NCBI GenBank assembly: GCA_028554795.2 | Contig: JAPYKE020000037.1 | Coordinates: forward strand, 4,522,501-4,586,500 | Length of the DNA stretch: 64,000 bases | Reading direction: 5' to 3' | Origin: Sinohyriopsis cumingii | Taxonomy: Eukaryota; Mollusca; Bivalvia; Unionida; Unionidae | Shown: positions 1 through 64,000 of the stretch, piece by piece | How positions within the stretch are numbered: position 1 is the first letter of the stretch | Layout of the letters: the number at the start of each line of letters is the position of its first letter | Notes under the pieces: model-generated | Told to the model about the DNA's origin: nothing | The model's input: only the letters and a program-made list of their open reading frames with translations | Databases searched by the model: none | Made by a program: the position numbers and the translations under genes

Positions 1-101
1 CATTGTCCCTAGAGTAACCCACGATTTTTCTCCATGTTAAATTTCCATTGTCCCTAGATTTGCCCAGGGGTCTTTTTAATGCTAAGTCCCATTGTCCCTA
101 G
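1..101. repeat. Degenerate tandem repeat of about 45 bp
   Basis: The 12-mer CATTGTCCCTAG occurs at 1-12, 46-57 and 90-101, spaced 45 and 44 bases apart, with T-rich sequence between. The array reaches the left edge and probably continues beyond it. It lies upstream of the receptor exon, presumably in an intron. Confidence 0.6.
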
Positions 102-742
<641 letters not shown>

Positions 743-768
743 TGTGTACAATGAAGTTTCTATTTCAG

Positions 769-1896
769 AGAATTCTTCCTCTCTTGATGCAATAGATGAG
801 AATTTTATCGCCACGACTAAGGAATCTATATGTTCTGCTCCGTGTGAAGTAGGTGAAGCTTGGATAACTAGTCACAAGGACAAGTGCTGCTGGGAATGCA
901 ACCCCTGTGGAGAAGCAGAATATCTTTCAACTTTAAGTGTTTGTAAAAGGTGCAAAGATGGAACTCGCCCAAATTTAAACAGAACAGCTTGCGTCCCTAC
1001 AGAAGAGGTTTACATGAATCATGCAAACAAATATGCCGTTACATTTTGTATTCTTTCCACCGCTGCTATACTAGTTACCATTTTTGTCGGAGTATTATAT
1101 TACAGGAAACGGGAAACACCTATCATCAAAGCCAGTGGAACGGAAATGAGTTTTGTAATTCTTTCCGGAGTTATTTTCTCCTATGGATCAAGTTTCATCT
1201 TCGTTGCTTATCCATCCCCTGCTAGTTGTGGTGGAACTCGGTTAATCCTCGGTCTGTCTTACACCTTGGTCTATGCAGCCATTTTGGTCAAGACCAACCG
1301 GATATACAGGGTGTTCAATATCAAGGGAAACCAGCCGAAGAAACTGGCCATGATAAGTACTCAGTCACAGCTCCTTATAACGGCGGGCGTTGTTGTAGTC
1401 GAGGTTATCATTCTAGTAATGTGGATTGTTTTCAAACCACCGGATGTGACGAATATTTACCCAGACAATTACACAAACGTTCTTGTGTGCAAAGACTCGA
1501 CAGACTTCTCGTACCTCGGTGCACTGGCCTATCCCTTCATTCTTATGATAATCTGCTTGGTTTATGGATTTTTAACGCGAAAGGCCCCGGATGGGTTCAA
1601 TGAGGCGCGCCATATTGCTTTTGGTTCCTACGCATTTTGCGTGATGTGGCTCGCCTTTGTACCCATTTACTTTTCAGTTCAAAACAACACCTTACGTATT
1701 GCTTGCTTGTGTATAGCATCCCTTATTAATGCAACAGTAACATTGCTAACACTGTTTTTTCAAAAGGTGTACGCTGTACTCTGCCATCCGGAGAAAAATA
1801 CGCGGGAAAGTGTGATGACCCGAAAGAGAATGTTTAGCTATGATACATGGGATATAGACAAGCTGAGCGCACTTAGCAAAATTCGTGGAAATTCAG
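769..1896 (+). CDS. mGluR-like class C GPCR, exon with Cys-rich and 7TM domains
   Basis: This exon encodes the end of the cysteine-rich domain and all seven membrane segments of a class C G-protein-coupled receptor, a plasma-membrane receptor that in this family senses glutamate or related ligands. It opens after an acceptor (TTCTATTTCAG, ends 768) and closes at a donor (G|GTAATG, 1897). About 25 residues in, nine cysteines including a CC pair (KCCWEC) match the NCD3G/CRD pattern. Family signatures follow: TPIIKASG after the first membrane segment, KTNRIYRVF after the third, and [20 protein letters not shown] across the sixth. The tail starts at HPEKN. The bilobed ligand-binding domain is absent and must lie left of the window, so this is a partial gene. 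mGluR-like is secure; the subtype, and whether glutamate is the ligand, cannot be read from this half. Confidence 0.9.
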
Positions 1897-1931
1897 GTAA
1901 TGTGCACAAATATTTCTTATAACATACACAA

Positions 1932-1933
<2 letters not shown>

Positions 1934-1986
<53 letters not shown>
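1934..1986. repeat. (CA)n microsatellite
   Basis: About 26 CA units begin roughly 40 bases inside the receptor intron after the donor. Cys-Val and Thr-His frames across it are artefacts. Confidence 0.95.
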
Positions 1987-1988
<2 letters not shown>

Positions 1989-2005
1989 GTTCCAGCCAGA
2001 AATTT

Positions 2006-2051
2006 CTGGGGACGGGAGGACGGGGTGGGGGTGGGGGTGGGGGTGGGGGGC
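2006..2051 (+). repeat. G-run tract, (GGGGGT)n
   Basis: Four successive GGGGGT units follow further G runs on the sense strand of the receptor intron. Runs of this density fit the general pattern of a G-quadruplex-forming sequence. Confidence 0.7.
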
Positions 2052-2336
2052 ACATTATTGCCATAAGAGCCTTTGTCAAAAGTCGCACTGCGCACTGTCA
2101 TAATATTTTTAATTTCACGAAGAAAATTTATATTGTTCTTTACTTCTCAAATGATAATAAAACAAGTCGAATTTGTATAGGTGTGTCTCCCAATTAACTA
2201 ACCAACACAACCGAGCATAACCGAATGACTAATATTAATAAGCGATGTTAACATACTGTTTCGGAGTACAATCAATGTATCTTTTTGTAGCAAAAATCGG
2301 TTTCTGATTACAGTAATATATTTGTTAATTTTGCAG

Positions 2337-2770
2337 CCTCCACATTCAACTCAAATGCACAAACTCGAAGAAACTCAAAACGGAGCAGTTCCGAGCAGCA
2401 TCTCGCAACTAGGGAACCTTCCGTATCGGCAATTTCCCACGATGGAAGTAAAGGAAGGCCAAACAGTTTTCCGGAAATTTCCAGCTCTCCTCCGAGGATG
2501 TTAGAATTGTCTGATTTTGCAAAAGAAAATTCATTAGAGATTCCTGCTCGAGGAAGCTGTAGGGAAAGGAAAAATACAGTAAAAGAAAAGGACGGCGCAT
2601 TCATACGTAATGGTAGTGTAAAGGCTATTGCGATCACGTCATTCTACCCAATTCGTCTAGACAAACCCAGCGAAAATCAAATCAAGGAAGTAAACAAAAA
2701 CATGCCAGCAATAATAGTGACGTCCACGGACGAGGTTGAAGGTACTGGCTACGAAATGACAGTAAGGTGA
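2337..2770 (+). CDS. mGluR-like class C GPCR, C-terminal cytoplasmic exon
   Basis: This is the last coding exon of the receptor. It continues the frame of the 7TM exon (shared Ala codon) and ends at TGA 2768-2770. It encodes about 144 residues of cytoplasmic tail, rich in Ser, Arg and Asn near its start (RRNSKRSSSEQ) and charged further on, with no membrane segment. Such tails carry phosphorylation and scaffold-binding sites in this family. The protein ends ...GYEMTVR; I do not call a PDZ ligand. The intron position just after the 7TM region, with the tail in its own exon, supports the model. The link between the two exons rests on phase agreement and good splice signals. Confidence 0.82.
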
Positions 2771-3236
2771 AGCTCATGTACAAGCCTATATCAAGTGCAT
2801 TCTGGTATGTAAAGCGTCGCCACCAGAATCGAACCATGAAATACCCGTACGATAACAAATTAGTATTCTTAACTATCTGCAGTGTAAATACGAGTGTATA
2901 AACCAAAAATATTGCAAACAGATCCAAGACAAGACTGGTCAATAATAAACAATTGACCAAAACGTAGAGTGACACATAATAGGACCTGTTTTGGTTAGCT
3001 TCAGAATACAAACTCATCCGATTAGAATGATGACGAGGCAGATGAGAATGAGGAACTATTAAACATAGAGAATTATACAGCTGTAGATAAATTAATCTCT
3101 TGAGCTATAATGCAAAATTAAAACGATATTTACCTCAAATAGCACATCTGGTAACGATTTTATTTTTAATTAACATTTGTTATGCACAGGATAAACATTT
3201 CTCCCTGTCTACGTAAACATTTTTAACATGATTTTA
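2771..3236. other. 3' flank of receptor gene, no feature seen
   Basis: This is probably 3' untranslated and flanking sequence of the receptor gene. I see no clear repeat and no recognisable coding frame. An open frame on the opposite strand at 2682-3017 shows no family features. Confidence 0.4.
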
Positions 3237-3390
3237 AATATAACTGCTTTTCCAGACGTTTGGCCTTCAGGGTTGGTTAAACGATATAAGGGAGATAAAT
3301 CAGATCATGCCGATTACAGGACAGTTTCCTTCTTAAGCTGTTTCGGTAAGCGCTTTACGGATCTTCTTCTTAACAATAGAATCTCGGTTG
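3237..3390 (+). mobile_element. LINE reverse-transcriptase fragment
   Basis: A short stretch encodes residues typical of the start of a non-LTR retrotransposon reverse transcriptase: FPDVWPSG, then KGDKSDHADYR, then SFLSCFGKRF and LNNRI. This is the conserved block just before the catalytic palm motifs in CR1/Jockey/RTE-type LINEs. No polymerase active site follows, so it is a small decayed fragment about 470 bases downstream of the receptor stop codon. The clade cannot be fixed from this much sequence. Confidence 0.75.
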
Positions 3391-5435
3391 TTTTTAAATT
3401 ATTTTTTCCTTCTTGGAGGCACAGGCAAGTTTACATAACTAATACACCACAATTGATATATTTGGGTTCAATGCCGTAATATAATTTTTATATTGGATAA
3501 ATGGATCGCTATTCTGTACTTTTGTGGCAGTGTGTTCTTTGCATGTTCGATAGACCATGTAGAGCTGGGGGGAGGGTTGGGGGTGGGGGGCTTTTTTTAA
3601 TGCTAAAGATATCATATCAGGTGTATTGTTCCCCATACGTACATAGTAGTGGGTCGTGGAACCGTCAAACTGTCTACATCACAATTCATCAGAAGTGTGA
3701 AATACTGTGCAGGGAATAATACTTAGTAATTAATGGTTACTTTATAGGGGAGAGAGAAAAAGAAAGTAGGCGAGAAATGTCAAATGTTGACAGTTGACAA
3801 GTGTCTGATGTCACTTAAGGAGGACGAGTGGGTGATCGCGAGATAAAAGTACGTGTATTTAGTGTAACCATTTTTTAAAATACAAATATCATGGATGATT
3901 CTGATATATGAATTATGTTCAAATGGCGGTACATATTTACGTTGGCGGCTCCAGACATTTTATTTTGAAATATCCCGATTAAATGGTAGTAGATCTTGCT
4001 TACCGTACTGTTGCCCTCCTTCCATTTATATCCGTAACACGTGATACCAGATCCGAACTGTAATTTTGATGTTTCCCTTACAATGAGTTAGCTTAGCAGT
4101 ACAAAAACTTGACATTGCTTTGAAGTGCAAAAACAATAATTCAATAGTCCAAGCTGGGCACTAATATCCGGACGTAATTACCTCTCCAAGCAAAAATTGC
4201 AGAATATACGGAGTTGGAAACAAAAGAGTGAAGTCGATGCAGAAAGGTAGATTAGTCACTTTGGACTGATGTTTTTGCATATTTGCACGTGAGATCGTTA
4301 AAACGATCAATAAATAGTATTGATAGTTTATAATACAAAATCAGCATTTGAATTTTCGTTATTTCAGATCACCACAGTTATTGTAAAATATATCGCGGCA
4401 ACGTCGAAAATACGTTACAATGGATGATTGGCAATACAATCCGTCGCAAGAACACTCTCTTCATATGTTGATATGACGAACTATTGGATACAAATATTAA
4501 TTTGGTTAGTAGATACGTTACTGAGCCATAATTTGCTTCAGATTAGGCAACAAGAAATTTGTTTTTCGGCTTGAATTCCGGAGATAGCCATGCAATCTCT
4601 AGTATTTATTATCATCAAATTAGGACCAAAATTTATTATAGAACGTAAGATTTCCTTTTCTTTCTTTCCACCTTCCTCTTTGAAAGAAAAAGTGACACAA
4701 AAGTCAACGTTATGCTTGAATTATTAATGTATTGTATTGATGTATTGTACTGAAACAAAATGAGATGGAGGAAATGTCATGAAATGCATTCAAGGAAATG
4801 TAAATTCCGCCTTTTGCCCCTGTTTGGATGAAATGACAGATTATAAGGTGACTGAATCACACACTAGCATGGACCTAGTAAATAACGGTATCCTTCAATA
4901 TACGGGCATTGTCAAAAAGCTGAAAATAGAGTAGACAGCTTCACTATTCCATAAAGACTGACATACAATCCCAAAATAATTAAATAATTGTTGTTCAGAC
5001 GCAATTTGAATGGTTGACATTTCATATTGGCAATGAACAATACAGACAGTTTGTGCTTTGAATTGCTTATATTTAATACATCGCTTTAGATTCATCCGCC
5101 ATGGTATACTTGGTCCAGTATGCAGCGTTAAACGAGTTTTCGACTACTGTAAATCTAGCGAACCAAATCATGTCTTTTTATGACATTCCGTTTAATTGAT
5201 TTAAAACCTGAGAGTGGAATATCGTTTTCACTAGTTTTTAGTGTTGTAATTTCTTGACTATTTTGTTTGTTTGGTAAATATGCTGGAAAGATTCCTATAA
5301 TTTAAAAGACTAATTTAATTCGATGTGAAATTAAGTGATAGGATTAAAGTTTGTTAAAGATTGTTGGATACTTTTTTCCAGTAACACCTTCAAGTAACAA
5401 CCATAATTATTATAATGCGACCTTAATTTATATTA
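3391..5435. other. Intergenic, no gene seen
   Basis: AT-rich sequence with a short G-rich patch near 3568-3592. No coding frame with family features, no clear tandem repeat and no inverted terminal repeats seen over two kilobases. Confidence 0.4.
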
Positions 5436-5443
5436 TCTTAGAT

Positions 5444-5602
5444 CAGGGGTCTCAAACAAGCGGTCCGACAAACCGTATCATGTGGCCCGCAAAATGATAA
5501 GCGTCACAAGGTATCATGAGATATAACGAAGGTGGTGCAGCCCTTGGGCCATCGAAAATGCCCTTTTTCGGCCAAAGCGGGGCTATGAGTTTGAGACCCC
5601 TA
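5444..5602. mobile_element. hAT-type MITE (159 bp)
   Basis: The element starts CAGGGGTCTCAAAC and ends with the near-perfect inverse GTTTGAGACCCCTA. It is flanked by a perfect 8-bp target duplication TCTTAGAT at 5436-5443 and 5603-5610. An 8-bp duplication with CAGNGG-type ends is the signature of hAT transposons (established). At 159 bp it has no coding capacity and must have been mobilised by a transposase supplied elsewhere. Confidence 0.88.
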
Positions 5603-5610
5603 TCTTAGAT

Positions 5611-6584
5611 GTATAAACAGATACATTTCTGTCATATAAAGGATATTTGTATACAAAAGAACATATCAAGAGCAACCAACGTCACCACTACTATTTATAA
5701 AGGCAACGTTTCTACTTTCCATTATACTGGTAGCGTTGATTTTTTCATCTACTATAACTTGACATCTGAATGTAAATTACAAAGGTACTACGAGTGACGA
5801 GGTTTCGGCAGTTATAAACTATAAACATTTGTAAAAAATTCTGACGAATACTTTCTGAGCAAGATCCAAATTCTAGGGACGGGGACGTCATTTTCCCACT
5901 CGGAAATTCCTAATATTGTTGAAAACAATGAATGCTATATCAAAGAGACTGATGCACATCTGAATCCATTATAATGTTTTAGCTTTTTATATAATGTTTA
6001 CTTGAAAAATTACTCATTCCTGCCTTAACACATGAAATAAAATCCGTCTTACTGAGGTTTTAAGTTTTAGTTTGGATGGATTTATTTCTATATTCAATGT
6101 ATTAATCACTTGAATTACAAGGTGCTCGATAATAATCTCGGGCTAAAACCTTAATTTGAAATTATAATGAATTCAGACAAAGACATTTTGGATTATATTA
6201 TTGTGATACATCAAATGATTTTGTTAGCATTTATCGTAATTCTTTTTCCTTTCTTTCTAATAATATAAATATTCATGTATTATGATATGTAGAGATATAT
6301 TTAATTTTTCATTTATTCTTATGCTGTTTCACTTTTGATAGGATACTACTGTTAAATGGAGGTGTAATGTGGTAACTGTATACAAAAACAAAAGGTGGAC
6401 ATAAAAAATAATACATTTCTTTTTCATATGGACTTGTGTTTTATTAAATTGTTTTATTGCAACGTGTAACACAAAAGATATACGTTTCTCTTTAGGTGCA
6501 TAACATGTCTTGTTTTTCGTGCATATCTTTAAAACCATTAATATAATTGAAATCGTTTGTCAGAGTCTTAAGCAGAGATGAAAA
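5611..6584. other. Intergenic, no feature seen
   Basis: AT-rich unique sequence. Small open frames at 5609-5797 and 6329-6538 have no family features. Confidence 0.35.
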
Positions 6585-6800
6585 TAAACTTTTGCGGAGC
6601 TAGCATTTGTTTCCTACAGATGGACATCTGAAGTAAGGCCAAGCTGTATACTCTATAACCCAAAGTAAGGCCAAGCTGTATACTATATAACCCAAATTAA
6701 GGCCAAGCTGTATACTCTACAACCCAAAGTAAGGCCAAGCTGTATACTCTACAACCCAAAGTAAGGTCAAGCTGTATACTCTATAACCCATATTATATCC
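6585..6800. repeat. 32-bp tandem array inside a dispersed repeat
   Basis: Five units of 32 bp (core AAGTAAGGCCAAGCTGTATA) run from 6631 to about 6790, with only a few substitutions between units. The preceding AGAGCTAGCA...ACATCTG and the following AACCCAT...ATCCATCA also occur around the single unit at 63522-63602. The locus is therefore a copy of a dispersed element in which one internal segment has been amplified. Confidence 0.8.
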
Positions 6801-7084
6801 ATCAGCAGCAAAAAAGGTGAACAGACCTTTTGCTGAAACGTCATTTTGAAAACTAAGAACTCATTCGAAAACAATAAAATATATAAGCATAATATCGCCA
6901 AACCTAAACCTCTAACTTTGCCCAGAGTTTTTTTTTTTCTAACTGGGTTATTTGTTTTTGTTACATTATCTTTGTCTTTAGTGTTTGTATAAATTTGTAT
7001 GCGCGTTTTCGTTTACCCACCTGACGTTTTAATGAGGTCGTTCACCCTTTCTTCTGCTATAATTAAATCACTATTATACCAATA
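6801..7084. other. Left flank of the viral relic
   Basis: AT-rich sequence with a small imperfect hairpin near 6806-6833 (AGCAAAA...TTTTGCT). No terminal inverted repeat of the viral relic could be recognised here, so its left border is undefined. Confidence 0.35.
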
Positions 7085-8173
7085 ATGGCACCGGCTTTGG
7101 AGTCTTATACTGCTAGATTAGCTAGAGAAAGATTAGAAGCAATCAATAAATTTACTCCCGTCCGTGAATCTGTCGGACGAAAACTACAAGAACGTCAAGA
7201 ATCTCAAGCTGAAATCGCAGAAGGTTCAGAGCAATAATTTAAGCCAATTGTCGAACAAGAAAGAAAATTGTTACAGTAAATGAGGCGACTCAAAAAGTTC
7301 TTGTAACATAACCTGTTAATATTGCTGGCCGTCTCAATCAGCTCAACCACCACCCCAGCAACCCCCTCAACCACAACCAGAAGTTCAACCACAACCTGTG
7401 TCAAGAGTTAGAATTAACATTACAGATAAAATCACGCCCGAAGGTATTGGCGCTATCAAAGACCCAAACAAACTACTTGATATTGTTGCGTTTGGTAATC
7501 ACGATAGAGATAAGTATGTGAAACCCGAATATGTTAAAACTTTTAAAAATTTTGATTGGATTAGAGATGTATAGTGCATCGCTACTAATATTCAACAAAA
7601 CAGATCTGAGGAAGATGTTAATAATTTTAACATTTTAAACTTGACAGTAGATGAGCGTATTAGACAATTAATTCTGGAAAGGAGACAAAAAGAACAAATG
7701 AAGTTGCAACTTGAAAAGGCAAACACAGAAAGGAAACAAAGAGAGAAGGAAATGAGGTCGAAACTTAAGGAGGTTGAACGAGAAAGGAAACAAAGAAAAG
7801 AAGATCTGGAATTTGAGAACTTAGACGAAGGAAGGAACTACGTTCTTCACCAGGTTAGAATGAAGCAAAATGGAAATTAGTCTCATGAAAATGGGAGAAG
7901 GAAGAATATATAAAAATAAGCGAGGAAGAAGGAGCAACTGGAAGTGGTTTTTATACTCAAGGAAGTGGTCTAGGAACTTGTCCTGACAGTGTTCTTGCCG
8001 ATGTTGACCGACTAGAAATTCTGATCGTAGGAAAATGCTTAGAAAATAATTCTCCAGAAATTATTAATGAAATATCTGATGTTTGCCGAAGATTATTTAC
8101 AGCAGGTGTTATGGGTCGTAACATTTATCATTCTCTTATTAATGAAATTGCCGATGATTATTATAGCGACTGA
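7085..8173 (+). pseudogene. Decayed coiled-coil protein gene of the viral relic
   Basis: Four coding pieces in series look like one gene of about 360 residues. An N-terminal piece starts MAPALESYTARLARERLEAI at 7085 and stops at 7235. A Pro/Gln-rich linker and a following segment run from about 7325 to a stop at 7572. A charged Lys/Glu/Arg coiled coil occupies 7620-7880 in that same frame. A C-terminal piece at about 7920-8173, in another frame, contains EEEGATGSGFYTQGSGLG and ends YYSD. At least one stop and two frame changes break it. No counterpart is seen beside the right copy, which ends near 20,880. A structural or scaffold role is possible from the coiled coil and its place upstream of the capsid genes, but I do not recognise the family. 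Confidence 0.55.
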
Positions 8174-8205
8174 AACAATTAATTAATAAGCATGCAATTT
8201 AAAAA

Positions 8206-8618
8206 ATGATTATACCCAATGCTCAACGTTGTCCTGTAATAGTTAGGGTAGTAAAATCACGATTACCAACTTATAAAGCAATTTAGGGAGATGGACTCGG
8301 TGATGTCATTGTGGGTTTATTGAGAAGGATGGCTCCAAAAGCAATACCGATTGCAAAAGAATAAGGGATGAAAGCTATTGACGCTATTCGTGATAAAGGT
8401 ATTAGTGCTGCTTGTGATCTTGCTAAGAAATTTTTCCATCGATTAACAAACGATTAGCTCAATTAGTAGGAAAAAAACGTCACCACCGCCGCCACCACCA
8501 CCAGTAAACTAACCAGCACTGAAGTTATGCCTGCAAAAATCATTAAAATAATAAATCAAGCTGCAAATAAAACAAACCAGCAGACTTGGCTGATATACCC
8601 TAGTCAGACAAAAATATA
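8206..8618 (+). pseudogene. Decayed small basic viral protein (left copy)
   Basis: This is the counterpart of the intact gene at 20454-20807. It shares the start (MII...A.R), then V.V..SRL, RRMAPKAIPIAK, and the distal STEVM.A..IKIINQ block. It contains internal stops (near 8284 and 8362) and a frame change after about 8455, where a His-rich or Pro-rich stretch is read depending on frame. Rich in Lys and Arg and placed directly before the capsid gene, it could be a virion core or DNA-condensing protein; that is inference. Confidence 0.6.
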
Positions 8619-8637
8619 ACGGCAAGCTTAATAGCAG

Positions 8638-10022
8638 GAGGTGTTCAAACGTGTATCCGACCCAGTATTTGACATGGATGCGCCATTTCGCATAGATAAA
8701 TCCATACGCGATTATCAGTATTATTCTTATGACGCACGACAACCAGATCAGCGTGTCCGAATTGAACTACAAGTTCAAGATACAAGCAGACATTTCTTAC
8801 CTGCTGAAGCATGTATTGCAGTAGAAGGGGCACTTTTGAAAGTTGATAATACAGAATATAATGCCAATGATAAAATTAGTTTCGTTAATAACGGCATCAT
8901 GGCGTTGGTTGACAGTGCTACATACATGATTGAGGGAAAAATATTGAAAATGTTCAAAACAACGTCGATGTTGCTACAACAATAATATATCTAGCAAGAT
9001 ATTCTGACGATTATACAAGATCAGCTGGCCCGTCAATGATGTTTGCTAAAGCCACTTTTGACTTTTCTGACAACAGACGTATATTATAGGACAACCAAGT
9101 AACGCTGCCAACACCCGTGATATTGATTCACAACATGTAATGATAAACGTTAATGCACGCTTCAACTTAAGTTTTACAACACGTCGATGAATGTTAAGAG
9201 GTAATAGAAGATTCTCATGCGTAATTGCACCGTCGCATTGTTTGATTTTGCAGAAATGTTCGAAAAGTTATTTTTGGAGCCAAGCATGCAGTTCTACTTG
9301 TAAGAAAGGCTACTCTCGATGATGCTATCTGGCGAGAAAGTGTTCGCGTTGAAGCTGGTAAAGTATTACTAACAAAACTTTCGTTGTGGATGCCGGTAAT
9401 GACTCCAACGATTGCCGAGGAACACAACTTACTCCCTTTTATGGATTCAGGTGGTAAATCAGTATTACCATGGTTAACAGCAGCTACAGTGTTCAAAATA
9501 ATGTTAATGGTTTATTTACATGGCATATAGCCTCTCAGTAAGGTAGTTCAGCTGCCAGGCATGTTTTCATTGTTTTTCAAAATACTGAACGAGTAAACGC
9601 GCAACTAAAAGAAAATCCATTGATAGTTGACAAAATTGGGGTTTGTGATGTTTCACTGAGGATAAATGGACATCATGGACCAGCTGAATATATATTAATG
9701 AATTTTGAATCAAATAATGTAGCGCGTACATATCATCGGTTAATGACATTTATTGGACGTTATCAAAATATAGATACTGGTTGACAAATATCCCAATTAG
9801 ATTTTACAAGTCTGTATCCGATTTATTACTTTTCGCTGTAACATCTTGATTTATTTAGACAATCTGAAGTCGATATTCACTTTTGAGCTCAAGTAAATAC
9901 AGACACTCGAGCTGTTCCTAATTACAGAGCAGTTGCTGTTATACTCAGCGACAAATCAACGTTACTTGAAGGTGTAGGTGGATGGTTGACAGTTATTGAC
10001 ACTCCAGTAGCAGATATGTAAT
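8638..10022 (+). pseudogene. Major-capsid-like protein gene, left copy, decayed
   Basis: The gene starts FKRVSDPVFDMDAP (the start codon position reads GTG at 8641, ATG in the right copy) and is open for 114 codons, then continues in other frames. Recognisable blocks are RYSDDYTRSA, a W-MPVMTPTIAEE segment near 9390-9420, YHRLMTFIG near 9735 and LYPIYYFSL near 9815. It ends with DTPVADM before a stop near 10020. About 460 codons is a usual size for a double-jelly-roll major capsid protein of Polinton-type viruses, and the gene order (minor capsid, protease next) fits. The right copy (19002-20379) matches throughout. The capsid assignment is from general family resemblance and context. Confidence 0.62.
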
Positions 10023-10044
10023 TAGATCAGTTACGATATTTATA

Positions 10045-10440
10045 ATGTCATATCTGCATGTTAGTGTCAGTCTGACTCCTGCTTAGATTTAAAAGCTTCG
10101 ATCAAGGTCAGCAAAAAACTTTGGAATAAAAATATCACCAAAAACAATGACCAGATCACACGTGGTGAAAATAAATTATCATTATTAGAATGTCAACTCA
10201 GACATTACAATGTCGCCAAACAATCAAAAACATGCGTTAAACTTAATCTTTCTCCTGGTGCAGCTAAAGACTCAATTGAAACAGGCTGTAAAATTCCACC
10301 TTTTGCGGCTTTACCGGGAATAATCGCCGCCGCAACTCCAACCATTGCAAAACAGTTGCACATAGCGTTGTAAGTGGTTTTGATGGACATGCTGATAAAA
10401 AGCTTGCTAAAACAGTACGAGGACGAAGAATAAAAAAGAC
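10045..10440 (+). pseudogene. Minor-capsid-like protein gene, left copy, decayed
   Basis: It begins ATG 10045 with MSYLHVSVSLTPA, matching MKISYSHVNVTLTSG at the start of the right-copy gene (about 18982). A distal block (KDSIETG...PPFAALPG) matches KDSIKTGGIFP in the right copy and is followed by an Ala/Ile-rich hydrophobic stretch. Stops and frame changes occur throughout. A short basic protein with repeated Lys-rich segments and a hydrophobic C-terminal half, between capsid and protease, resembles the minor virion proteins of adenovirus/Polinton-type viruses; the role is inferred. Confidence 0.5.
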
Positions 10441-10740
10441 AAAGAGGCCGGAGACTAAATTAAATTATAATTTAATCGATTTAGCTAATAAACTGAAAAT
10501 AAACAAATTCAGGGGTGTTTTATTTATGCGTGATTAATTACCAAAACAAACAAACAGTATTGAAACAGGAATTATTAATCTTGATAATAGTTCAGGGCCT
10601 GGTACTCATCGAGTTGCACACGGATTTGATCCGCGAGGTTATGATTATTATGATTCATATGGGCTTTCTCAGCCAATGTAATTTTTAAAATACGCTAAGA
10701 ATATTCCATTTTGGTATTCATCATTGTAACGTTGCCTTCT
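10441..10740 (+). pseudogene. Adenain-like cysteine protease, truncated
   Basis: The coding remnant reads NLIDLANKLKI..., then GIINLDNSS, GTHRVA (about 10599-10616) and YYDSYGLSQP (about 10645-10675). A GTHxVA His segment followed by a YxDSxG Asp segment is the arrangement of the adenain/C5 and Ulp1-like protease fold, which in such viruses matures capsid proteins. The terminal segment that should carry the catalytic Cys is missing: similarity stops near 10740. A stop codon breaks the N-terminal part. The right copy keeps only the first about 35 codons (18390-18500). Confidence 0.6.
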
Positions 10741-11225
10741 TAGAAATAGGGGTGGTTAATTGGTTTTAGCTGGCGTTATCCAGAGGATGACCTCCCTCGA
10801 TATTATAGCCCCGCGGGAGTGAAAGAAAAAGGGAATTTCAATAAAGTGAGAATACTGGGAAGAAATAAACAAAACGAACCCCCTTTTTACAAGAAAATAA
10901 CAAATTAATCAGATCAAATTAAACGGCAATTCCACTTCAAGTTAGATTATCTAAGTAGAATTTAATTGGTGTGTCCAATTAGGATTTATTACATCATCAT
11001 AGCGAGAGGTGAAAAGAGCGCAATGTCCACGATCGATTGCATCACCTTCATTCACTTTGATCGTATATCAACGTCTCCTAGTTTAGTTCTGCCCCTTCAT
11101 GGACTTCTTGGTCCTTTATTCTGACCTCATCCTTCTTTCTTTCTTTTCCCGTACTCCTGTCTTCGGACTGTCTCGTCTTTCTCTCCGAACTGTTCTTTAA
11201 ATTCAGCATCGATATCAAAATCGCG
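10741..11225. other. Junction between the two viral copies, nothing recognised
   Basis: 485 bases between the broken protease (+) and the end of the helicase (-). No similarity to either copy was noticed. It is partly C/T-rich (11130-11200). A run of about 11 G at 11236-11247 lies just inside the helicase side. It could be host DNA, a later insertion, or a remnant of the element's 3' part too worn to recognise. Confidence 0.4.
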
Positions 11226-12290
11226 TTATTGTTGTGGGGGGGGGGGTTGTGTGTCACATTGTTTATAGCTAATTAACTCTTTTCTTACTATATCATTGCT
11301 ATTGGCAGCAGTTTGATTATTATTTTCTGTAAAATCTATGATAACCTTCCGCAATTGGGATATTTTTCTAACTCGAGACACTGCCACGTGAACTAAATTC
11401 GACCATTCGATACGATCTTGGACGATCCAAACATTTGTATCAGAGATGGTCAATCCTTGAGATGAATGAATCGTCATTTCGTATCCTAGCGTTCATGGAG
11501 TTTTGTCCATTTACGCGCTCTCAACAACACTGAAATCATCGAAAACAATATCATTTAACACAAGATTGTGTTTCCTCTTTGACTCTGTCAATGGTCCTGT
11601 TATATCAACATCGATAATTTGTCGTCGCGTATCTGCTGGTCGATAACATAATGATACGGGTAGATTTGAAAACATTTCTTTATGTAGCAGAAATCATTGT
11701 TGCTGAAGTGTATCTCTTACTATTTTTCTACTTGCAACTATTAAGACATTTGGTCTCCATCACTATAAAAAAATTTAATAGGAGTTTCTGAAATTATATC
11801 AGGCATTATTTCACACTGAACTTTATTCGGTTGTAGTCTGATTAATTTCCTAAGCTCTCTTAATTCTGGATCAAGTGCTCTATAATCATCATTTATTTAT
11901 TCATAATAATCCACAAAGGTTTTCAACCATTCGTATTGAGACAATCCTAAAAAAGGTGGCGGTTGACCTTGATCGCCGCACATTATTACAGCAGTATATT
12001 TTGTTAATAACCAATCAAGAAATATTTTTAACTTTTCTACGGTGCATCTTTCATCCCAAACGATCAAACGATAATCCTTGGAATATATTTCTCGCCATTC
12101 GATCAAGAGTCCATGTATCTCCTCTCCATCGAAATAATTTGTGATAAGTACATAATTTAATATTTATTTTTCTCATTTCTCTTGCGAGTCTGTATGTATG
12201 GGTTAAAACGACCATATCAAAATTCCGAAATAATTCAGTCACACGAGTTGTTTTATCAGAACTCCCAGTCCGTTAGGACAAATAAATCTT
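11226..12290 (-). pseudogene. SF1 (Pif1/RecD-like) helicase part of polymerase-helicase, decayed
   Basis: Helicase motifs appear in the correct order on the minus strand. A Walker A remnant TGSSDKTTR lies at about 12247-12268 (one Gly of the usual GSGKT is changed to Asp). Walker B is IVWDERC at 12044-12070, and CGDQGQPPPF, a motif III-type block, is at 11949-11983. After a break, TIHSSQGLT (motif V type) lies at 11448-11475 and VAVSRVR (motif VI type) at 11367-11390. These are signatures of SF1B helicases, which unwind DNA with ATP. Several stops separate the pieces, and the stretch from about 11,500 to 11,890 has lost an obvious frame. It follows the polymerase in the same orientation with no visible gene border, so one polymerase-helicase polypeptide is likely. 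Confidence 0.8.
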
Positions 12291-14350
12291 ATTTATGGTC
12301 ACTGGATCATACACTGACGGTGCAGATGCCACTTTTGATATTTGATTTTTTTTATAATAAATATCTTTGATTTCAACGTCGACGGATTCAAAATAATTTA
12401 GTATATTTTCTTGTTTTATTCTCCATTCGCTCCATGATGCATAAGTGCCAATATTCAATTTTTGATACCAATCCTACCGGAATATTTTTATTGATATAAA
12501 AAGAATCTGTAGCGACTCCGACAGCAAACTTAGAAACTCTATTTATCATTGATAATATATTTTTCGAAACGTACGCGAGCATTGAAGATCTTAAATGAGT
12601 AAACTGCGGTGACTCGCCATCAATATAACCCACACTTGCATCTAATTTAGTTCCGACCGATAAGTTAACATTACTTCGACTTATAAATGTATTTTTCTCG
12701 TTGTATCAGCAATTATAAAATCTAATCAGCATCGTCTATAATCAATCGTGTACAGTGTCGTGTATGATCATATGATCCTCCTTGGGTGAATTTACTGTTT
12801 TGTTCTGCCGAGATCGTTTGTGATTTAATTCTCAAAATCAGTTATATCAGGATTTTCATCATCCGAATATTTATTTTGTTGTGGTAACCAAACTTCCTTC
12901 TACGGGCGATATGATGTAATTGCTTCATTCGCAATCGACGATAAAAGTATTTTTACATCGAGCATATACCGTAATAAAACCACATTTTTAATGAAGAATG
13001 TTTGCCAAAACAGACATAACAAATTGGATGAAGATTTTCGGCAAACTTAAATGACTCGATACAATCGAATCCAGTCAAGTCGAAGTCCAGTAATGGACCG
13101 TTTATCTATATCGATAATCTGGTCATTTCGGGTGTTGGATGACCAAATCTTTTAAAATATACAGAACACTCTCCCATTCCAAGTACACTTCCAGGATAGC
13201 ATGCAACCACATCAACCGAGAAAACATCTTTATGATCGTATTTACTATTCCATAATCCACCGTGTCCTTATTCGCCATAACTCGATATTATATCATTGAA
13301 AAAATCTAATCGTATTAGTTTCCACGAATTAGTAAAATGAACAGCAAAGGACGGAACTGTAAAAGAATTGCACAGTAATTGTTTAGCATCATCGGTATAT
13401 TTCAACGCAAGATTTTTCATTTCTTCGTGGAGAGATTATGTGCGATAAATAACGCCATTAGGTGGCACAAACTGATCATAGTCTCCTATATCTGAACTTT
13501 GAAATAACCATACATATACAAAATCGTTTTTACTTATTTTCTTAATAAAATCGAATATATCTCCTTGGTAAAATTTAACAGTTCGATTTCGTGGAAATAT
13601 TATTACTGCATTAGCCCACGCATACGCATTATGATCAATAATTTCAATCGAAGCTCCTTTTGATTTATTTTCGATTCTTACAAAATCTCTACGGTAATCG
13701 GTTTTGCTCTTATTGGAAATTTTAGTTTCTCTTCTAGCTCAGCGACGTCTCCTGTATCATTAACTGTTTCTCCCCACTCATTTATTATTTTACGTCTTTT
13801 ATCCGTTATACTGTTTCCACGAGTCGAAACGGTAAAATCTTCCGTTACACGATAGGCTACGCAATTTAGCGTTGAAAATTACATCAGTTTTAGATTATTA
13901 ACGCTGGGTTTATCATTTATCGGATATGATGCGTAGATAACTGCTGTTACAGGATACGCTCGTTCATAATACCGTTTGTCAATACCAGTCAACATTCCAG
14001 GTTTGGAATTTAGCTTAATATGGCGATTTTTGTATTATGAAGGACAGGGTCACGTTTGCCACTGACCATCCAATTATCGTCTACTTCCTTAAAAGAACTT
14101 TACCATGAAAATCTATTTTTAATTGTCGAAATAATTAATGATCTTTGCGATCGTTTGTCGTTCATCGTAACATCGATACATTTGCTGTTGCGTATGATTT
14201 TGAACGTTGACCACACGTGAGATGCGACATCTTTGCTAAATTGATTCTTGGAGTCAAGAATTTTATTAATCAGCTTTTATTCGTCGGATCAGCCAGAGCT
14301 TTAATCGGTAAGACAAGGATATTTTGTCAAGACTAAATTTATCTTTAGAA
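12291..14350 (-). pseudogene. Family B DNA polymerase of the viral relic, decayed
   Basis: On the minus strand, VDVVACYPGSVLGMG at 13171-13216 fits polymerase motif A (DxxSxYP) and GVATDSFYI at 12493-12520 fits motif C (DTDS-type). Motif B should lie between them but falls in a frame-shifted stretch and is not clear. Upstream pieces at 13,300-14,000 (for instance TRGNSITDKRRKIINEWGE) form the N-terminal region. Family B polymerases in Polinton-like viruses and linear plasmids are protein-primed replicases (established); protein priming here is inferred from context. There are many stops and frameshifts. The start was not found and may have been disturbed by the LINE inserted near 14,430. Confidence 0.75.
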
Positions 14351-14429
14351 GGCTTAATCGTAGATAATCTCTCAAATTCTCTCATATTATAATTAAGACA
14401 AATATTTAAATTGAAATATATATATGTGC

Positions 14430-14757
14430 ACATGGGTGAAGTCGGATAGCTATGTTGAACTAGAGTCCGACATTGAAGCGTAGTACAGAGAACAAATTTT
14501 GTGTTTGATTCTGGAAGGAATGGATATCCAGTATAGGGTACAGAGCAGCGTGGAGGTGTGCTCTGATCGTGGTACTCTAAGTATGATCCGAGCAGCTGTG
14601 TTTTGAAGTATTTGAAGTTCCTGGAGCAGATACTGGGATGACCCAGACATAACTGGGTTACAAAATTCCAGTCGTGAAAGTACTAATGAACACACACGTG
14701 TTTTAGTGGCATCAACTGAAAGATATTTGCGAATTGAGCTGATGCATCTCAGCTAAA
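14430..14757 (-). mobile_element. LINE reverse-transcriptase C-terminal fragment
   Basis: The minus strand encodes a coherent stretch typical of the end of a CR1/Jockey/RTE-type LINE reverse transcriptase: LRCISSIRKYLSVDATKTR, then LVLSRLEFCNPVMSGS, LQELQILQNTAARIILRVPR, then LYWISIPSRIKHKICSLYY. The frame is open from 14757 down to about 14450. 5'-truncated copies keeping only the 3' part are usual for LINEs. It sits between viral genes and has no place in such a virus, so it inserted later. Confidence 0.85.
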
Positions 14758-15808
14758 GGTATGCAACCTTGCATATGTTCATGATATTTATTAGTGAAAT
14801 GCTCTTGGGAAAACGAAAGATAAGTGAAATATTTATTTAGTAATCTAGAGGTTGTCTTTGCATTATATTACACAATTGTATTAAATCGCTTTGGTTCAGG
14901 AATACAATTTAAACATATATTTCTTAATATATAATAAAAAGCATTTTAAAAATACTAGTGCTATTACTTCTGCAATTAAAAAAATAAAATATGACAGTTG
15001 AAAAATTCAACTTGATCCTGAAAAAAATTATTTCGAACTTTGAATCATTACAAATTCGGAAATTTGAAGGTGGATGTACACTATCAGCATAATCTAAATT
15101 AATTAAAAACCATCCAGCAGACTATGATACAATATGTATAAATAATGAAAGATACAAAAGTGGAGAAATTCGTCCCGCTTTCGATCGCGATTGAAAACAT
15201 TAGATTAAAATTATCTGACGAAGATTATATCAGATCGTGAAAGCGTCAACGCTGTTACTTATGAAAGTGATTGTAGTAACAACGTCACTAGTGATGAAAA
15301 TGAAAGTTATGACTAGTGATTGTGAAAAGTAAAAGTTAATTTTATTATGGTTACAATACCTTTTTTTTTTGATTTTCAGAGATTTCAGTGAAATTTATTC
15401 AAAATTTACGTTTTTCTACCGATTTTAAACGATTTGTCTGTTTAAATAAATCAGTCAAATTGCAGACTTATAAATTGTGAAAACCTCAGCGGTTCTCAAA
15501 ATGATTTATCGAAAAATCGTTAACTTTTCATAAAACACAGCACAAAATGATGTTTTTGAAGCTAAATTATGACTGAATTTAGTTGTTTTTTAAGCAGAAG
15601 ATGGAAAATTTATCGATATATTGAAAAATCGTTTAGAAAATCGCTATGGTATTCACCCAATCAAAGTATAAAATCTGACGGATTTTGATTATTTATCTCA
15701 CAGCTGAATGAGAATCAGTAAAAACAAAATAGTATGTTATATATTTTGTAATTTTTTAAACATTTTTTAGAATATAAGAAGCAGTTTAATCAAATCAGAT
15801 TGTTTTGT
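14758..15808. other. Low-information stretch in the relic, weak + strand frame
   Basis: AT-rich. On the plus strand from about 14991 a broken frame reads MTVEKFNLILKKIISNFESL, then after a stop LIKNHPADYDTICINNERY, with more shifts to about 15,300. I do not recognise it. It would be the only plus-strand gene within the right copy. From 15,340 to 15,800 nothing is visible. Confidence 0.3.
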
Positions 15809-16096
15809 TCATAAGTAGACAATATTTTTAAGCTGATCAAATATAATACAGGGTTGTGTATAATTAAAAATCTGATCTCTATCACACGCAATCATACTAT
15901 GTTCTAGCCGAAGTTGATTCAATTTTTCCTGTGTCAATAAAACGTCTTCGTTGCCGTTTTCACCAATAACTATATCAACATTAAATTGTTCAGTATTGAC
16001 TGGAGACTGTGACATTTTTGTTCTGATGGCGTTTTCACGTACCTCCTCCGTGTCGTTTACGAAAGCTATCACATGATGGTACATTATATAACACAT
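15809..16096 (-). CDS. Unrecognised 95-residue open frame in the relic
   Basis: Open on the minus strand from ATG 16096 to a stop at 15809. It encodes an acidic, non-membrane polypeptide (for example IVIGENGNEDVLLTQEKLNQ). It lies after the penton-like gene in the same orientation and may be a separate small gene or a displaced end of it. No family was recognised. Short open frames in AT-rich decayed DNA can arise by chance; its charged composition argues mildly for former coding. Confidence 0.4.
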   Translation of the reverse strand: MCYIMYHHVIAFVNDTEEVRENAIRTKMSQSPVNTEQFNVDIVIGENGNEDVLLTQEKLNQLRLEHSMIACDRDQIFNYTQPCIIFDQLKNIVYL

Positions 16097-16129
16097 TCCT
16101 TGATTAAATAATTAATTGTAAATCAATGT

Positions 16130-17700
16130 ACAAAAAATGTATCGTTTAGATCTTACGTATAAATTTATATTTAAAAAATCTCCACGAAAGTCAATTAAGT
16201 GTTCCTCTGGTTAGTAAGTTTGACATTTATTCTTGATAATAACGAATTATGACAACGTAGATAAACCGGATTGATTGGTTTTTGTACGATTAAATATCCA
16301 GGAGGTACTTGCGGAATAAATGTTTACAGAATATATCCTTGCTGAACCTGATTTGATTTTTGAAGATCTATTTGGTAACTGCCATCAATTACATCGCATA
16401 CAAGACTGACTGCAATCGTTGAAGTTATATTAACGATTTCTCGTGGAATATGACGGCTTTACCAGTATTGATTATTATAAAGTTTACGAATACCCAGAGA
16501 AAGGGATATTTTTCCATGATTCAACGATTTTAGGAACGTTTTCGCTGATAATAGTTTAGTTCATCCTTATTAAATTTGGAATTGCAAATGTAAAATAACC
16601 TTGTCCTTCAAATTCTTTTTCTGTTATTTTATAATGATTGATAAATGTTTCTCTAGGGCGTGTTAAAGAAATAGCGTGGTTAAATACTTCCTTAATGAAA
16701 GTGTAACTAACATGATCATAATGTGATTCAAACTGATTTAAATGTTGTATTGTTTGAATGAAGTGTTGTTTTATATCATCATTGTAATGTTGGGATAACG
16801 ACAAAAACAGGTTTTGTATTTTGTCGATTGGTTATTTGACTTCAGAATTAATGGGGTCGGAATACATTTAATAAACGTCCAAGTATCTTATTTTGCCACT
16901 AAAACTATACATATTATATACATCATTACTTACATTCCACGGAAAAATATTTCGATAGTTTGGTGTTGTTATAAAAATTCCTCATTTGTGATAAAATCAT
17001 CTCGTTTTGGGTCAGGTGGTCCATTATAAACAGTTGCTATTTTAGGCAAACCTAAAACATATCTAACTGATGACTGACATATATCTACAACGTCATCTGT
17101 CGAATTTATTTCAATCGCAGCCGATAATGTTGGTTCTGAACTTTTACAGCTATTTGTGCTTCTCTTTCGATTATAGATTTTATTCTGCGCTGCAATTCAT
17201 CGTTGATTTGTTCAATCTGATAACTAACTGTAGGAATAGAAACAATTAACTAGTCCGGGGTTCCATCTGTTTTATTTTTATTTACAAAATTACGAATTAT
17301 TCGCCTGCAATCCACCAAATAATTTTGATCTGTGATACACTCGTAATTATGCAAGCGCTATTTCTTTCGCTGGAATTGCAGTTGGAAAGTTAATATTAAA
17401 TTTAGGATTACTTGAGCCTACCAATATCATTGTTGTTTTTGACGTAGTTGTGTTCGTTACGATTTGTTGAAGTAGCTCGCCTGACGACCTCAGTGGAGTT
17501 GATATTATTATTTAAATCCTGATTTTCTAAACCAGTCACAGTCATTGCTTCTTTGTAAAAAAACATTGATCATATCCGTGAACTCAAAATTTAATATTTT
17601 TCCATCACTAAGACTTGTTGATAATAACGAGGATAATTTGGAGTATGCTAACGTCGCTGTGTGTAATTTTATTATATAATCATGCAATTTTGCATTTGTG
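16130..17700 (-). pseudogene. Penton/minor-capsid-like gene of the relic, decayed
   Basis: Minus-strand pieces in several frames: a segment with QINDELQRRIKSIIEREAQI near 17,150-17,230; VVDICQSSVRYVLGLPKI and NGPPDPKRDDFIT near 16,985-17,100; an 82-codon open piece at 16556-16804 (HYDHVSYTFIKEVFNHAISL); and a C-terminal piece with VPPGYLIVQKPINPVY near 16262-16310, then LIDFRGDFLNINLYVR to about 16,150. The last block, a VPPGY turn followed by beta-rich sequence ending DFRG...NLYVR, resembles the C-terminal part of penton-like proteins in related elements as I remember them. Role: vertex protein of the capsid, by inference. Stops and frameshifts are frequent. Confidence 0.5.
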
Positions 17701-17705
17701 CACGT

Positions 17706-17999
17706 TCATATTTTTTTGTGTGCAATGATACTAAGAATGCCGGCAATCGTTGTTGCAGCTAAAACACAAATTATCACAACTGCTGGTGCCATTACAAGTG
17801 ATGGTATTATTGCTGATAACAATACGCCGGTTCCAGTAATAACAGCAGAAGCTGAATAAACAATTAAATCAACAATAACTACACGTCTGCGATATTTCTT
17901 TACTTTTACTATATACCCGTCAACGATATTTTTTAATTTTGTTTGCCATTCACGTGCTTTATTGTATCTAAAATGTTGAACATTGATCGGAATACTCAT
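17706..17999 (-). CDS. Small membrane protein of the relic, intact frame
   Basis: A 97-codon open frame on the minus strand (ATG 17999, stop 17706). The first about 45 residues are polar and basic (FRYNKAREWQTKLK, VKVKKYRRRVV). Two or three hydrophobic segments follow from about residue 45 to 92, rich in Val, Ile, Ala and Gly, ending in a short basic tail (IIAHKKI). It is probably an integral membrane protein with a cytosolic basic head. It lies between the protease stub and the penton-like gene in the same orientation. It is one of few uninterrupted frames in the relic; I do not know its function. Confidence 0.6.
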   Translation of the reverse strand: MSIPINVQHFRYNKAREWQTKLKNIVDGYIVKVKKYRRRVVIVDLIVYSASAVITGTGVLLSAIIPSLVMAPAVVIICVLAATTIAGILSIIAHKKI

Positions 18000-18005
18000 T
18001 GTATT

Positions 18006-18201
18006 TTAATTAAGTGGGAACTTAGCTACTAATTCAAGAAACCAATAATAAATCAAGCCGAGTTTTTTTCTTCGGGTTTCACAGTAAATGTTACCTCGTC
18101 GTTTTGATCTTACATCACTAACATAGATCCAGGAGATCCAGTTAGTGGATAACGCCGTGAAATCGTGGTAGATATTATAACTGTTACAACACCAAGTACT
18201 G
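18006..18201 (-). pseudogene. Unrecognised coding remnant upstream of the membrane protein
   Basis: A minus-strand frame open over this stretch begins inside the neighbouring SINE, so its start is not original. Another frame holds a short plausible piece (DEVTFTVKPEEKNS). It probably belonged to a viral gene between the protease and the membrane protein; the family is not recognised. Confidence 0.3.
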
Positions 18202-18220
18202 AGAACCTGTATATACCGGT

Positions 18221-18302
18221 TGTGGTTGTGGTTGTTGTGGGGTTTAACGCCATTTTTCAGCACGATAGGCTATACATGGCGGCCAGTATTAATGGTGGAG
18301 GA
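18221..18302 (-). mobile_element. SINE family A, 5'-truncated, with 19-bp target duplication
   Basis: 82 bases matching the 3' end of SINE A (inverse of CCACCATTAATACTGGCCGC...AATGGCGTTAAACCC) with a CAACCACA-type tail, on the minus strand. It is flanked by a perfect 19-bp direct repeat, AGAACCTGTATATACCGGT, at 18202-18220 and 18303-18321. Target duplications of this length are made by LINE-driven retroposition. The target lies in the viral relic, so the relic was already in the genome. Confidence 0.9.
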
Positions 18303-18389
18303 AGAACCTGTATATACCGGTAACCGCAGCGCGATGTTTAATGGATTTATTGATTGGTGACCATACTGTTTGGTCAGATATTAAGTATA

Positions 18390-18500
18390 TAATAGGTCAA
18401 AATTGTTTGGTTGTTTTGGTAACTGATCACGCATAACAACACATGATATTTTTTATATTTAATTTTTTTAGCAGCATCGAGTAAATCAAAATTTGACATA
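18390..18500 (-). pseudogene. Protease N-terminal stub, right copy
   Basis: The minus strand encodes NFDLLDAAKKIKYKKY... and a following frame VMRDQLPKQ, matching NLIDLANKLKI...MRD-LPKQ of the left-copy protease. The rest of the protease, including the His and Asp segments seen in the left copy, is missing. Confidence 0.5.
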
Positions 18501-18589
18501 GGCAAAATTAGCGAAATGTTCCTGGAAGTCTCAGGCCTTTTCCGTACCAATAAATGGTTCCAGGTAATCGTAGACCCCTTCCCTTTTAA

Positions 18590-18982
18590 TATCCTTTTCC
18601 TGTTATTTTATCAACAAGCATGCTACCAACCTTTCCGACAGTATCACTTAAAACACCAACTGCAGCAGTTTTTGCAATGGCTGGGGCTGTAGGAGGTATT
18701 GACGCAGGTAAAGCTGCAAAAGTGGAAATATACCTCCTGTTTTAATGGAGTCTTTAATGGAACTCAGAGAAAAACGAAGTCGAACTCCGGTTTTTGATTC
18801 TAAAGCCTTATTAAAATGTTTGAGTTGAGTCTTGGTTAATGATAATTTGTTTGGACCACCACTAGAAGTTTGATCTTTTTTTAGTTATATTTTTGTTCCG
18901 CATTTACTCGCAAGTTTTGATTGTAATTTTTCACCCGACCGGATGTTAGAGTGACATTAACGTGACTATACGATATTTTCAT
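18590..18982 (-). pseudogene. Minor-capsid-like protein gene, right copy, decayed
   Basis: It starts MKISYSHVNVTLTSG on the minus strand near 18982 and breaks after about 33 codons. It is resumed by LSLTKTQLKHFNKALESKTG and KDSIKTGGIFP, then a hydrophobic Ala/Leu/Pro-rich stretch and a Gly/Lys-rich end near 18,600. Block order matches the left-copy gene. Repeated short Lys-rich motifs are typical of the minor virion proteins in this kind of virus, as far as I recall. Confidence 0.5.
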
Positions 18983-19001
18983 AATATGATAAACGATTTA
19001 A

Positions 19002-20379
19002 TTACATGTTTTCTACTGGTGCGTCAACAACTCGCATTCGTCCACCAACACCTTCAAGTAACATTGCTTTGTCTGAAAAAATAACTGCAACTGCTCTGTA
19101 ATTTAGCACCACCAAGGGGGTTTACACGAGCTCTAAAGTGAATATCAACAATAGATTGTCTAGATAAATCAAGATGTTCCAATGAAAAATAATAGATCGG
19201 ATACAGAATTGTAAAATCTAGTTCTGATATTTGTAGACCACTATCTATATTTTCATCACATCCCACGAAAGTCATTAACCGATGATATGCACGTGCTACA
19301 TGATATCTGTCAAAATTTAATAATATATCTTCCGATGGTTCTTTTTGTCCATTTATTCGTAAGGAGACTTCACTAACTGCAAGTGTGTCAAATATCATAT
19401 GATTACGTTCTTGTCAATTTAGTCAATTGTCAATTTAGTCGATTAGCAAATTGTAAAGCGATAAATATATGCCTCAGCGCAAAAACTCCTTGTTGTGATG
19501 CTAATTGCCATGTAAATAACACAGCAATATTACTTTGAACGCTATCTGTGGTCATTGTCAACCATGATAGCAATGATTTACCACCTGAAGCCATAAAAGA
19601 AAATAATGTTTGTTCTTCAGCAATTGATGGAGTCATTACTGGCATCCACCGTGAAAATTTTATTAATCTTACCATACAATTGTGAGCAGCAGCAGGAGGC
19701 CAGATTGCATCATTGTCATTCGCTTTTCTTACAAGTACAACTGTATGTTTAGCTCCAAAAATAACTTGTCTAACATTTCTACAAAATCCAATGATATGAG
19801 ATAGTTGAATTGTACATGAAAACGCTTCTTCGCCGTTTAACGTTGTTCTGCGTGCAGCAAAACCTCAGTTGCATTGATTGATATAATGGCTGGTGTAGCT
19901 GCATCTCCTGCAGCAGTTCTTACATTTCCCTCAACTGCATTGACAGGTTCAGGATGATCAGATGTATCTTTTGCAAACATCATTGATGCAACGGCTGATC
20001 TTGTATAATCATCTAACTATCTTGCAAGACCAATTATTGTTGTAGCAACATCAACGTCTTTTTGAATTGTTTGAACATTTCTTCCATCAATAATATATTT
20101 GGCGCTGTCAAACAATGTCATAATGCCATTATTAACACATCCAACTATATCACCAATTGCAACTCCTGTACCATGATCTTGAAAATTTCTACTTTCTACT
20201 TCAATAAATGCTTCGGCGGGTAGGAAATATCTACTTGTATCTTGAAATTGTAATTCGATTCTTCCACGCCAGTCTGGTTGTCTTGCGTCGTAAGAGTAAA
20301 ATTGATAATCACGTATAGATTCACCTTTGAGAACTGGTGTGTCCATATCGAACGCTGGATCGGATATACGTTTAAACAT
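19002..20379 (-). pseudogene. Major-capsid-like protein gene, right copy, decayed
   Basis: It starts MFKRISDPAFDMDTP at 20379 (an in-frame ATG also exists at 20415) and stays open for about 120 codons. It continues through at least two frame changes with SRWMPVMTPSIAEEQ near 19,640, LRINGQKEPSEDILLNF near 19,330, YHRLMTFVGC near 19,270 and LYPIYYFSLEHLDLSRQ near 19,180. It ends VVDAPVENM before a stop at 19002-19004. The length of about 460 codons suits a double-jelly-roll capsid protein, and the relation to the left copy is clear along its whole length. No catalytic motif is expected. The capsid assignment rests on size, context and general resemblance. Confidence 0.65.
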
Positions 20380-20453
20380 TTTATTATAATTGTTATCGTC
20401 TAACACGAAGACCACTTCCTGCTATTAAACTTGCCGTTATATTTTTGTCTTTT

Positions 20454-20807
20454 TCATTTTCTAACAGGGGTACACCAGCCAACTTGATTTATAATTTTAA
20501 TGACATTTGCAGTCATAACTTCAGTGCTGGGCAATTTTACTAGTTGCGGTTTTCGTCTAATTACCCGTGCTAGTCTATCCTTGATTGTCGACAACGCTTT
20601 ACCGGCAAGATTATCAATAGCGCCGATGCCTTTATCACGAACAAAATAAATAGCTTTCGTTCCTAGTTGTTTTGCAATCGGTATTGCTTTTGGGGCTATT
20701 CTTCTAAATAGACCGATTCCATCTCCGAAAGTTGTTTTATAGGCAAGTAATCTCGAATTTACTAATCTAACCATGACTGTTCTACGTTCAGCATGGTGTA
20801 TAATCAT
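20454..20807 (-). CDS. Small basic viral protein, intact frame (right copy)
   Basis: An open frame of 117 codons from ATG 20807 to a stop at 20454. The alignment of its first residues with the left copy (MII..A.R) supports this start over the ATG at 20774. It is strongly basic (VIRRKPQLVK, RRIAPKAIPIAK) with a Gly/Ala-rich middle, and ends IKIINQVGWCTPVRK. It lies 74 bases before the capsid-like gene in the same direction. A DNA-binding core or minor virion protein is possible; I do not recognise a named family. It is intact, unlike its left-copy counterpart. Confidence 0.6.
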   Translation of the reverse strand: MIIHHAERRTVMVRLVNSRLLAYKTTFGDGIGLFRRIAPKAIPIAKQLGTKAIYFVRDKGIGAIDNLAGKALSTIKDRLARVIRRKPQLVKLPSTEVMTANVIKIINQVGWCTPVRK

Positions 20808-21007
20808 TTATTTATTATTTATTTATCTAATCACTGCGAAAATCATCAGAAATTTCAACAATGAGATAATGCATAATTAATCAAAAATGTGTACAAAGCC
20901 TTTTGTTTCAAGAATTGGATTTTGTAACTTGCATCGCGTGAAGCACAATAACCAGAAGTTATTAGCGCTTCAAACCATAAAGAAATTAGTTGTGTATATT
21001 ATTTTTG
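20808..21007. other. Right flank of the viral relic
   Basis: AT-rich sequence between the basic protein gene and a minisatellite. No terminal inverted repeat matching the left flank was seen, so the border is not defined. Confidence 0.35.
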
Positions 21008-21430
21008 TCTATACAACAGTCAAGATATTTAGTCCTGATAATGTCTATACAACCATCAAGATATTTAGTCTTGATAATGTCTATACGAAAGTCAAGATAT
21101 TTAGTCCTGATAATGTCTATACGAAAGTCAAGAGATTTAGTCCTGATAATGTCTATACAACAGTCAAGATATTTAGACCTGATAATGTCTATACAACCAT
21201 CAAGATATTTAGACCTGATAATGTCCATACGAAAGTCAAGATATTTAGACCTGATAATGTCTATACAACCGTCTAGATATTTAGTCCTAATAATGTCTTT
21301 ACAACAGTCAATCTTTTTAGTCACGATAATGTCTGTACAACTGCCAAGATATTTATATCTGATAATGTCTATACAACAGTCAATACATTTATCTCTGATA
21401 ATATCTATACAACAGTCAAGATATTTTTAA
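21008..21430. repeat. 36-bp minisatellite, about 12 units
   Basis: Units of 36 bp with the core GTCTATACAACAGTCAAGAT and ATTTAGTCCTGATAAT. Variation is mainly ACAACC/ACGAAAG and TAGTCC/TAGACC. 36 is a multiple of three and the unit lacks stops in several frames, so frames of 112-146 residues open on both strands; these are artefacts. Confidence 0.95.
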
Positions 21431-21536
21431 TTTTTATTTTACGTCGTTGATCTTTGTTCAGTCTAGCAAATAAACTAGGTCCCGATTTCTCTAAGCATTT
21501 AGTCCTCATGAAATCAATTAAAGGGTCACACCATAT

Positions 21537-21838
21537 GCGTGTGTGTGATGTAGATTTTTAACGTAGCTTTAATAATTTGTCAGTCATATCGCTACGATGT
21601 CTGCAGCGGGGCAGTTTATAGTGATGTCTAGCAGTGGGGCATCATGCCGCAGACTTGTAGCATGATGTCCCCACCCAGTCACATTACCCTGACACCAGGC
21701 CGACCAGTCCTAACACTAACCTCTTAATGCCAAGCACCCAACGAGGCAGCTGTTAGTACCATTTTTATAATTCTTTGGTATGACTCTGCCTGGGTTCGAA
21801 CCCGCGACCTCTCTAACCTCTAGGCCACCGGAGCGGTC
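21537..21838 (-). mobile_element. SINE family B copy 1
   Basis: Read on the minus strand it starts with a tRNA-like head (inverse of GGCCACCGGAGCGGTC; B-box GGTTCGAACCC). The body shares CAGGCCGACCAGTCCTAACA with the other copies (written here in plus orientation). It ends with the 3' consensus TAAAGCTACGTTAAAAAT and a short CA tail. About 20 bases of the anticodon-arm region are deleted in this copy. Confidence 0.88.
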
Positions 21839-22894
21839 TTAGAAAATGAGTAATAAATTGTATGTATGCTATATATAAAAACAGAGTGGTACATATATAG
21901 CTGCGTTATAAATGCAAATGCATGTAAAACAAACACAAAATGTCACATTATTAGATTGGTATTTGTTTTATTGTCACGTGTTTTTCTACAAGCAATCGAA
22001 TATTCCAAGAACATGCACGAGTGATAAGACAAATTTGCATAAGCACGATCTGTTGTCTGATCTAAATATGAAAAACAGATCTTTACTCTCTTTTATGCAT
22101 GATTCATTGTACCAAGAACGGCTCCTTGAGACGAAATTATGTTACGTGTGTCATCATTTTCGGTTACAATAAAAACAATCTAGTTGGATAGTTAAGAATG
22201 ATATGATTCCAGAATAATAACCTACTAATTCCAGTTTACTTTGATGTTGTCAGTGAGCCATTTGAGTTATGGTCACAGAACCAAACATCACGTTATAATG
22301 TATATTCAACGAGACTTGTTCTGTGATGCATTCGCTTAGTTATGCCTACATTTAAAGATGAAGACGGGTTCGATAACCCGACGATATGCGGTTATTAGGC
22401 GTAATATACGTGATTTCAATACCTCATTTTAATGTGGCGTATAGTAATGCAAATAGAACCAAAAATGAACGATGTAACTCGAAATAAAAATATAATCTAC
22501 TCCGACGTTCATGCTTTGCATGCAGAAACAGAGTACACGTTTCAAACGATGATAAGGAGTATTCGGCACAGTATATATTATCCTTGTAGGGCATGGCTTG
22601 TATGAAGTGAACGAACAATAGTACATATTTGTGTCAAGAAAGTAATCAAAATGGCTTTACTGTAGCGCCATAGTTCCGACACGAATATTACCTTCGTCTG
22701 AATTTCGAAAAAGACTGGATAATATCGAATTCTTCAATACAGTATTTCATATTAGTCTATGGCATTACTTGTAAGCTAACTGAAGTGAAGGAACGACGGC
22801 ACAGATTTGTGTCACACATGCAGTCTGAAGAATGTTACTGTAGCACCATATGTATCACAAGAATGTGACCTTGGAAGAGGTAATTTGTAACTTG
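21839..22894. other. 3' flank of the PH-domain gene, nothing else seen
   Basis: AT-rich. Probably includes the 3' untranslated region of the minus-strand PH-domain gene, whose stop is at 22895. Open frames at 21912-22172 and 22424-22626 show no family features. Confidence 0.4.
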
Positions 22895-22957
22895 TCATTT
22901 AGGTGTCGACCTGTCCGATCGGGCACTTAACACCTGCTTCGTCAATTCCTCGAATGC
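22895..22957 (-). CDS. PH-domain gene, terminal exon 7
   Basis: Only 20 codons plus TGA, after the strong acceptor TTTATTTATTTTCAG. Phase 0 agrees with the preceding exon, which ends ...MAEIE. The charged, helical AFEELTKQVL start continues a coherent C-terminus. Too short to show up as an open frame by itself. Confidence 0.75.
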   Translation of the reverse strand, partial: AFEELTKQVLSARSDRSTPK

Positions 22958-23645
22958 CTGAAAATAAATAAATTGTGTATTGTCAGAGCTAATTTAGCAA
23001 ATAATTTCTTTGAATTCTAAATGGTTTTGAGATATGCATAGAATGTTTATATAAATGTCATCAGATGTAAACCAATCTATATTGTATGTCAATATAGTTG
23101 CAAAACAATCCTCCGCCCCCCCCCCCCCCCCGCTCTCTATCTCTTGACTGGTATAGCTATCGAATAGGCTTCAGTATCGATACTTAAATCAACAAGCTCT
23201 CTAGTGTCAATACAATGTGTTTCAGAGGGTGCCTCTTAATCGTGCAACTTTAGTTAGTTTTAAGATTACAACTTATACAACAATTAAACATACACGTAAC
23301 GAATGCATCTGCTATGAGTTACAGCGGGGGGGGGGGCCTACGATTTTCTTTTCATTTATATTATTTTATATGCTATTATCTGAAGATAATTATTTTGTTT
23401 TCAAATTATTGATTGGATATAACCGTATGCTATTTTGTCAGAAACAAACAAATCACAGCGATATATCAGTTCCAGCTAATGACAGACGGAAATCATTTTG
23501 TAAAGAGGGTCAGCCGACTGCCCCAGAATATCAAATCGCTGCTCCATTATATAATTGCGGTATGTCGTGATATGTGTTGTAGTATGTACAGAAATAACGT
23601 AGTGAACTACGGTGCAAGCTTTCTCGTGGTACACGGTTCTAATTA

Positions 23646-23683
<38 letters not shown>

Positions 23684-26600
23684 ATATGAAGAATCATTCG
23701 AATCCGTTATTAATTTTGAACAGAAGTAGCGACATAAAAAACACGAACATAACCAAGCAATAATTAAGGTCCTGGTTTGTCATATCCAGACATAGGAATA
23801 CTATTTCCATATAAGTCACAACGTAAACATACTATCTATTTTAGTATTTTAAGAAGAGAGATTGTTTCAGTGATAAAGGAAATCTACCTCAATTTCTGCC
23901 ATAACCGAGGGGTCTACTTCCCGCTTTGGTGATGTTGCACTGGACGAGCTGCTACAGCTAGTAGTACTTCTTTGACGAGAGGTTCGCTGGGATTTGGAAT
24001 CCGTGAAGCTTAGATCTAATTTTAAATCACTGTCCTTAGATTTATGAGAAAGCTTAGTCAAATCAATGACACTATTGTCGGACATACTGTCCTCTTGGCT
24101 GTCATATCCGTTAAAGTCACTGATTGAATCTCTGGAGCGGAAAATATCACCATTCGTTTCATCTGTTTTACCTGACTTTTGTTGCTTTCGCTTCGAAAAT
24201 GTTCTTGTAGTCCATTTTTGCATTGCAGTTTTTAAACTATTTGTGTGGTGCATACTTGGGTCCATTTCTGAGGAAGTGACGTCCTCGTCGTCAGAGGGAA
24301 ATGCGGTCCGACTTAAGTATTTCCGATTTTGGTTATAATCCAAGATGTCTGAACTTGTACTGCCTTTCTTACACTCGGTCAAATCTAAGTCGATTTTGTG
24401 AAGTTTGTGAGTAAGTTGCTTTAACTGTTCTTTCAGATATATGTTTTTACTCTCATCTGCCTTCTTTTTGTTCCCAAAACTGAATAAGCCTTTCTTAGGC
24501 TGGATTTGTTTCTGAATTGTGTCTGCCTGCAATGCGAAGATACATTAACATTTAGGAGAAAATCAGAATTGACGTTATACTTCTGCATTTAATTTATTTT
24601 TGTACATGAAACGTTGAACAATAATATAACATGACAACAGTCCAATTCCTGTCAGAACTTAATGAGTCTTTCAACAGGTTTATTATAATTTAAAGGTTTA
24701 CTGACTGTATTATGAGAATTCAGCAACATTATCAAATATAAAGGTTTTTTTTACCACATTTGACTTAGTCAATTAGTGAGCTAAACTCTTCACCACTAAA
24801 ACGGTTTCCAATAAAAGTCATATAATAGTTTGAAAAATAGATTGAAAAAAACTATTAAACTTCAAGAAACACAGCATTTATATTTTTATGAGGGGGAAAT
24901 TCTTTAAAAAGTATTTCATTATATGCAGATCATAAAATTCCCTTTAATGTTTAATCTGAATGAGCAAAATTACATCAGTAACATTCAAACGAGATGGCGT
25001 ATAAAACCCAATGGATACGTGTTCACCATGTATTCACTGTGCACTCTATGAAATATATTCCCTACCTTGATCTGTGTGGAAAATCTGCGCTGCCGTAATC
25101 TTACTACGTCGCTCATTCTCTGTTCCTCGGACGTCAATTCACAATTAGGATTCGTTTGTCTGTCATTCTCGAGTCCGGAACTTTTCTGCTTCTAAAAATG
25201 AAAGTAATGAACGATGAAAAATGGGAAACTGAATGTATCGCGGTACACAGATTTTGGAAATTTCTGGACGAATTGTGGACTAGACTTATCAGGTACCTGT
25301 ATCGAAAATCGAAATTAATTGCGAAATATATCTCCTAAATGGCGTTAATGAACAATCTCTGTGTCGCCAGTCTGAACCATGGTGACCAATTGAAAAGTTT
25401 AAACCTTAGAACAATATCATCCCCAAGCGTGCCGGTGTCCTTCAGTTTCAAGGAGTCTTAAGTAAAAATTCCAGTGAGTGTACATTTTAAAAAATTCTTC
25501 GCTTTTCCTGTGGGAAAACTTTCTATTTCAGCCGCAGAACTTTGGCTTGGAAATGGTCTCTTGGAGCATGTATACCAAATGATACCCTTGACTTTGGAAA
25601 AGAGACATGTTTCTACTCCATCCGCAGACCTTAGGCTTAGAAATGGCCTCTTGGAACGTTTAAACCAAATGATACCCTTAACTTTGGAAAAAAGACATTA
25701 AACGTTATGTGGAAGCTGTTAGAGATAATTTGCAAAACCGACGGATCATCGGGGTAAAGTCATAAAGTTTCCAAGGCGATATTGTTGAGTTCTGCCCCCT
25801 CCTGAATTTCAGAGAAGTGTGAAGTGTTAATAGCGTGTGTATGGCGTCATATCTGCTGCCTGGTGGCTAACGGAGCGAAACAGGAACGGAAGTCATCCTT
25901 CCTCCTACCCCACGTTCCGTCATCTGGTGCCTTTGAGAACTATGTTGGCTTTTTTTGGTGCCCTAGTGGTGGGGATCCTTCCTGATTTTTGGTACCAACT
26001 CTGAAACAAGGGTTAAGCTTTAGAACTTTGGTCCAATATGACGTATTCCTATTTGGTAGCCTGATTAAGAACTACACTACATCAGTATGGAAATGTAGGT
26101 TGTGCGACAGTGATTGTGAACTTAAATTCGGCATTATGGTGTTCCTTAAAAATATAGACGTGGAGCTAAAGCAACCCTTGGCGCGGGCCATCTTCTTTGA
26201 TGGTGCAATGGAGCTGAAAAGCATATATTGTACTGCTCTGTTCATAAAACGCACCGTCTGCAAGACTGACTCGGAAGTAACTACAGACGGGCTAAGATGC
26301 TTTAATATTGCTGCAAGACACCACTGACATCAAATCGAGCAAAGATCCTATTGCAACGACATTTTTTCCACCGGTTGTTGTGTACGAAGAAAAGATTCCA
26401 TATCCATATACAGACCGATGAGGGTTTTGAAAGTCTGCGACGAATCGATCGACGGCTAAGACTTCAGTTTAAAAATAGGCGTTTGCGTCTCATCCAAAGC
26501 TTCATGGCGATCTGAGGATAATACGTTACTTTTAAAAAGGTATGTTGTCGTTTGTCTTGAAGCCTAACATACGTCAGCGACTTGGCCAAACTCTGGTAGT

Positions 26601-29600
26601 TGTTTTAATGTCCGCTAGATTTTCCTGGCCAATACATATATCAATGCTGCTATAGTGTAAGATGCCAACGATGACGTAAGATGATGAAAAGCTCTGGTCG
26701 TAGAAGCGGTAAAATGCCTTCGAACAGTGCGTTGAAGGCTGAGAGTCCTCTCGGGGCATCAAGTCGTCAGGTCGAGGAGGAAAGACGTCGCTTGCTAGCG
26801 TCAGTCACCAAAACACACAAAAAAAACGATGCATATGATGAAGCGTGAAAAGCCTGCCGAAACAAACGATTAACTAGACCTGTGTTTCATCAAAATTTGT
26901 GACAGTTATCTCCAAATATTCATCGAAAGAATTGTCGAATCAGGATACAGGACTGGATCGACGCCACAGACAAGCACTGGGTGTGGCAGAGCCAATACCG
27001 TTGCTGGAACTCTAGTATCGACCGTCATTACATTCAGGAGGCTTTCTTCGATGTCGGCGCCATGACTATAAGAAATCCGAGTCAGAGCCGATGCTGGGAC
27101 TAGCGATTCCTGATGTTATATATTTCATGAAGCTGGGAATGTAAATACTGGGAAAATAAATCAATGTACCCAGTTCCATGAACGCCATGCGTAGGTTGAG
27201 ACTGTATTGTACGCAGTTGATTAATATCTGATGCCATGGTTCTGTGTTGGGTCTATTGAAAAGAACTGTTCTGGTGGTGGAGACAAGTGCATGGCTGGCG
27301 CACTATGCGCAGTCCGTGATAATGTGGCCTGCTAATTCTCTTCTGGACCTATGTGTTCCCCGTCTTCAAGGTCACAAAAAGTAGAAAGCTCTTAACTGGG
27401 GAGGCTTCGGCGGCGATACTGATGTATGGAGTTCGCAATTTTCTGGTGCCTTTTTATTGCACTCTCACGTTCTCGCCTAATGTGTTTGTCCATGACGGTC
27501 GCCCATACATTTACTGATCTTCGTATGCGTAAATTGCAGGTATGATACAAACTGCAGCCCATACAACTCAGGCAGAAAACATGATTATCATCCACCTTCA
27601 TAAAAACGACTGCAATCCATGCACTTTCTCCTGCCCCTTGTATTGGTACCCCTAATTATATAGATCAACACAACGGTATAAACGTGTCAAGCGCCGCGTG
27701 AACATAGTGTGAAGAGGACGCTAATGACGAGTGAAAATGTCAAAAATAGTTATATGAACCACCTTGTATGAAAATTACTTGACAAAACTGATATATCATG
27801 TTTTGTACTGAACAAACTGAAATGCTATAGAGAATACGATGTCGGAATGGCACCTATCTGCATACCCTAATATAGGATGGATAATACCGTGTAACATATG
27901 TGTGACTGACTGTGACGAGCAAGAAATAAGCAGAAATGACGCTGATATATAATCCTCTGCGAGAGAAAGCTCTTTTCAATTTCTCCGGTAGTGAAAAGCA
28001 CACGTCAGAATTCTTTTTAAAAAGAACGTGCTTCCAAGCACGAACGGAAGTGAAAACTGATGTATGGATGGGTAATTGGTGCCAATGTGAGATCGTAGGT
28101 GAGCAAACAACCTTTAGTACTTTTTGTTGCTTAAACAAGCTTGCGGTGGCTTGAAATTAGAAGATACGGGTGTACTCCTTATTAACTATACTCTTTAATT
28201 AATCCTGCTCTATTTTAAACATATGCATTTCACGTTAAGTCTACCAAAATGTTTCAAGATGTATATTTGCTCGCCCAAAATATCAGTTATTGTAGAGGCC
28301 AAATTCCAAATTACAGTTTCGTGTTTTGAATATGTTTGAATTCCTTATGGGGAAAAAAACCTCAAAGAAAAGAAAAAAGGAATCCGGACATAAGGCTTAT
28401 AAGATAAGGAACTATTTTATTAAGGACTGTTTACGCTGGCATGTATCGACTTTATATAAGCATTCAGGATGTACCTCGTAATGCGGTTGTTTGGTTCGGT
28501 ATGGTTATCACATGGTTCGATGCGCTCAGAGTGAATGTTCGAATTTATAAAAGTGTTTCAAATCTTGCGACGAAATTAGAAAAGACTAGCCCATCTCAGT
28601 TTCTTCGAATTTGTCTAGATAACGACCCGAGTCACATACGCCAAACTTCATACCAGCGGATGTATATGAAAATAGTTCGTTGTCATTACAGGGACGGGTG
28701 AAACATGCTGAATTTTCGGGCCTGTTTGAAGCAGATGTTCTAGTTCTGACAGAAAAATAGGATAAAACCGTCAGATAAAGTGAAACTATTTTATTGTGGA
28801 TTGTAAGGGCTGAAAACACGAGTCCCATGGTAGGGCAATTGTCAACGCAGAGAAGGAACCACAGGCAAACAACATACGCGTGATGAATGGAAAATTTACC
28901 ACAAATGTTAAGCGCAAAGTTCTTTTAAACGACTAGAATACATGACAAAAAGATACAAATATGAAAATCTATAGATTGTTTTAATCTTTATTTTTGCCAT
29001 GTATTTATCACAACAACAGTGAAATCTCCTTTCTAGAAGACCTTTGGTGTTTTGTCTTTAAATCGGCAATGAAATGGCGGACATATAACAATGTTTACAA
29101 TAATTACGCTCTCCGTTACGGATCACTGCCATCTCACCTCTGTCTGCGTTGGTTTGAGTCTCTCATTCGGCTAATGGGGGTTGGTGAGAAAGCTTGCCAG
29201 TAGCTTCTCGAGGGTCGGTGGTTCTTTCCGGGGTTTTCCCGGATTCTTCCTCCACCATTAATAGCGGAAGACATGTATAGCCTATCGTGTGCTGAAAAAT
29301 GGCGCTAAACCCTACAACAACAACAACAACAACAATAATTGAAATCCTTAATAATTATTCATAAACCTGACCTGAATCGTATCTCATCTACTGGCGTTAT
29401 AATTCAACAGCAGAACGTGTAAAGAAAAAGAAATCCAAATCTTTCATAAAAGAACAAACACATTTATGATACATTGCAATCGATCATAGAAGCAAAAGAA
29501 GTCATTCAAGCTTTATCATGGTTACGTTTTTTGTTTTCTCGTGGTACGGTTCTTAATGTTAAAATACTCTGCATTACTGGAAGCACCCTCTACATAATAT

Positions 29601-32600
29601 CGTGCTCAGAACAGTAACGTATGGTGGAGGGGAGAGGGGCGATTCAGGCCGTTATTTTCTTACACCTTCATTTTTTCTAACGAGTAAAACTTTCTGTCTA
29701 ACTTTCGCTGCAGTGATTCTCGATTCGGGGGTCGAAGACTGATCAGCATCTTCAAAACGAAGGCGTTCAAACGACATGCCACGAAGGTTTACATTGCTTA
29801 AAGACTACATTTTTAGAAGTCTTGATTTCGTCAAATTTGTCTTTAAATCAAATGGGCGTTTCAACTTTAGAATATTTTAGAATTAGACTAAATAAACCCC
29901 AAATATCAAATAATTATTGGGGTGAAAGAAATTCAGAGTAAAAATACGCATGCTTACTCTTTGCCGTTCTGCTTGCTTCCTCTCTAACTCGTATTTCTGT
30001 CTGAGCATTTCTTCCAGTAGCTTCTGTTTGACTGACTGCCTCAAGTCTAACGCCTCATTCTGCACTGTGGTTTCACAGCCTACAGGTAAAGAATACAGTG
30101 GTGTGGTTATGTTAGATATGCAGTACTTATGCAGCATCATTACCTTTAGTCAGGTGAAAATGTGTCTAATTTTTTCCCTGTTGAAGCCGTGTGACATACC
30201 CAAGTGTGTGATGTCAAATATACCTAATTTTGAATCGGTATTATTGGAGAACCCTCAAGGTAATGAAGATTGACCTTCTGTTGGCCTTAAAGAATCTCCA
30301 GCATTATACGATAACACGGTTTCTCCTATCCCTTCGGTTCTATTTATTAATTTTTTTATTTTTTTTATTATTTTGTTTCTATTTTATGTTTTGATTTTTT
30401 CTGTTTCTTTTTGTGTGTTTTTTGTTGTTATTTTTGTTTGTTGTTTTCTAAACTGATAAATACTGAAACATCTCCGACATTGTACAGAAACCCCAAAATA
30501 ATGATTCGTTTTGCAAATGTTTTATATTACGTTCACTTATCGCCAGATGCCTGTAAGTGCATTATAAAATTATATATTATAGCCCTGAATTTTGATTCAG
30601 CTAACTTTGTTTAAGTTATTAAACTGCCGTCATTAAATGTGTTCCTCAAATATATCCTTAAACCTGATTTGATAAAAAAAAAATCCATTCATTCTTGTTT
30701 ACATTATCATGATCACGAGCCAGAGCAACTAAAACCCTCAGTCAAAACATTGGGCTTTCAAATCAGTTTCAGAGTGTGGACTATCCATGAACATTGTGGT
30801 GCAACTCAATAAATCCGTGATAAAAAATTGTTTTTCGTATATAAAGTCAATGTGTTTCTAAGCCCAAATGTGGAACAAAAAAAAAACATTAAAAAAAACT
30901 GACCTTTGACTTATCCAAAAGGTCAGTTAGATCTGATTTTAGTATCATTCACAAAGGCTTTACTATGCTGGTGTTCAAATATATGCCAATATTCTTCCAA
31001 ATCAATTACATCTTGCAAGAAGTCCTTTGAGTGGAAGTCCCACGGCAATGCCACCATTGTGGCTCGAGGTGTACAGATCCCATGGGTTTCCAGATTGTTA
31101 CTGTGGCCGCAGTTTGCATGTGAGAAAACAAACATTTTAATTCAGAACCAGCCAGTTATTGATAGTGTTTTAGTGCAAACAAAAACCATGTCAAAATAAC
31201 CATCTGTTCCGGAAAAGTATCCACATCAATAATTTCAGAATATCTGTCAGGCTGCCATTTATGAAATGAGATGAGGAATCTTTTAGGAACAATTATATAT
31301 TTTTAAAGAAGCTGTTATTAGAACCATTCTGTCAGAAGAAGTAGCTGTAAAGAGATTTTGCCATATGACGAGAAGTCTTTTAGTGAAAACTCTATGTCCG
31401 CAAAACCATCTCTTCAAGAGGATTAGGAACGGCAACATATGCAAACTGGTCGCTGTAGCCATCATGTAAACCATTTCCATTTAGGACCAAGTAGATATTA
31501 AAGTAACTCTCTTAATAAAAGCCCAATATCTAAATTACTGCATGTTTAGGAAAAGTAACAATACTTATATTTCAAAGATGGCTACCATGGCAACCATATT
31601 TCAGGTTTGGTCCGTACAGTTTTCGTTTAGGACAACTACATATCCTACGAGGTCGTTGAGTGAAAAGAAAAGTTGCGACGACTATCTGTTCGGAAGAAAT
31701 AACCATAACAAATGTGTCGAAGATGACCGCGATGACTTCACATTAGAGGATAAACGGCATTTGCTGAGGTTTGCTTTTTAACGCTCTTGTAGGGGATATT
31801 GTTTTCTCCTTCTTTACTGCTACTGACAATTTGACCGATTCACAGAGTGTAGCTATATATGTTAGCTTATCTGTTCTGAAAAGCAATAATAGTCCGATCC
31901 TATGTCCTTGCTCCGTCTATTCCAGTTATGCGTCAAGCAAACAGTGGCTCAATGTTTCGGCAGATGTGATGAAGTTTGGATCTAATGTGGATATAATTCG
32001 TTCTTAAATTAAATAACTTGGCAATATCCCTTGATAAAGTTTAAAGTTTACATAAAGAATCAGTCGAAATAGTTATTTATCTCGGCAACTGGCATTGTTA
32101 AAAGCTATAGATTCACACGTGCGCTGTAGATAATTGACAGCCTTAATACGTTGATCTAAGAGCATCATCGCCATCTCAATTCATCGACATATCTGCTACT
32201 TAGGTTGGCTGTTCTGCGCTTTTCGTATTCAATAGTTCAAACATATTGGACATCAAAATAGAAATGGATGACCTATTGAAGCTACAACTATATATTCCAA
32301 TGCAATTCCTATCCTCCAGAGTTTCGACTTGCATATTTGAAACTTATCGGTCATATTTTTAAAACTGTTCAGTGAATTTGAATACCTATTGGTATGCATG
32401 TCAATTCACTTCCTATGCCAGCTTTTCAGAGTTAAGTTTTCAGGTAATTTTCATTTTACTAGTAATTATGGAATAAAGCATACAGCGTGTCCTAATCAAG
32501 TTATAATCTTTTCAACAACGGCATCTAAACATTTGCAGGTGGTGCTAGATAATTATTAAATTTGCTTCCGGGTTTTGTTTCTCTGTAGTAATTCGCGTCT

Positions 32601-32935
32601 GAAATGTTTACCATCATTCAAAGTTGATCTGCTTAGTCATCCAGATTATGTGATTTATAAGCCACTGCATCGTGTGAGACTTACCTGAGCACGTGGATCC
32701 TTCTATCAGATCGTCGTCATCACTAGCATTTAGTTTTGAATCAGAAGAGATCCTCATGGTGTTAACCAGGTGTTCACACCACTCAGTCATTATCTCCCTT
32801 GTATCAGCAGAGAGGTAGACTGTACTGAAAACCTGAAATAAAGTTGAATGGAGCATTTAGATTCTTGATTTATAGGAAAACGGTGAGCACAGTTATAAAT
32901 ATATGAGTCTGAGAAAGAAAGAAAGAAAGAAAGAG

Positions 32936-33001
<66 letters not shown>

Positions 33002-34330
33002 GGTGAGCACAGTTATAAATATATGAGTCTGAGAAGGAAAGAAAGAAAGAAAGAAAGAAAGAAAAGTCAAAATTTAAGCAGCTTAGACGTTTCAGTCATT
33101 TCTTTCTTTCTTTCCCATTTCAGAGAGCAAATAGAAAGTTCTGAATATGACATGCATGTTGTAAATAGCGCCGTCTAAACGAATAGCACAGGAGTATGAT
33201 TCACCGATTTGAGCTATATCCTTTCTTGAATATAACAGATGTTATAATAAACCATAACTAGTGTTGTTCATTTTATTTATGATTTCAATTGACAACTGGT
33301 GAACATACATACATACATACATACGCAGAGCGTCTATTTCTAATTATAATTTCAAGCAAATGTACTTGCATTTCTAAACAGAAAACGTTGCCTGCATATA
33401 GCTGAAAGTAAAACGTCTGCACGCAAAAAGAGAAAGAGAGTTATACTGCACCTAGAGTCGTTGCGTTCGAACATGTTTCATCCTCTGTGTGTGTGTGTGT
33501 GTGATGGGTATGGGGTGGCGCTATTGCATTTTACTGGCGGCATTCATCACAGACTAACTTATTTACGTATATTTGGTATGATTGAAAATAAATCTTTCAT
33601 ATAATTATGTATCAAAAAACATGCAACATGAGATCCGTTTTCACTCTTTGGTATATAGGTGTTAATACTTACTTCATGCCAAAGCTGTATAACAAATCTT
33701 TTCCCTCTGAATTTATCGACCAATGACGTTACCGAGTAGTTTGGTAGATCTATGACGTCAACGGTTACACTATCGTCAGGAGTGAGATAGGAGTACAGCG
33801 TCTGCTCGTAAAGGACGTACCAATACCTAATAATAATAATAATAATAATAAATTTTAAATCATGATCATTTCCAGGATGTTGATTAGTGATATTTTTTGC
33901 TTCATTGTTCATTTATAACTGATTAAATAGAGAGGAAAAAAAATACTAGCATAACTTTTCCGCCATTTTGCAAGTATATAACTGAAATTTTAAAAATAGG
34001 ACATGGCTGATATGATAATTGTGTTTACAGATGTGCATGCCTACAGACCCTCTTTGGATGCCATCCTGATAAAAAGATCCCTCTCGTGAATGGGCTTTAC
34101 ACTCATGTAAATTACGTTTGTTGTTCCACGAAGTTTGCCGATCTAACCTCAAACGCTTATCTTTGCGTAACAGGTCTGTAAACTAACCTATTGCTAGGAA
34201 GTCTGTACGACTCGGGCTTTTAAAGGCTTCTTTGTATCCAGTCTCCTCATATAAACATTTATCTCAAGCTAGTTCACAACATGTAATTTATGTACAACAC
34301 TACTATTACTACTACTACTACTACTACTAC

Positions 34331-34362
<32 letters not shown>

Positions 34363-35612
34363 CTACTACTGCCGCTGCTGCTGCTGGTACTATCACTACT
34401 ACTACTCCTACAATTACTAATAATAATAATCCTATTACAAGAAATACTACTACTAATAATAATGATAATAATATTATTATTAATAATAATAATACTTACT
34501 ACTGCCTCTGCTACTGATACCACTACTACTATTACTACTATTGTTGTTGCTACCACTGATGTTGCTTCAATGACTAGTACAACAAGGGGCCCCGAGTGGC
34601 CGAGTGGTCTAAAGCGCTCTCCGTTACGGATTACTGCCATCTCACATCTGTCTGCGTGGGTTCGAGTCTCGGATTCGGCTAAAGTGGGTATGTGAGAAAG
34701 CTTGCCAGTAGCTTCTCGTGGGTCGGTGGTTCTTTCCGGGGTTTTCCCGGGTTCTTCCTCCACCATTAATACTGGCCGCCATGTATCGCCTATCCTGTGC
34801 TGAAAAATGGCGTTAAACCCTATAACAACAACAACAACAACTAGTACAACAAAGACTACAAGGGCATCAACACTGAACGAAAAATAATTCCACTCGGGCA
34901 CTATAATCATTGCCAACGTCAACTTCATCATCGACAACGTACAACAATCAACAACAATAAGTAAATAATAACATGATCAATAACAACAGGAAGAAGAAGA
35001 AAATAACGAAGAAGACTAATAATAATGATGATTTTTTTATTGTTTTATCGGCGTATTTGACACATTATTGGTTATATCATTCTGAGAAAATTGGAGGTAA
35101 ACGCCTTTCTCAAGGTCATGGCAAGACAGCTGACCTAGGGTGATCTGAGGAGTTATCGAACCAGCGACCGGTGGAGTACTAATTCACCGTTCTTCCAATT
35201 GAGCTCCCTAGGCTCCAAAAAGAACAACAAGAATAAGAAGAACAAGAGGCCAGAAAGAAGTAGGAGAAAACAATAAAGACAATAATAATAATAAATAATA
35301 AGTTTAAATATAACATCACTAACTTGAAACAATAACAAGAATTAGAAGAATTATGAAAAGAACTGGCTTCTACCTTATCCACTGGCCGTTGAAAATCCTT
35401 CTTTCCAAATAGCCTGAGGTGGACGGGTTCTCAAGTTCGCTAACAGGTATTTTTCTCACAGTCAAAGGTTTGTGCTTTTTGCGCAGACCGGACTGAGTAC
35501 CATTCGTTTCAGCTGGATCACCTTCCATGTTCTTCCTATCCGAGGAAAACGACCTCGACCTTCTGATGTCTCTGGAACCCTGAGGATAAAGATACGACCC
35601 ACTGAACTGCAT
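22895..35612 (-). CDS. PH-domain and coiled-coil protein, 7-exon gene
   Basis: Joined minus-strand exons: 35612-35374, 33826-33673, 32832-32685, 30079-29958, 25191-25066, 24526-23888 and 22957-22895. All have AG acceptors and GT donors, compatible phases, and a sum of 1491 bases (496 residues plus stop). Residues 1-66 are polar and Ser/Arg-rich. A pleckstrin-homology domain follows at about 67-170 (GYLERRIFNGQW, then YWYVLYEQTLYSYL, ending in the C-terminal helix EIMTEWCEHLVNTM). A Glu/Lys/Arg coiled coil spans about 190-230 and another predicted helix about 285-310. A long Ser-rich disordered region precedes the short last exon (AFEELTKQVLSARSDRSTPK). PH domains bind phosphoinositides or proteins at membranes, so a cytoplasmic, membrane-recruited scaffold is likely. 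The start ATG at 35612 is uncertain: an ATG at 35624 or an upstream exon is possible. Family not recognised. Confidence 0.78.
22958..23887. other. Intron 6 of the PH-domain gene
   Basis: The donor is GTAGAT (minus strand, at 23887) and the acceptor ends at 22958. It contains a poly-C run at about 23116-23131, a poly-G run near 23325 and a (GT)n tract at 23646-23680. Frames of 77-117 codons within it have no family features. Confidence 0.6.
23646..23680. repeat. (GT)n microsatellite
   Basis: About 17 GT units inside intron 6 of the PH-domain gene, not attached to SINE B consensus sequence, unlike several other GT tracts in the window. Confidence 0.95.
23888..24526 (-). CDS. PH-domain gene, exon 6 (Ser-rich)
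   Basis: Largest exon, 213 codons, phase 0 at both ends, after the acceptor GCATTGCAG. It starts ADTIQKQIQPKKGLFSFG. A short amphipathic helix (YLKEQLKQLTHKLHKIDLDL) precedes a long acidic/Ser region (PSDDEDVTSSEMD; SRDSISDFNGYDSQEDS) and a poly-Ser run near the end. The composition predicts disorder with many kinase sites. Confidence 0.85.
24527..25065. other. Intron 5 of the PH-domain gene, no feature seen
   Basis: AT-rich sequence between the donor GTAGGG (minus strand, at 25065) and the acceptor at 24527. No repeat was recognised. Confidence 0.6.
25066..25191 (-). CDS. PH-domain gene, exon 5
   Basis: 42 codons, phase 0 at both ends (acceptor ACATTTTTAG-type, donor GTAGGG). It encodes KQKSSGLENDRQTN then SEEQRMSDVVRLRQRRFSTQ, a basic segment with RRFS resembling a basophilic kinase site. 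Confidence 0.8.
25531..25705. repeat. 90-bp tandem duplication
   Basis: GCCGCAGAACTTTGGCTTGG... at 25531 and TCCGCAGACCTTAGGCTTAG... at 25621 begin two units 90 bp apart, with roughly 85% identity by eye. The open frame across both (25474-25701) is due to the repeat length being a multiple of three. Confidence 0.85.
26574..27601 (-). pseudogene. Possible decayed mobile-element ORF, unassigned
   Basis: The minus strand opens with DDNHVFCLSCMGCSLYHTCN followed by a basic WATVMDKHIRRERES segment. The Cys/His spacing looks like a zinc-binding N-terminal domain of a retroelement gag-like protein. Further down, disconnected frames (SDVFPPRPDDLMPREDS) keep the same orientation. The stretch is richer in GC than its surroundings. 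I could not connect it to a named element, and no reverse transcriptase or transposase motif was found. Confidence 0.3.
29106..29331 (+). mobile_element. SINE family A, 5'-truncated
   Basis: Starts within the tRNA-like head (ACGCTCTCCGTTACGG) and runs to an ACAAC-rich tail. A 9-bp target duplication ACAATAATT lies at 29097-29105 and 29332-29340. It contains the B-box-like GGTTTGAGTCT and the family body CTTGCCAGTAGCTTCTCG. Inserted in intron 4 of the PH-domain gene, opposite to its transcription. Confidence 0.9.
29341..29957. other. Intron 4 of the PH-domain gene, last part
   Basis: AT-rich, ending at the donor of exon 4 (GTAAGC, minus strand, at 29957). Nothing recognised. Confidence 0.5.
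29958..30079 (-). CDS. PH-domain gene, exon 4 (coiled coil)
   Basis: 122 bases. It opens with two bases completing a Gly codon and ends in phase 0 (CGGCAAAGA|GTAAGC). It encodes CETTVQNEALDLRQSVKQKL and then LLEEMLRQKYELERKQAERQ, a highly charged helix with heptad-like Leu spacing, that is, a coiled coil following the PH domain. Confidence 0.82.
30080..32684. other. Intron 3 of the PH-domain gene
   Basis: A T-rich tract at 30,330-30,450 and two worn units of a 145-bp minisatellite at about 31,380-31,660 (listed). Frames at 30906-31199 and 31542-31781 have no family features. Confidence 0.55.
31380..31660. repeat. Two degenerate units of the about 145-bp minisatellite
   Basis: Blocks such as AAGATGGCTACCATGGCAAC, TTTCGTTTAGGACAACTA and GTGAAAA recur in the same order as in the array at 41.4-42.4 kb. 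The two loci therefore share a repeat family. Confidence 0.65.
32685..32832 (-). CDS. PH-domain gene, exon 3 (PH C-terminal helix)
   Basis: 148 bases from acceptor TTTATTTCAG to donor CTCAG|GTAAGT. It encodes VFSTVYLSADTREIMTEWCE, the last strand and C-terminal helix of the PH domain with its conserved Trp, then an acidic DDDDLIEG linker. It ends with one base (phase 1), matched by exon 4. Confidence 0.85.
32881..33064. repeat. 120-bp tandem duplication with (GAAA)n
   Basis: GGTGAGCACAGTTATAAATA followed by TATGAGTCTGAGAA occurs at 32882 and again exactly 120 bases later at 33002. Each copy is followed by a (GAAA)n tract, the first about 85 bases and the second about 30. It lies in intron 2 of the PH-domain gene. 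Confidence 0.92.
33065..33672. other. Intron 2 of the PH-domain gene, remainder
   Basis: Contains a short (CATA)n at about 33302-33324 and a (GT)n at 33487-33503. The donor of exon 2 (GTAAGT, minus strand) is at 33672. Confidence 0.55.
33673..33826 (-). CDS. PH-domain gene, exon 2 (PH beta strands)
   Basis: 154 bases. One base completes an Arg codon with exon 1, then YWYVLYEQTLYSYLTPDDSV and DKFRGKRFVIQLWHE, the central beta strands of a PH domain, ending in phase 0. Its acceptor AG is the end of an (ATT)n microsatellite. Confidence 0.85.
34296..34560. repeat. Interrupted (ACT)n/(AAT)n trinucleotide tract
   Basis: About 260 bases of ACT, AAT, GCT and related triplets. Open in several frames as Thr, Asn, Ile or Ser runs, none of which is a real gene. 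Confidence 0.95.
34586..34839 (+). mobile_element. SINE family A, full length
   Basis: Reference copy of the family. A tRNA-like head has an A-box (TGGCCGAGTGG) and a B-box (GGTTCGAGTCT), separated by a long stretch as in Leu/Ser-type tRNAs with a long variable arm. The body includes CTTGCCAGTAGCTTCTCGTG and TCCTCCACCATTAATACTGG, and the tail is (ACAAC)n. A perfect 13-bp target duplication ACTAGTACAACAA lies at 34573-34585 and 34840-34852. The A and B boxes would allow RNA polymerase III transcription (established for such SINEs). Confidence 0.95.
35010..35218 (-). mobile_element. SINE family C, copy on minus strand
   Basis: Minus-strand reading gives a tRNA-like head with A-box-like GGGAGCTCAATTGG and B-box CTGGTTCGATAACTCC. 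The 3' body contains TTACCTCCAATTTTCTCA and AATGTGT...GCCGATAAAACAA, ending in an (ATT)-like tail. The 3' half matches the copy at 55343-55520. Confidence 0.7.
35374..35612 (-). CDS. PH-domain gene, exon 1 (or first exon seen)
   Basis: 239 bases ending with two bases (AG|GTAGAA). Encodes a Ser/Arg-rich head (RDIRRSRSFSSDRKN), a basic KKHKPLTVRK segment and the first strand of the PH domain (GYLERRIFNGQWI). In-frame ATGs are at 35612 and 35624, with an in-frame stop about 30 bases further upstream. An acceptor-like ATGCAG at the ATG leaves open that it is an internal exon. Confidence 0.75.
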
Positions 35613-36365
35613 AGTATGACACATTACCCGCCTTTTCCTTCATAAAAGGGAGAACAAATTAAACACTCTATCAAGACGCATCATTGTAAGCCGGTCTTAT
35701 GATGTCCCACTATGTGAGTGAATCTGGTGAAGAGTATCAAAACAATTTCTCCAATAAAATCCATGCATAAAATATTCCGACAGACAAATGACAGTTTAAT
35801 GGGGACAAAGAAGAGAACAAATGACATGCAATTTAACTTGTATTTCAAAGAACAAGAACATAACTTTATTAGTCACTGCACTATATATCAAAAGTACGCT
35901 CACCAACCTATCACGAAAATATGAGAATTTCTATTCCGAAAAGAGACCTCATTTCGTTACTCAATTTGCGTTCTTTTACTTGATTAAGATGAAAAATAGT
36001 TCGCAAAAGTCAAAAAAAGACTTTTCATTGTCCTATCCAGGCATAAAATATGAAGGTAGCAGTTCCACATCTTTGTTTATTTGTTTTGTACAACAAATAC
36101 AAAACAACAAAAACATCAGATGGTATCACTGAGCCTGATAGTTTTGAAAATACGTTTTAATATGGTTCGAAGCTTGTCTCTGTCACATCTTCCATTAGCA
36201 ACGTGTAGTAGCAGGTCTGCGTTTTTATGAATACTTTTCTTGTGGGGGGGAGATATCAATTTACTTCAATTTTCATGTTCTTTTTTCATTTTGATGTATG
36301 TCTTTTGTGTTTTTGCTCAATTGTCAAGTTTGAGGCATGTATGTTTTTTATTTATTTTAAATATA
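35613..36365. other. Upstream of the PH-domain gene, no feature seen
   Basis: Would contain the 5' untranslated region or promoter if exon 1 is truly first. No TATA box at a convincing distance or other element could be assigned. Confidence 0.35.
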
Positions 36366-36657
36366 TTTTTAACAATTTTTCAGTCATATCAATATACAAT
36401 GTCTGCAGTGTGACAGTTTATAGTTAAGTCTAGCACTGCGGCATCATGCCGCAGACATGTAGCATTATGTCCCACCCAGTCACAATATCCTGAAACCAGG
36501 CCGACCAGTCCTAACACAAACTCTAAATGCTGAGCGCCAAGCGAGGCAGCGGTTAATACCCTTTTTTAAGTCTTTGGTATCACTCGGCCGGGGCTTGAAC
36601 CTGCGACCTCCCGCATTCGAGGCGGACGCACTAACCACTAGGCCACCGGAGCGGTTC
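36366..36657 (-). mobile_element. SINE family B copy 2
   Basis: Full tRNA-like head on the minus strand (inverse of CACTAGGCCACCGGAGCGGT; B-box slightly changed to GGTTCAAGCC) and body, ending in TGAAAAATTGTTAAAA without a clear (CA)n tail. An open frame of 90 codons across it is spurious. Confidence 0.88.
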
Positions 36658-36994
36658 CGGAGTTTGAAGCAGGATATTGTATCAAGTACGGGTTCAATCA
36701 GATAATATCTTACACAGGAAAGCATTAGCATTGTTATCAACTTAGTTTTCACCAGGAGAGGATATTCTCCTCAGAATAATACCAGGATCTGAAATGCGCA
36801 TGTAATTTGATACGGTTGTCATCTATGATTTTCCCGTCCGCTTGTTTCATAAACCGGATACTATGGTCTGCCGCGATATGCATCATTTATAATTAATTTT
36901 CGTCGATCAAAATCATTGTTTACTGAATCAACGAAGACTCATCGTGATGTTGTAGAACGTTACACGGGTTTTATATATAAGACCCACACACACA
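36658..36994. other. Intergenic, nothing seen
   Basis: Unique AT-rich sequence without repeat or coding signal. Confidence 0.35.
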
Positions 36995-36999
36995 CATAG

Positions 37000-37033
<34 letters not shown>

Positions 37034-37101
37034 TAAGAGATGAGTTTTTCAGCTAGGTTTTGTTTATATACGAGGTTTTTTATTAGCATATGTATATAAT
37101 G

Positions 37102-37134
<33 letters not shown>

Positions 37135-37152
37135 TACCATTATTTTTATTAC

Positions 37153-37185
<33 letters not shown>

Positions 37186-37282
37186 CATCATTATTATTAT
37201 GTGGATTTAAAGGACAGATAGCGTGCCCGTGTATATGTTTTGTAAGCTGTGTGGATGTGTGTTCCTTTTCATGCTTAATATC

Positions 37283-37312
<30 letters not shown>
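36995..37312. repeat. Cluster of (CT)n, (TTA)n and (GA)n microsatellites
   Basis: (CT)n at about 37001-37025, (TTA)n with interruptions at 37097-37199, and (GA)n at 37287-37312. Confidence 0.9.
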
Positions 37313-37319
<7 letters not shown>

Positions 37320-38481
37320 AGACTAAATTGCCTTGTTTAGCACACAAATGCTTTATTTGGAATTATGGGACTATCAGATAGTTCAAGCAGAGGGTGATAA
37401 ATATAGATAAACGGTTTAGGGACCAACCTTTTCATTTTCCCGGGACAGGGGTAGATGGGATTTATTTGAAAACAACATTATTAAGAAGAAAAATATATTT
37501 ATTTTTCTCTAATCTGTATTTGATAAAATGAAAACTTATTATATTCATTAAATTAGTTGACACAAATAAATTTTACAGAGATAAAAGAAACCAACAAACT
37601 TTTGGTTCAAAATAAAATCCCAGCCACTATCCATCCGCACCCCACCCCCAAAATAAACTGGTCAGTCCCTTATCGCATTACATTATAGGTCAAAATCTTT
37701 CACATAAGGTTAATACTAAAGAACTATGCAAAGAATATGTCTCATCGGGTCGCATAATTGATACCATTTCCAAGTCTGGAACTCCTGCCATGATATCCGG
37801 ACAATCGGAATACCGCGCGTCTTTTCTACCCCCAAGAAATACTTCGAAGAAGTGCCAGTGTAAAGTGAGTGAGATCGCCAGAAAATAGTAAAGAACTCGG
37901 TCGCACCCGAAAGAGCTCTAATGAAAATAGAACCATGTCAAAATCATTATGATATCTATATGGAATTATTAGCACAGGTTGAGTAAAAACAGAGTTCTCG
38001 CCTGTTCATTCTTTAAAAAAAATGAAACTTCTGCAAAGAAAACACCATCTCAGTCAAGTCGCCCGTAATGAAATATATGATGATGTGTAATGTACATATG
38101 TCGTTATGTGGTTCACAAGGTATGGGTGGATGCAATTGAGGACACTGTGTTTTGTGTTCCATTGTTGATTGTATATCAAAAGCTATCCAACATGCACACG
38201 GGTTTCCCATCTCTGGCGGAGGATTCTGAATATGATATCCATTATTATTTTTATTTTCTTCGCTAACACCGAAACATCTCCGCTATTTTCTACGTTTAGT
38301 ATCGATTTCATCATTCTCTGAAAGCTTGCTAATTTATTTTCCAACGGCCATTTCGTTCTTGAAGTAAAACCTTTACTTCAGAAACAAAAATAATCAGACA
38401 TTATAAATATTCCAATTTTGAATATCTGTTTTATCATTCATAATGACTCAGTTTTCTAAGTCCAGCTTGAAACTGACCGAT

Positions 38482-38523
<42 letters not shown>

Positions 38524-39259
38524 AAATTCTCCCATAATGTAGTATACCCTCGCCTCCTGACACCTCTAGATTAATGAATGCCTCTTCACGTCCCATTTTC
38601 GCTACCACTTGTACCCTACTGCCGAAAAGGGTGGGTGAGGGAGGTGACATTAAAATTTTAAAATGGTTGCACAGGTATGCAAATGAGCGCAAACTGTATC
38701 TCAGATTGTATCGTCTCATCTAAGAACGATGTAGGAAGACATTTTTGTTGTGCTGGACGACATACAAAGCAGACAGTTTGGTAATAGATATACAAACATC
38801 TTTTAAAACAATGGAAACATTACATAAGCTCACACGGTTTCCTTACCTTTCTTGTAAATGAACCTGGTATGCATATGTATTTCCAAGCCCACATTTTTAG
38901 TTCATGATCCAATTACAAAGTCAATCAACGCAATGCAACCCAATCAATCATCACGAGCCTATTATTTCCTATTTTTGAAATGAATGATGTTGGAATGTAA
39001 CAACATGAATGTGATCTGTATGCGACCCTTGTGAAGACGATCCTGTCTTGATGACAAATATATGTACATGGATCAATCGAATGCATTTGAAATACTTGTT
39101 GGCTGACCATGTGTATCATCAAGAATATGTATGTTTACTTCGGCCCATGTTTATCATCACGAATATGTATGTTTACATCGAGAGAAATCCTGTGTTATGA
39201 ACTGGATATAATATTGTAAGTTTGTAAACTGGAAAAATAACGAATCAGAAGAAAATAAC
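37313..39259. other. Intergenic, no gene seen
   Basis: Holds a (GA)n tract at 38485-38521 and a short local direct repeat (GTTTATCATCACGAATATGT-like) near 39116-39175. No coding frame with family features. Confidence 0.4.
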
Positions 39260-39290
<31 letters not shown>

Positions 39291-39604
39291 GTGTGTGATA
39301 CGTTTTTTAAACGTAACTTAAACAATTTTTCAGTCATATCGCTATGATGTCTACATTGTGGCAGCTTAAAATGATGTCCCTTACTGGGGCATCATGCCGC
39401 AGACATGTAATATGATGTTCCCCACCCAGTCACATTATCCTGACACCCCGCCGACCAGTCCTAACTCTGACCTCTTAATGTTTTGCGCCTATTTATAATA
39501 TGTACCATTGTTTATAAGTCTTTGGTATGACTCGGCGGGGGTTCGAACCCTCGACCTCCCGCATCCGAGGCGGATGCTCTAACCACTAGGCCATCGGAAC
39601 GGTC
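39260..39604 (-). mobile_element. SINE family B copy 3 with (CA)n tail
   Basis: The tRNA-like head ends at 39604 (minus strand). B-box GGTTCGAACCC, complete body, and the 3' end TTGTTTAAGTTACGTTT followed by a (CA)n tail of about 40 bases seen here as (GT)n. Confidence 0.9.
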
Positions 39605-39697
39605 CGGACACAATACACTACACTTGCAATACAGTTAAATACAGAAGTATTGTAGGACAGAATGCATCACATTTGCAACACAGTTTTTAAAATATGA

Positions 39698-40009
39698 CTG
39701 ATTAAAATCAGATCTCCACTGTTGTACATGAAGATCTAACAGCGACCGCTTAGAGGTCATGTTCTGGAAACCTACGTTATTACCATAATCGCTAATTTTA
39801 TCAACCAATTAAATGAAGTCTTATATCTTCACGTTTAGAGACTGAGCAGTGTTGATGAAGAGAATGAAAGTGAACCCAACGATTTGATTCACTTTCAGAT
39901 TTGTAAAAGCTGCATTTCCACCGGCTAATTCAAAGGTCACCACAACATGGCCCATAAGCGGCTATCGTCAGATCTTCACGTACGACAGCGAAGATCTGAT
40001 TTTAATCAG
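39698..40009. mobile_element. MITE family D1, copy 1 (312 bp)
   Basis: Perfect 18-bp terminal inverted repeats CTGATTAAAATCAGATCT / AGATCTGATTTTAATCAG. Inverted similarity continues inward (ACATGAAGATCTAACAGCGA against TCAGATCTTCACGT). No coding capacity. Related to 57281-57543. No target duplication was evident, so the superfamily is not assigned. Confidence 0.8.
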
Positions 40010-41329
40010 ATTGAATTAGAACACCATATAACCTAAAGGATTTAGCTTATTTGAAGTTAAAACTAGAACAACTGCAATGAATCTACATCGCAAACCCCCG
40101 CACTGTGTCAGACTGCTTCATAAATCTGAATATGCCCTTTGATCAGGCGTCACTCTATTAGGGCGGTCTGTGGCGACCATCCCATTATAGCATTACTTAA
40201 AACCCCGCCGCACATGTGCCCTCCATCCAAATTTACAGATGGGCACGTCCGATACTTTTCCCAGTCTTTTTCACTGCAAATACGAAACCGCATCCCACTT
40301 TCCGATATTCCCCTACACATACCCCACTCCACAACAGTTGTCAGAGAGAGTTCATACTGCAAATTATGTGACACGTATGATGCTTCTACCGTGACATTAT
40401 ATATGACGTTTGGTCAGAAAATATTAGAAAATGTCACTGTAATGGACATTTTTTGGACATTTGACCTTTGGGTCACTCTCAGCGGCCAATAACTGCATCG
40501 CTCTCACACACGGTTCACTACGGGGGCCATGGGACAAACTTGCGTGAATCCACCAAGCGGGTTACAAGGTAGCGTGGTAGGAGACAGAAGAATGATATAT
40601 CACAAGTTCCAGGACGAATTTTAAGCATAGACATGGGAATAATGGTTTCACTACATGTTTTCGCTTCCTATTCTCTCAAGAAAACTGGTGATACATTTTA
40701 AGCAAATTGTATAACTGCTTTCAATTTGCTTAAGGAGCAAAAAATGACGATGGAAGGAATGGTAGAGGGCACCGTGTATAAGGATAACTAGCCCGATAAA
40801 TCAACCCCTCACCCATGATGATATTGATTGGTGGTTTAGGGGCTGATATCACCTATTCATTAAACCATGCAAAAAGTCTGCAGAAAATTTTGCTGCACAC
40901 ATCGGTGTACATGTTTTACACTTACCTGTATTTTGCGAAGCTGTGGAGCAATCGTCGGCTGATGGGTTCTTTTGAAGGCATGATTATTATATTTCTGGAG
41001 CAAATCCTATCTTTGGTGACTTGTGAATCTACGTAGAATAGCACAACTCTCTTTCCTGTGGCCATTTTGAATTTCGCGCTAGATATGACTGTTACCAATT
41101 ACCGGTATGTGTCTAAAGTGTACGCAGGTTTGTTCCGGAAAGATTTGCATGCAGCAAAAATACACATTTTAACGAACAGGTGACGTCAGACCCACATATC
41201 CGTCCATCAGTATCAACACAGATTTTGGGGTTGATTCATCGGACTAAGAGGTAACAAACAACCAATGAACCGATATAGCACAATCAATCGTACATACGTC
41301 TCAATATATGTAAAGTTAGTATTAAGCAT
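40010..41329. other. Intergenic, no gene seen
   Basis: A 117-codon plus-strand frame (40139-40492) overlaps a 74-codon Cys-containing minus-strand frame. Neither has recognisable features or good splice sites. Confidence 0.35.
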
Positions 41330-42410
41330 TTCGACTCTATATCTTCTGGCGAAAACCCCGCATCAATATGACTCTCTCCTCAAGCAGTGTCGTGATAAAA
41401 GATTTTGAAGACGGCTGCCATGACGGCCATATTGGATATTGGATTGGCATCATTTTTATTTAGAACCAGCTAGTCATCATTACAACTACTAAAATGAACA
41501 TTTATACTGATATGATCATCCATTAGGAAAGAGGAGCGAAAACAAGATTTTCAAAATGTCTGCAATAGCGGCCATGTTGGACGTCAGATCGGCAACTTTT
41601 TCGATCAGGGACAAGAACATATCATACAAAGTCTTTTTGTGAAACTCAGTAGCGATAACAAGATTATCAAGATGGCTTCTGGTGGACGTCATATCGGAGC
41701 CCTTTTAGTTTAGAACCGACTAGATATCACAAAAAGACTTTGAGTGAAAACTGCATTTTGATATGACGATCGATCCATTCAGGATAATTACCGATGACAA
41801 AATATTCAATATGGCTTTTCTGGCAGCTTAACTGGAGGTCAGATCGGTGTTGTTGTCATTTAGAACCGACTAGACATCATAGGAAGTCTTCTGATGAAAC
41901 CCCATGTTGATAAGACTATCCAATCAGGAAGGGTAGCGATTACAAAAGTATATGAAGATGGCGGCTGTTGCAGCCATAATGAATGTCCAAGCAGCATCAT
42001 TATTCATTTATGACTACCATAGGGGTGAATATGTGTATGAAGAGTAGTGATAAGAACATTTTCAAGATCAGTGACACCACTGGGGGTGGGAGGTGCGGAC
42101 AGTACCGGTTGACACCATCAGAGGGGTTGACACCAAAATGACTGTCTATAAAAAATAAAAAGAATTGTGCAGGAAGGAGGTCCATTGGGTGACACCATGA
42201 CTTACCGCACATGACTGTTTATAACAATTTTGAATTTGTGTGCTAGAAGGGGATCCATGGGGGTGACAACATGAGTTACCGCACTGGGTGACACCAACCC
42301 TGTTCAAGATGACTGCCATGTCAGCCATATTAGACGTCAGATCGGCGCCATTTTCATTTAGGAACAACTAGGCATCATACGAAGACGTTTAGTTCACAGG
42401 ATTATGATTG
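41330..42410. repeat. About 145-bp degenerate minisatellite array
   Basis: Five to six worn units share the order AAGATGGC..., GCCATATTGGACGTCAGATC, CATTTAGAACCGACTAGA, a TCTT.TGATGAAA stretch, and ATGATCATCCATTAGGAA. Starts are near 41408, 41559, 41677, 41808, 41953 and 42306. The array is interrupted by an hAT-like element at 42069-42302. Confidence 0.75.
42069..42302. mobile_element. hAT-like element fragment or MITE (234 bp)
   Basis: Flanked by a perfect 8-bp direct repeat TTCAAGAT (42061-42068, 42303-42310). The element begins CAGTGACACC and ends GGGTGACACCAACCCTG, that is CAG...CTG, with internal repeats of the GGTGACACCA phrase in both orientations. The 8-bp duplication and CAG/CTG ends fit hAT; the inverted ends are poorly preserved. 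Confidence 0.7.
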
Positions 42411-42803
42411 TCCATCGTCTTCGATAAGATCCGAATGGTTCCGTAACTTTGTGCAGCTTTCCATAAATTGTTTGTTAAAAGTATTTTAAAAAACTTGAAA
42501 TTGGCAATCTTGTTTACAGAAAATGCGTGTTTTAGCTTCTTTGTACGCATAATGCAATTACACCTTCACTGTAAATTGACATTTCCTAGCGCTGAAACTC
42601 AAAACGTACCCTGAAAACTGCCCACATTTTTGACAATGATAGAGACCCCTCCCCCCCCCCCCCCCCGCAACAATCTGGTTAGCAGTTTTAAATTAACGAA
42701 TGAAACGAATAAAAGTTTTGTATAATTTAATATTCTTAGTGTTTTTAATTTTTTTAAAAATAGCATTGGGTTGGGTACAGTCTGCAGGGCGGGGGTTATT
42801 TAG

Positions 42804-42805
<2 letters not shown>
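42411..42805. other. Intergenic, nothing seen
   Basis: Contains a poly-C run near 42650-42666 and AT-rich unique sequence. Confidence 0.35.
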
Positions 42806-42841
<36 letters not shown>

Positions 42842-43321
42842 TTAGAACTTTTAACGTAGCTTTAACAATTTTTCATTTATATCACTACGGTGTCTGTAGT
42901 CTCGGGCTCGGCTCGGCCAGTGTGGATATGTGAGAAAGCTTGCCGGTAGCTTCTCGTGGGTCGGTGGTTCTTTCCGGGGGTTTCCCGGGTTCTTCCTCCA
43001 CCATTAATACTGGTCGCCATGTATAGCCTATCTTGTGCTGAAAATGGCGTTAAACCCTATAACAACAACAACGGTGTCTGTAGTGTAACAGTTTATAGTG
43101 ATGTCTAGCACTGGGGCAGACATGTAGCACGATTTCCAACCCAGTCACATTATCCTGACACCAGGCCGACCAGTCCTAACACTAACCTCTTAATGCTAAG
43201 TACCTAGAGAGGCAGCTGTTAGTACCAGTTTTATAAGTCTTTAGTATGACTCGACCGGGGTTCGAACCTGCGACCTCCCGCATCTGGGCGGACGCACTAA
43301 CCACTAGACCACCGGAACGGT
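42806..43321 (-). mobile_element. SINE family B copy 4, interrupted by SINE A
   Basis: Two parts, 42806-42900 ((GT)n tail and 3' end) and 43085-43321 (body and tRNA-like head on the minus strand), are separated by a SINE A. Joined across the duplicated 14 bp the family B consensus is continuous, which proves the order of insertion. Confidence 0.92.
42901..43070 (+). mobile_element. SINE family A nested in SINE B
   Basis: 5'-truncated copy starting CTCGGGCTCGGCTCGG, just after the B-box position, and ending in (AAC)n. A perfect 14-bp target duplication ACGGTGTCTGTAGT lies at 42887-42900 and 43071-43084. Confidence 0.95.
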
Positions 43322-45027
43322 CCCAAATATGACTGGAAAAAAGAAGATCCATCTGATTCAAAGATTTGGAATTTTATTCAAAAATGTAAGCGTTAATTTT
43401 ATTTAACCTCAGAGAGATATCCCTTTTATATTTATGTTTTGTCCTCCCCAATCAAGCGCAACCTTATTCCTGTTGTGAATAAAATTGATGAGTCATCGAA
43501 TACTGAATAACTTTATGAATGATACACAATCATCTTCAAATATCCTGACGTCAATAATCTGTTGAACCATTTCAGCGCCACAATTTGACAAATTTCATGC
43601 AAGACCGATGATGTATAAGCGATAACTGTACGGTATGTGCATTTAATTTACGTGCCGTTTAATCCGCTAATAATGTAATCCTCAACGCGAACTTCACAGT
43701 CCCAAGGCTGTCATTATATTTTGTACCGGCACGTCATTGTCTGCGCTGTTTGTTGTATACATTATTGCAGGTCAATAATACAGCTCTTGATCTACAAGCG
43801 CAAGGTGCGCCGACAGATCTGGATGTAGATTATCAACAGAAACGCACGTTATTATACACGAGCAATACTGTATAGAACACTTTGATTTATCCGTAGTGCG
43901 TACATTGTATGAGCACACAATATATTTAGGTTGGTCTTAACGCTCAGCAAAGCCAGATTAAAGTTTTCTGTACAATAATATAATATGACCACCCCCGTGA
44001 AGATGTCCATAACATGAATAACTGCATACTGGCTGTGATGTTAAACATAATGTAGAATTGTCGCTAAATGGTTCGAATACCAACTAGTACGTAGATGAAT
44101 TTAAGATAAATTTTGTGAGGCCAAAACCAGTATATACGAACATCGATCATATTTTTAAATTTCCATTCAACTGTTTGTACTTGCATCTTTTGTACTATAA
44201 GTTATACCTATACTAAATAGTTTCGATGAAAGGAATGGCCCTTAAGGTATCACTCCGTTATTTATTATGCCTTTACTAGGTTGAAGTCAAACAATGGAGT
44301 ACAATTCAAACGAAAGGGTCATCTCGAGTAGATTGCTTTAGACAGTATCGTTTTATCCTTTAGTCACTGTCTCTGACTGTACAATGTAAAAGGGACAATC
44401 TTGAGCTTCAAAAGAAAGTTCTGTCAGTTCTGAAGGTTTTATCATTGGTGGAATTACATGGTTTAAAATGTGGTGTGCTAAGACTCGTTTCTTCTCAAGG
44501 CTAAAGAACCATAATATTGGTTGGTTGGGGGGGGGGGGTAACCTTATAGCAGAAAGTATTCAGGATAATCTTTTTTTAAGTTAATCCTGAGTTAATAATG
44601 TTTTTTTCTATATGTTGGAAAGGTTTAATTTTCATTCGTTTTGATGTTGTAAATTTTTAGAATATGTGATATTTTACAGTAAACAAAAATAGTGGCGTGA
44701 TACGTAGATGTGGAAGGAAACGGCGAATCCAAAGAAACTCACCGCTGAGTCAGTATAAGCTACAACTTTGCGCTGAGTATGGCGACAGTAAGAATCAAAA
44801 ATCTGATATAGAAGAGATCTAAAGCGAGTGCGTAACCAGTGGGTTGTCTAGAGCCTGACATCAAATGCTTGACACTCGGGATCATACAAACAGTTCACTG
44901 CTTACATAATTATATATGTATTAAGAAAATAAATTCAACTGCAATACAATTAAATAGCAATGAAGAGAGATTACTACGACTCTTATGATAAAGGTATGAC
45001 ACACTGGCTACCAGAATGCTGCCCCAG
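43322..45027. other. Intergenic, no gene seen
   Basis: AT-rich unique sequence with a short poly-G run near 44527-44538. No coding frame with family features. Confidence 0.4.
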
Positions 45028-45240
45028 GCCGTTGAACTCCGGAACCCTAGTAAACCGAAGGGCGTTGAAGTCCGGTAACCTGTAAATTACTTAGGGCGCT
45101 TAAGTGCAGTAGCCCAGTCTGCTACTGACGGGCTTTGAAGTTCGATAGCCCAATAGACTAGTCAAGGCCTTTGAAGTCCGGTAGCCCAGTAGACTACTGA
45201 AGAGCGATGAAATTAACTAGCCCAATAGGCTACTGAAGAC
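45028..45240. repeat. Degenerate minisatellite of about 40 bp
   Basis: The phrase TTGAAGTCCGGTAGCCCAGT and variants recurs about five times, with TAGACTACTGAAG between. Strongly diverged units. Confidence 0.65.
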
Positions 45241-45841
45241 AGCATTTGTTGTTAACACTGTCCTTTAAATAAGTTAATGAAACCTAAGATGGTACAAAGA
45301 TAATGTTAAACCTCTTAGCCGTCTTTGGCCGACTAAATTAAAGCTTGTCTGGGCGGTTGCTCTGATGTAGGTCCGATGGGCTACCATCAGATTTTAAACT
45401 TTTGTTGGATATCACTGACTGAATTGACAAGTGACATGATACATACTGAAAACCGTTTAAGCGCGAACCGCAAAAGTTTACAAACATGGATTAGTTTACG
45501 TCAACAGGGACAAGGGACACAGGTTGGTTGAGAGGAACAAACATGATATCTAACCTTATAAGACCAATCAGTTTTCACACTAAATGACTAGTACTTGTCT
45601 ATTTCATTACTTTGTTTTCCGCCCATTGAGAGATTTAGAACACAACAAAAACAAACATAAGATACTAAGGACAAAATCAACCATACAACCAAACAAGGGA
45701 ATGGTTATACATATTTGTATAAAATGACATCACTAGTCATTTAGCACGCCCTTGAACCCTAATAAAATCACTAATCGAGATTCACGACGATTTGTCAAAC
45801 TCTCAATTCTCCATGTATTAAGTTTGATTTTAATCATAGGA

Positions 45842-45842
<1 letters not shown>
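45241..45842. other. Intergenic, nothing seen
   Basis: Unique AT-rich sequence up to a (GT)n tract. Confidence 0.35.
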
Positions 45843-45888
<46 letters not shown>

Positions 45889-45925
45889 TTGGATTTTTAA
45901 CGTTGCTTTAACAATTTTTCAGTCA
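45843..45925 (-). mobile_element. SINE family B copy 5, only 3' end and (CA)n tail
   Basis: A (GT)n tract is followed by about 40 bases of the SINE B 3' consensus (plus strand ATTTGGATTTTTAACGTTGC ... AATTTTTCAGTCA) and then unrelated sequence. This is a very short 5'-truncated retroposed copy. Confidence 0.82.
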
Positions 45926-46505
45926 AAGAAAACGTCATTATTACATTATTGTATTTGGGTAAAAATGACTTATGCGTGGCTATGTTTAGATCGGATTTGG
46001 GTACTTGGTAACATTTAAAACAAAATTTGTTTTTTTAAAGTTCATCAACACAAACTGGTTGTCTCGCATTTTTAATTCGAATGAGCTAATAATTACAGCC
46101 ATTTTTTTAATGCAGATCGCTGTTCTATTTCCTCGGTTGTGGTGTTAACAAAGTAAACCTATAAGATGACCTATTTAATTAAACTGTATACTGATGATAG
46201 TTGGAGGGGTGAGTGGGGAATTTTAATTTCCTCTAGTTCTAAGTTATCTAAATTGGACAACAGTTAAATACGTGTCTGTTTTACTTGATTAATGAAATTC
46301 AGCGCAGCAAATTCATGTTCGCCCCACTCTTCTTTGGCCTATAAAAAGTATACGAACTTACCTATATGTAAGTCCTGGCCCCTGGGGCACGATTGCAAGT
46401 ATGCCGTTATTCGGTTTTTACTTCTTCTCTATAAAATGTACGGAGACCCAGAGAAGACATTGCTTGAAAATAGTTTCCATCGCTTTTTTATTTAATACTT
46501 TGCTG
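45926..46505. other. Intergenic, nothing seen
   Basis: Unique sequence; a 67-codon frame at 46292-46495 has no family features. Confidence 0.35.
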
Positions 46506-47095
46506 TCTCAAATTAACATTTTACTTTCAATATATTAACATCACATTCTTTCAAATTAATCAAAAGTGTTTTCCAGTTATTATTTCGATCCATGCATCTA
46601 ATAATTCATACCCTCAGGCTCCTATCTTCCCTCAAACTAATAATTCAGTATATGAAAAATTAATAACTCGTTTCCTAGAGCAATATATCGTTCCCTAAAA
46701 TTAATATGTTATCCCTGCAGTTGACATATTTTATGTCAAATATTTCATTTGTTGTTTTTTATTTTCTTTTTCTTCAGTTGACGGGCAGAACTATCGTATT
46801 AAGGGAACGAACCATTAATTTGAGGAAACGAATTATCAGTTTGACGGAACAGGATATTATTTTGAGAGAGCAAAACGAATAGTTTAAGGGATCTTTTTAT
46901 TCGTTTGAGCTAACGAAATGTTAATGCCATGGAACAAATTATAAATCCGAGGGAACAAAATGCTGGTCTGAGAGAAGGAAATGTCAATCTGAGGGATTCG
47001 AAAAGTACGTAATGGAACAAATTATTATTTTCAGGGAACACATACTAACTGGAAGGCAGGAAATGTCAATTTAAGTGAAGAAAGTAATTTGATGA
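46506..47095. repeat. Mirror-arranged 25-bp minisatellite
   Basis: The right half (about 46790-47095) repeats GGGAACGAA...ATTAATTTGA units about every 24-28 bases. The left half (46506-46770) carries the inverse (TCAAATTAA...TTCGTTCCCT). The whole is an imperfect long inverted repeat centred near 46,770 in which each arm is itself a worn tandem array. Confidence 0.65.
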
Positions 47096-47251
47096 AAAGA
47101 AATAATACGTCTCACTTCATGTCATGTCGGTTACTTCATAATTATATGATGACCTGATTAAACACTTACAACGTCCAATTTGCGAAATACCTTGTTCAAG
47201 AGTTGAGTTCGTAAGAATACCACACGCGTGTGTGTAGGTGAGGGGGCTGCA
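47096..47251. other. Spacer, nothing seen
   Basis: Short unique stretch between the mirrored repeat and a SINE. Confidence 0.3.
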
Positions 47252-47486
47252 GTTGTTGTTATTATGGGTTTAACGCCATTTTTCATACTTGGCGGCCAGT
47301 ATCATTGGTGGTGGAAGAACCCGGGAATACCCCGGAAAGAACCACCGACCCACGAGAAGCTACTGGCAAGCTTTCTCACGTACCAACATTGGCCGAATCC
47401 TAGACTCGAACCCACGCAGACGTGAGACTGCAGTGATCCGTAACGGTGAGTGCTTTAGGCCACTCTGCCACTCGGGGCCACTGTGT
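47252..47486 (-). mobile_element. SINE family A, near full length, minus strand
   Basis: Minus-strand copy with the tRNA-like head (inverse of GCCACTCGGGGCC; B-box inverse GACTCGAACCCACGC), complete body and GTT-rich 3' tail at its left end. Confidence 0.9.
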
Positions 47487-47894
47487 GTGCTACGGATTAG
47501 TAACCTTAAACCACCTTTACTCCACCCCCCCCCAAAAAAAAAAAAACAAAAAAACAAACAACAAGACAAAACAAAATAATAAAATTAAACCATAAGCATT
47601 GTTTGTTTGAATTCATACATGGAGAAATCAGCCTTTACTCTTTGATGTTTTATTTAGTCGTAGTCAATTAAAAAACAAAAATAAAATATATGTGCAATCT
47701 ATGGATGCTATTTACTGACAAGTTATTTGTATCTCGTGTTAAGTTTTGGCAGTCTGAAAAACTTGCACGTGTTCAGAATATGACGCACATGACACTCGAA
47801 TCAAGAACGACGAACAGACAGAAATAAACTTTTGCAGATTGCGGCTGGTTTGGAGAGTATGCGAAATAATACACTGAAAAGCTATAATTGCCAA
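47487..47894. other. Intergenic, poly-A/AAC-rich patch
   Basis: Contains a C run and an A/AC-rich tract at 47526-47590. Nothing else seen. Confidence 0.35.
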
Positions 47895-47985
47895 CTCTCA
47901 ATTGTTGTTGTTATTGCTGTTTAACGCCATTTTGCTGCATAAGATAGGCCATGTATGACCAGTATTTCCAGTTAGCTACGATGTC
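47895..47985 (-). mobile_element. SINE family A, 3' end only
   Basis: Inverse of the SINE A 3' end: TTGTTGTTGTTATTGCTG, TTTAACGCCATTTTGCTG and GGCCATGTATGACCAGTATT. Diverged short copy. Confidence 0.75.
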
Positions 47986-48759
47986 GTAGCCATAACTTGG
48001 TTTGTTTTGGTTGAGGCTACGAACTGATCCCATATCATGTAACGGAGCAAACAAAATCATCACTAAAGTCAGAAAAACAAACAGCATAGAAATCTACTAC
48101 ATGCATATAATCATGTTGTGAAAGAAGTTTGGCTTATTTTTAATTTATTAAGCCCTTACACGATAAAATAAATTGGCATGGTTACACTAACCTCACCGTG
48201 TTTGCGATGACAGATAACGCGAGACTCTCGCCGTGACCCTTTTATACGTAAGGCTAGCCAGACCATATGTGGATAATCTACGCTATGTTATTATCAATCA
48301 AGTGGCGAATAATGACTTCTTGGTGGAATTTCAAAGTTGCCGACAAATCGTATTTACTTTAATGCGCAGAATTTCTGACTCAAACCGCGATAAATTTTTA
48401 CTACGATCTGTTTACGTTTTCAAATAAGGCCTCAATGTCCTTATATGGCACACAAACGAACGAGGCTGAGAACGGAAGTAATAATTATTTGAACTAATTT
48501 GGCGGACGATCTAAACGAAAATATTGGATAGAAAAGGTAAACGAGATTTTACAACTCTTTCTACAATGATTGTCGATACTTCCGGTATTAAATAAGAGGA
48601 CTACTCAATTTATTGGATTATATGTAATAAATATGTTCAAATTGTTGATATTAGGATAAAGGATATATGAATCACACCCGGCTTGTTCCATTGACACGTA
48701 TATGCTCATGTTAGTACCCTGAGCACGAGGTAGGAGTAAGAGTACTAATATTAGTACTA
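47986..48759. other. Intergenic, no gene seen
   Basis: Unique sequence; the 64-codon frame at 48233-48427 has no family features. Confidence 0.35.
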
Positions 48760-48827
48760 TACTTCCAGTATGCTTTTAGAACCCGGAAAAATCCAGAGAA
48801 GAGTCATCGCCCCACGGAAGCTACTTG

Positions 48828-49031
48828 CAGAGGCGTAGCTATGATATTTTGCGCCCGGGGACGAACTATAAAATTGGCGCCCCAGCCCCCTCCCCGTTTA
48901 ATCACATTTTTGAATATTACCCTTGTTTACTTAATATAATGTAACGCTGTAAGCCTCATTTTGGCGCCCCTGTACATTGGCGCCCGGGGACATATGTACC
49001 CCCCTGCCCCCCTCCTCCAGCTACGCCTCTG
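48828..49031. mobile_element. hAT-type MITE inside SINE A (204 bp)
   Basis: Terminal inverted repeats CAGAGGCGTAGCT / AGCTACGCCTCTG and a perfect 8-bp target duplication GCTACTTG (48820-48827, 49032-49039), the hAT signature. Internal GCGCCCGGGGA motifs are also inverted. No coding capacity. Confidence 0.93.
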
Positions 49032-49059
49032 GCTACTTGCCATCTTTCTCAAATCACAT

Positions 49060-50081
49060 GAGTCTGACGTTTTATCAATAAAGTACAGCGATATTCTCTT
49101 ACAACATAAAATCACCATATCGGTAATATAAATGAACACAAGGAGTGTAACGGTGACCACAACCCTCCGCTCGATTCGACTTTTCTCACGCGTCTTTTAT
49201 CGCTTCAGAATCGCAAGAAGACTGAAAAACTACACATATACGTTCAAAAGACAGTTACGTACCAACGCATAACTCTCGGACGGACGACCACCGCATGAAT
49301 CCAATCCGGCGAATTAGCCTTTATTTTCACCATTACGGTCACAAACCCTTTCTATTAGAATCCACTAGACGGAAGTAGCCCATTCTACCAGTTTCCACCA
49401 GGCAGTAAATATGCGATAGAGTCTAATAATCGTACAGAACACGGCGCAGAATCTGTGGTATCTTTTAATACTAGGGAAATTTAATAATGCAATATCAATA
49501 CATTAGTTGAATTTGCTCAGAATATTTAATGCATCATGAAAATGTTATTTACATTATTATATTTCAACTATTTTCAAAAGTTGTAAATAAAATGCTCTCA
49601 CTCTGCGCATACATACATACATACATACATACATACATACATGTGTGTATTTGAGAGAGAGGAGAGGAGAGGGTAGTTTTGAAGATTGAATATTGTAACC
49701 CTTCCGGACCTTTGAAAGAAATTATTCAGGTATTAGATGAACTACTACAATTTCGGTACAAATCTTTATACCATTGTCACGAGTAATGTATTAAACAGTG
49801 AAACGTTTTTCTCTTTTCTCGCCTTCTTCAGTGTCGTCGTCATTATTAACGATGGTAAATCTCTCGTAAACAATGTTGTATTCACAAGTGTTTCTTCTTT
49901 CTCATGGTCATACGTGCTAAAAAATCATTCATGGTCCTTTTCTTTTATCCTTCACTGCCACCATGTTTTTCACCTCATCATCATCAATGGTATAATTATC
50001 AGGTATCATTTGTACCTCTCTAACCTCAGTATTACCATAAATGCTAAATATAAGTAATTTTTTCATTCGTCATCTGCCTTT

Positions 50082-50131
<50 letters not shown>

Positions 50132-50225
50132 ATCATCGGTAAATCATACAAGAATCATTTTGTTCTCTCTCGCATTGTCATTAATTGTAATGTATCGTGT
50201 TACGCATTGATTTTATCCGTCACAA

Positions 50226-50276
<51 letters not shown>

Positions 50277-51038
50277 GCGCATCACCATCATCATCAATGG
50301 CTAATCAGTGGTATAAAGTATCAGCTATTCTCCTTTCCTACTGTTTTTGTCTCTCAATCATTTTCATCATTATCATAATAAACAGAACATTTCTCATACA
50401 AGTATCATATTTTCTTCCCCACTATTATTTTCTGTTATGAAAAAATATCAGTACAAACAACACATGATTTTACCAGGTGGCACCTCTAGAAAATCGATCC
50501 AACACAATTTTTTGTAATCTACCGTGTCCAGCATCTGTCTTTAATATTTGAAGTGTGATGACGTCATCAACCGTTATTTCTACTATCCGAACTTTAACTA
50601 TATATTTCTGTCCAGGAAATTTATATAAAATTATAAAATGATACAATCTGAAATAAAAAGCAAGCTAAACATTTTGTCTTGTGAAATCACTTTAATCATG
50701 TTATTCAGCCCATGGTAGAATGGGCTATTTCCGTCTGGTGGATTCTAATAGAAAGGGTTTGTGATCGTAATGGTGAAAATAAAGGTTAATTCGCCAGATT
50801 GGATTCATGCGATGGTCGTCCGAGAGTTATGCTTTGGTACGTCACTGTCTTTTGAATGTATATGTGTAGTTCTTCAGTCTTCTTGCGATTATGACCCGAT
50901 AAAAGACGCGTGAGAAAAGTCGAAATGAGCGGAGGGTTGTGGTCACCGTTGCACTTCTTGTGTTCATTGATACTACCGATAAGGTGATTTCATGTTGTCA
51001 GAGATTTCGCCGTACTTGTTGATAAAACGTCAGACTCT
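49060..51038. mobile_element. Long-TIR DNA element, non-autonomous (about 2 kb)
   Basis: Two arms of about 330 bases (49060-49390 and 50712-51038) are inverted copies, starting GAGTCTGACGTTTTATCA and ending TGATAAAACGTCAGACTC. Similarity holds through the whole arms (for example GACGACCACCGCATGAATCC against its inverse). The 1.3-kb interior has (CATA)n, (CT)n and (CA)n tracts and no transposase. The direct repeat CTCAAAT just outside both ends may be the target duplication. Long TIRs suggest a Mutator-like or foldback element; not certain. Confidence 0.82.
49391..50711. other. Interior of the long-TIR element
   Basis: (CATA)n at 49609-49641, (CT)n at 50081-50130 and compound (CT)n(CA)n at 50225-50276. 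Frames of 77-106 codons show no transposase features. Confidence 0.5.
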
Positions 51039-51234
51039 GCGCTCAAATACACGCACTGGCTGAGCCTGAAACTCGAACCTACGCGGACAGAGGTGAGATG
51101 TCAGTGATTTCTAAAGGCAAGCGCCTTAGACCACTCGGCTATTCCGGAACCCCATCTCAATTGTTGTGCTTAAAATAAATAAATAAATCAAAACTTATAT
51201 GAAATATGACACATTATATGCAATCCAAACAGTA

Positions 51235-52640
51235 AGTCCAGTGCCTTATCCAACATATTTTACATCAATACTGTCCTATCATTGTATCCCTACTGTCCAT
51301 AATTTGTATCCACGCAGACCTTACTTTGAAATCCATAATATTCCTACATTGTTATCCATGATGTCCTTTCGTTGTTATCTATGATGTCCTTACTTTGTAC
51401 CCATACTATCCTAAAATTGTATCCATACCATCCTTGCTTTGTATCAATAATGTCCTTACTTTTTTCCCATAGTATCCTAAAACTGTATCCATACCGTCCT
51501 TCCTTTGTATCCATACTGTCCTTACTTTGTTCCCATACTATCCTAAAATTGCATCCATACCGTCCTTACTTTTTTGTTATCTATGCTAACCTTTTGTTTG
51601 TACCAGTACTATCCTTACTTTGTATCAATACTGTCCTTACTTTGTATCAATACTGTCCTTACTTTGCATCCATAATGTCCTTACTTTGTATCCATACTGT
51701 TCTTACTTTATATCCATACCGACCTTACTTTGTATCCATACCGACCTTACTTTGTATCCATACCGACCTTACTTTGTATCCATTCTGACCTTACTTTGTA
51801 TCCATACTGTCCTTCCTTTGTATCCATACTGACCTTACTTTGCATCCATACTGTCCTTACTTTGCATCCATACTGACCTTACTTTGCATCCATACTGTCC
51901 TTACTTTGCATCCATACTGTCCTTACTTTGTATCCATACTGATCTTACTTTGTATCCATACTGTCCTTCCTTTGTATCCATACTGACCTTATTTTGTATC
52001 AATACTGACCTTACTTTGCATCCATAATGTCCTTACTTTGTATCCATACTGTCCTTACTTTGTATCCATACTGTCCTCACTTTGTATCCATACTGACCTT
52101 ACTTTGTATCCATACTGTCCTAACATTGTATCCACACTGTCCTAACATTGTCTCCATACTGACCTTATTTTGTATCAATAATGTCCATACTTTGTATCCA
52201 TACTGTCCTAACATTGTATCCATGCTGTCCTTACTTGGTATCCATACTGTCCTAACATTGTATCCATACTGTCCTTACTTTGCATCCATAATGTCCTTAC
52301 TTTGTATCCATACTGTCCTTACTTTGTATCCATACTGTCCTTACTTGGTATCCATACTGTCCTTACTTGGTATCCATACTGTCCCTACTTGGTATCCATA
52401 CTGTCCTAACATTGTATCCATGCTGTCCTTACTTGGTATCCATACTGTCCTAACATTGTATCCATACTGTCCTTACTTTGCATCCATAATGTCCTTACTT
52501 TGTATCCATACTGTCCTTACTTTGTATCCATACTGTCCTTACTTTGTATCAATACTGTCCTTCCTTTGTATCCATACTGACCTTACTTTGTATCCATACT
52601 GACCTTATTTTGTATCCGTTCCTCCTTGCTTTGTATTATG
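51235..52640. repeat. 22-bp minisatellite, about 60 units, with higher-order structure
   Basis: Unit CCTTACTTTGTATCCATACTGT (22 bp; variants TTGCATCCATAATG, CTAACATTG, CTTGGTATCC). Units diverge at the left end and are most uniform from 51,700. A block of nine units (198 bp) starting at 52195 is repeated almost exactly from 52393. The unit has no stop in any forward frame, so frames up to 191 codons are artefacts. Confidence 0.95.
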
Positions 52641-53061
52641 GAATCTGAAGAAGGGGCTGCTCAGAATCTACATTTATAAACACATGATAATTCCTCTGAA
52701 ATTTTATGTGACTGTACATTTGGGCTGAACTTGTAGAACAAATGTTATAAGTAAGTTGATATACCTTCCAGCCTGGATTTCACCACCGTGTATTTTACAC
52801 CCATGTTGCGTTGTCCTAAATTCCTGTTGTACGCTATCTTACTAGATGGGGCAAAATTAGCGATATGGGCGCGCTGAATGTGGTATAAATAATCCCAGTT
52901 TGTCTTCAGTTAAAGCCAACGTAAACTGGTGTAATCATATCCAGTGTGTGCTGATGGAACCAATAGTGTCAGGACGCTTTTGAATTTGTCAAAAATCACG
53001 GCTTTTCACCAGGACAGAATAATATGGAATCTCAATCTGTGGCTCAGACATTTTATCAAAA
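52641..53061. other. Intergenic, nothing seen
   Basis: Unique sequence between the minisatellite and a SINE. Confidence 0.35.
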
Positions 53062-53352
53062 AAAAATTTATCGTGGCTTTTACAATTTTTCAGTCATATC
53101 GCTACGATGTCTGAAGTGTGGCAGTTTACAGTGATGTCTAGCACTGAGGCATCATGCCACATACATGTAACATGTGCTACCTAGTCACATTATCCCGACA
53201 CCAGGCCAACCAGTCCTAACACTAACTCTTAATGCTGAGCGTCAAGCGAGGCATCTGTTAGTACCATTTTCATAAGTCTTTGATATGACTCGGCCGGGGT
53301 TCGAAACCTCGTCCTAGGCAGACGCTTTAACCACTTGGCCAACGGAACAGTC
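53062..53352 (-). mobile_element. SINE family B copy 6
   Basis: Minus-strand copy with head, body and 3' end but no (CA)n tail. CAAAAAAAAA on each side may be a target duplication. The anticodon-arm region is shortened. Confidence 0.87.
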
Positions 53353-55342
53353 ACAAAAAAAAACGTGAGAAAGATAAACCCCTTTAAATACGCTTACATG
53401 TGTAGTCCTTCAAGATAAAAATTAAAGATTTTTAAAGGGTTTAAAAAAATATAAAGGTTGAAAATTGCGCAAATATTCACAACGAAAATTTCCTCTAAAT
53501 ACAAGTATATATTTTCTTCTCTAAGATTTAACATAGAACGCATAGGATTCCAATGGTAGTAAATACTATTTCAAATAAAACACAAAATGTTAAAAGGACA
53601 AAATTCGTTGAAATTATATCATTTCATATATAATATATAATTCTTTTAGAAACTCAAATATTCTTTCGGAAATAAAATCACCCGAAAGCTTCTCGGTCGA
53701 GTTGACATTAGAGATGTCTCTGTTATGGAATCCAGCACACTCGACATGAAAAACCTATTACTCAGTGGTCACTAGCGCAGTATGTTGCCGATCGAGATTC
53801 ACCCTTCAGGGGGTAAGCATGAGTCAGGTTATGTGTGTCCGTATGGGTGGGCATCTTTTCTTATCTTACGTGTGTCCTTGTTTGCGGACATCTCTTACTC
53901 CAATACGTGACTAAACAAATATGATCACATTTTTTTAGATGGAGCTCAGGACACAAGACAGAGTTCATATTACCTTTAAAAATGTGATCTTTGGCCCCCA
54001 CCTGGTGCATGCGTGGCTTGAATCATTTTTGTGTTTTTCGGTGATCTTCTCATATTTCTACTACATACCAAATAGAAGCACTCACACTCGGTAGGTGCAA
54101 ATGAAGTTAGGTTAAAAGGTTAACCTTGAGGGACGCACGGATATGACCCGTCACAATATATCCGCAAACGTCCAAAATACATTTGGAATTTCTTTTCCGG
54201 ACTTTAATATACACGTATCTGCCCTAAAGTATTCATCACTACACCCAGATAGAATCGTCGACGTCGACATTGATCAAACATTCAAAGCACAGAGCAACCT
54301 CTCTGACATAGCCATCACTTGAAGCAAATAATATTGGTTGCTTAATAGTGAATCTGTTTAGGGGAAAGTATGCTTTCTATCCTTATTTATATTTGTAATG
54401 TATGTGTAGATTTTACCTCCTTATACCTCAATGAAAATGGTAAGTGTATGTAGTAGCCATATACACGAGAAACTTTCATGTTGTCCACCATCCAGACAAA
54501 ATGGGCAGAAAATCAACTGCTAAGAATCTGATTAGGACTTGAACGCAATCAAATTTGAAACGTAGATGAAGTCAAGATGTCGTCAGTCACTGTGTTTTCA
54601 TCCATAAAATCATTACGGTCCGTTTCAATGGAGTATCACTTGGCTGAAACAGATAACACAAGTGCCGTTTTCGACAGATGTCATCCAACAGCTGTGACCT
54701 GAGTGCATTATGATGCAATGTATATGTGATAGCGAAGCCCGTATAAACAATTATCTTGCAGTCACTGACGCATGACAAGTAGGTTACAACGTAACTCTGA
54801 CTGATGGAAAGACGGAGAAAGGACAAAATGATACAGTAAGTGCTTCTCTAACATACGTGTCGGCGGGATAAACAAAGAAACCACAAAAAAAAAAAAAACA
54901 AACAACAACACAAAACAGTTTCCACTACTTTCAGGACCTGATATAACTAACGTAGAAAAAGTTTGATGTTTCTATATAAAACGCGCAAAGGTTGTGGATA
55001 TATGCCAAAACGATATGGAAGTACGACAATGTGGTTAAACCTTGTTTAAAATTGTGTTTGCTAACCCGAGTTTTCAGCAGAAGTACGAGAAAAAGTGGGA
55101 TACAAGTTTATCATAAATACTTCCCGTTCCCGCTTCGTACTTCTGAGATAACCAGTAGACAGTGTAAGACATTTTGCATGTAATTCTCTTAGTGAAATAA
55201 ATAAGCGTGTAATTTTGAAAGCAATGCCCTACACGATTTTCATCGTATGTTCATCCGTCGCGGTCCTAGATCAATTCCCGTTCATAACTAGTTAGATAAT
55301 TGAGCAATTCCTATTGTTAGTATAATACTGTTCCTTGGAATT
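53353..55342. other. Intergenic, no gene seen
   Basis: Two kilobases of AT-rich unique sequence with a poly-A/AAC patch near 54,883-54,915. The 79-codon minus-strand frame at 54587-54826 has no family features. Confidence 0.4.
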
Positions 55343-55520
55343 TGGAAGAGTGTCATCTTCGTAATTCAGCGGTCGCGGGTTCGTCACCCGCCCTGATGAC
55401 CCCAGGTTGGCTGCTTCAATGTGTCGTTGAAAATGCACTTACCTCCCATTCTATCAACACGATAAAGCCAAGAATGTGTGAGCAGTGCCGCTAAAACAAA
55501 CAACCGACCACCCAACCAAC
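55343..55520 (+). mobile_element. SINE family C, 5'-truncated copy
   Basis: B-box-like GCGGGTTCGTCACCCGCC near 55374, then a body with TTACCTCCCATTCTATCAAC and AATGTGTGAGCAGTGCCGCT AAAACAA-type end, parallel to the minus-strand copy at 35010-35218. The first part of the tRNA-like head is not recognised. Confidence 0.65.
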
Positions 55521-56409
55521 CAAATATTTCAGCAGGAACGTCATTTAAACTTTTTTTTTTTTTTGGGGGGGGGGGCAAAACTTGACGGGCTTGTTAATTT
55601 TCGTATATAGGCAACAGCAATTTTACATTTTACAGCACATGCAAATGCCCAACCCCCACCCCATTACGTTCCTGCATTTCGGTGTCATTCACGAAGTGAC
55701 GATGGTACTGCTATGTAGCTGGGCACCGAAAAACGATGTCAAGTTATGGCCTGATCATGTCTGGTTAAGATATCGTGGCAGAGGTGAAGAATTATGTTCC
55801 ACATATGGGTAGGTCCCAATTCAGGTTTATCTTATCTGAAGTATGTATCTCTTTTGTCGACGTTGTAAACACCCGATAATTAAACAGATCTATAGGATTG
55901 CCTAGAAACAGGATAACACGGACCGTTATGAAAGTGTTAGAGCCGAGATCAAACGGGGTTTGGTCCTAGCTGTCCCAAACCTGATCCGACAGATATTGGT
56001 CCGAGTTGTAATTACATCGTTTGCTACCGTTTAGTGTAGGACCAGAGGAAGCTCCATGTAAAGCTTAATTGTTTGTATGTTTGGATAATTGGTAAGTATT
56101 TCATCTTTGGGTTTGTTTGTTTTTTTGGCTTCTTGCTGTTTGTTGTTGTTTCTTGGGGGGGGGGGGGGATTTGTGTTGCTTTGTTGTTATTTTTGTTTTG
56201 TTTTGTTTTTCGCCATAGCATATACCGTGTCAATCTAAACTCTTTCCGTTGATAAATAACTGCCTGTTATTCTCGTGGTATATCATTGCAGTTGAAAGTG
56301 ACGTCCGTTATCTAGTTCAACCGTATATCAGGCATTCACAAAATGATATTTTTGGCCAAAATGAAACAACACCAAATATAATTGCATTTACTCAATCAAT
56401 AAATACACC
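55521..56409. other. Intergenic, homopolymer runs
   Basis: Poly-T/poly-G at 55549-55575 and poly-G at 56155-56169, with T/G-rich sequence to 56,215. No gene seen. Confidence 0.4.
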
Positions 56410-56850
56410 ATTAAATAGTAAGTACTGCACGAATCAATCAACACACAATGTAATTGTGAGTATCGCAAGAAAAAACACCACAATATGTAATAGTGAATAC
56501 TGCACAAACGAACAACAATGTAATAGTGAGTAGTATACAAATAAGGAGCACAAAATGCCATAGTGAGAGTGAGTAGTGTACAAACAAGGAGCCCAAAATG
56601 TAATAATGAATAGTGTACAAATCAGGAGCACAAAATGTAATAATGAGTAGTGTACAAATAAGGATCACAAAATGTAATAATGAGTAGTGTACAAATAAGG
56701 ATCACGCAATGTAATAATTAATACTGCAAAAACAAATGACACGTACTGTAATAATGAATACTACATCGACCAGCAACAATTATGTGAGAATGAGTACTGC
56801 ACGAACAAACAACATAATCTAATAGCGAATACTGCACGAACAAACAAACA
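56410..56850. repeat. 37-bp minisatellite, about 12 units
   Basis: Unit of 37 bp such as GAGTAGTGTACAAATAAGGA plus TCACAAAATGTAATAAT. Most regular at 56,560-56,720, with diverged units on both sides. Minus-strand frames with repeated cysteines are artefacts. Confidence 0.9.
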
Positions 56851-56863
56851 AGCAACACACAGT

Positions 56864-56867
<4 letters not shown>

Positions 56868-56956
<89 letters not shown>

Positions 56957-57156
56957 ATTTTTAACGTTGCTATAAAAAAAATTCAGTCATATCGCTACGA
57001 TATCTGCAGTTTGACAGTTTATAGTGATGTCTGCCGCAGACTTGTAGGATCATGTCCCAGGCAGCTGCTAGTACCATTTTTATGTCTTTGGTATGACTCG
57101 GACGGGGTTAGAAACCGCGACCTTCCGCATCCGCGGCGGACGCACTAACCACTAGG
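56868..57156 (-). mobile_element. SINE family B copy 7, with (CA)n/(CT)n tail
   Basis: A (GT)n(GA)n tract at 56868-56951 (the tail) is followed by the 3' end, a body with an internal deletion, and a head that lacks its first about 15 bases. Confidence 0.85.
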
Positions 57157-57280
57157 ATTACTTGGTTTTAACTATGATAACTTATGCACGGTGATGGCAA
57201 GTAATCACTATGGCCGAGAATTAAATGAATTTGGGCGGGAAGAGAGGGTGGGTGGTGAGATGGGAGTGCGTGTCCTCAGT

Positions 57281-57543
57281 CTGATTAAAATCTGATCTCC
57301 ACTGTCCTACGTGAACATCTGACAGTTACCGTATTGGGGTCACAATTCCGGTGATGTTTGAATTAGCCAGTGGAGATGCAGCTTTCAGAAATGTGAAAGT
57401 GAACAGAAAATCATTCGGCACATATTGATGCTGTTCAGCCACATTTCTCAGTCTCCCAAACCCGAATAGGTCATCAGAACATGACCCCCATGCGACCGCT
57501 GTCAGTTCCTCACGTAGGACAGTCGAGATCAGAGTTTAATCAG
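57281..57543. mobile_element. MITE family D1, copy 2 (263 bp)
   Basis: Ends CTGATTAAAATCTGATCT and AGATCAGAGTTTAATCAG, with inner inverted stretches (CTGTCCTACGTGAACATCTG against TCACGTAGGACAG). Both ends and the subterminal sequence match copy 1 at 39698-40009; the middles differ. Confidence 0.78.
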
Positions 57544-57589
57544 ATTGCTGTGTCCTAGACATACATCCATTCATATTTTTTCTGATCAG

Positions 57590-57800
57590 ACACTTTGACA
57601 TTTTTAACTAGAAGATCCACAGTTTGTAAAACAAAAAGTTTTTTTTTTTTTTTTAAACAAGCTTTATCTCAAAGGCCCAGAGTTTGTACAACAACGTTTC
57701 ATAGTTTCACATTATTAACTCGGAAGGTTTGTACAACAAAAAGGTTTTACACATTTTCAACTAGAAGGCACAAGGTTTTGTACAATTAGAAAGGTCTTAC
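57590..57800. repeat. Degenerate minisatellite of about 45 bp
   Basis: The phrases TTTGTACAACAAAAAGGTTT, TACACATTTTCAACTAGAAG and GGCCCAGAG recur four times with much variation. Confidence 0.65.
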
Positions 57801-57805
57801 ACATG

Positions 57806-58091
57806 TGTGTGTGTGATTTGGATTTTAAACCTTGCAATATTTATTTTTTTTACTTATATCACTATGATGTCATTGACGTCCGATAGTTTATAGTGATGTC
57901 TAACACTGGGGCATCATGCTGAAGACATGTAACATTATGTTCCATCCAGTCACATTATCCAGACACCAGGCCAACCAGTCCTAACACTAATCTCTTAATG
58001 CCGAGTACCATATTTGATTCAGCCGGGGTTCGAACCCGCGACCTCCAGCATTCGAGTCGGACGCTCTGACTACTAGGCCGCAGGAGCGGTC
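57806..58091 (-). mobile_element. SINE family B copy 8
   Basis: Short (GT)n, 3' end, body, and tRNA-like head ending at 58091 (inverse of GGAGCGGTC). B-box GGTTCGAACCC. Part of the middle is missing. Confidence 0.87.
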
Positions 58092-58137
58092 GGAGGCTTG
58101 AAACTAAGTAAAATTATTATGAGTGGTAAAGGTTTAT

Positions 58138-63514
<5,377 letters not shown>

Positions 63515-63610
63515 ACCAAGTAGAGCTAGCACTTTTTTGAAAGATGCACATCTGAAGTAAGGCCAAGCTGTATACTCTATAACCCATAGTACACCCATCA
63601 ATCATACACC
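63515..63610. repeat. Dispersed repeat related to 6585-6800
   Basis: AGAGCTAGCAC..., ACATCTGAAGTAAGGCCAAG and CTGTATACTCTATAACCCAT match the left locus in order and orientation, but the 32-bp unit is present once here against five times there. Confidence 0.8.
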
Positions 63611-63807
63611 AAAATAAAGGGAATTAAAGGTTCTTTGCATTATACCTAAGATATACAAGGTCTTTTTTAAATAGCCAGTATAACCAGTGAGGAAAGCCGG
63701 GGAAATTCTTTTTCTTTAAAATCCTAACCTATATTGGTAAAATACGAAACTGTAGAGCGCCACCTATAACACTTTGAATTCATGAAAAAAAATCGAGAGT
63801 TTATATT
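63611..63807. other. Probable 3' flank of the right-edge gene
   Basis: AT-rich sequence following the stop of the minus-strand frame at 63808. Nothing else seen. Confidence 0.35.
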
Positions 63808-64000
63808 CTAGCTTCTATCATCTTCCCAAGGGGAAGCCAAATGTTCCTCAATTGTTATAATGGGCATAGTGGCTGATTCATTAATTTCTTGTTGAACCGA
63901 TATACCCGACAAGTCAACGTCATCTTCATCTAACCATTCTGCGCTTAACATCTCTCCATGAGTAATAATTGCCATCAGCTCTCTGTCTTTTGGCAGCCAC
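63808..64000 (-). CDS. C-terminal end of an unrecognised gene, runs off the window
   Basis: The minus strand is open from the right edge to a TAG at 63808-63810: about 63 residues, acidic, including AEWLDEDDVDLSGISVQQ and ITIEEHLASPWEDDRS. The composition is clearly protein-like with no repeats. Acidic C-termini of this kind occur in transposases and transcription factors, but I see no domain. The N-terminal part lies beyond 64000. Whether this is an exon or a transposon ORF cannot be told; the dispersed repeat 200 bases downstream makes a mobile element plausible. Confidence 0.5.
   Translation of the reverse strand, partial: WLPKDRELMAIITHGEMLSAEWLDEDDVDLSGISVQQEINESATMPIITIEEHLASPWEDDRS

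What the first reader, a model, noticed from the sequence alone, without database searches (positions are those of the whole stretch)
7085..20807. Two diverged copies of an endogenous Polinton/adintovirus-like DNA virus lying tail to tail
Seen: four genes (basic protein, capsid-like, minor-capsid-like, protease) occur in the same order on the plus strand at 8206-10740 and on the minus strand at 20807-18390; between them lie membrane-protein, penton-like and polymerase-helicase remnants on the minus strand. Known: this gene set is that of Polinton-like and adintovirus-like elements. Inferred: two separate endogenisations of related viruses, or one virus that integrated beside or into another, rather than a recent inverted duplication, because the copies differ at many residues.
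Basis: partly seen in the sequence, partly recalled or inferred. Interest (0 to 1): 0.88.

Follow-up and report, generated by a model that had tools for sequence, protein, structure and literature searches.

The report
Two fossils of a Polinton-like virus
Two decayed, separately inserted DNA-virus remnants lie tail to tail here; they belong to a large family of virus-like elements in the same animal genome, some of which keep most of their genes open, including one for an unusual helicase-fused replication protein.

Summary
Window 8125-10376 (+) and 20876-18645 (-) align at 68.4% DNA identity over 2331 bp, genes in the same order. They are not an inverted duplication: in a capsid-region tree the right copy falls among decayed copies (87% to its closest) and the left on the other side of a branch (support 95/97) with young copies; 0% of 200 bootstrap trees unite them. 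A dispersed ~480-bp repeat lies between them. The host genome (2.9 Gb, unnamed) holds a large family: an exact 31-mer of the young copies occurs 796 times. Six young copies, picked for open capsid frames, span 16.5-18.7 kb, with terminal inverted repeats, 5-bp duplications (5 of 6), capsid, adenain-type protease, packaging ATPase, RVE integrase, phospholipase A2, and a large protein ending in Pif1-type helicase and HNH nuclease. dN/dS is 0.08-0.37 for ATPase, replicase, capsid and integrase. So: a Polinton-type endogenous virus whose replicase resembles Tlr1-like polymerase-helicase fusions described from protist viruses, not canonical Polinton PolB. The polymerase part rests on motifs alone. 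New variant of a known kind.

The parts
6804..7084 (+). possible remnant of the left copy's terminal inverted repeat (begins AGCAGC, as the TIRs of young copies do)
   Evidence: 28 bp at 85.7%, E=0.008, to one of six TIRs, just beyond a tandem repeat; similarity to L021 reaches 7036. Weak; the own-genome DNA search of this stretch did not complete.
7085..8170 (+). left copy: coiled-coil gene remnant (N- and C-terminal parts)
   Evidence: tblastx to the ~400-aa gene of a young copy: 7100-7267 (50%) and 7964-8158 (55%)
8203..8616 (+). left copy: basic, probably core, protein remnant
   Evidence: tblastx 55-77% to the 146-aa gene
8635..10021 (+). left copy: major capsid protein (DJR) remnant
   Evidence: PF21738 E=0.012, below cut-off, on piece 9246-9530
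10044..10365 (+). left copy: small basic/hydrophobic protein (minor-capsid or core-like) remnant
   Evidence: tblastx 42-55% to the 157-aa gene
10463..10693 (+). left copy: adenain-type protease, cut off at about 10693; reads THR where a young copy reads THW
   Evidence: family assignment from homologues
10722..11201 (+). dispersed ~480-bp repeat at the junction of the two copies
   Evidence: 39 other near-full-length places (81-88%) and one 60-bp place (93%), 40 candidates scored of 2535; matches start at query 11-32 and end at 486-502; not found in the fetched loci or the rest of the window
11198..14424 (-). right copy: polymerase-helicase fusion remnant; motif A DVVACYPG (13109-13267), motif C VATDS (12391-12705), Walker A lost (12054-12272); ends before the HNH domain
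14425..14787 (-). dispersed fragment beside/inside the right copy's replicase (probably non-LTR RT end)
   Evidence: 90% to L049:3315-3676
16148..17511 (-). right copy: 486-aa 'penton-like' gene remnant (identity not supported)
   Evidence: tblastx up to 75% to young copies, with weaker stretches; no convincing family or PDB hit
17542..18005 (-). right copy: 176-aa membrane-type protein remnant
   Evidence: tblastx about 52-61%
18063..18396 (-). right copy: rest of the 341-aa gene, holding a 90-bp dispersed repeat (18219-18308)
   Evidence: weak tblastx 25-58%; repeat
18397..18589 (-). right copy: protease remnant
   Evidence: in 15 of 29 loci the match also ends at 18397
18589..18983 (-). right copy: small basic/hydrophobic protein remnant
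18992..20421 (-). right copy: major capsid protein (DJR) remnant
   Evidence: PF21738 E=2e-9, 37.6 bits against cut-off 27 on piece 19430-19864
20388..20807 (-). right copy: basic, probably core, protein remnant
   Evidence: tblastx 47-72%
20808..20870 (-). right copy: last codons of the coiled-coil gene; truncated at about 20870

Best explanation
Two old, inactivated insertions from different lineages of one family of capsid-encoding, Polinton-type DNA elements. Shown: the two copies, their truncation, their separate ancestry, and the family's genes, TIRs and target-site duplications in young copies of the same genome. Inferred mechanism: linear genomes with TIRs are copied by the large palm-helicase-HNH protein, packaged by the A32-type ATPase into DJR capsids matured by the adenain-type protease, and inserted by the RVE integrase with 5-bp duplications. 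Two such inserts came to lie in convergent orientation, lost their facing ends where a dispersed 480-bp repeat now sits, and decayed.
For: Copies and order. Family hits in genome copies: MCP PF21738 1.1e-19, rve 3e-7 (31.1 bits, cut-off 32.6), Pox_A32 8.6e-13, PLA2 9.7e-13, AAA_19 helicase 4.2e-11, Peptidase_C5 0.0014 (below cut-off); Dda-like helicase 2.4e-18 and endonuclease VII/HNH 7.6e-9 in the same protein; IS481-type transposase 3.1e-13 for the integrase, below NCBIfam's cut-off. TIRs of 252-557 bp, 92.6-99.6% identical, in 6 of 6 copies; 5-bp duplications in 5 of 6. Separate ancestry: right-L002 87.3% against right-left 71.6% in the capsid region; 0% of 200 bootstrap trees join the two. 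Right-L002 differences fall nearly evenly on codon positions (.132/.114/.143, as decay after insertion predicts), left-right less evenly (.302/.218/.334, partly diverged under selection). Selection among six young copies: dN/dS basic 0.17, MCP 0.36, ATPase 0.08, replicase 0.18, integrase 0.37, protease 0.45, PLA2 0.34, penton-like 0.51.
Against: No virion or expression evidence. The palm part has no DNA_pol_B_2 hit (which drops most matches above about E=0.1), and hhalign against canonical pPolB of the same genome gave nothing (Prob 0.2). Not all young copies are intact: the C4 replicase is split between two frames and the integrase frame is 246 instead of 330 aa in two of six. Coiled-coil gene dN/dS 0.87. 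The six were picked for long open capsid frames. The tree's 29 other loci were fetched with the right copy as query, so the left copy's nearest kin are missing from it. No relative was found in IMG/VR. How the copies came tail to tail is not resolved.
Confidence: 0.85

Rival explanations
1. One insertion, then an inverted segmental duplication, with the two copies diverging in place.
For: Convergent orientation and close spacing; both copies share the segment from the coiled-coil end to the protease.
Against: The right copy is 80-87% identical to 17 of the 19 other members of its clade but 71.6% to the left; 0% of bootstraps unite the two; neither is among the other's 150 scored matches; left-right differences are uneven over codon positions.
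Confidence: 0.04
2. Nested insertion: one element inserted into the other in opposite orientation, and later deletions removed the ends.
For: On C13 the 3' half of a minus-strand copy runs to its TIR end at 7441162, about 7.2 kb from the capsid match of a plus-strand copy, less than a full copy would need; in L049 an older copy and a younger inverted copy lie about 220 bp apart.
Against: No continuation of the left copy is seen beyond the right copy (tblastx to 22000); no TIR was found at the junction; both copies end at a dispersed repeat. The C13 plus-strand copy was not traced up to the junction.
Confidence: 0.3
3. Ectopic recombination between copies of the dispersed 480-bp repeat brought two unrelated insertions together and cut both.
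For: Left copy ends at 10693 and right copy at about 11198, near the two edges (about 10722 and 11201) of a repeat with many copies.
Against: The repeat may simply have inserted there later; no partner site was identified.
Confidence: 0.35
4. The elements are transposons that merely keep decaying capsid genes.
For: Hundreds of chromosomal copies; no particles known; coiled-coil gene dN/dS 0.87.
Against: Capsid, core-type and packaging genes show dN/dS 0.08-0.36 among six young copies; 99 of the 150 scored matches to the right capsid piece lie in open frames of at least 450 aa (numbers typed).
Confidence: 0.12

Closest known systems
Polinton/Maverick elements (polintoviruses)
   Same: DJR MCP, adenain-type protease, packaging ATPase, RVE integrase, TIRs, 16.5-18.7 kb, high copy number in an animal genome
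   Different: No recognisable DNA_pol_B_2 polymerase; replicase fused to an SF1 helicase and HNH; 5-bp duplications, where 6 bp is given as typical of rve-INT, though 5-6 bp for PLVs (PMC12220804, passages)
Tlr1-like pPolB-S1H proteins of polinton-like viruses, the Tlr1 element and transpovirons (PMC11071308, passages)
   Same: Large protein with a C-terminal-side SF1 helicase plus homing-endonuclease domain (HNH here; GIY-YIG or HNH in the paper), palm-like motifs with the first Asp of motif C missing, RVE integrase as in Tlr1
   Different: Host is an animal; the passages seen place these proteins in PLVs, the Tetrahymena Tlr1 element, transpovirons and some Cryptomonas PLVs. Palm homology not proved; TP and vOTU domains not tested. 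The founding paper (Krupovic 2016) could not be read
OmPLV of Oxyrrhis marina (PMC12721341, passages)
   Same: Endogenous, helicase-polymerase fusion, TIRs of 232-858 bp
   Different: There the helicase is N-terminal to a full pPolB with exonuclease, a tyrosine recombinase is present, RVE-INT was not detected and no target duplications were found
Adintoviruses (PMC11071296, passages)
   Same: Animal-associated, RVE integrase, adenovirus-like virion genes
   Different: [quoted passage not shown] PolB and chromodomain were not detected here, hexon similarity was not tested

Membership tests
Polinton/Maverick | RVE-type integrase | tested here: met
   rve E=3e-7, 31.1 bits (cut-off 32.6, just under); IS481-type 3.1e-13; D139-x34-E174 by eye. 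In a young copy; absent from the window
Polinton/Maverick | terminal inverted repeats | tested here: met
   6 of 6 young copies; in the window only a weak trace at 6804
Polinton/Maverick | 6-bp target-site duplication | tested here: not met
   5 bp in 5 of 6, none seen in 1 of 6 (flanks)
Polinton/Maverick | protein-primed PolB with exonuclease (DNA_pol_B_2) | tested here: not met
   no hit in the two replicase stretches scanned; hhalign to the canonical PolB family of the same genome Prob 0.2
[quoted passage not shown]
   PF21738 1.1e-19 in a young copy, 2e-9 in the window's right copy; no PDB sequence hit
Polinton/Maverick | packaging ATPase | tested here: met
   Pox_A32 8.6e-13, over its cut-off
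Polinton/Maverick | adenain-type protease | tested here: met
   Peptidase_C5 0.0014 (18.8 bits, cut-off 21.3); PDB S273R 0.0021, adenain 0.12: modest support
Polinton/Maverick | penton (single jelly-roll) | tested here: inconclusive
   486-aa candidate, no convincing family or PDB match
Tlr1-like pPolB-S1H | SF1 helicase at the C-terminal side of a large protein | tested here: met
   AAA_19 4.2e-11, Dda-like 2.4e-18, Pif1 PDB chains 0.012
Tlr1-like pPolB-S1H | C-terminal homing endonuclease (GIY-YIG or HNH) | tested here: met
   endonuclease VII/HNH at residues 679-755 of the 770-aa stretch, 7.6e-9
Tlr1-like pPolB-S1H | pPolB palm upstream of the helicase | tested here: inconclusive
   motif A DMVACYPG, motif C VATDS, B-like KDLGRKIIGKF by eye; no profile support
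Tlr1-like pPolB-S1H | terminal-protein and vOTU domains | not tested
Adintovirus | PolB with N-terminal OTU-like domain; integrase with chromodomain | tested here: not met
   no DNA_pol_B_2 hit; only rve found in the integrase at E<=0.1

The most novel reading that the evidence does not exclude
An animal genome carries a recently or still spreading Polinton-type virus lineage whose replicase is a Tlr1-type polymerase-helicase-HNH fusion, alongside elements with canonical PolB. This architecture, in the passages seen here described from protist viruses and transpovirons, would then also serve an animal virus, with hundreds of copies, many with open capsid genes, and several older waves, two of which are fossilised in this window.
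Probability: 0.5. Interest if true: 0.78.

Novelty: new variant of a known kind. Interest (0 to 1): 0.6.

Why it matters
[quoted passage not shown] Finding that replicase type beside canonical PolB in one animal genome would show that the step is not confined to protist viruses and transpovirons, and gives a natural side-by-side comparison. Fossils of different ages and well-preserved copies in one genome also make it testable whether capsid genes are kept because the elements still travel as viruses.

Tried and rejected
Recent inverted duplication: rejected. Artefact by near-identity: rejected, the copies differ by about 30%. Structure of the capsid piece: AlphaFold2 on window pieces alone gave pLDDT 31, discarded. 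Penton identity: nothing convincing. Relatives in IMG/VR: none with the right capsid piece, the replicase stretch, a young capsid, an ATPase alignment or a helicase alignment; two more alignments had no usable stretch. Palm homology by hhalign against the canonical PolB family: nothing. A general tendency to lie tail to tail: among the 150 places only two neighbouring pairs lie within 60 kb, both convergent; too few to conclude. Own-genome search of the possible left TIR (6640-7090): not completed.

Notes on sampling. Only 150 matches are listed per genome search, so copy numbers are lower bounds. The six young copies were chosen by me for long open capsid frames and plus-strand position. The 29 comparison loci of the tree came from the right-copy query. 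One search lists 100 of 796 places. The TIR-borne ORF was found in 5 of 6 copies. could not score penton-like and PLA2 because of my frame error; one search repeats these two. The HNH gene (dS 0.30) and other non-core genes are too.
Full report
OBSERVATION. Blastn of window 7000-13000 against 13000-22000 gives 68.4% identity over 2331 bp in opposite orientation, 8125-10376 (+) against 20876-18645 (-), and 103 bp more at 75.7%. Capsid pieces of the two copies are 54-57% identical in protein.

THE FAMILY IN THE HOST GENOME. The window is G000:C37:4522501-4586500 of a 2.9-Gb assembly. The right copy's capsid piece has 150 scored matches out of 21006 candidates; 99 of the 150 lie in open frames of at least 450 aa. 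The left piece has 150 scored out of 17724 candidates, the best others 78% over 94 and 80% over 81 residues. An exact 31-mer from the PLA2 gene region occurs 422 + 374 = 796 times, its reversed control 0 times. If each were full length that would be about 13 Mb (arithmetic, not measured).

ANATOMY OF YOUNG COPIES. Six copies, picked for open capsid frames, share one order: TIR; coiled-coil protein; basic protein; capsid; small basic protein; protease; 341-aa protein; membrane protein; 486-aa protein; minus-strand ORFs, one an HNH_3 homing endonuclease (E=4.6e-14); the large replicase; integrase (-); PLA2 plus DUF5679 protein (-); ATPase (+); in 5 of 6 a cysteine-rich ORF at the TIR. Not every gene is open in every copy: the C4 replicase is split between two frames, and the integrase frame is 246 rather than 330 aa in two copies. 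Pfam: DJR-like 1.1e-19, Peptidase_C5 0.0014 (below cut-off), AAA_19 4.2e-11, rve 3e-7 (31.1 bits, cut-off 32.6), PLA2 9.7e-13, DUF5679 9.9e-8, Pox_A32 8.6e-13. The protease matches African swine fever virus S273R at E=0.0021 in the PDB (the virus name is recalled, the molecule name is the tool's). The 341-aa protein has weak phage head-decoration and tail-fibre hits (best 3.1e-5), so it may be a fibre.

TERMINI. TIRs are 252-557 bp and 92.6-99.6% identical. The inverted repeats begin AGCAGCAGAG, and 5-bp direct repeats flank 5 of 6 (CAAAT, TAAAC, GATGT, CCATG, ACATT; none seen for the sixth). Five copies span 16.5-17.4 kb and one 18.7 kb; in that one about 1.9 kb separates the basic-protein and capsid genes, which adjoin in the other five.

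REPLICASE. The large protein holds a Pif1/Dda-type helicase and a C-terminal endonuclease VII/HNH domain. Upstream lie short motifs like those of a PolB palm: DMVACYPG, KDLGRKIIGKF, VATDS (motif reading from recall). The missing first Asp of motif C matches what PMC11071308 says of Tlr1-like proteins (passage). Profile methods do not confirm the palm. The same genome has elements with canonical DNA_pol_B_2 polymerases, open frames up to 1363 aa (75 candidates scored of 21499). Of these 75 places only one lies within 40 kb of one of the 150 capsid places (C1, 19 kb apart). Both lists are capped, so separateness of the two families is likely, not proved.

THE WINDOW COPIES. By tblastx to young copies the left one covers coiled-coil to mid-protease (7100-10693), the right one basic protein to helicase (20807-11252), with most of the 341-aa gene missing. 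No integrase, PLA2 or ATPase part was found anywhere in the window with one young copy as query. The right helicase has lost its Walker A (GSSDKTT). Seven of 29 related loci stop matching at 20869-20871 while continuing themselves, so the right copy is cut there. Between the copies sits a dispersed repeat, about 10722-11201, with 39 other near-full-length scored places and one short one.

TWO LINEAGES. In a capsid-region tree of 31 rows one branch (support 95/97) separates 20 rows, with the right copy, from 11 rows, with the left copy. The other 19 rows on the right copy's side all have open frames under 450 aa; the left copy's side holds the six young copies of the set, L021, L017 and L023/L024. 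0% of 200 bootstrap trees unite left and right. Right and L002 differ almost equally at the three codon positions (.132/.114/.143), as decay after insertion predicts; left and right differ less evenly (.302/.218/.334), so part of their divergence arose in replicating ancestors.

IS IT VIRUS-LIKE? Across 15 pairs of six young copies dN/dS is 0.17 basic, 0.36 capsid (C-terminal part), 0.29 small basic protein, 0.45 protease, 0.47 for the 341-aa and 0.53 for the membrane protein, 0.18 replicase, 0.37 integrase, 0.08 ATPase, 0.35 for both minus-strand ORFs, but 0.87 for the coiled-coil gene; 0.51 penton-like, 0.34 PLA2. dS is about 0.06-0.17 for most genes, above the TIR-arm differences of four of the six copies (0.4-2%). 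If the arms are alike when inserted (assumption), much divergence precedes insertion, which fits several replicating lineages better than one burst.

TAIL TO TAIL. Two other convergent cases were seen: on C1 (L049) an older copy and a younger inverted one about 220 bp apart, and on C13 a minus-strand copy whose TIR end lies about 7.2 kb from a plus-strand capsid match. Among the 150 listed places only two neighbouring pairs lie within 60 kb, so no general preference is shown.

LITERATURE. Full-text searches listed no paper that, by title or abstract start, describes a Tlr1-like replicase in an animal element. Only passages of some were read, and Krupovic et al. 2016, Barth et al. 2024 and the PNAS version of the DJR paper are not held, so prior description is not excluded. 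PMC12220804 notes endogenous PLVs in stony corals and PLV-like elements with insect poxviruses (passage), so PLVs in animals are not new as such. PMC10294476 lists Mavericks across molluscs (passage).

HOST. A class C GPCR exon lies in the window, so an animal is likely. Genome size and simple repeats suggest a mollusc, perhaps a cephalopod; that is impression, not test.

Noticed in passing
G000, PF03175 matches, e.g. C7:122372215-122373930 (L052): Elements with canonical DNA_pol_B_2 polymerases (exonuclease and palm, open frames up to 1363 aa) in the same genome; 75 candidates scored of 21499; one of the 75 lies 19 kb from a listed capsid copy.
   Followed up: partly
window 591-1922 (+): Exon of a class C GPCR (7tm_3 E=1.8e-63, NCD3G just under its cut-off), metabotropic-glutamate-receptor-like host gene.
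   Followed up: no
window 20990-21426: 36-bp minisatellite just beyond the broken 5' end of the right copy; a 32-bp tandem repeat (6631-6795) lies just left of the left copy.
   Followed up: no
window 36354-36653, also 21554-21811: Dispersed repeat, about 83% alike, overlapping the predicted tRNA-Ser(cga) at 36580-36653; looks like a tRNA-derived SINE.
   Followed up: no
L034 rel -2717..-2343 and L036:4525-4899: In the C5 copy the 557-bp TIRs hold a cysteine-rich 125-aa ORF at both ends; the other five have shorter TIRs.
   Followed up: partly
L049:4552-6964: An inverted copy (83% to L036) lies about 220 bp beyond the last match of an older copy: another tail-to-tail pair.
   Followed up: partly
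window 18219-18308: 90-bp dispersed repeat inside the 341-aa gene remnant, with more copies in the window at 29244-29333, 34750-34841, 42988-43072 and 47252-47321.
   Followed up: no
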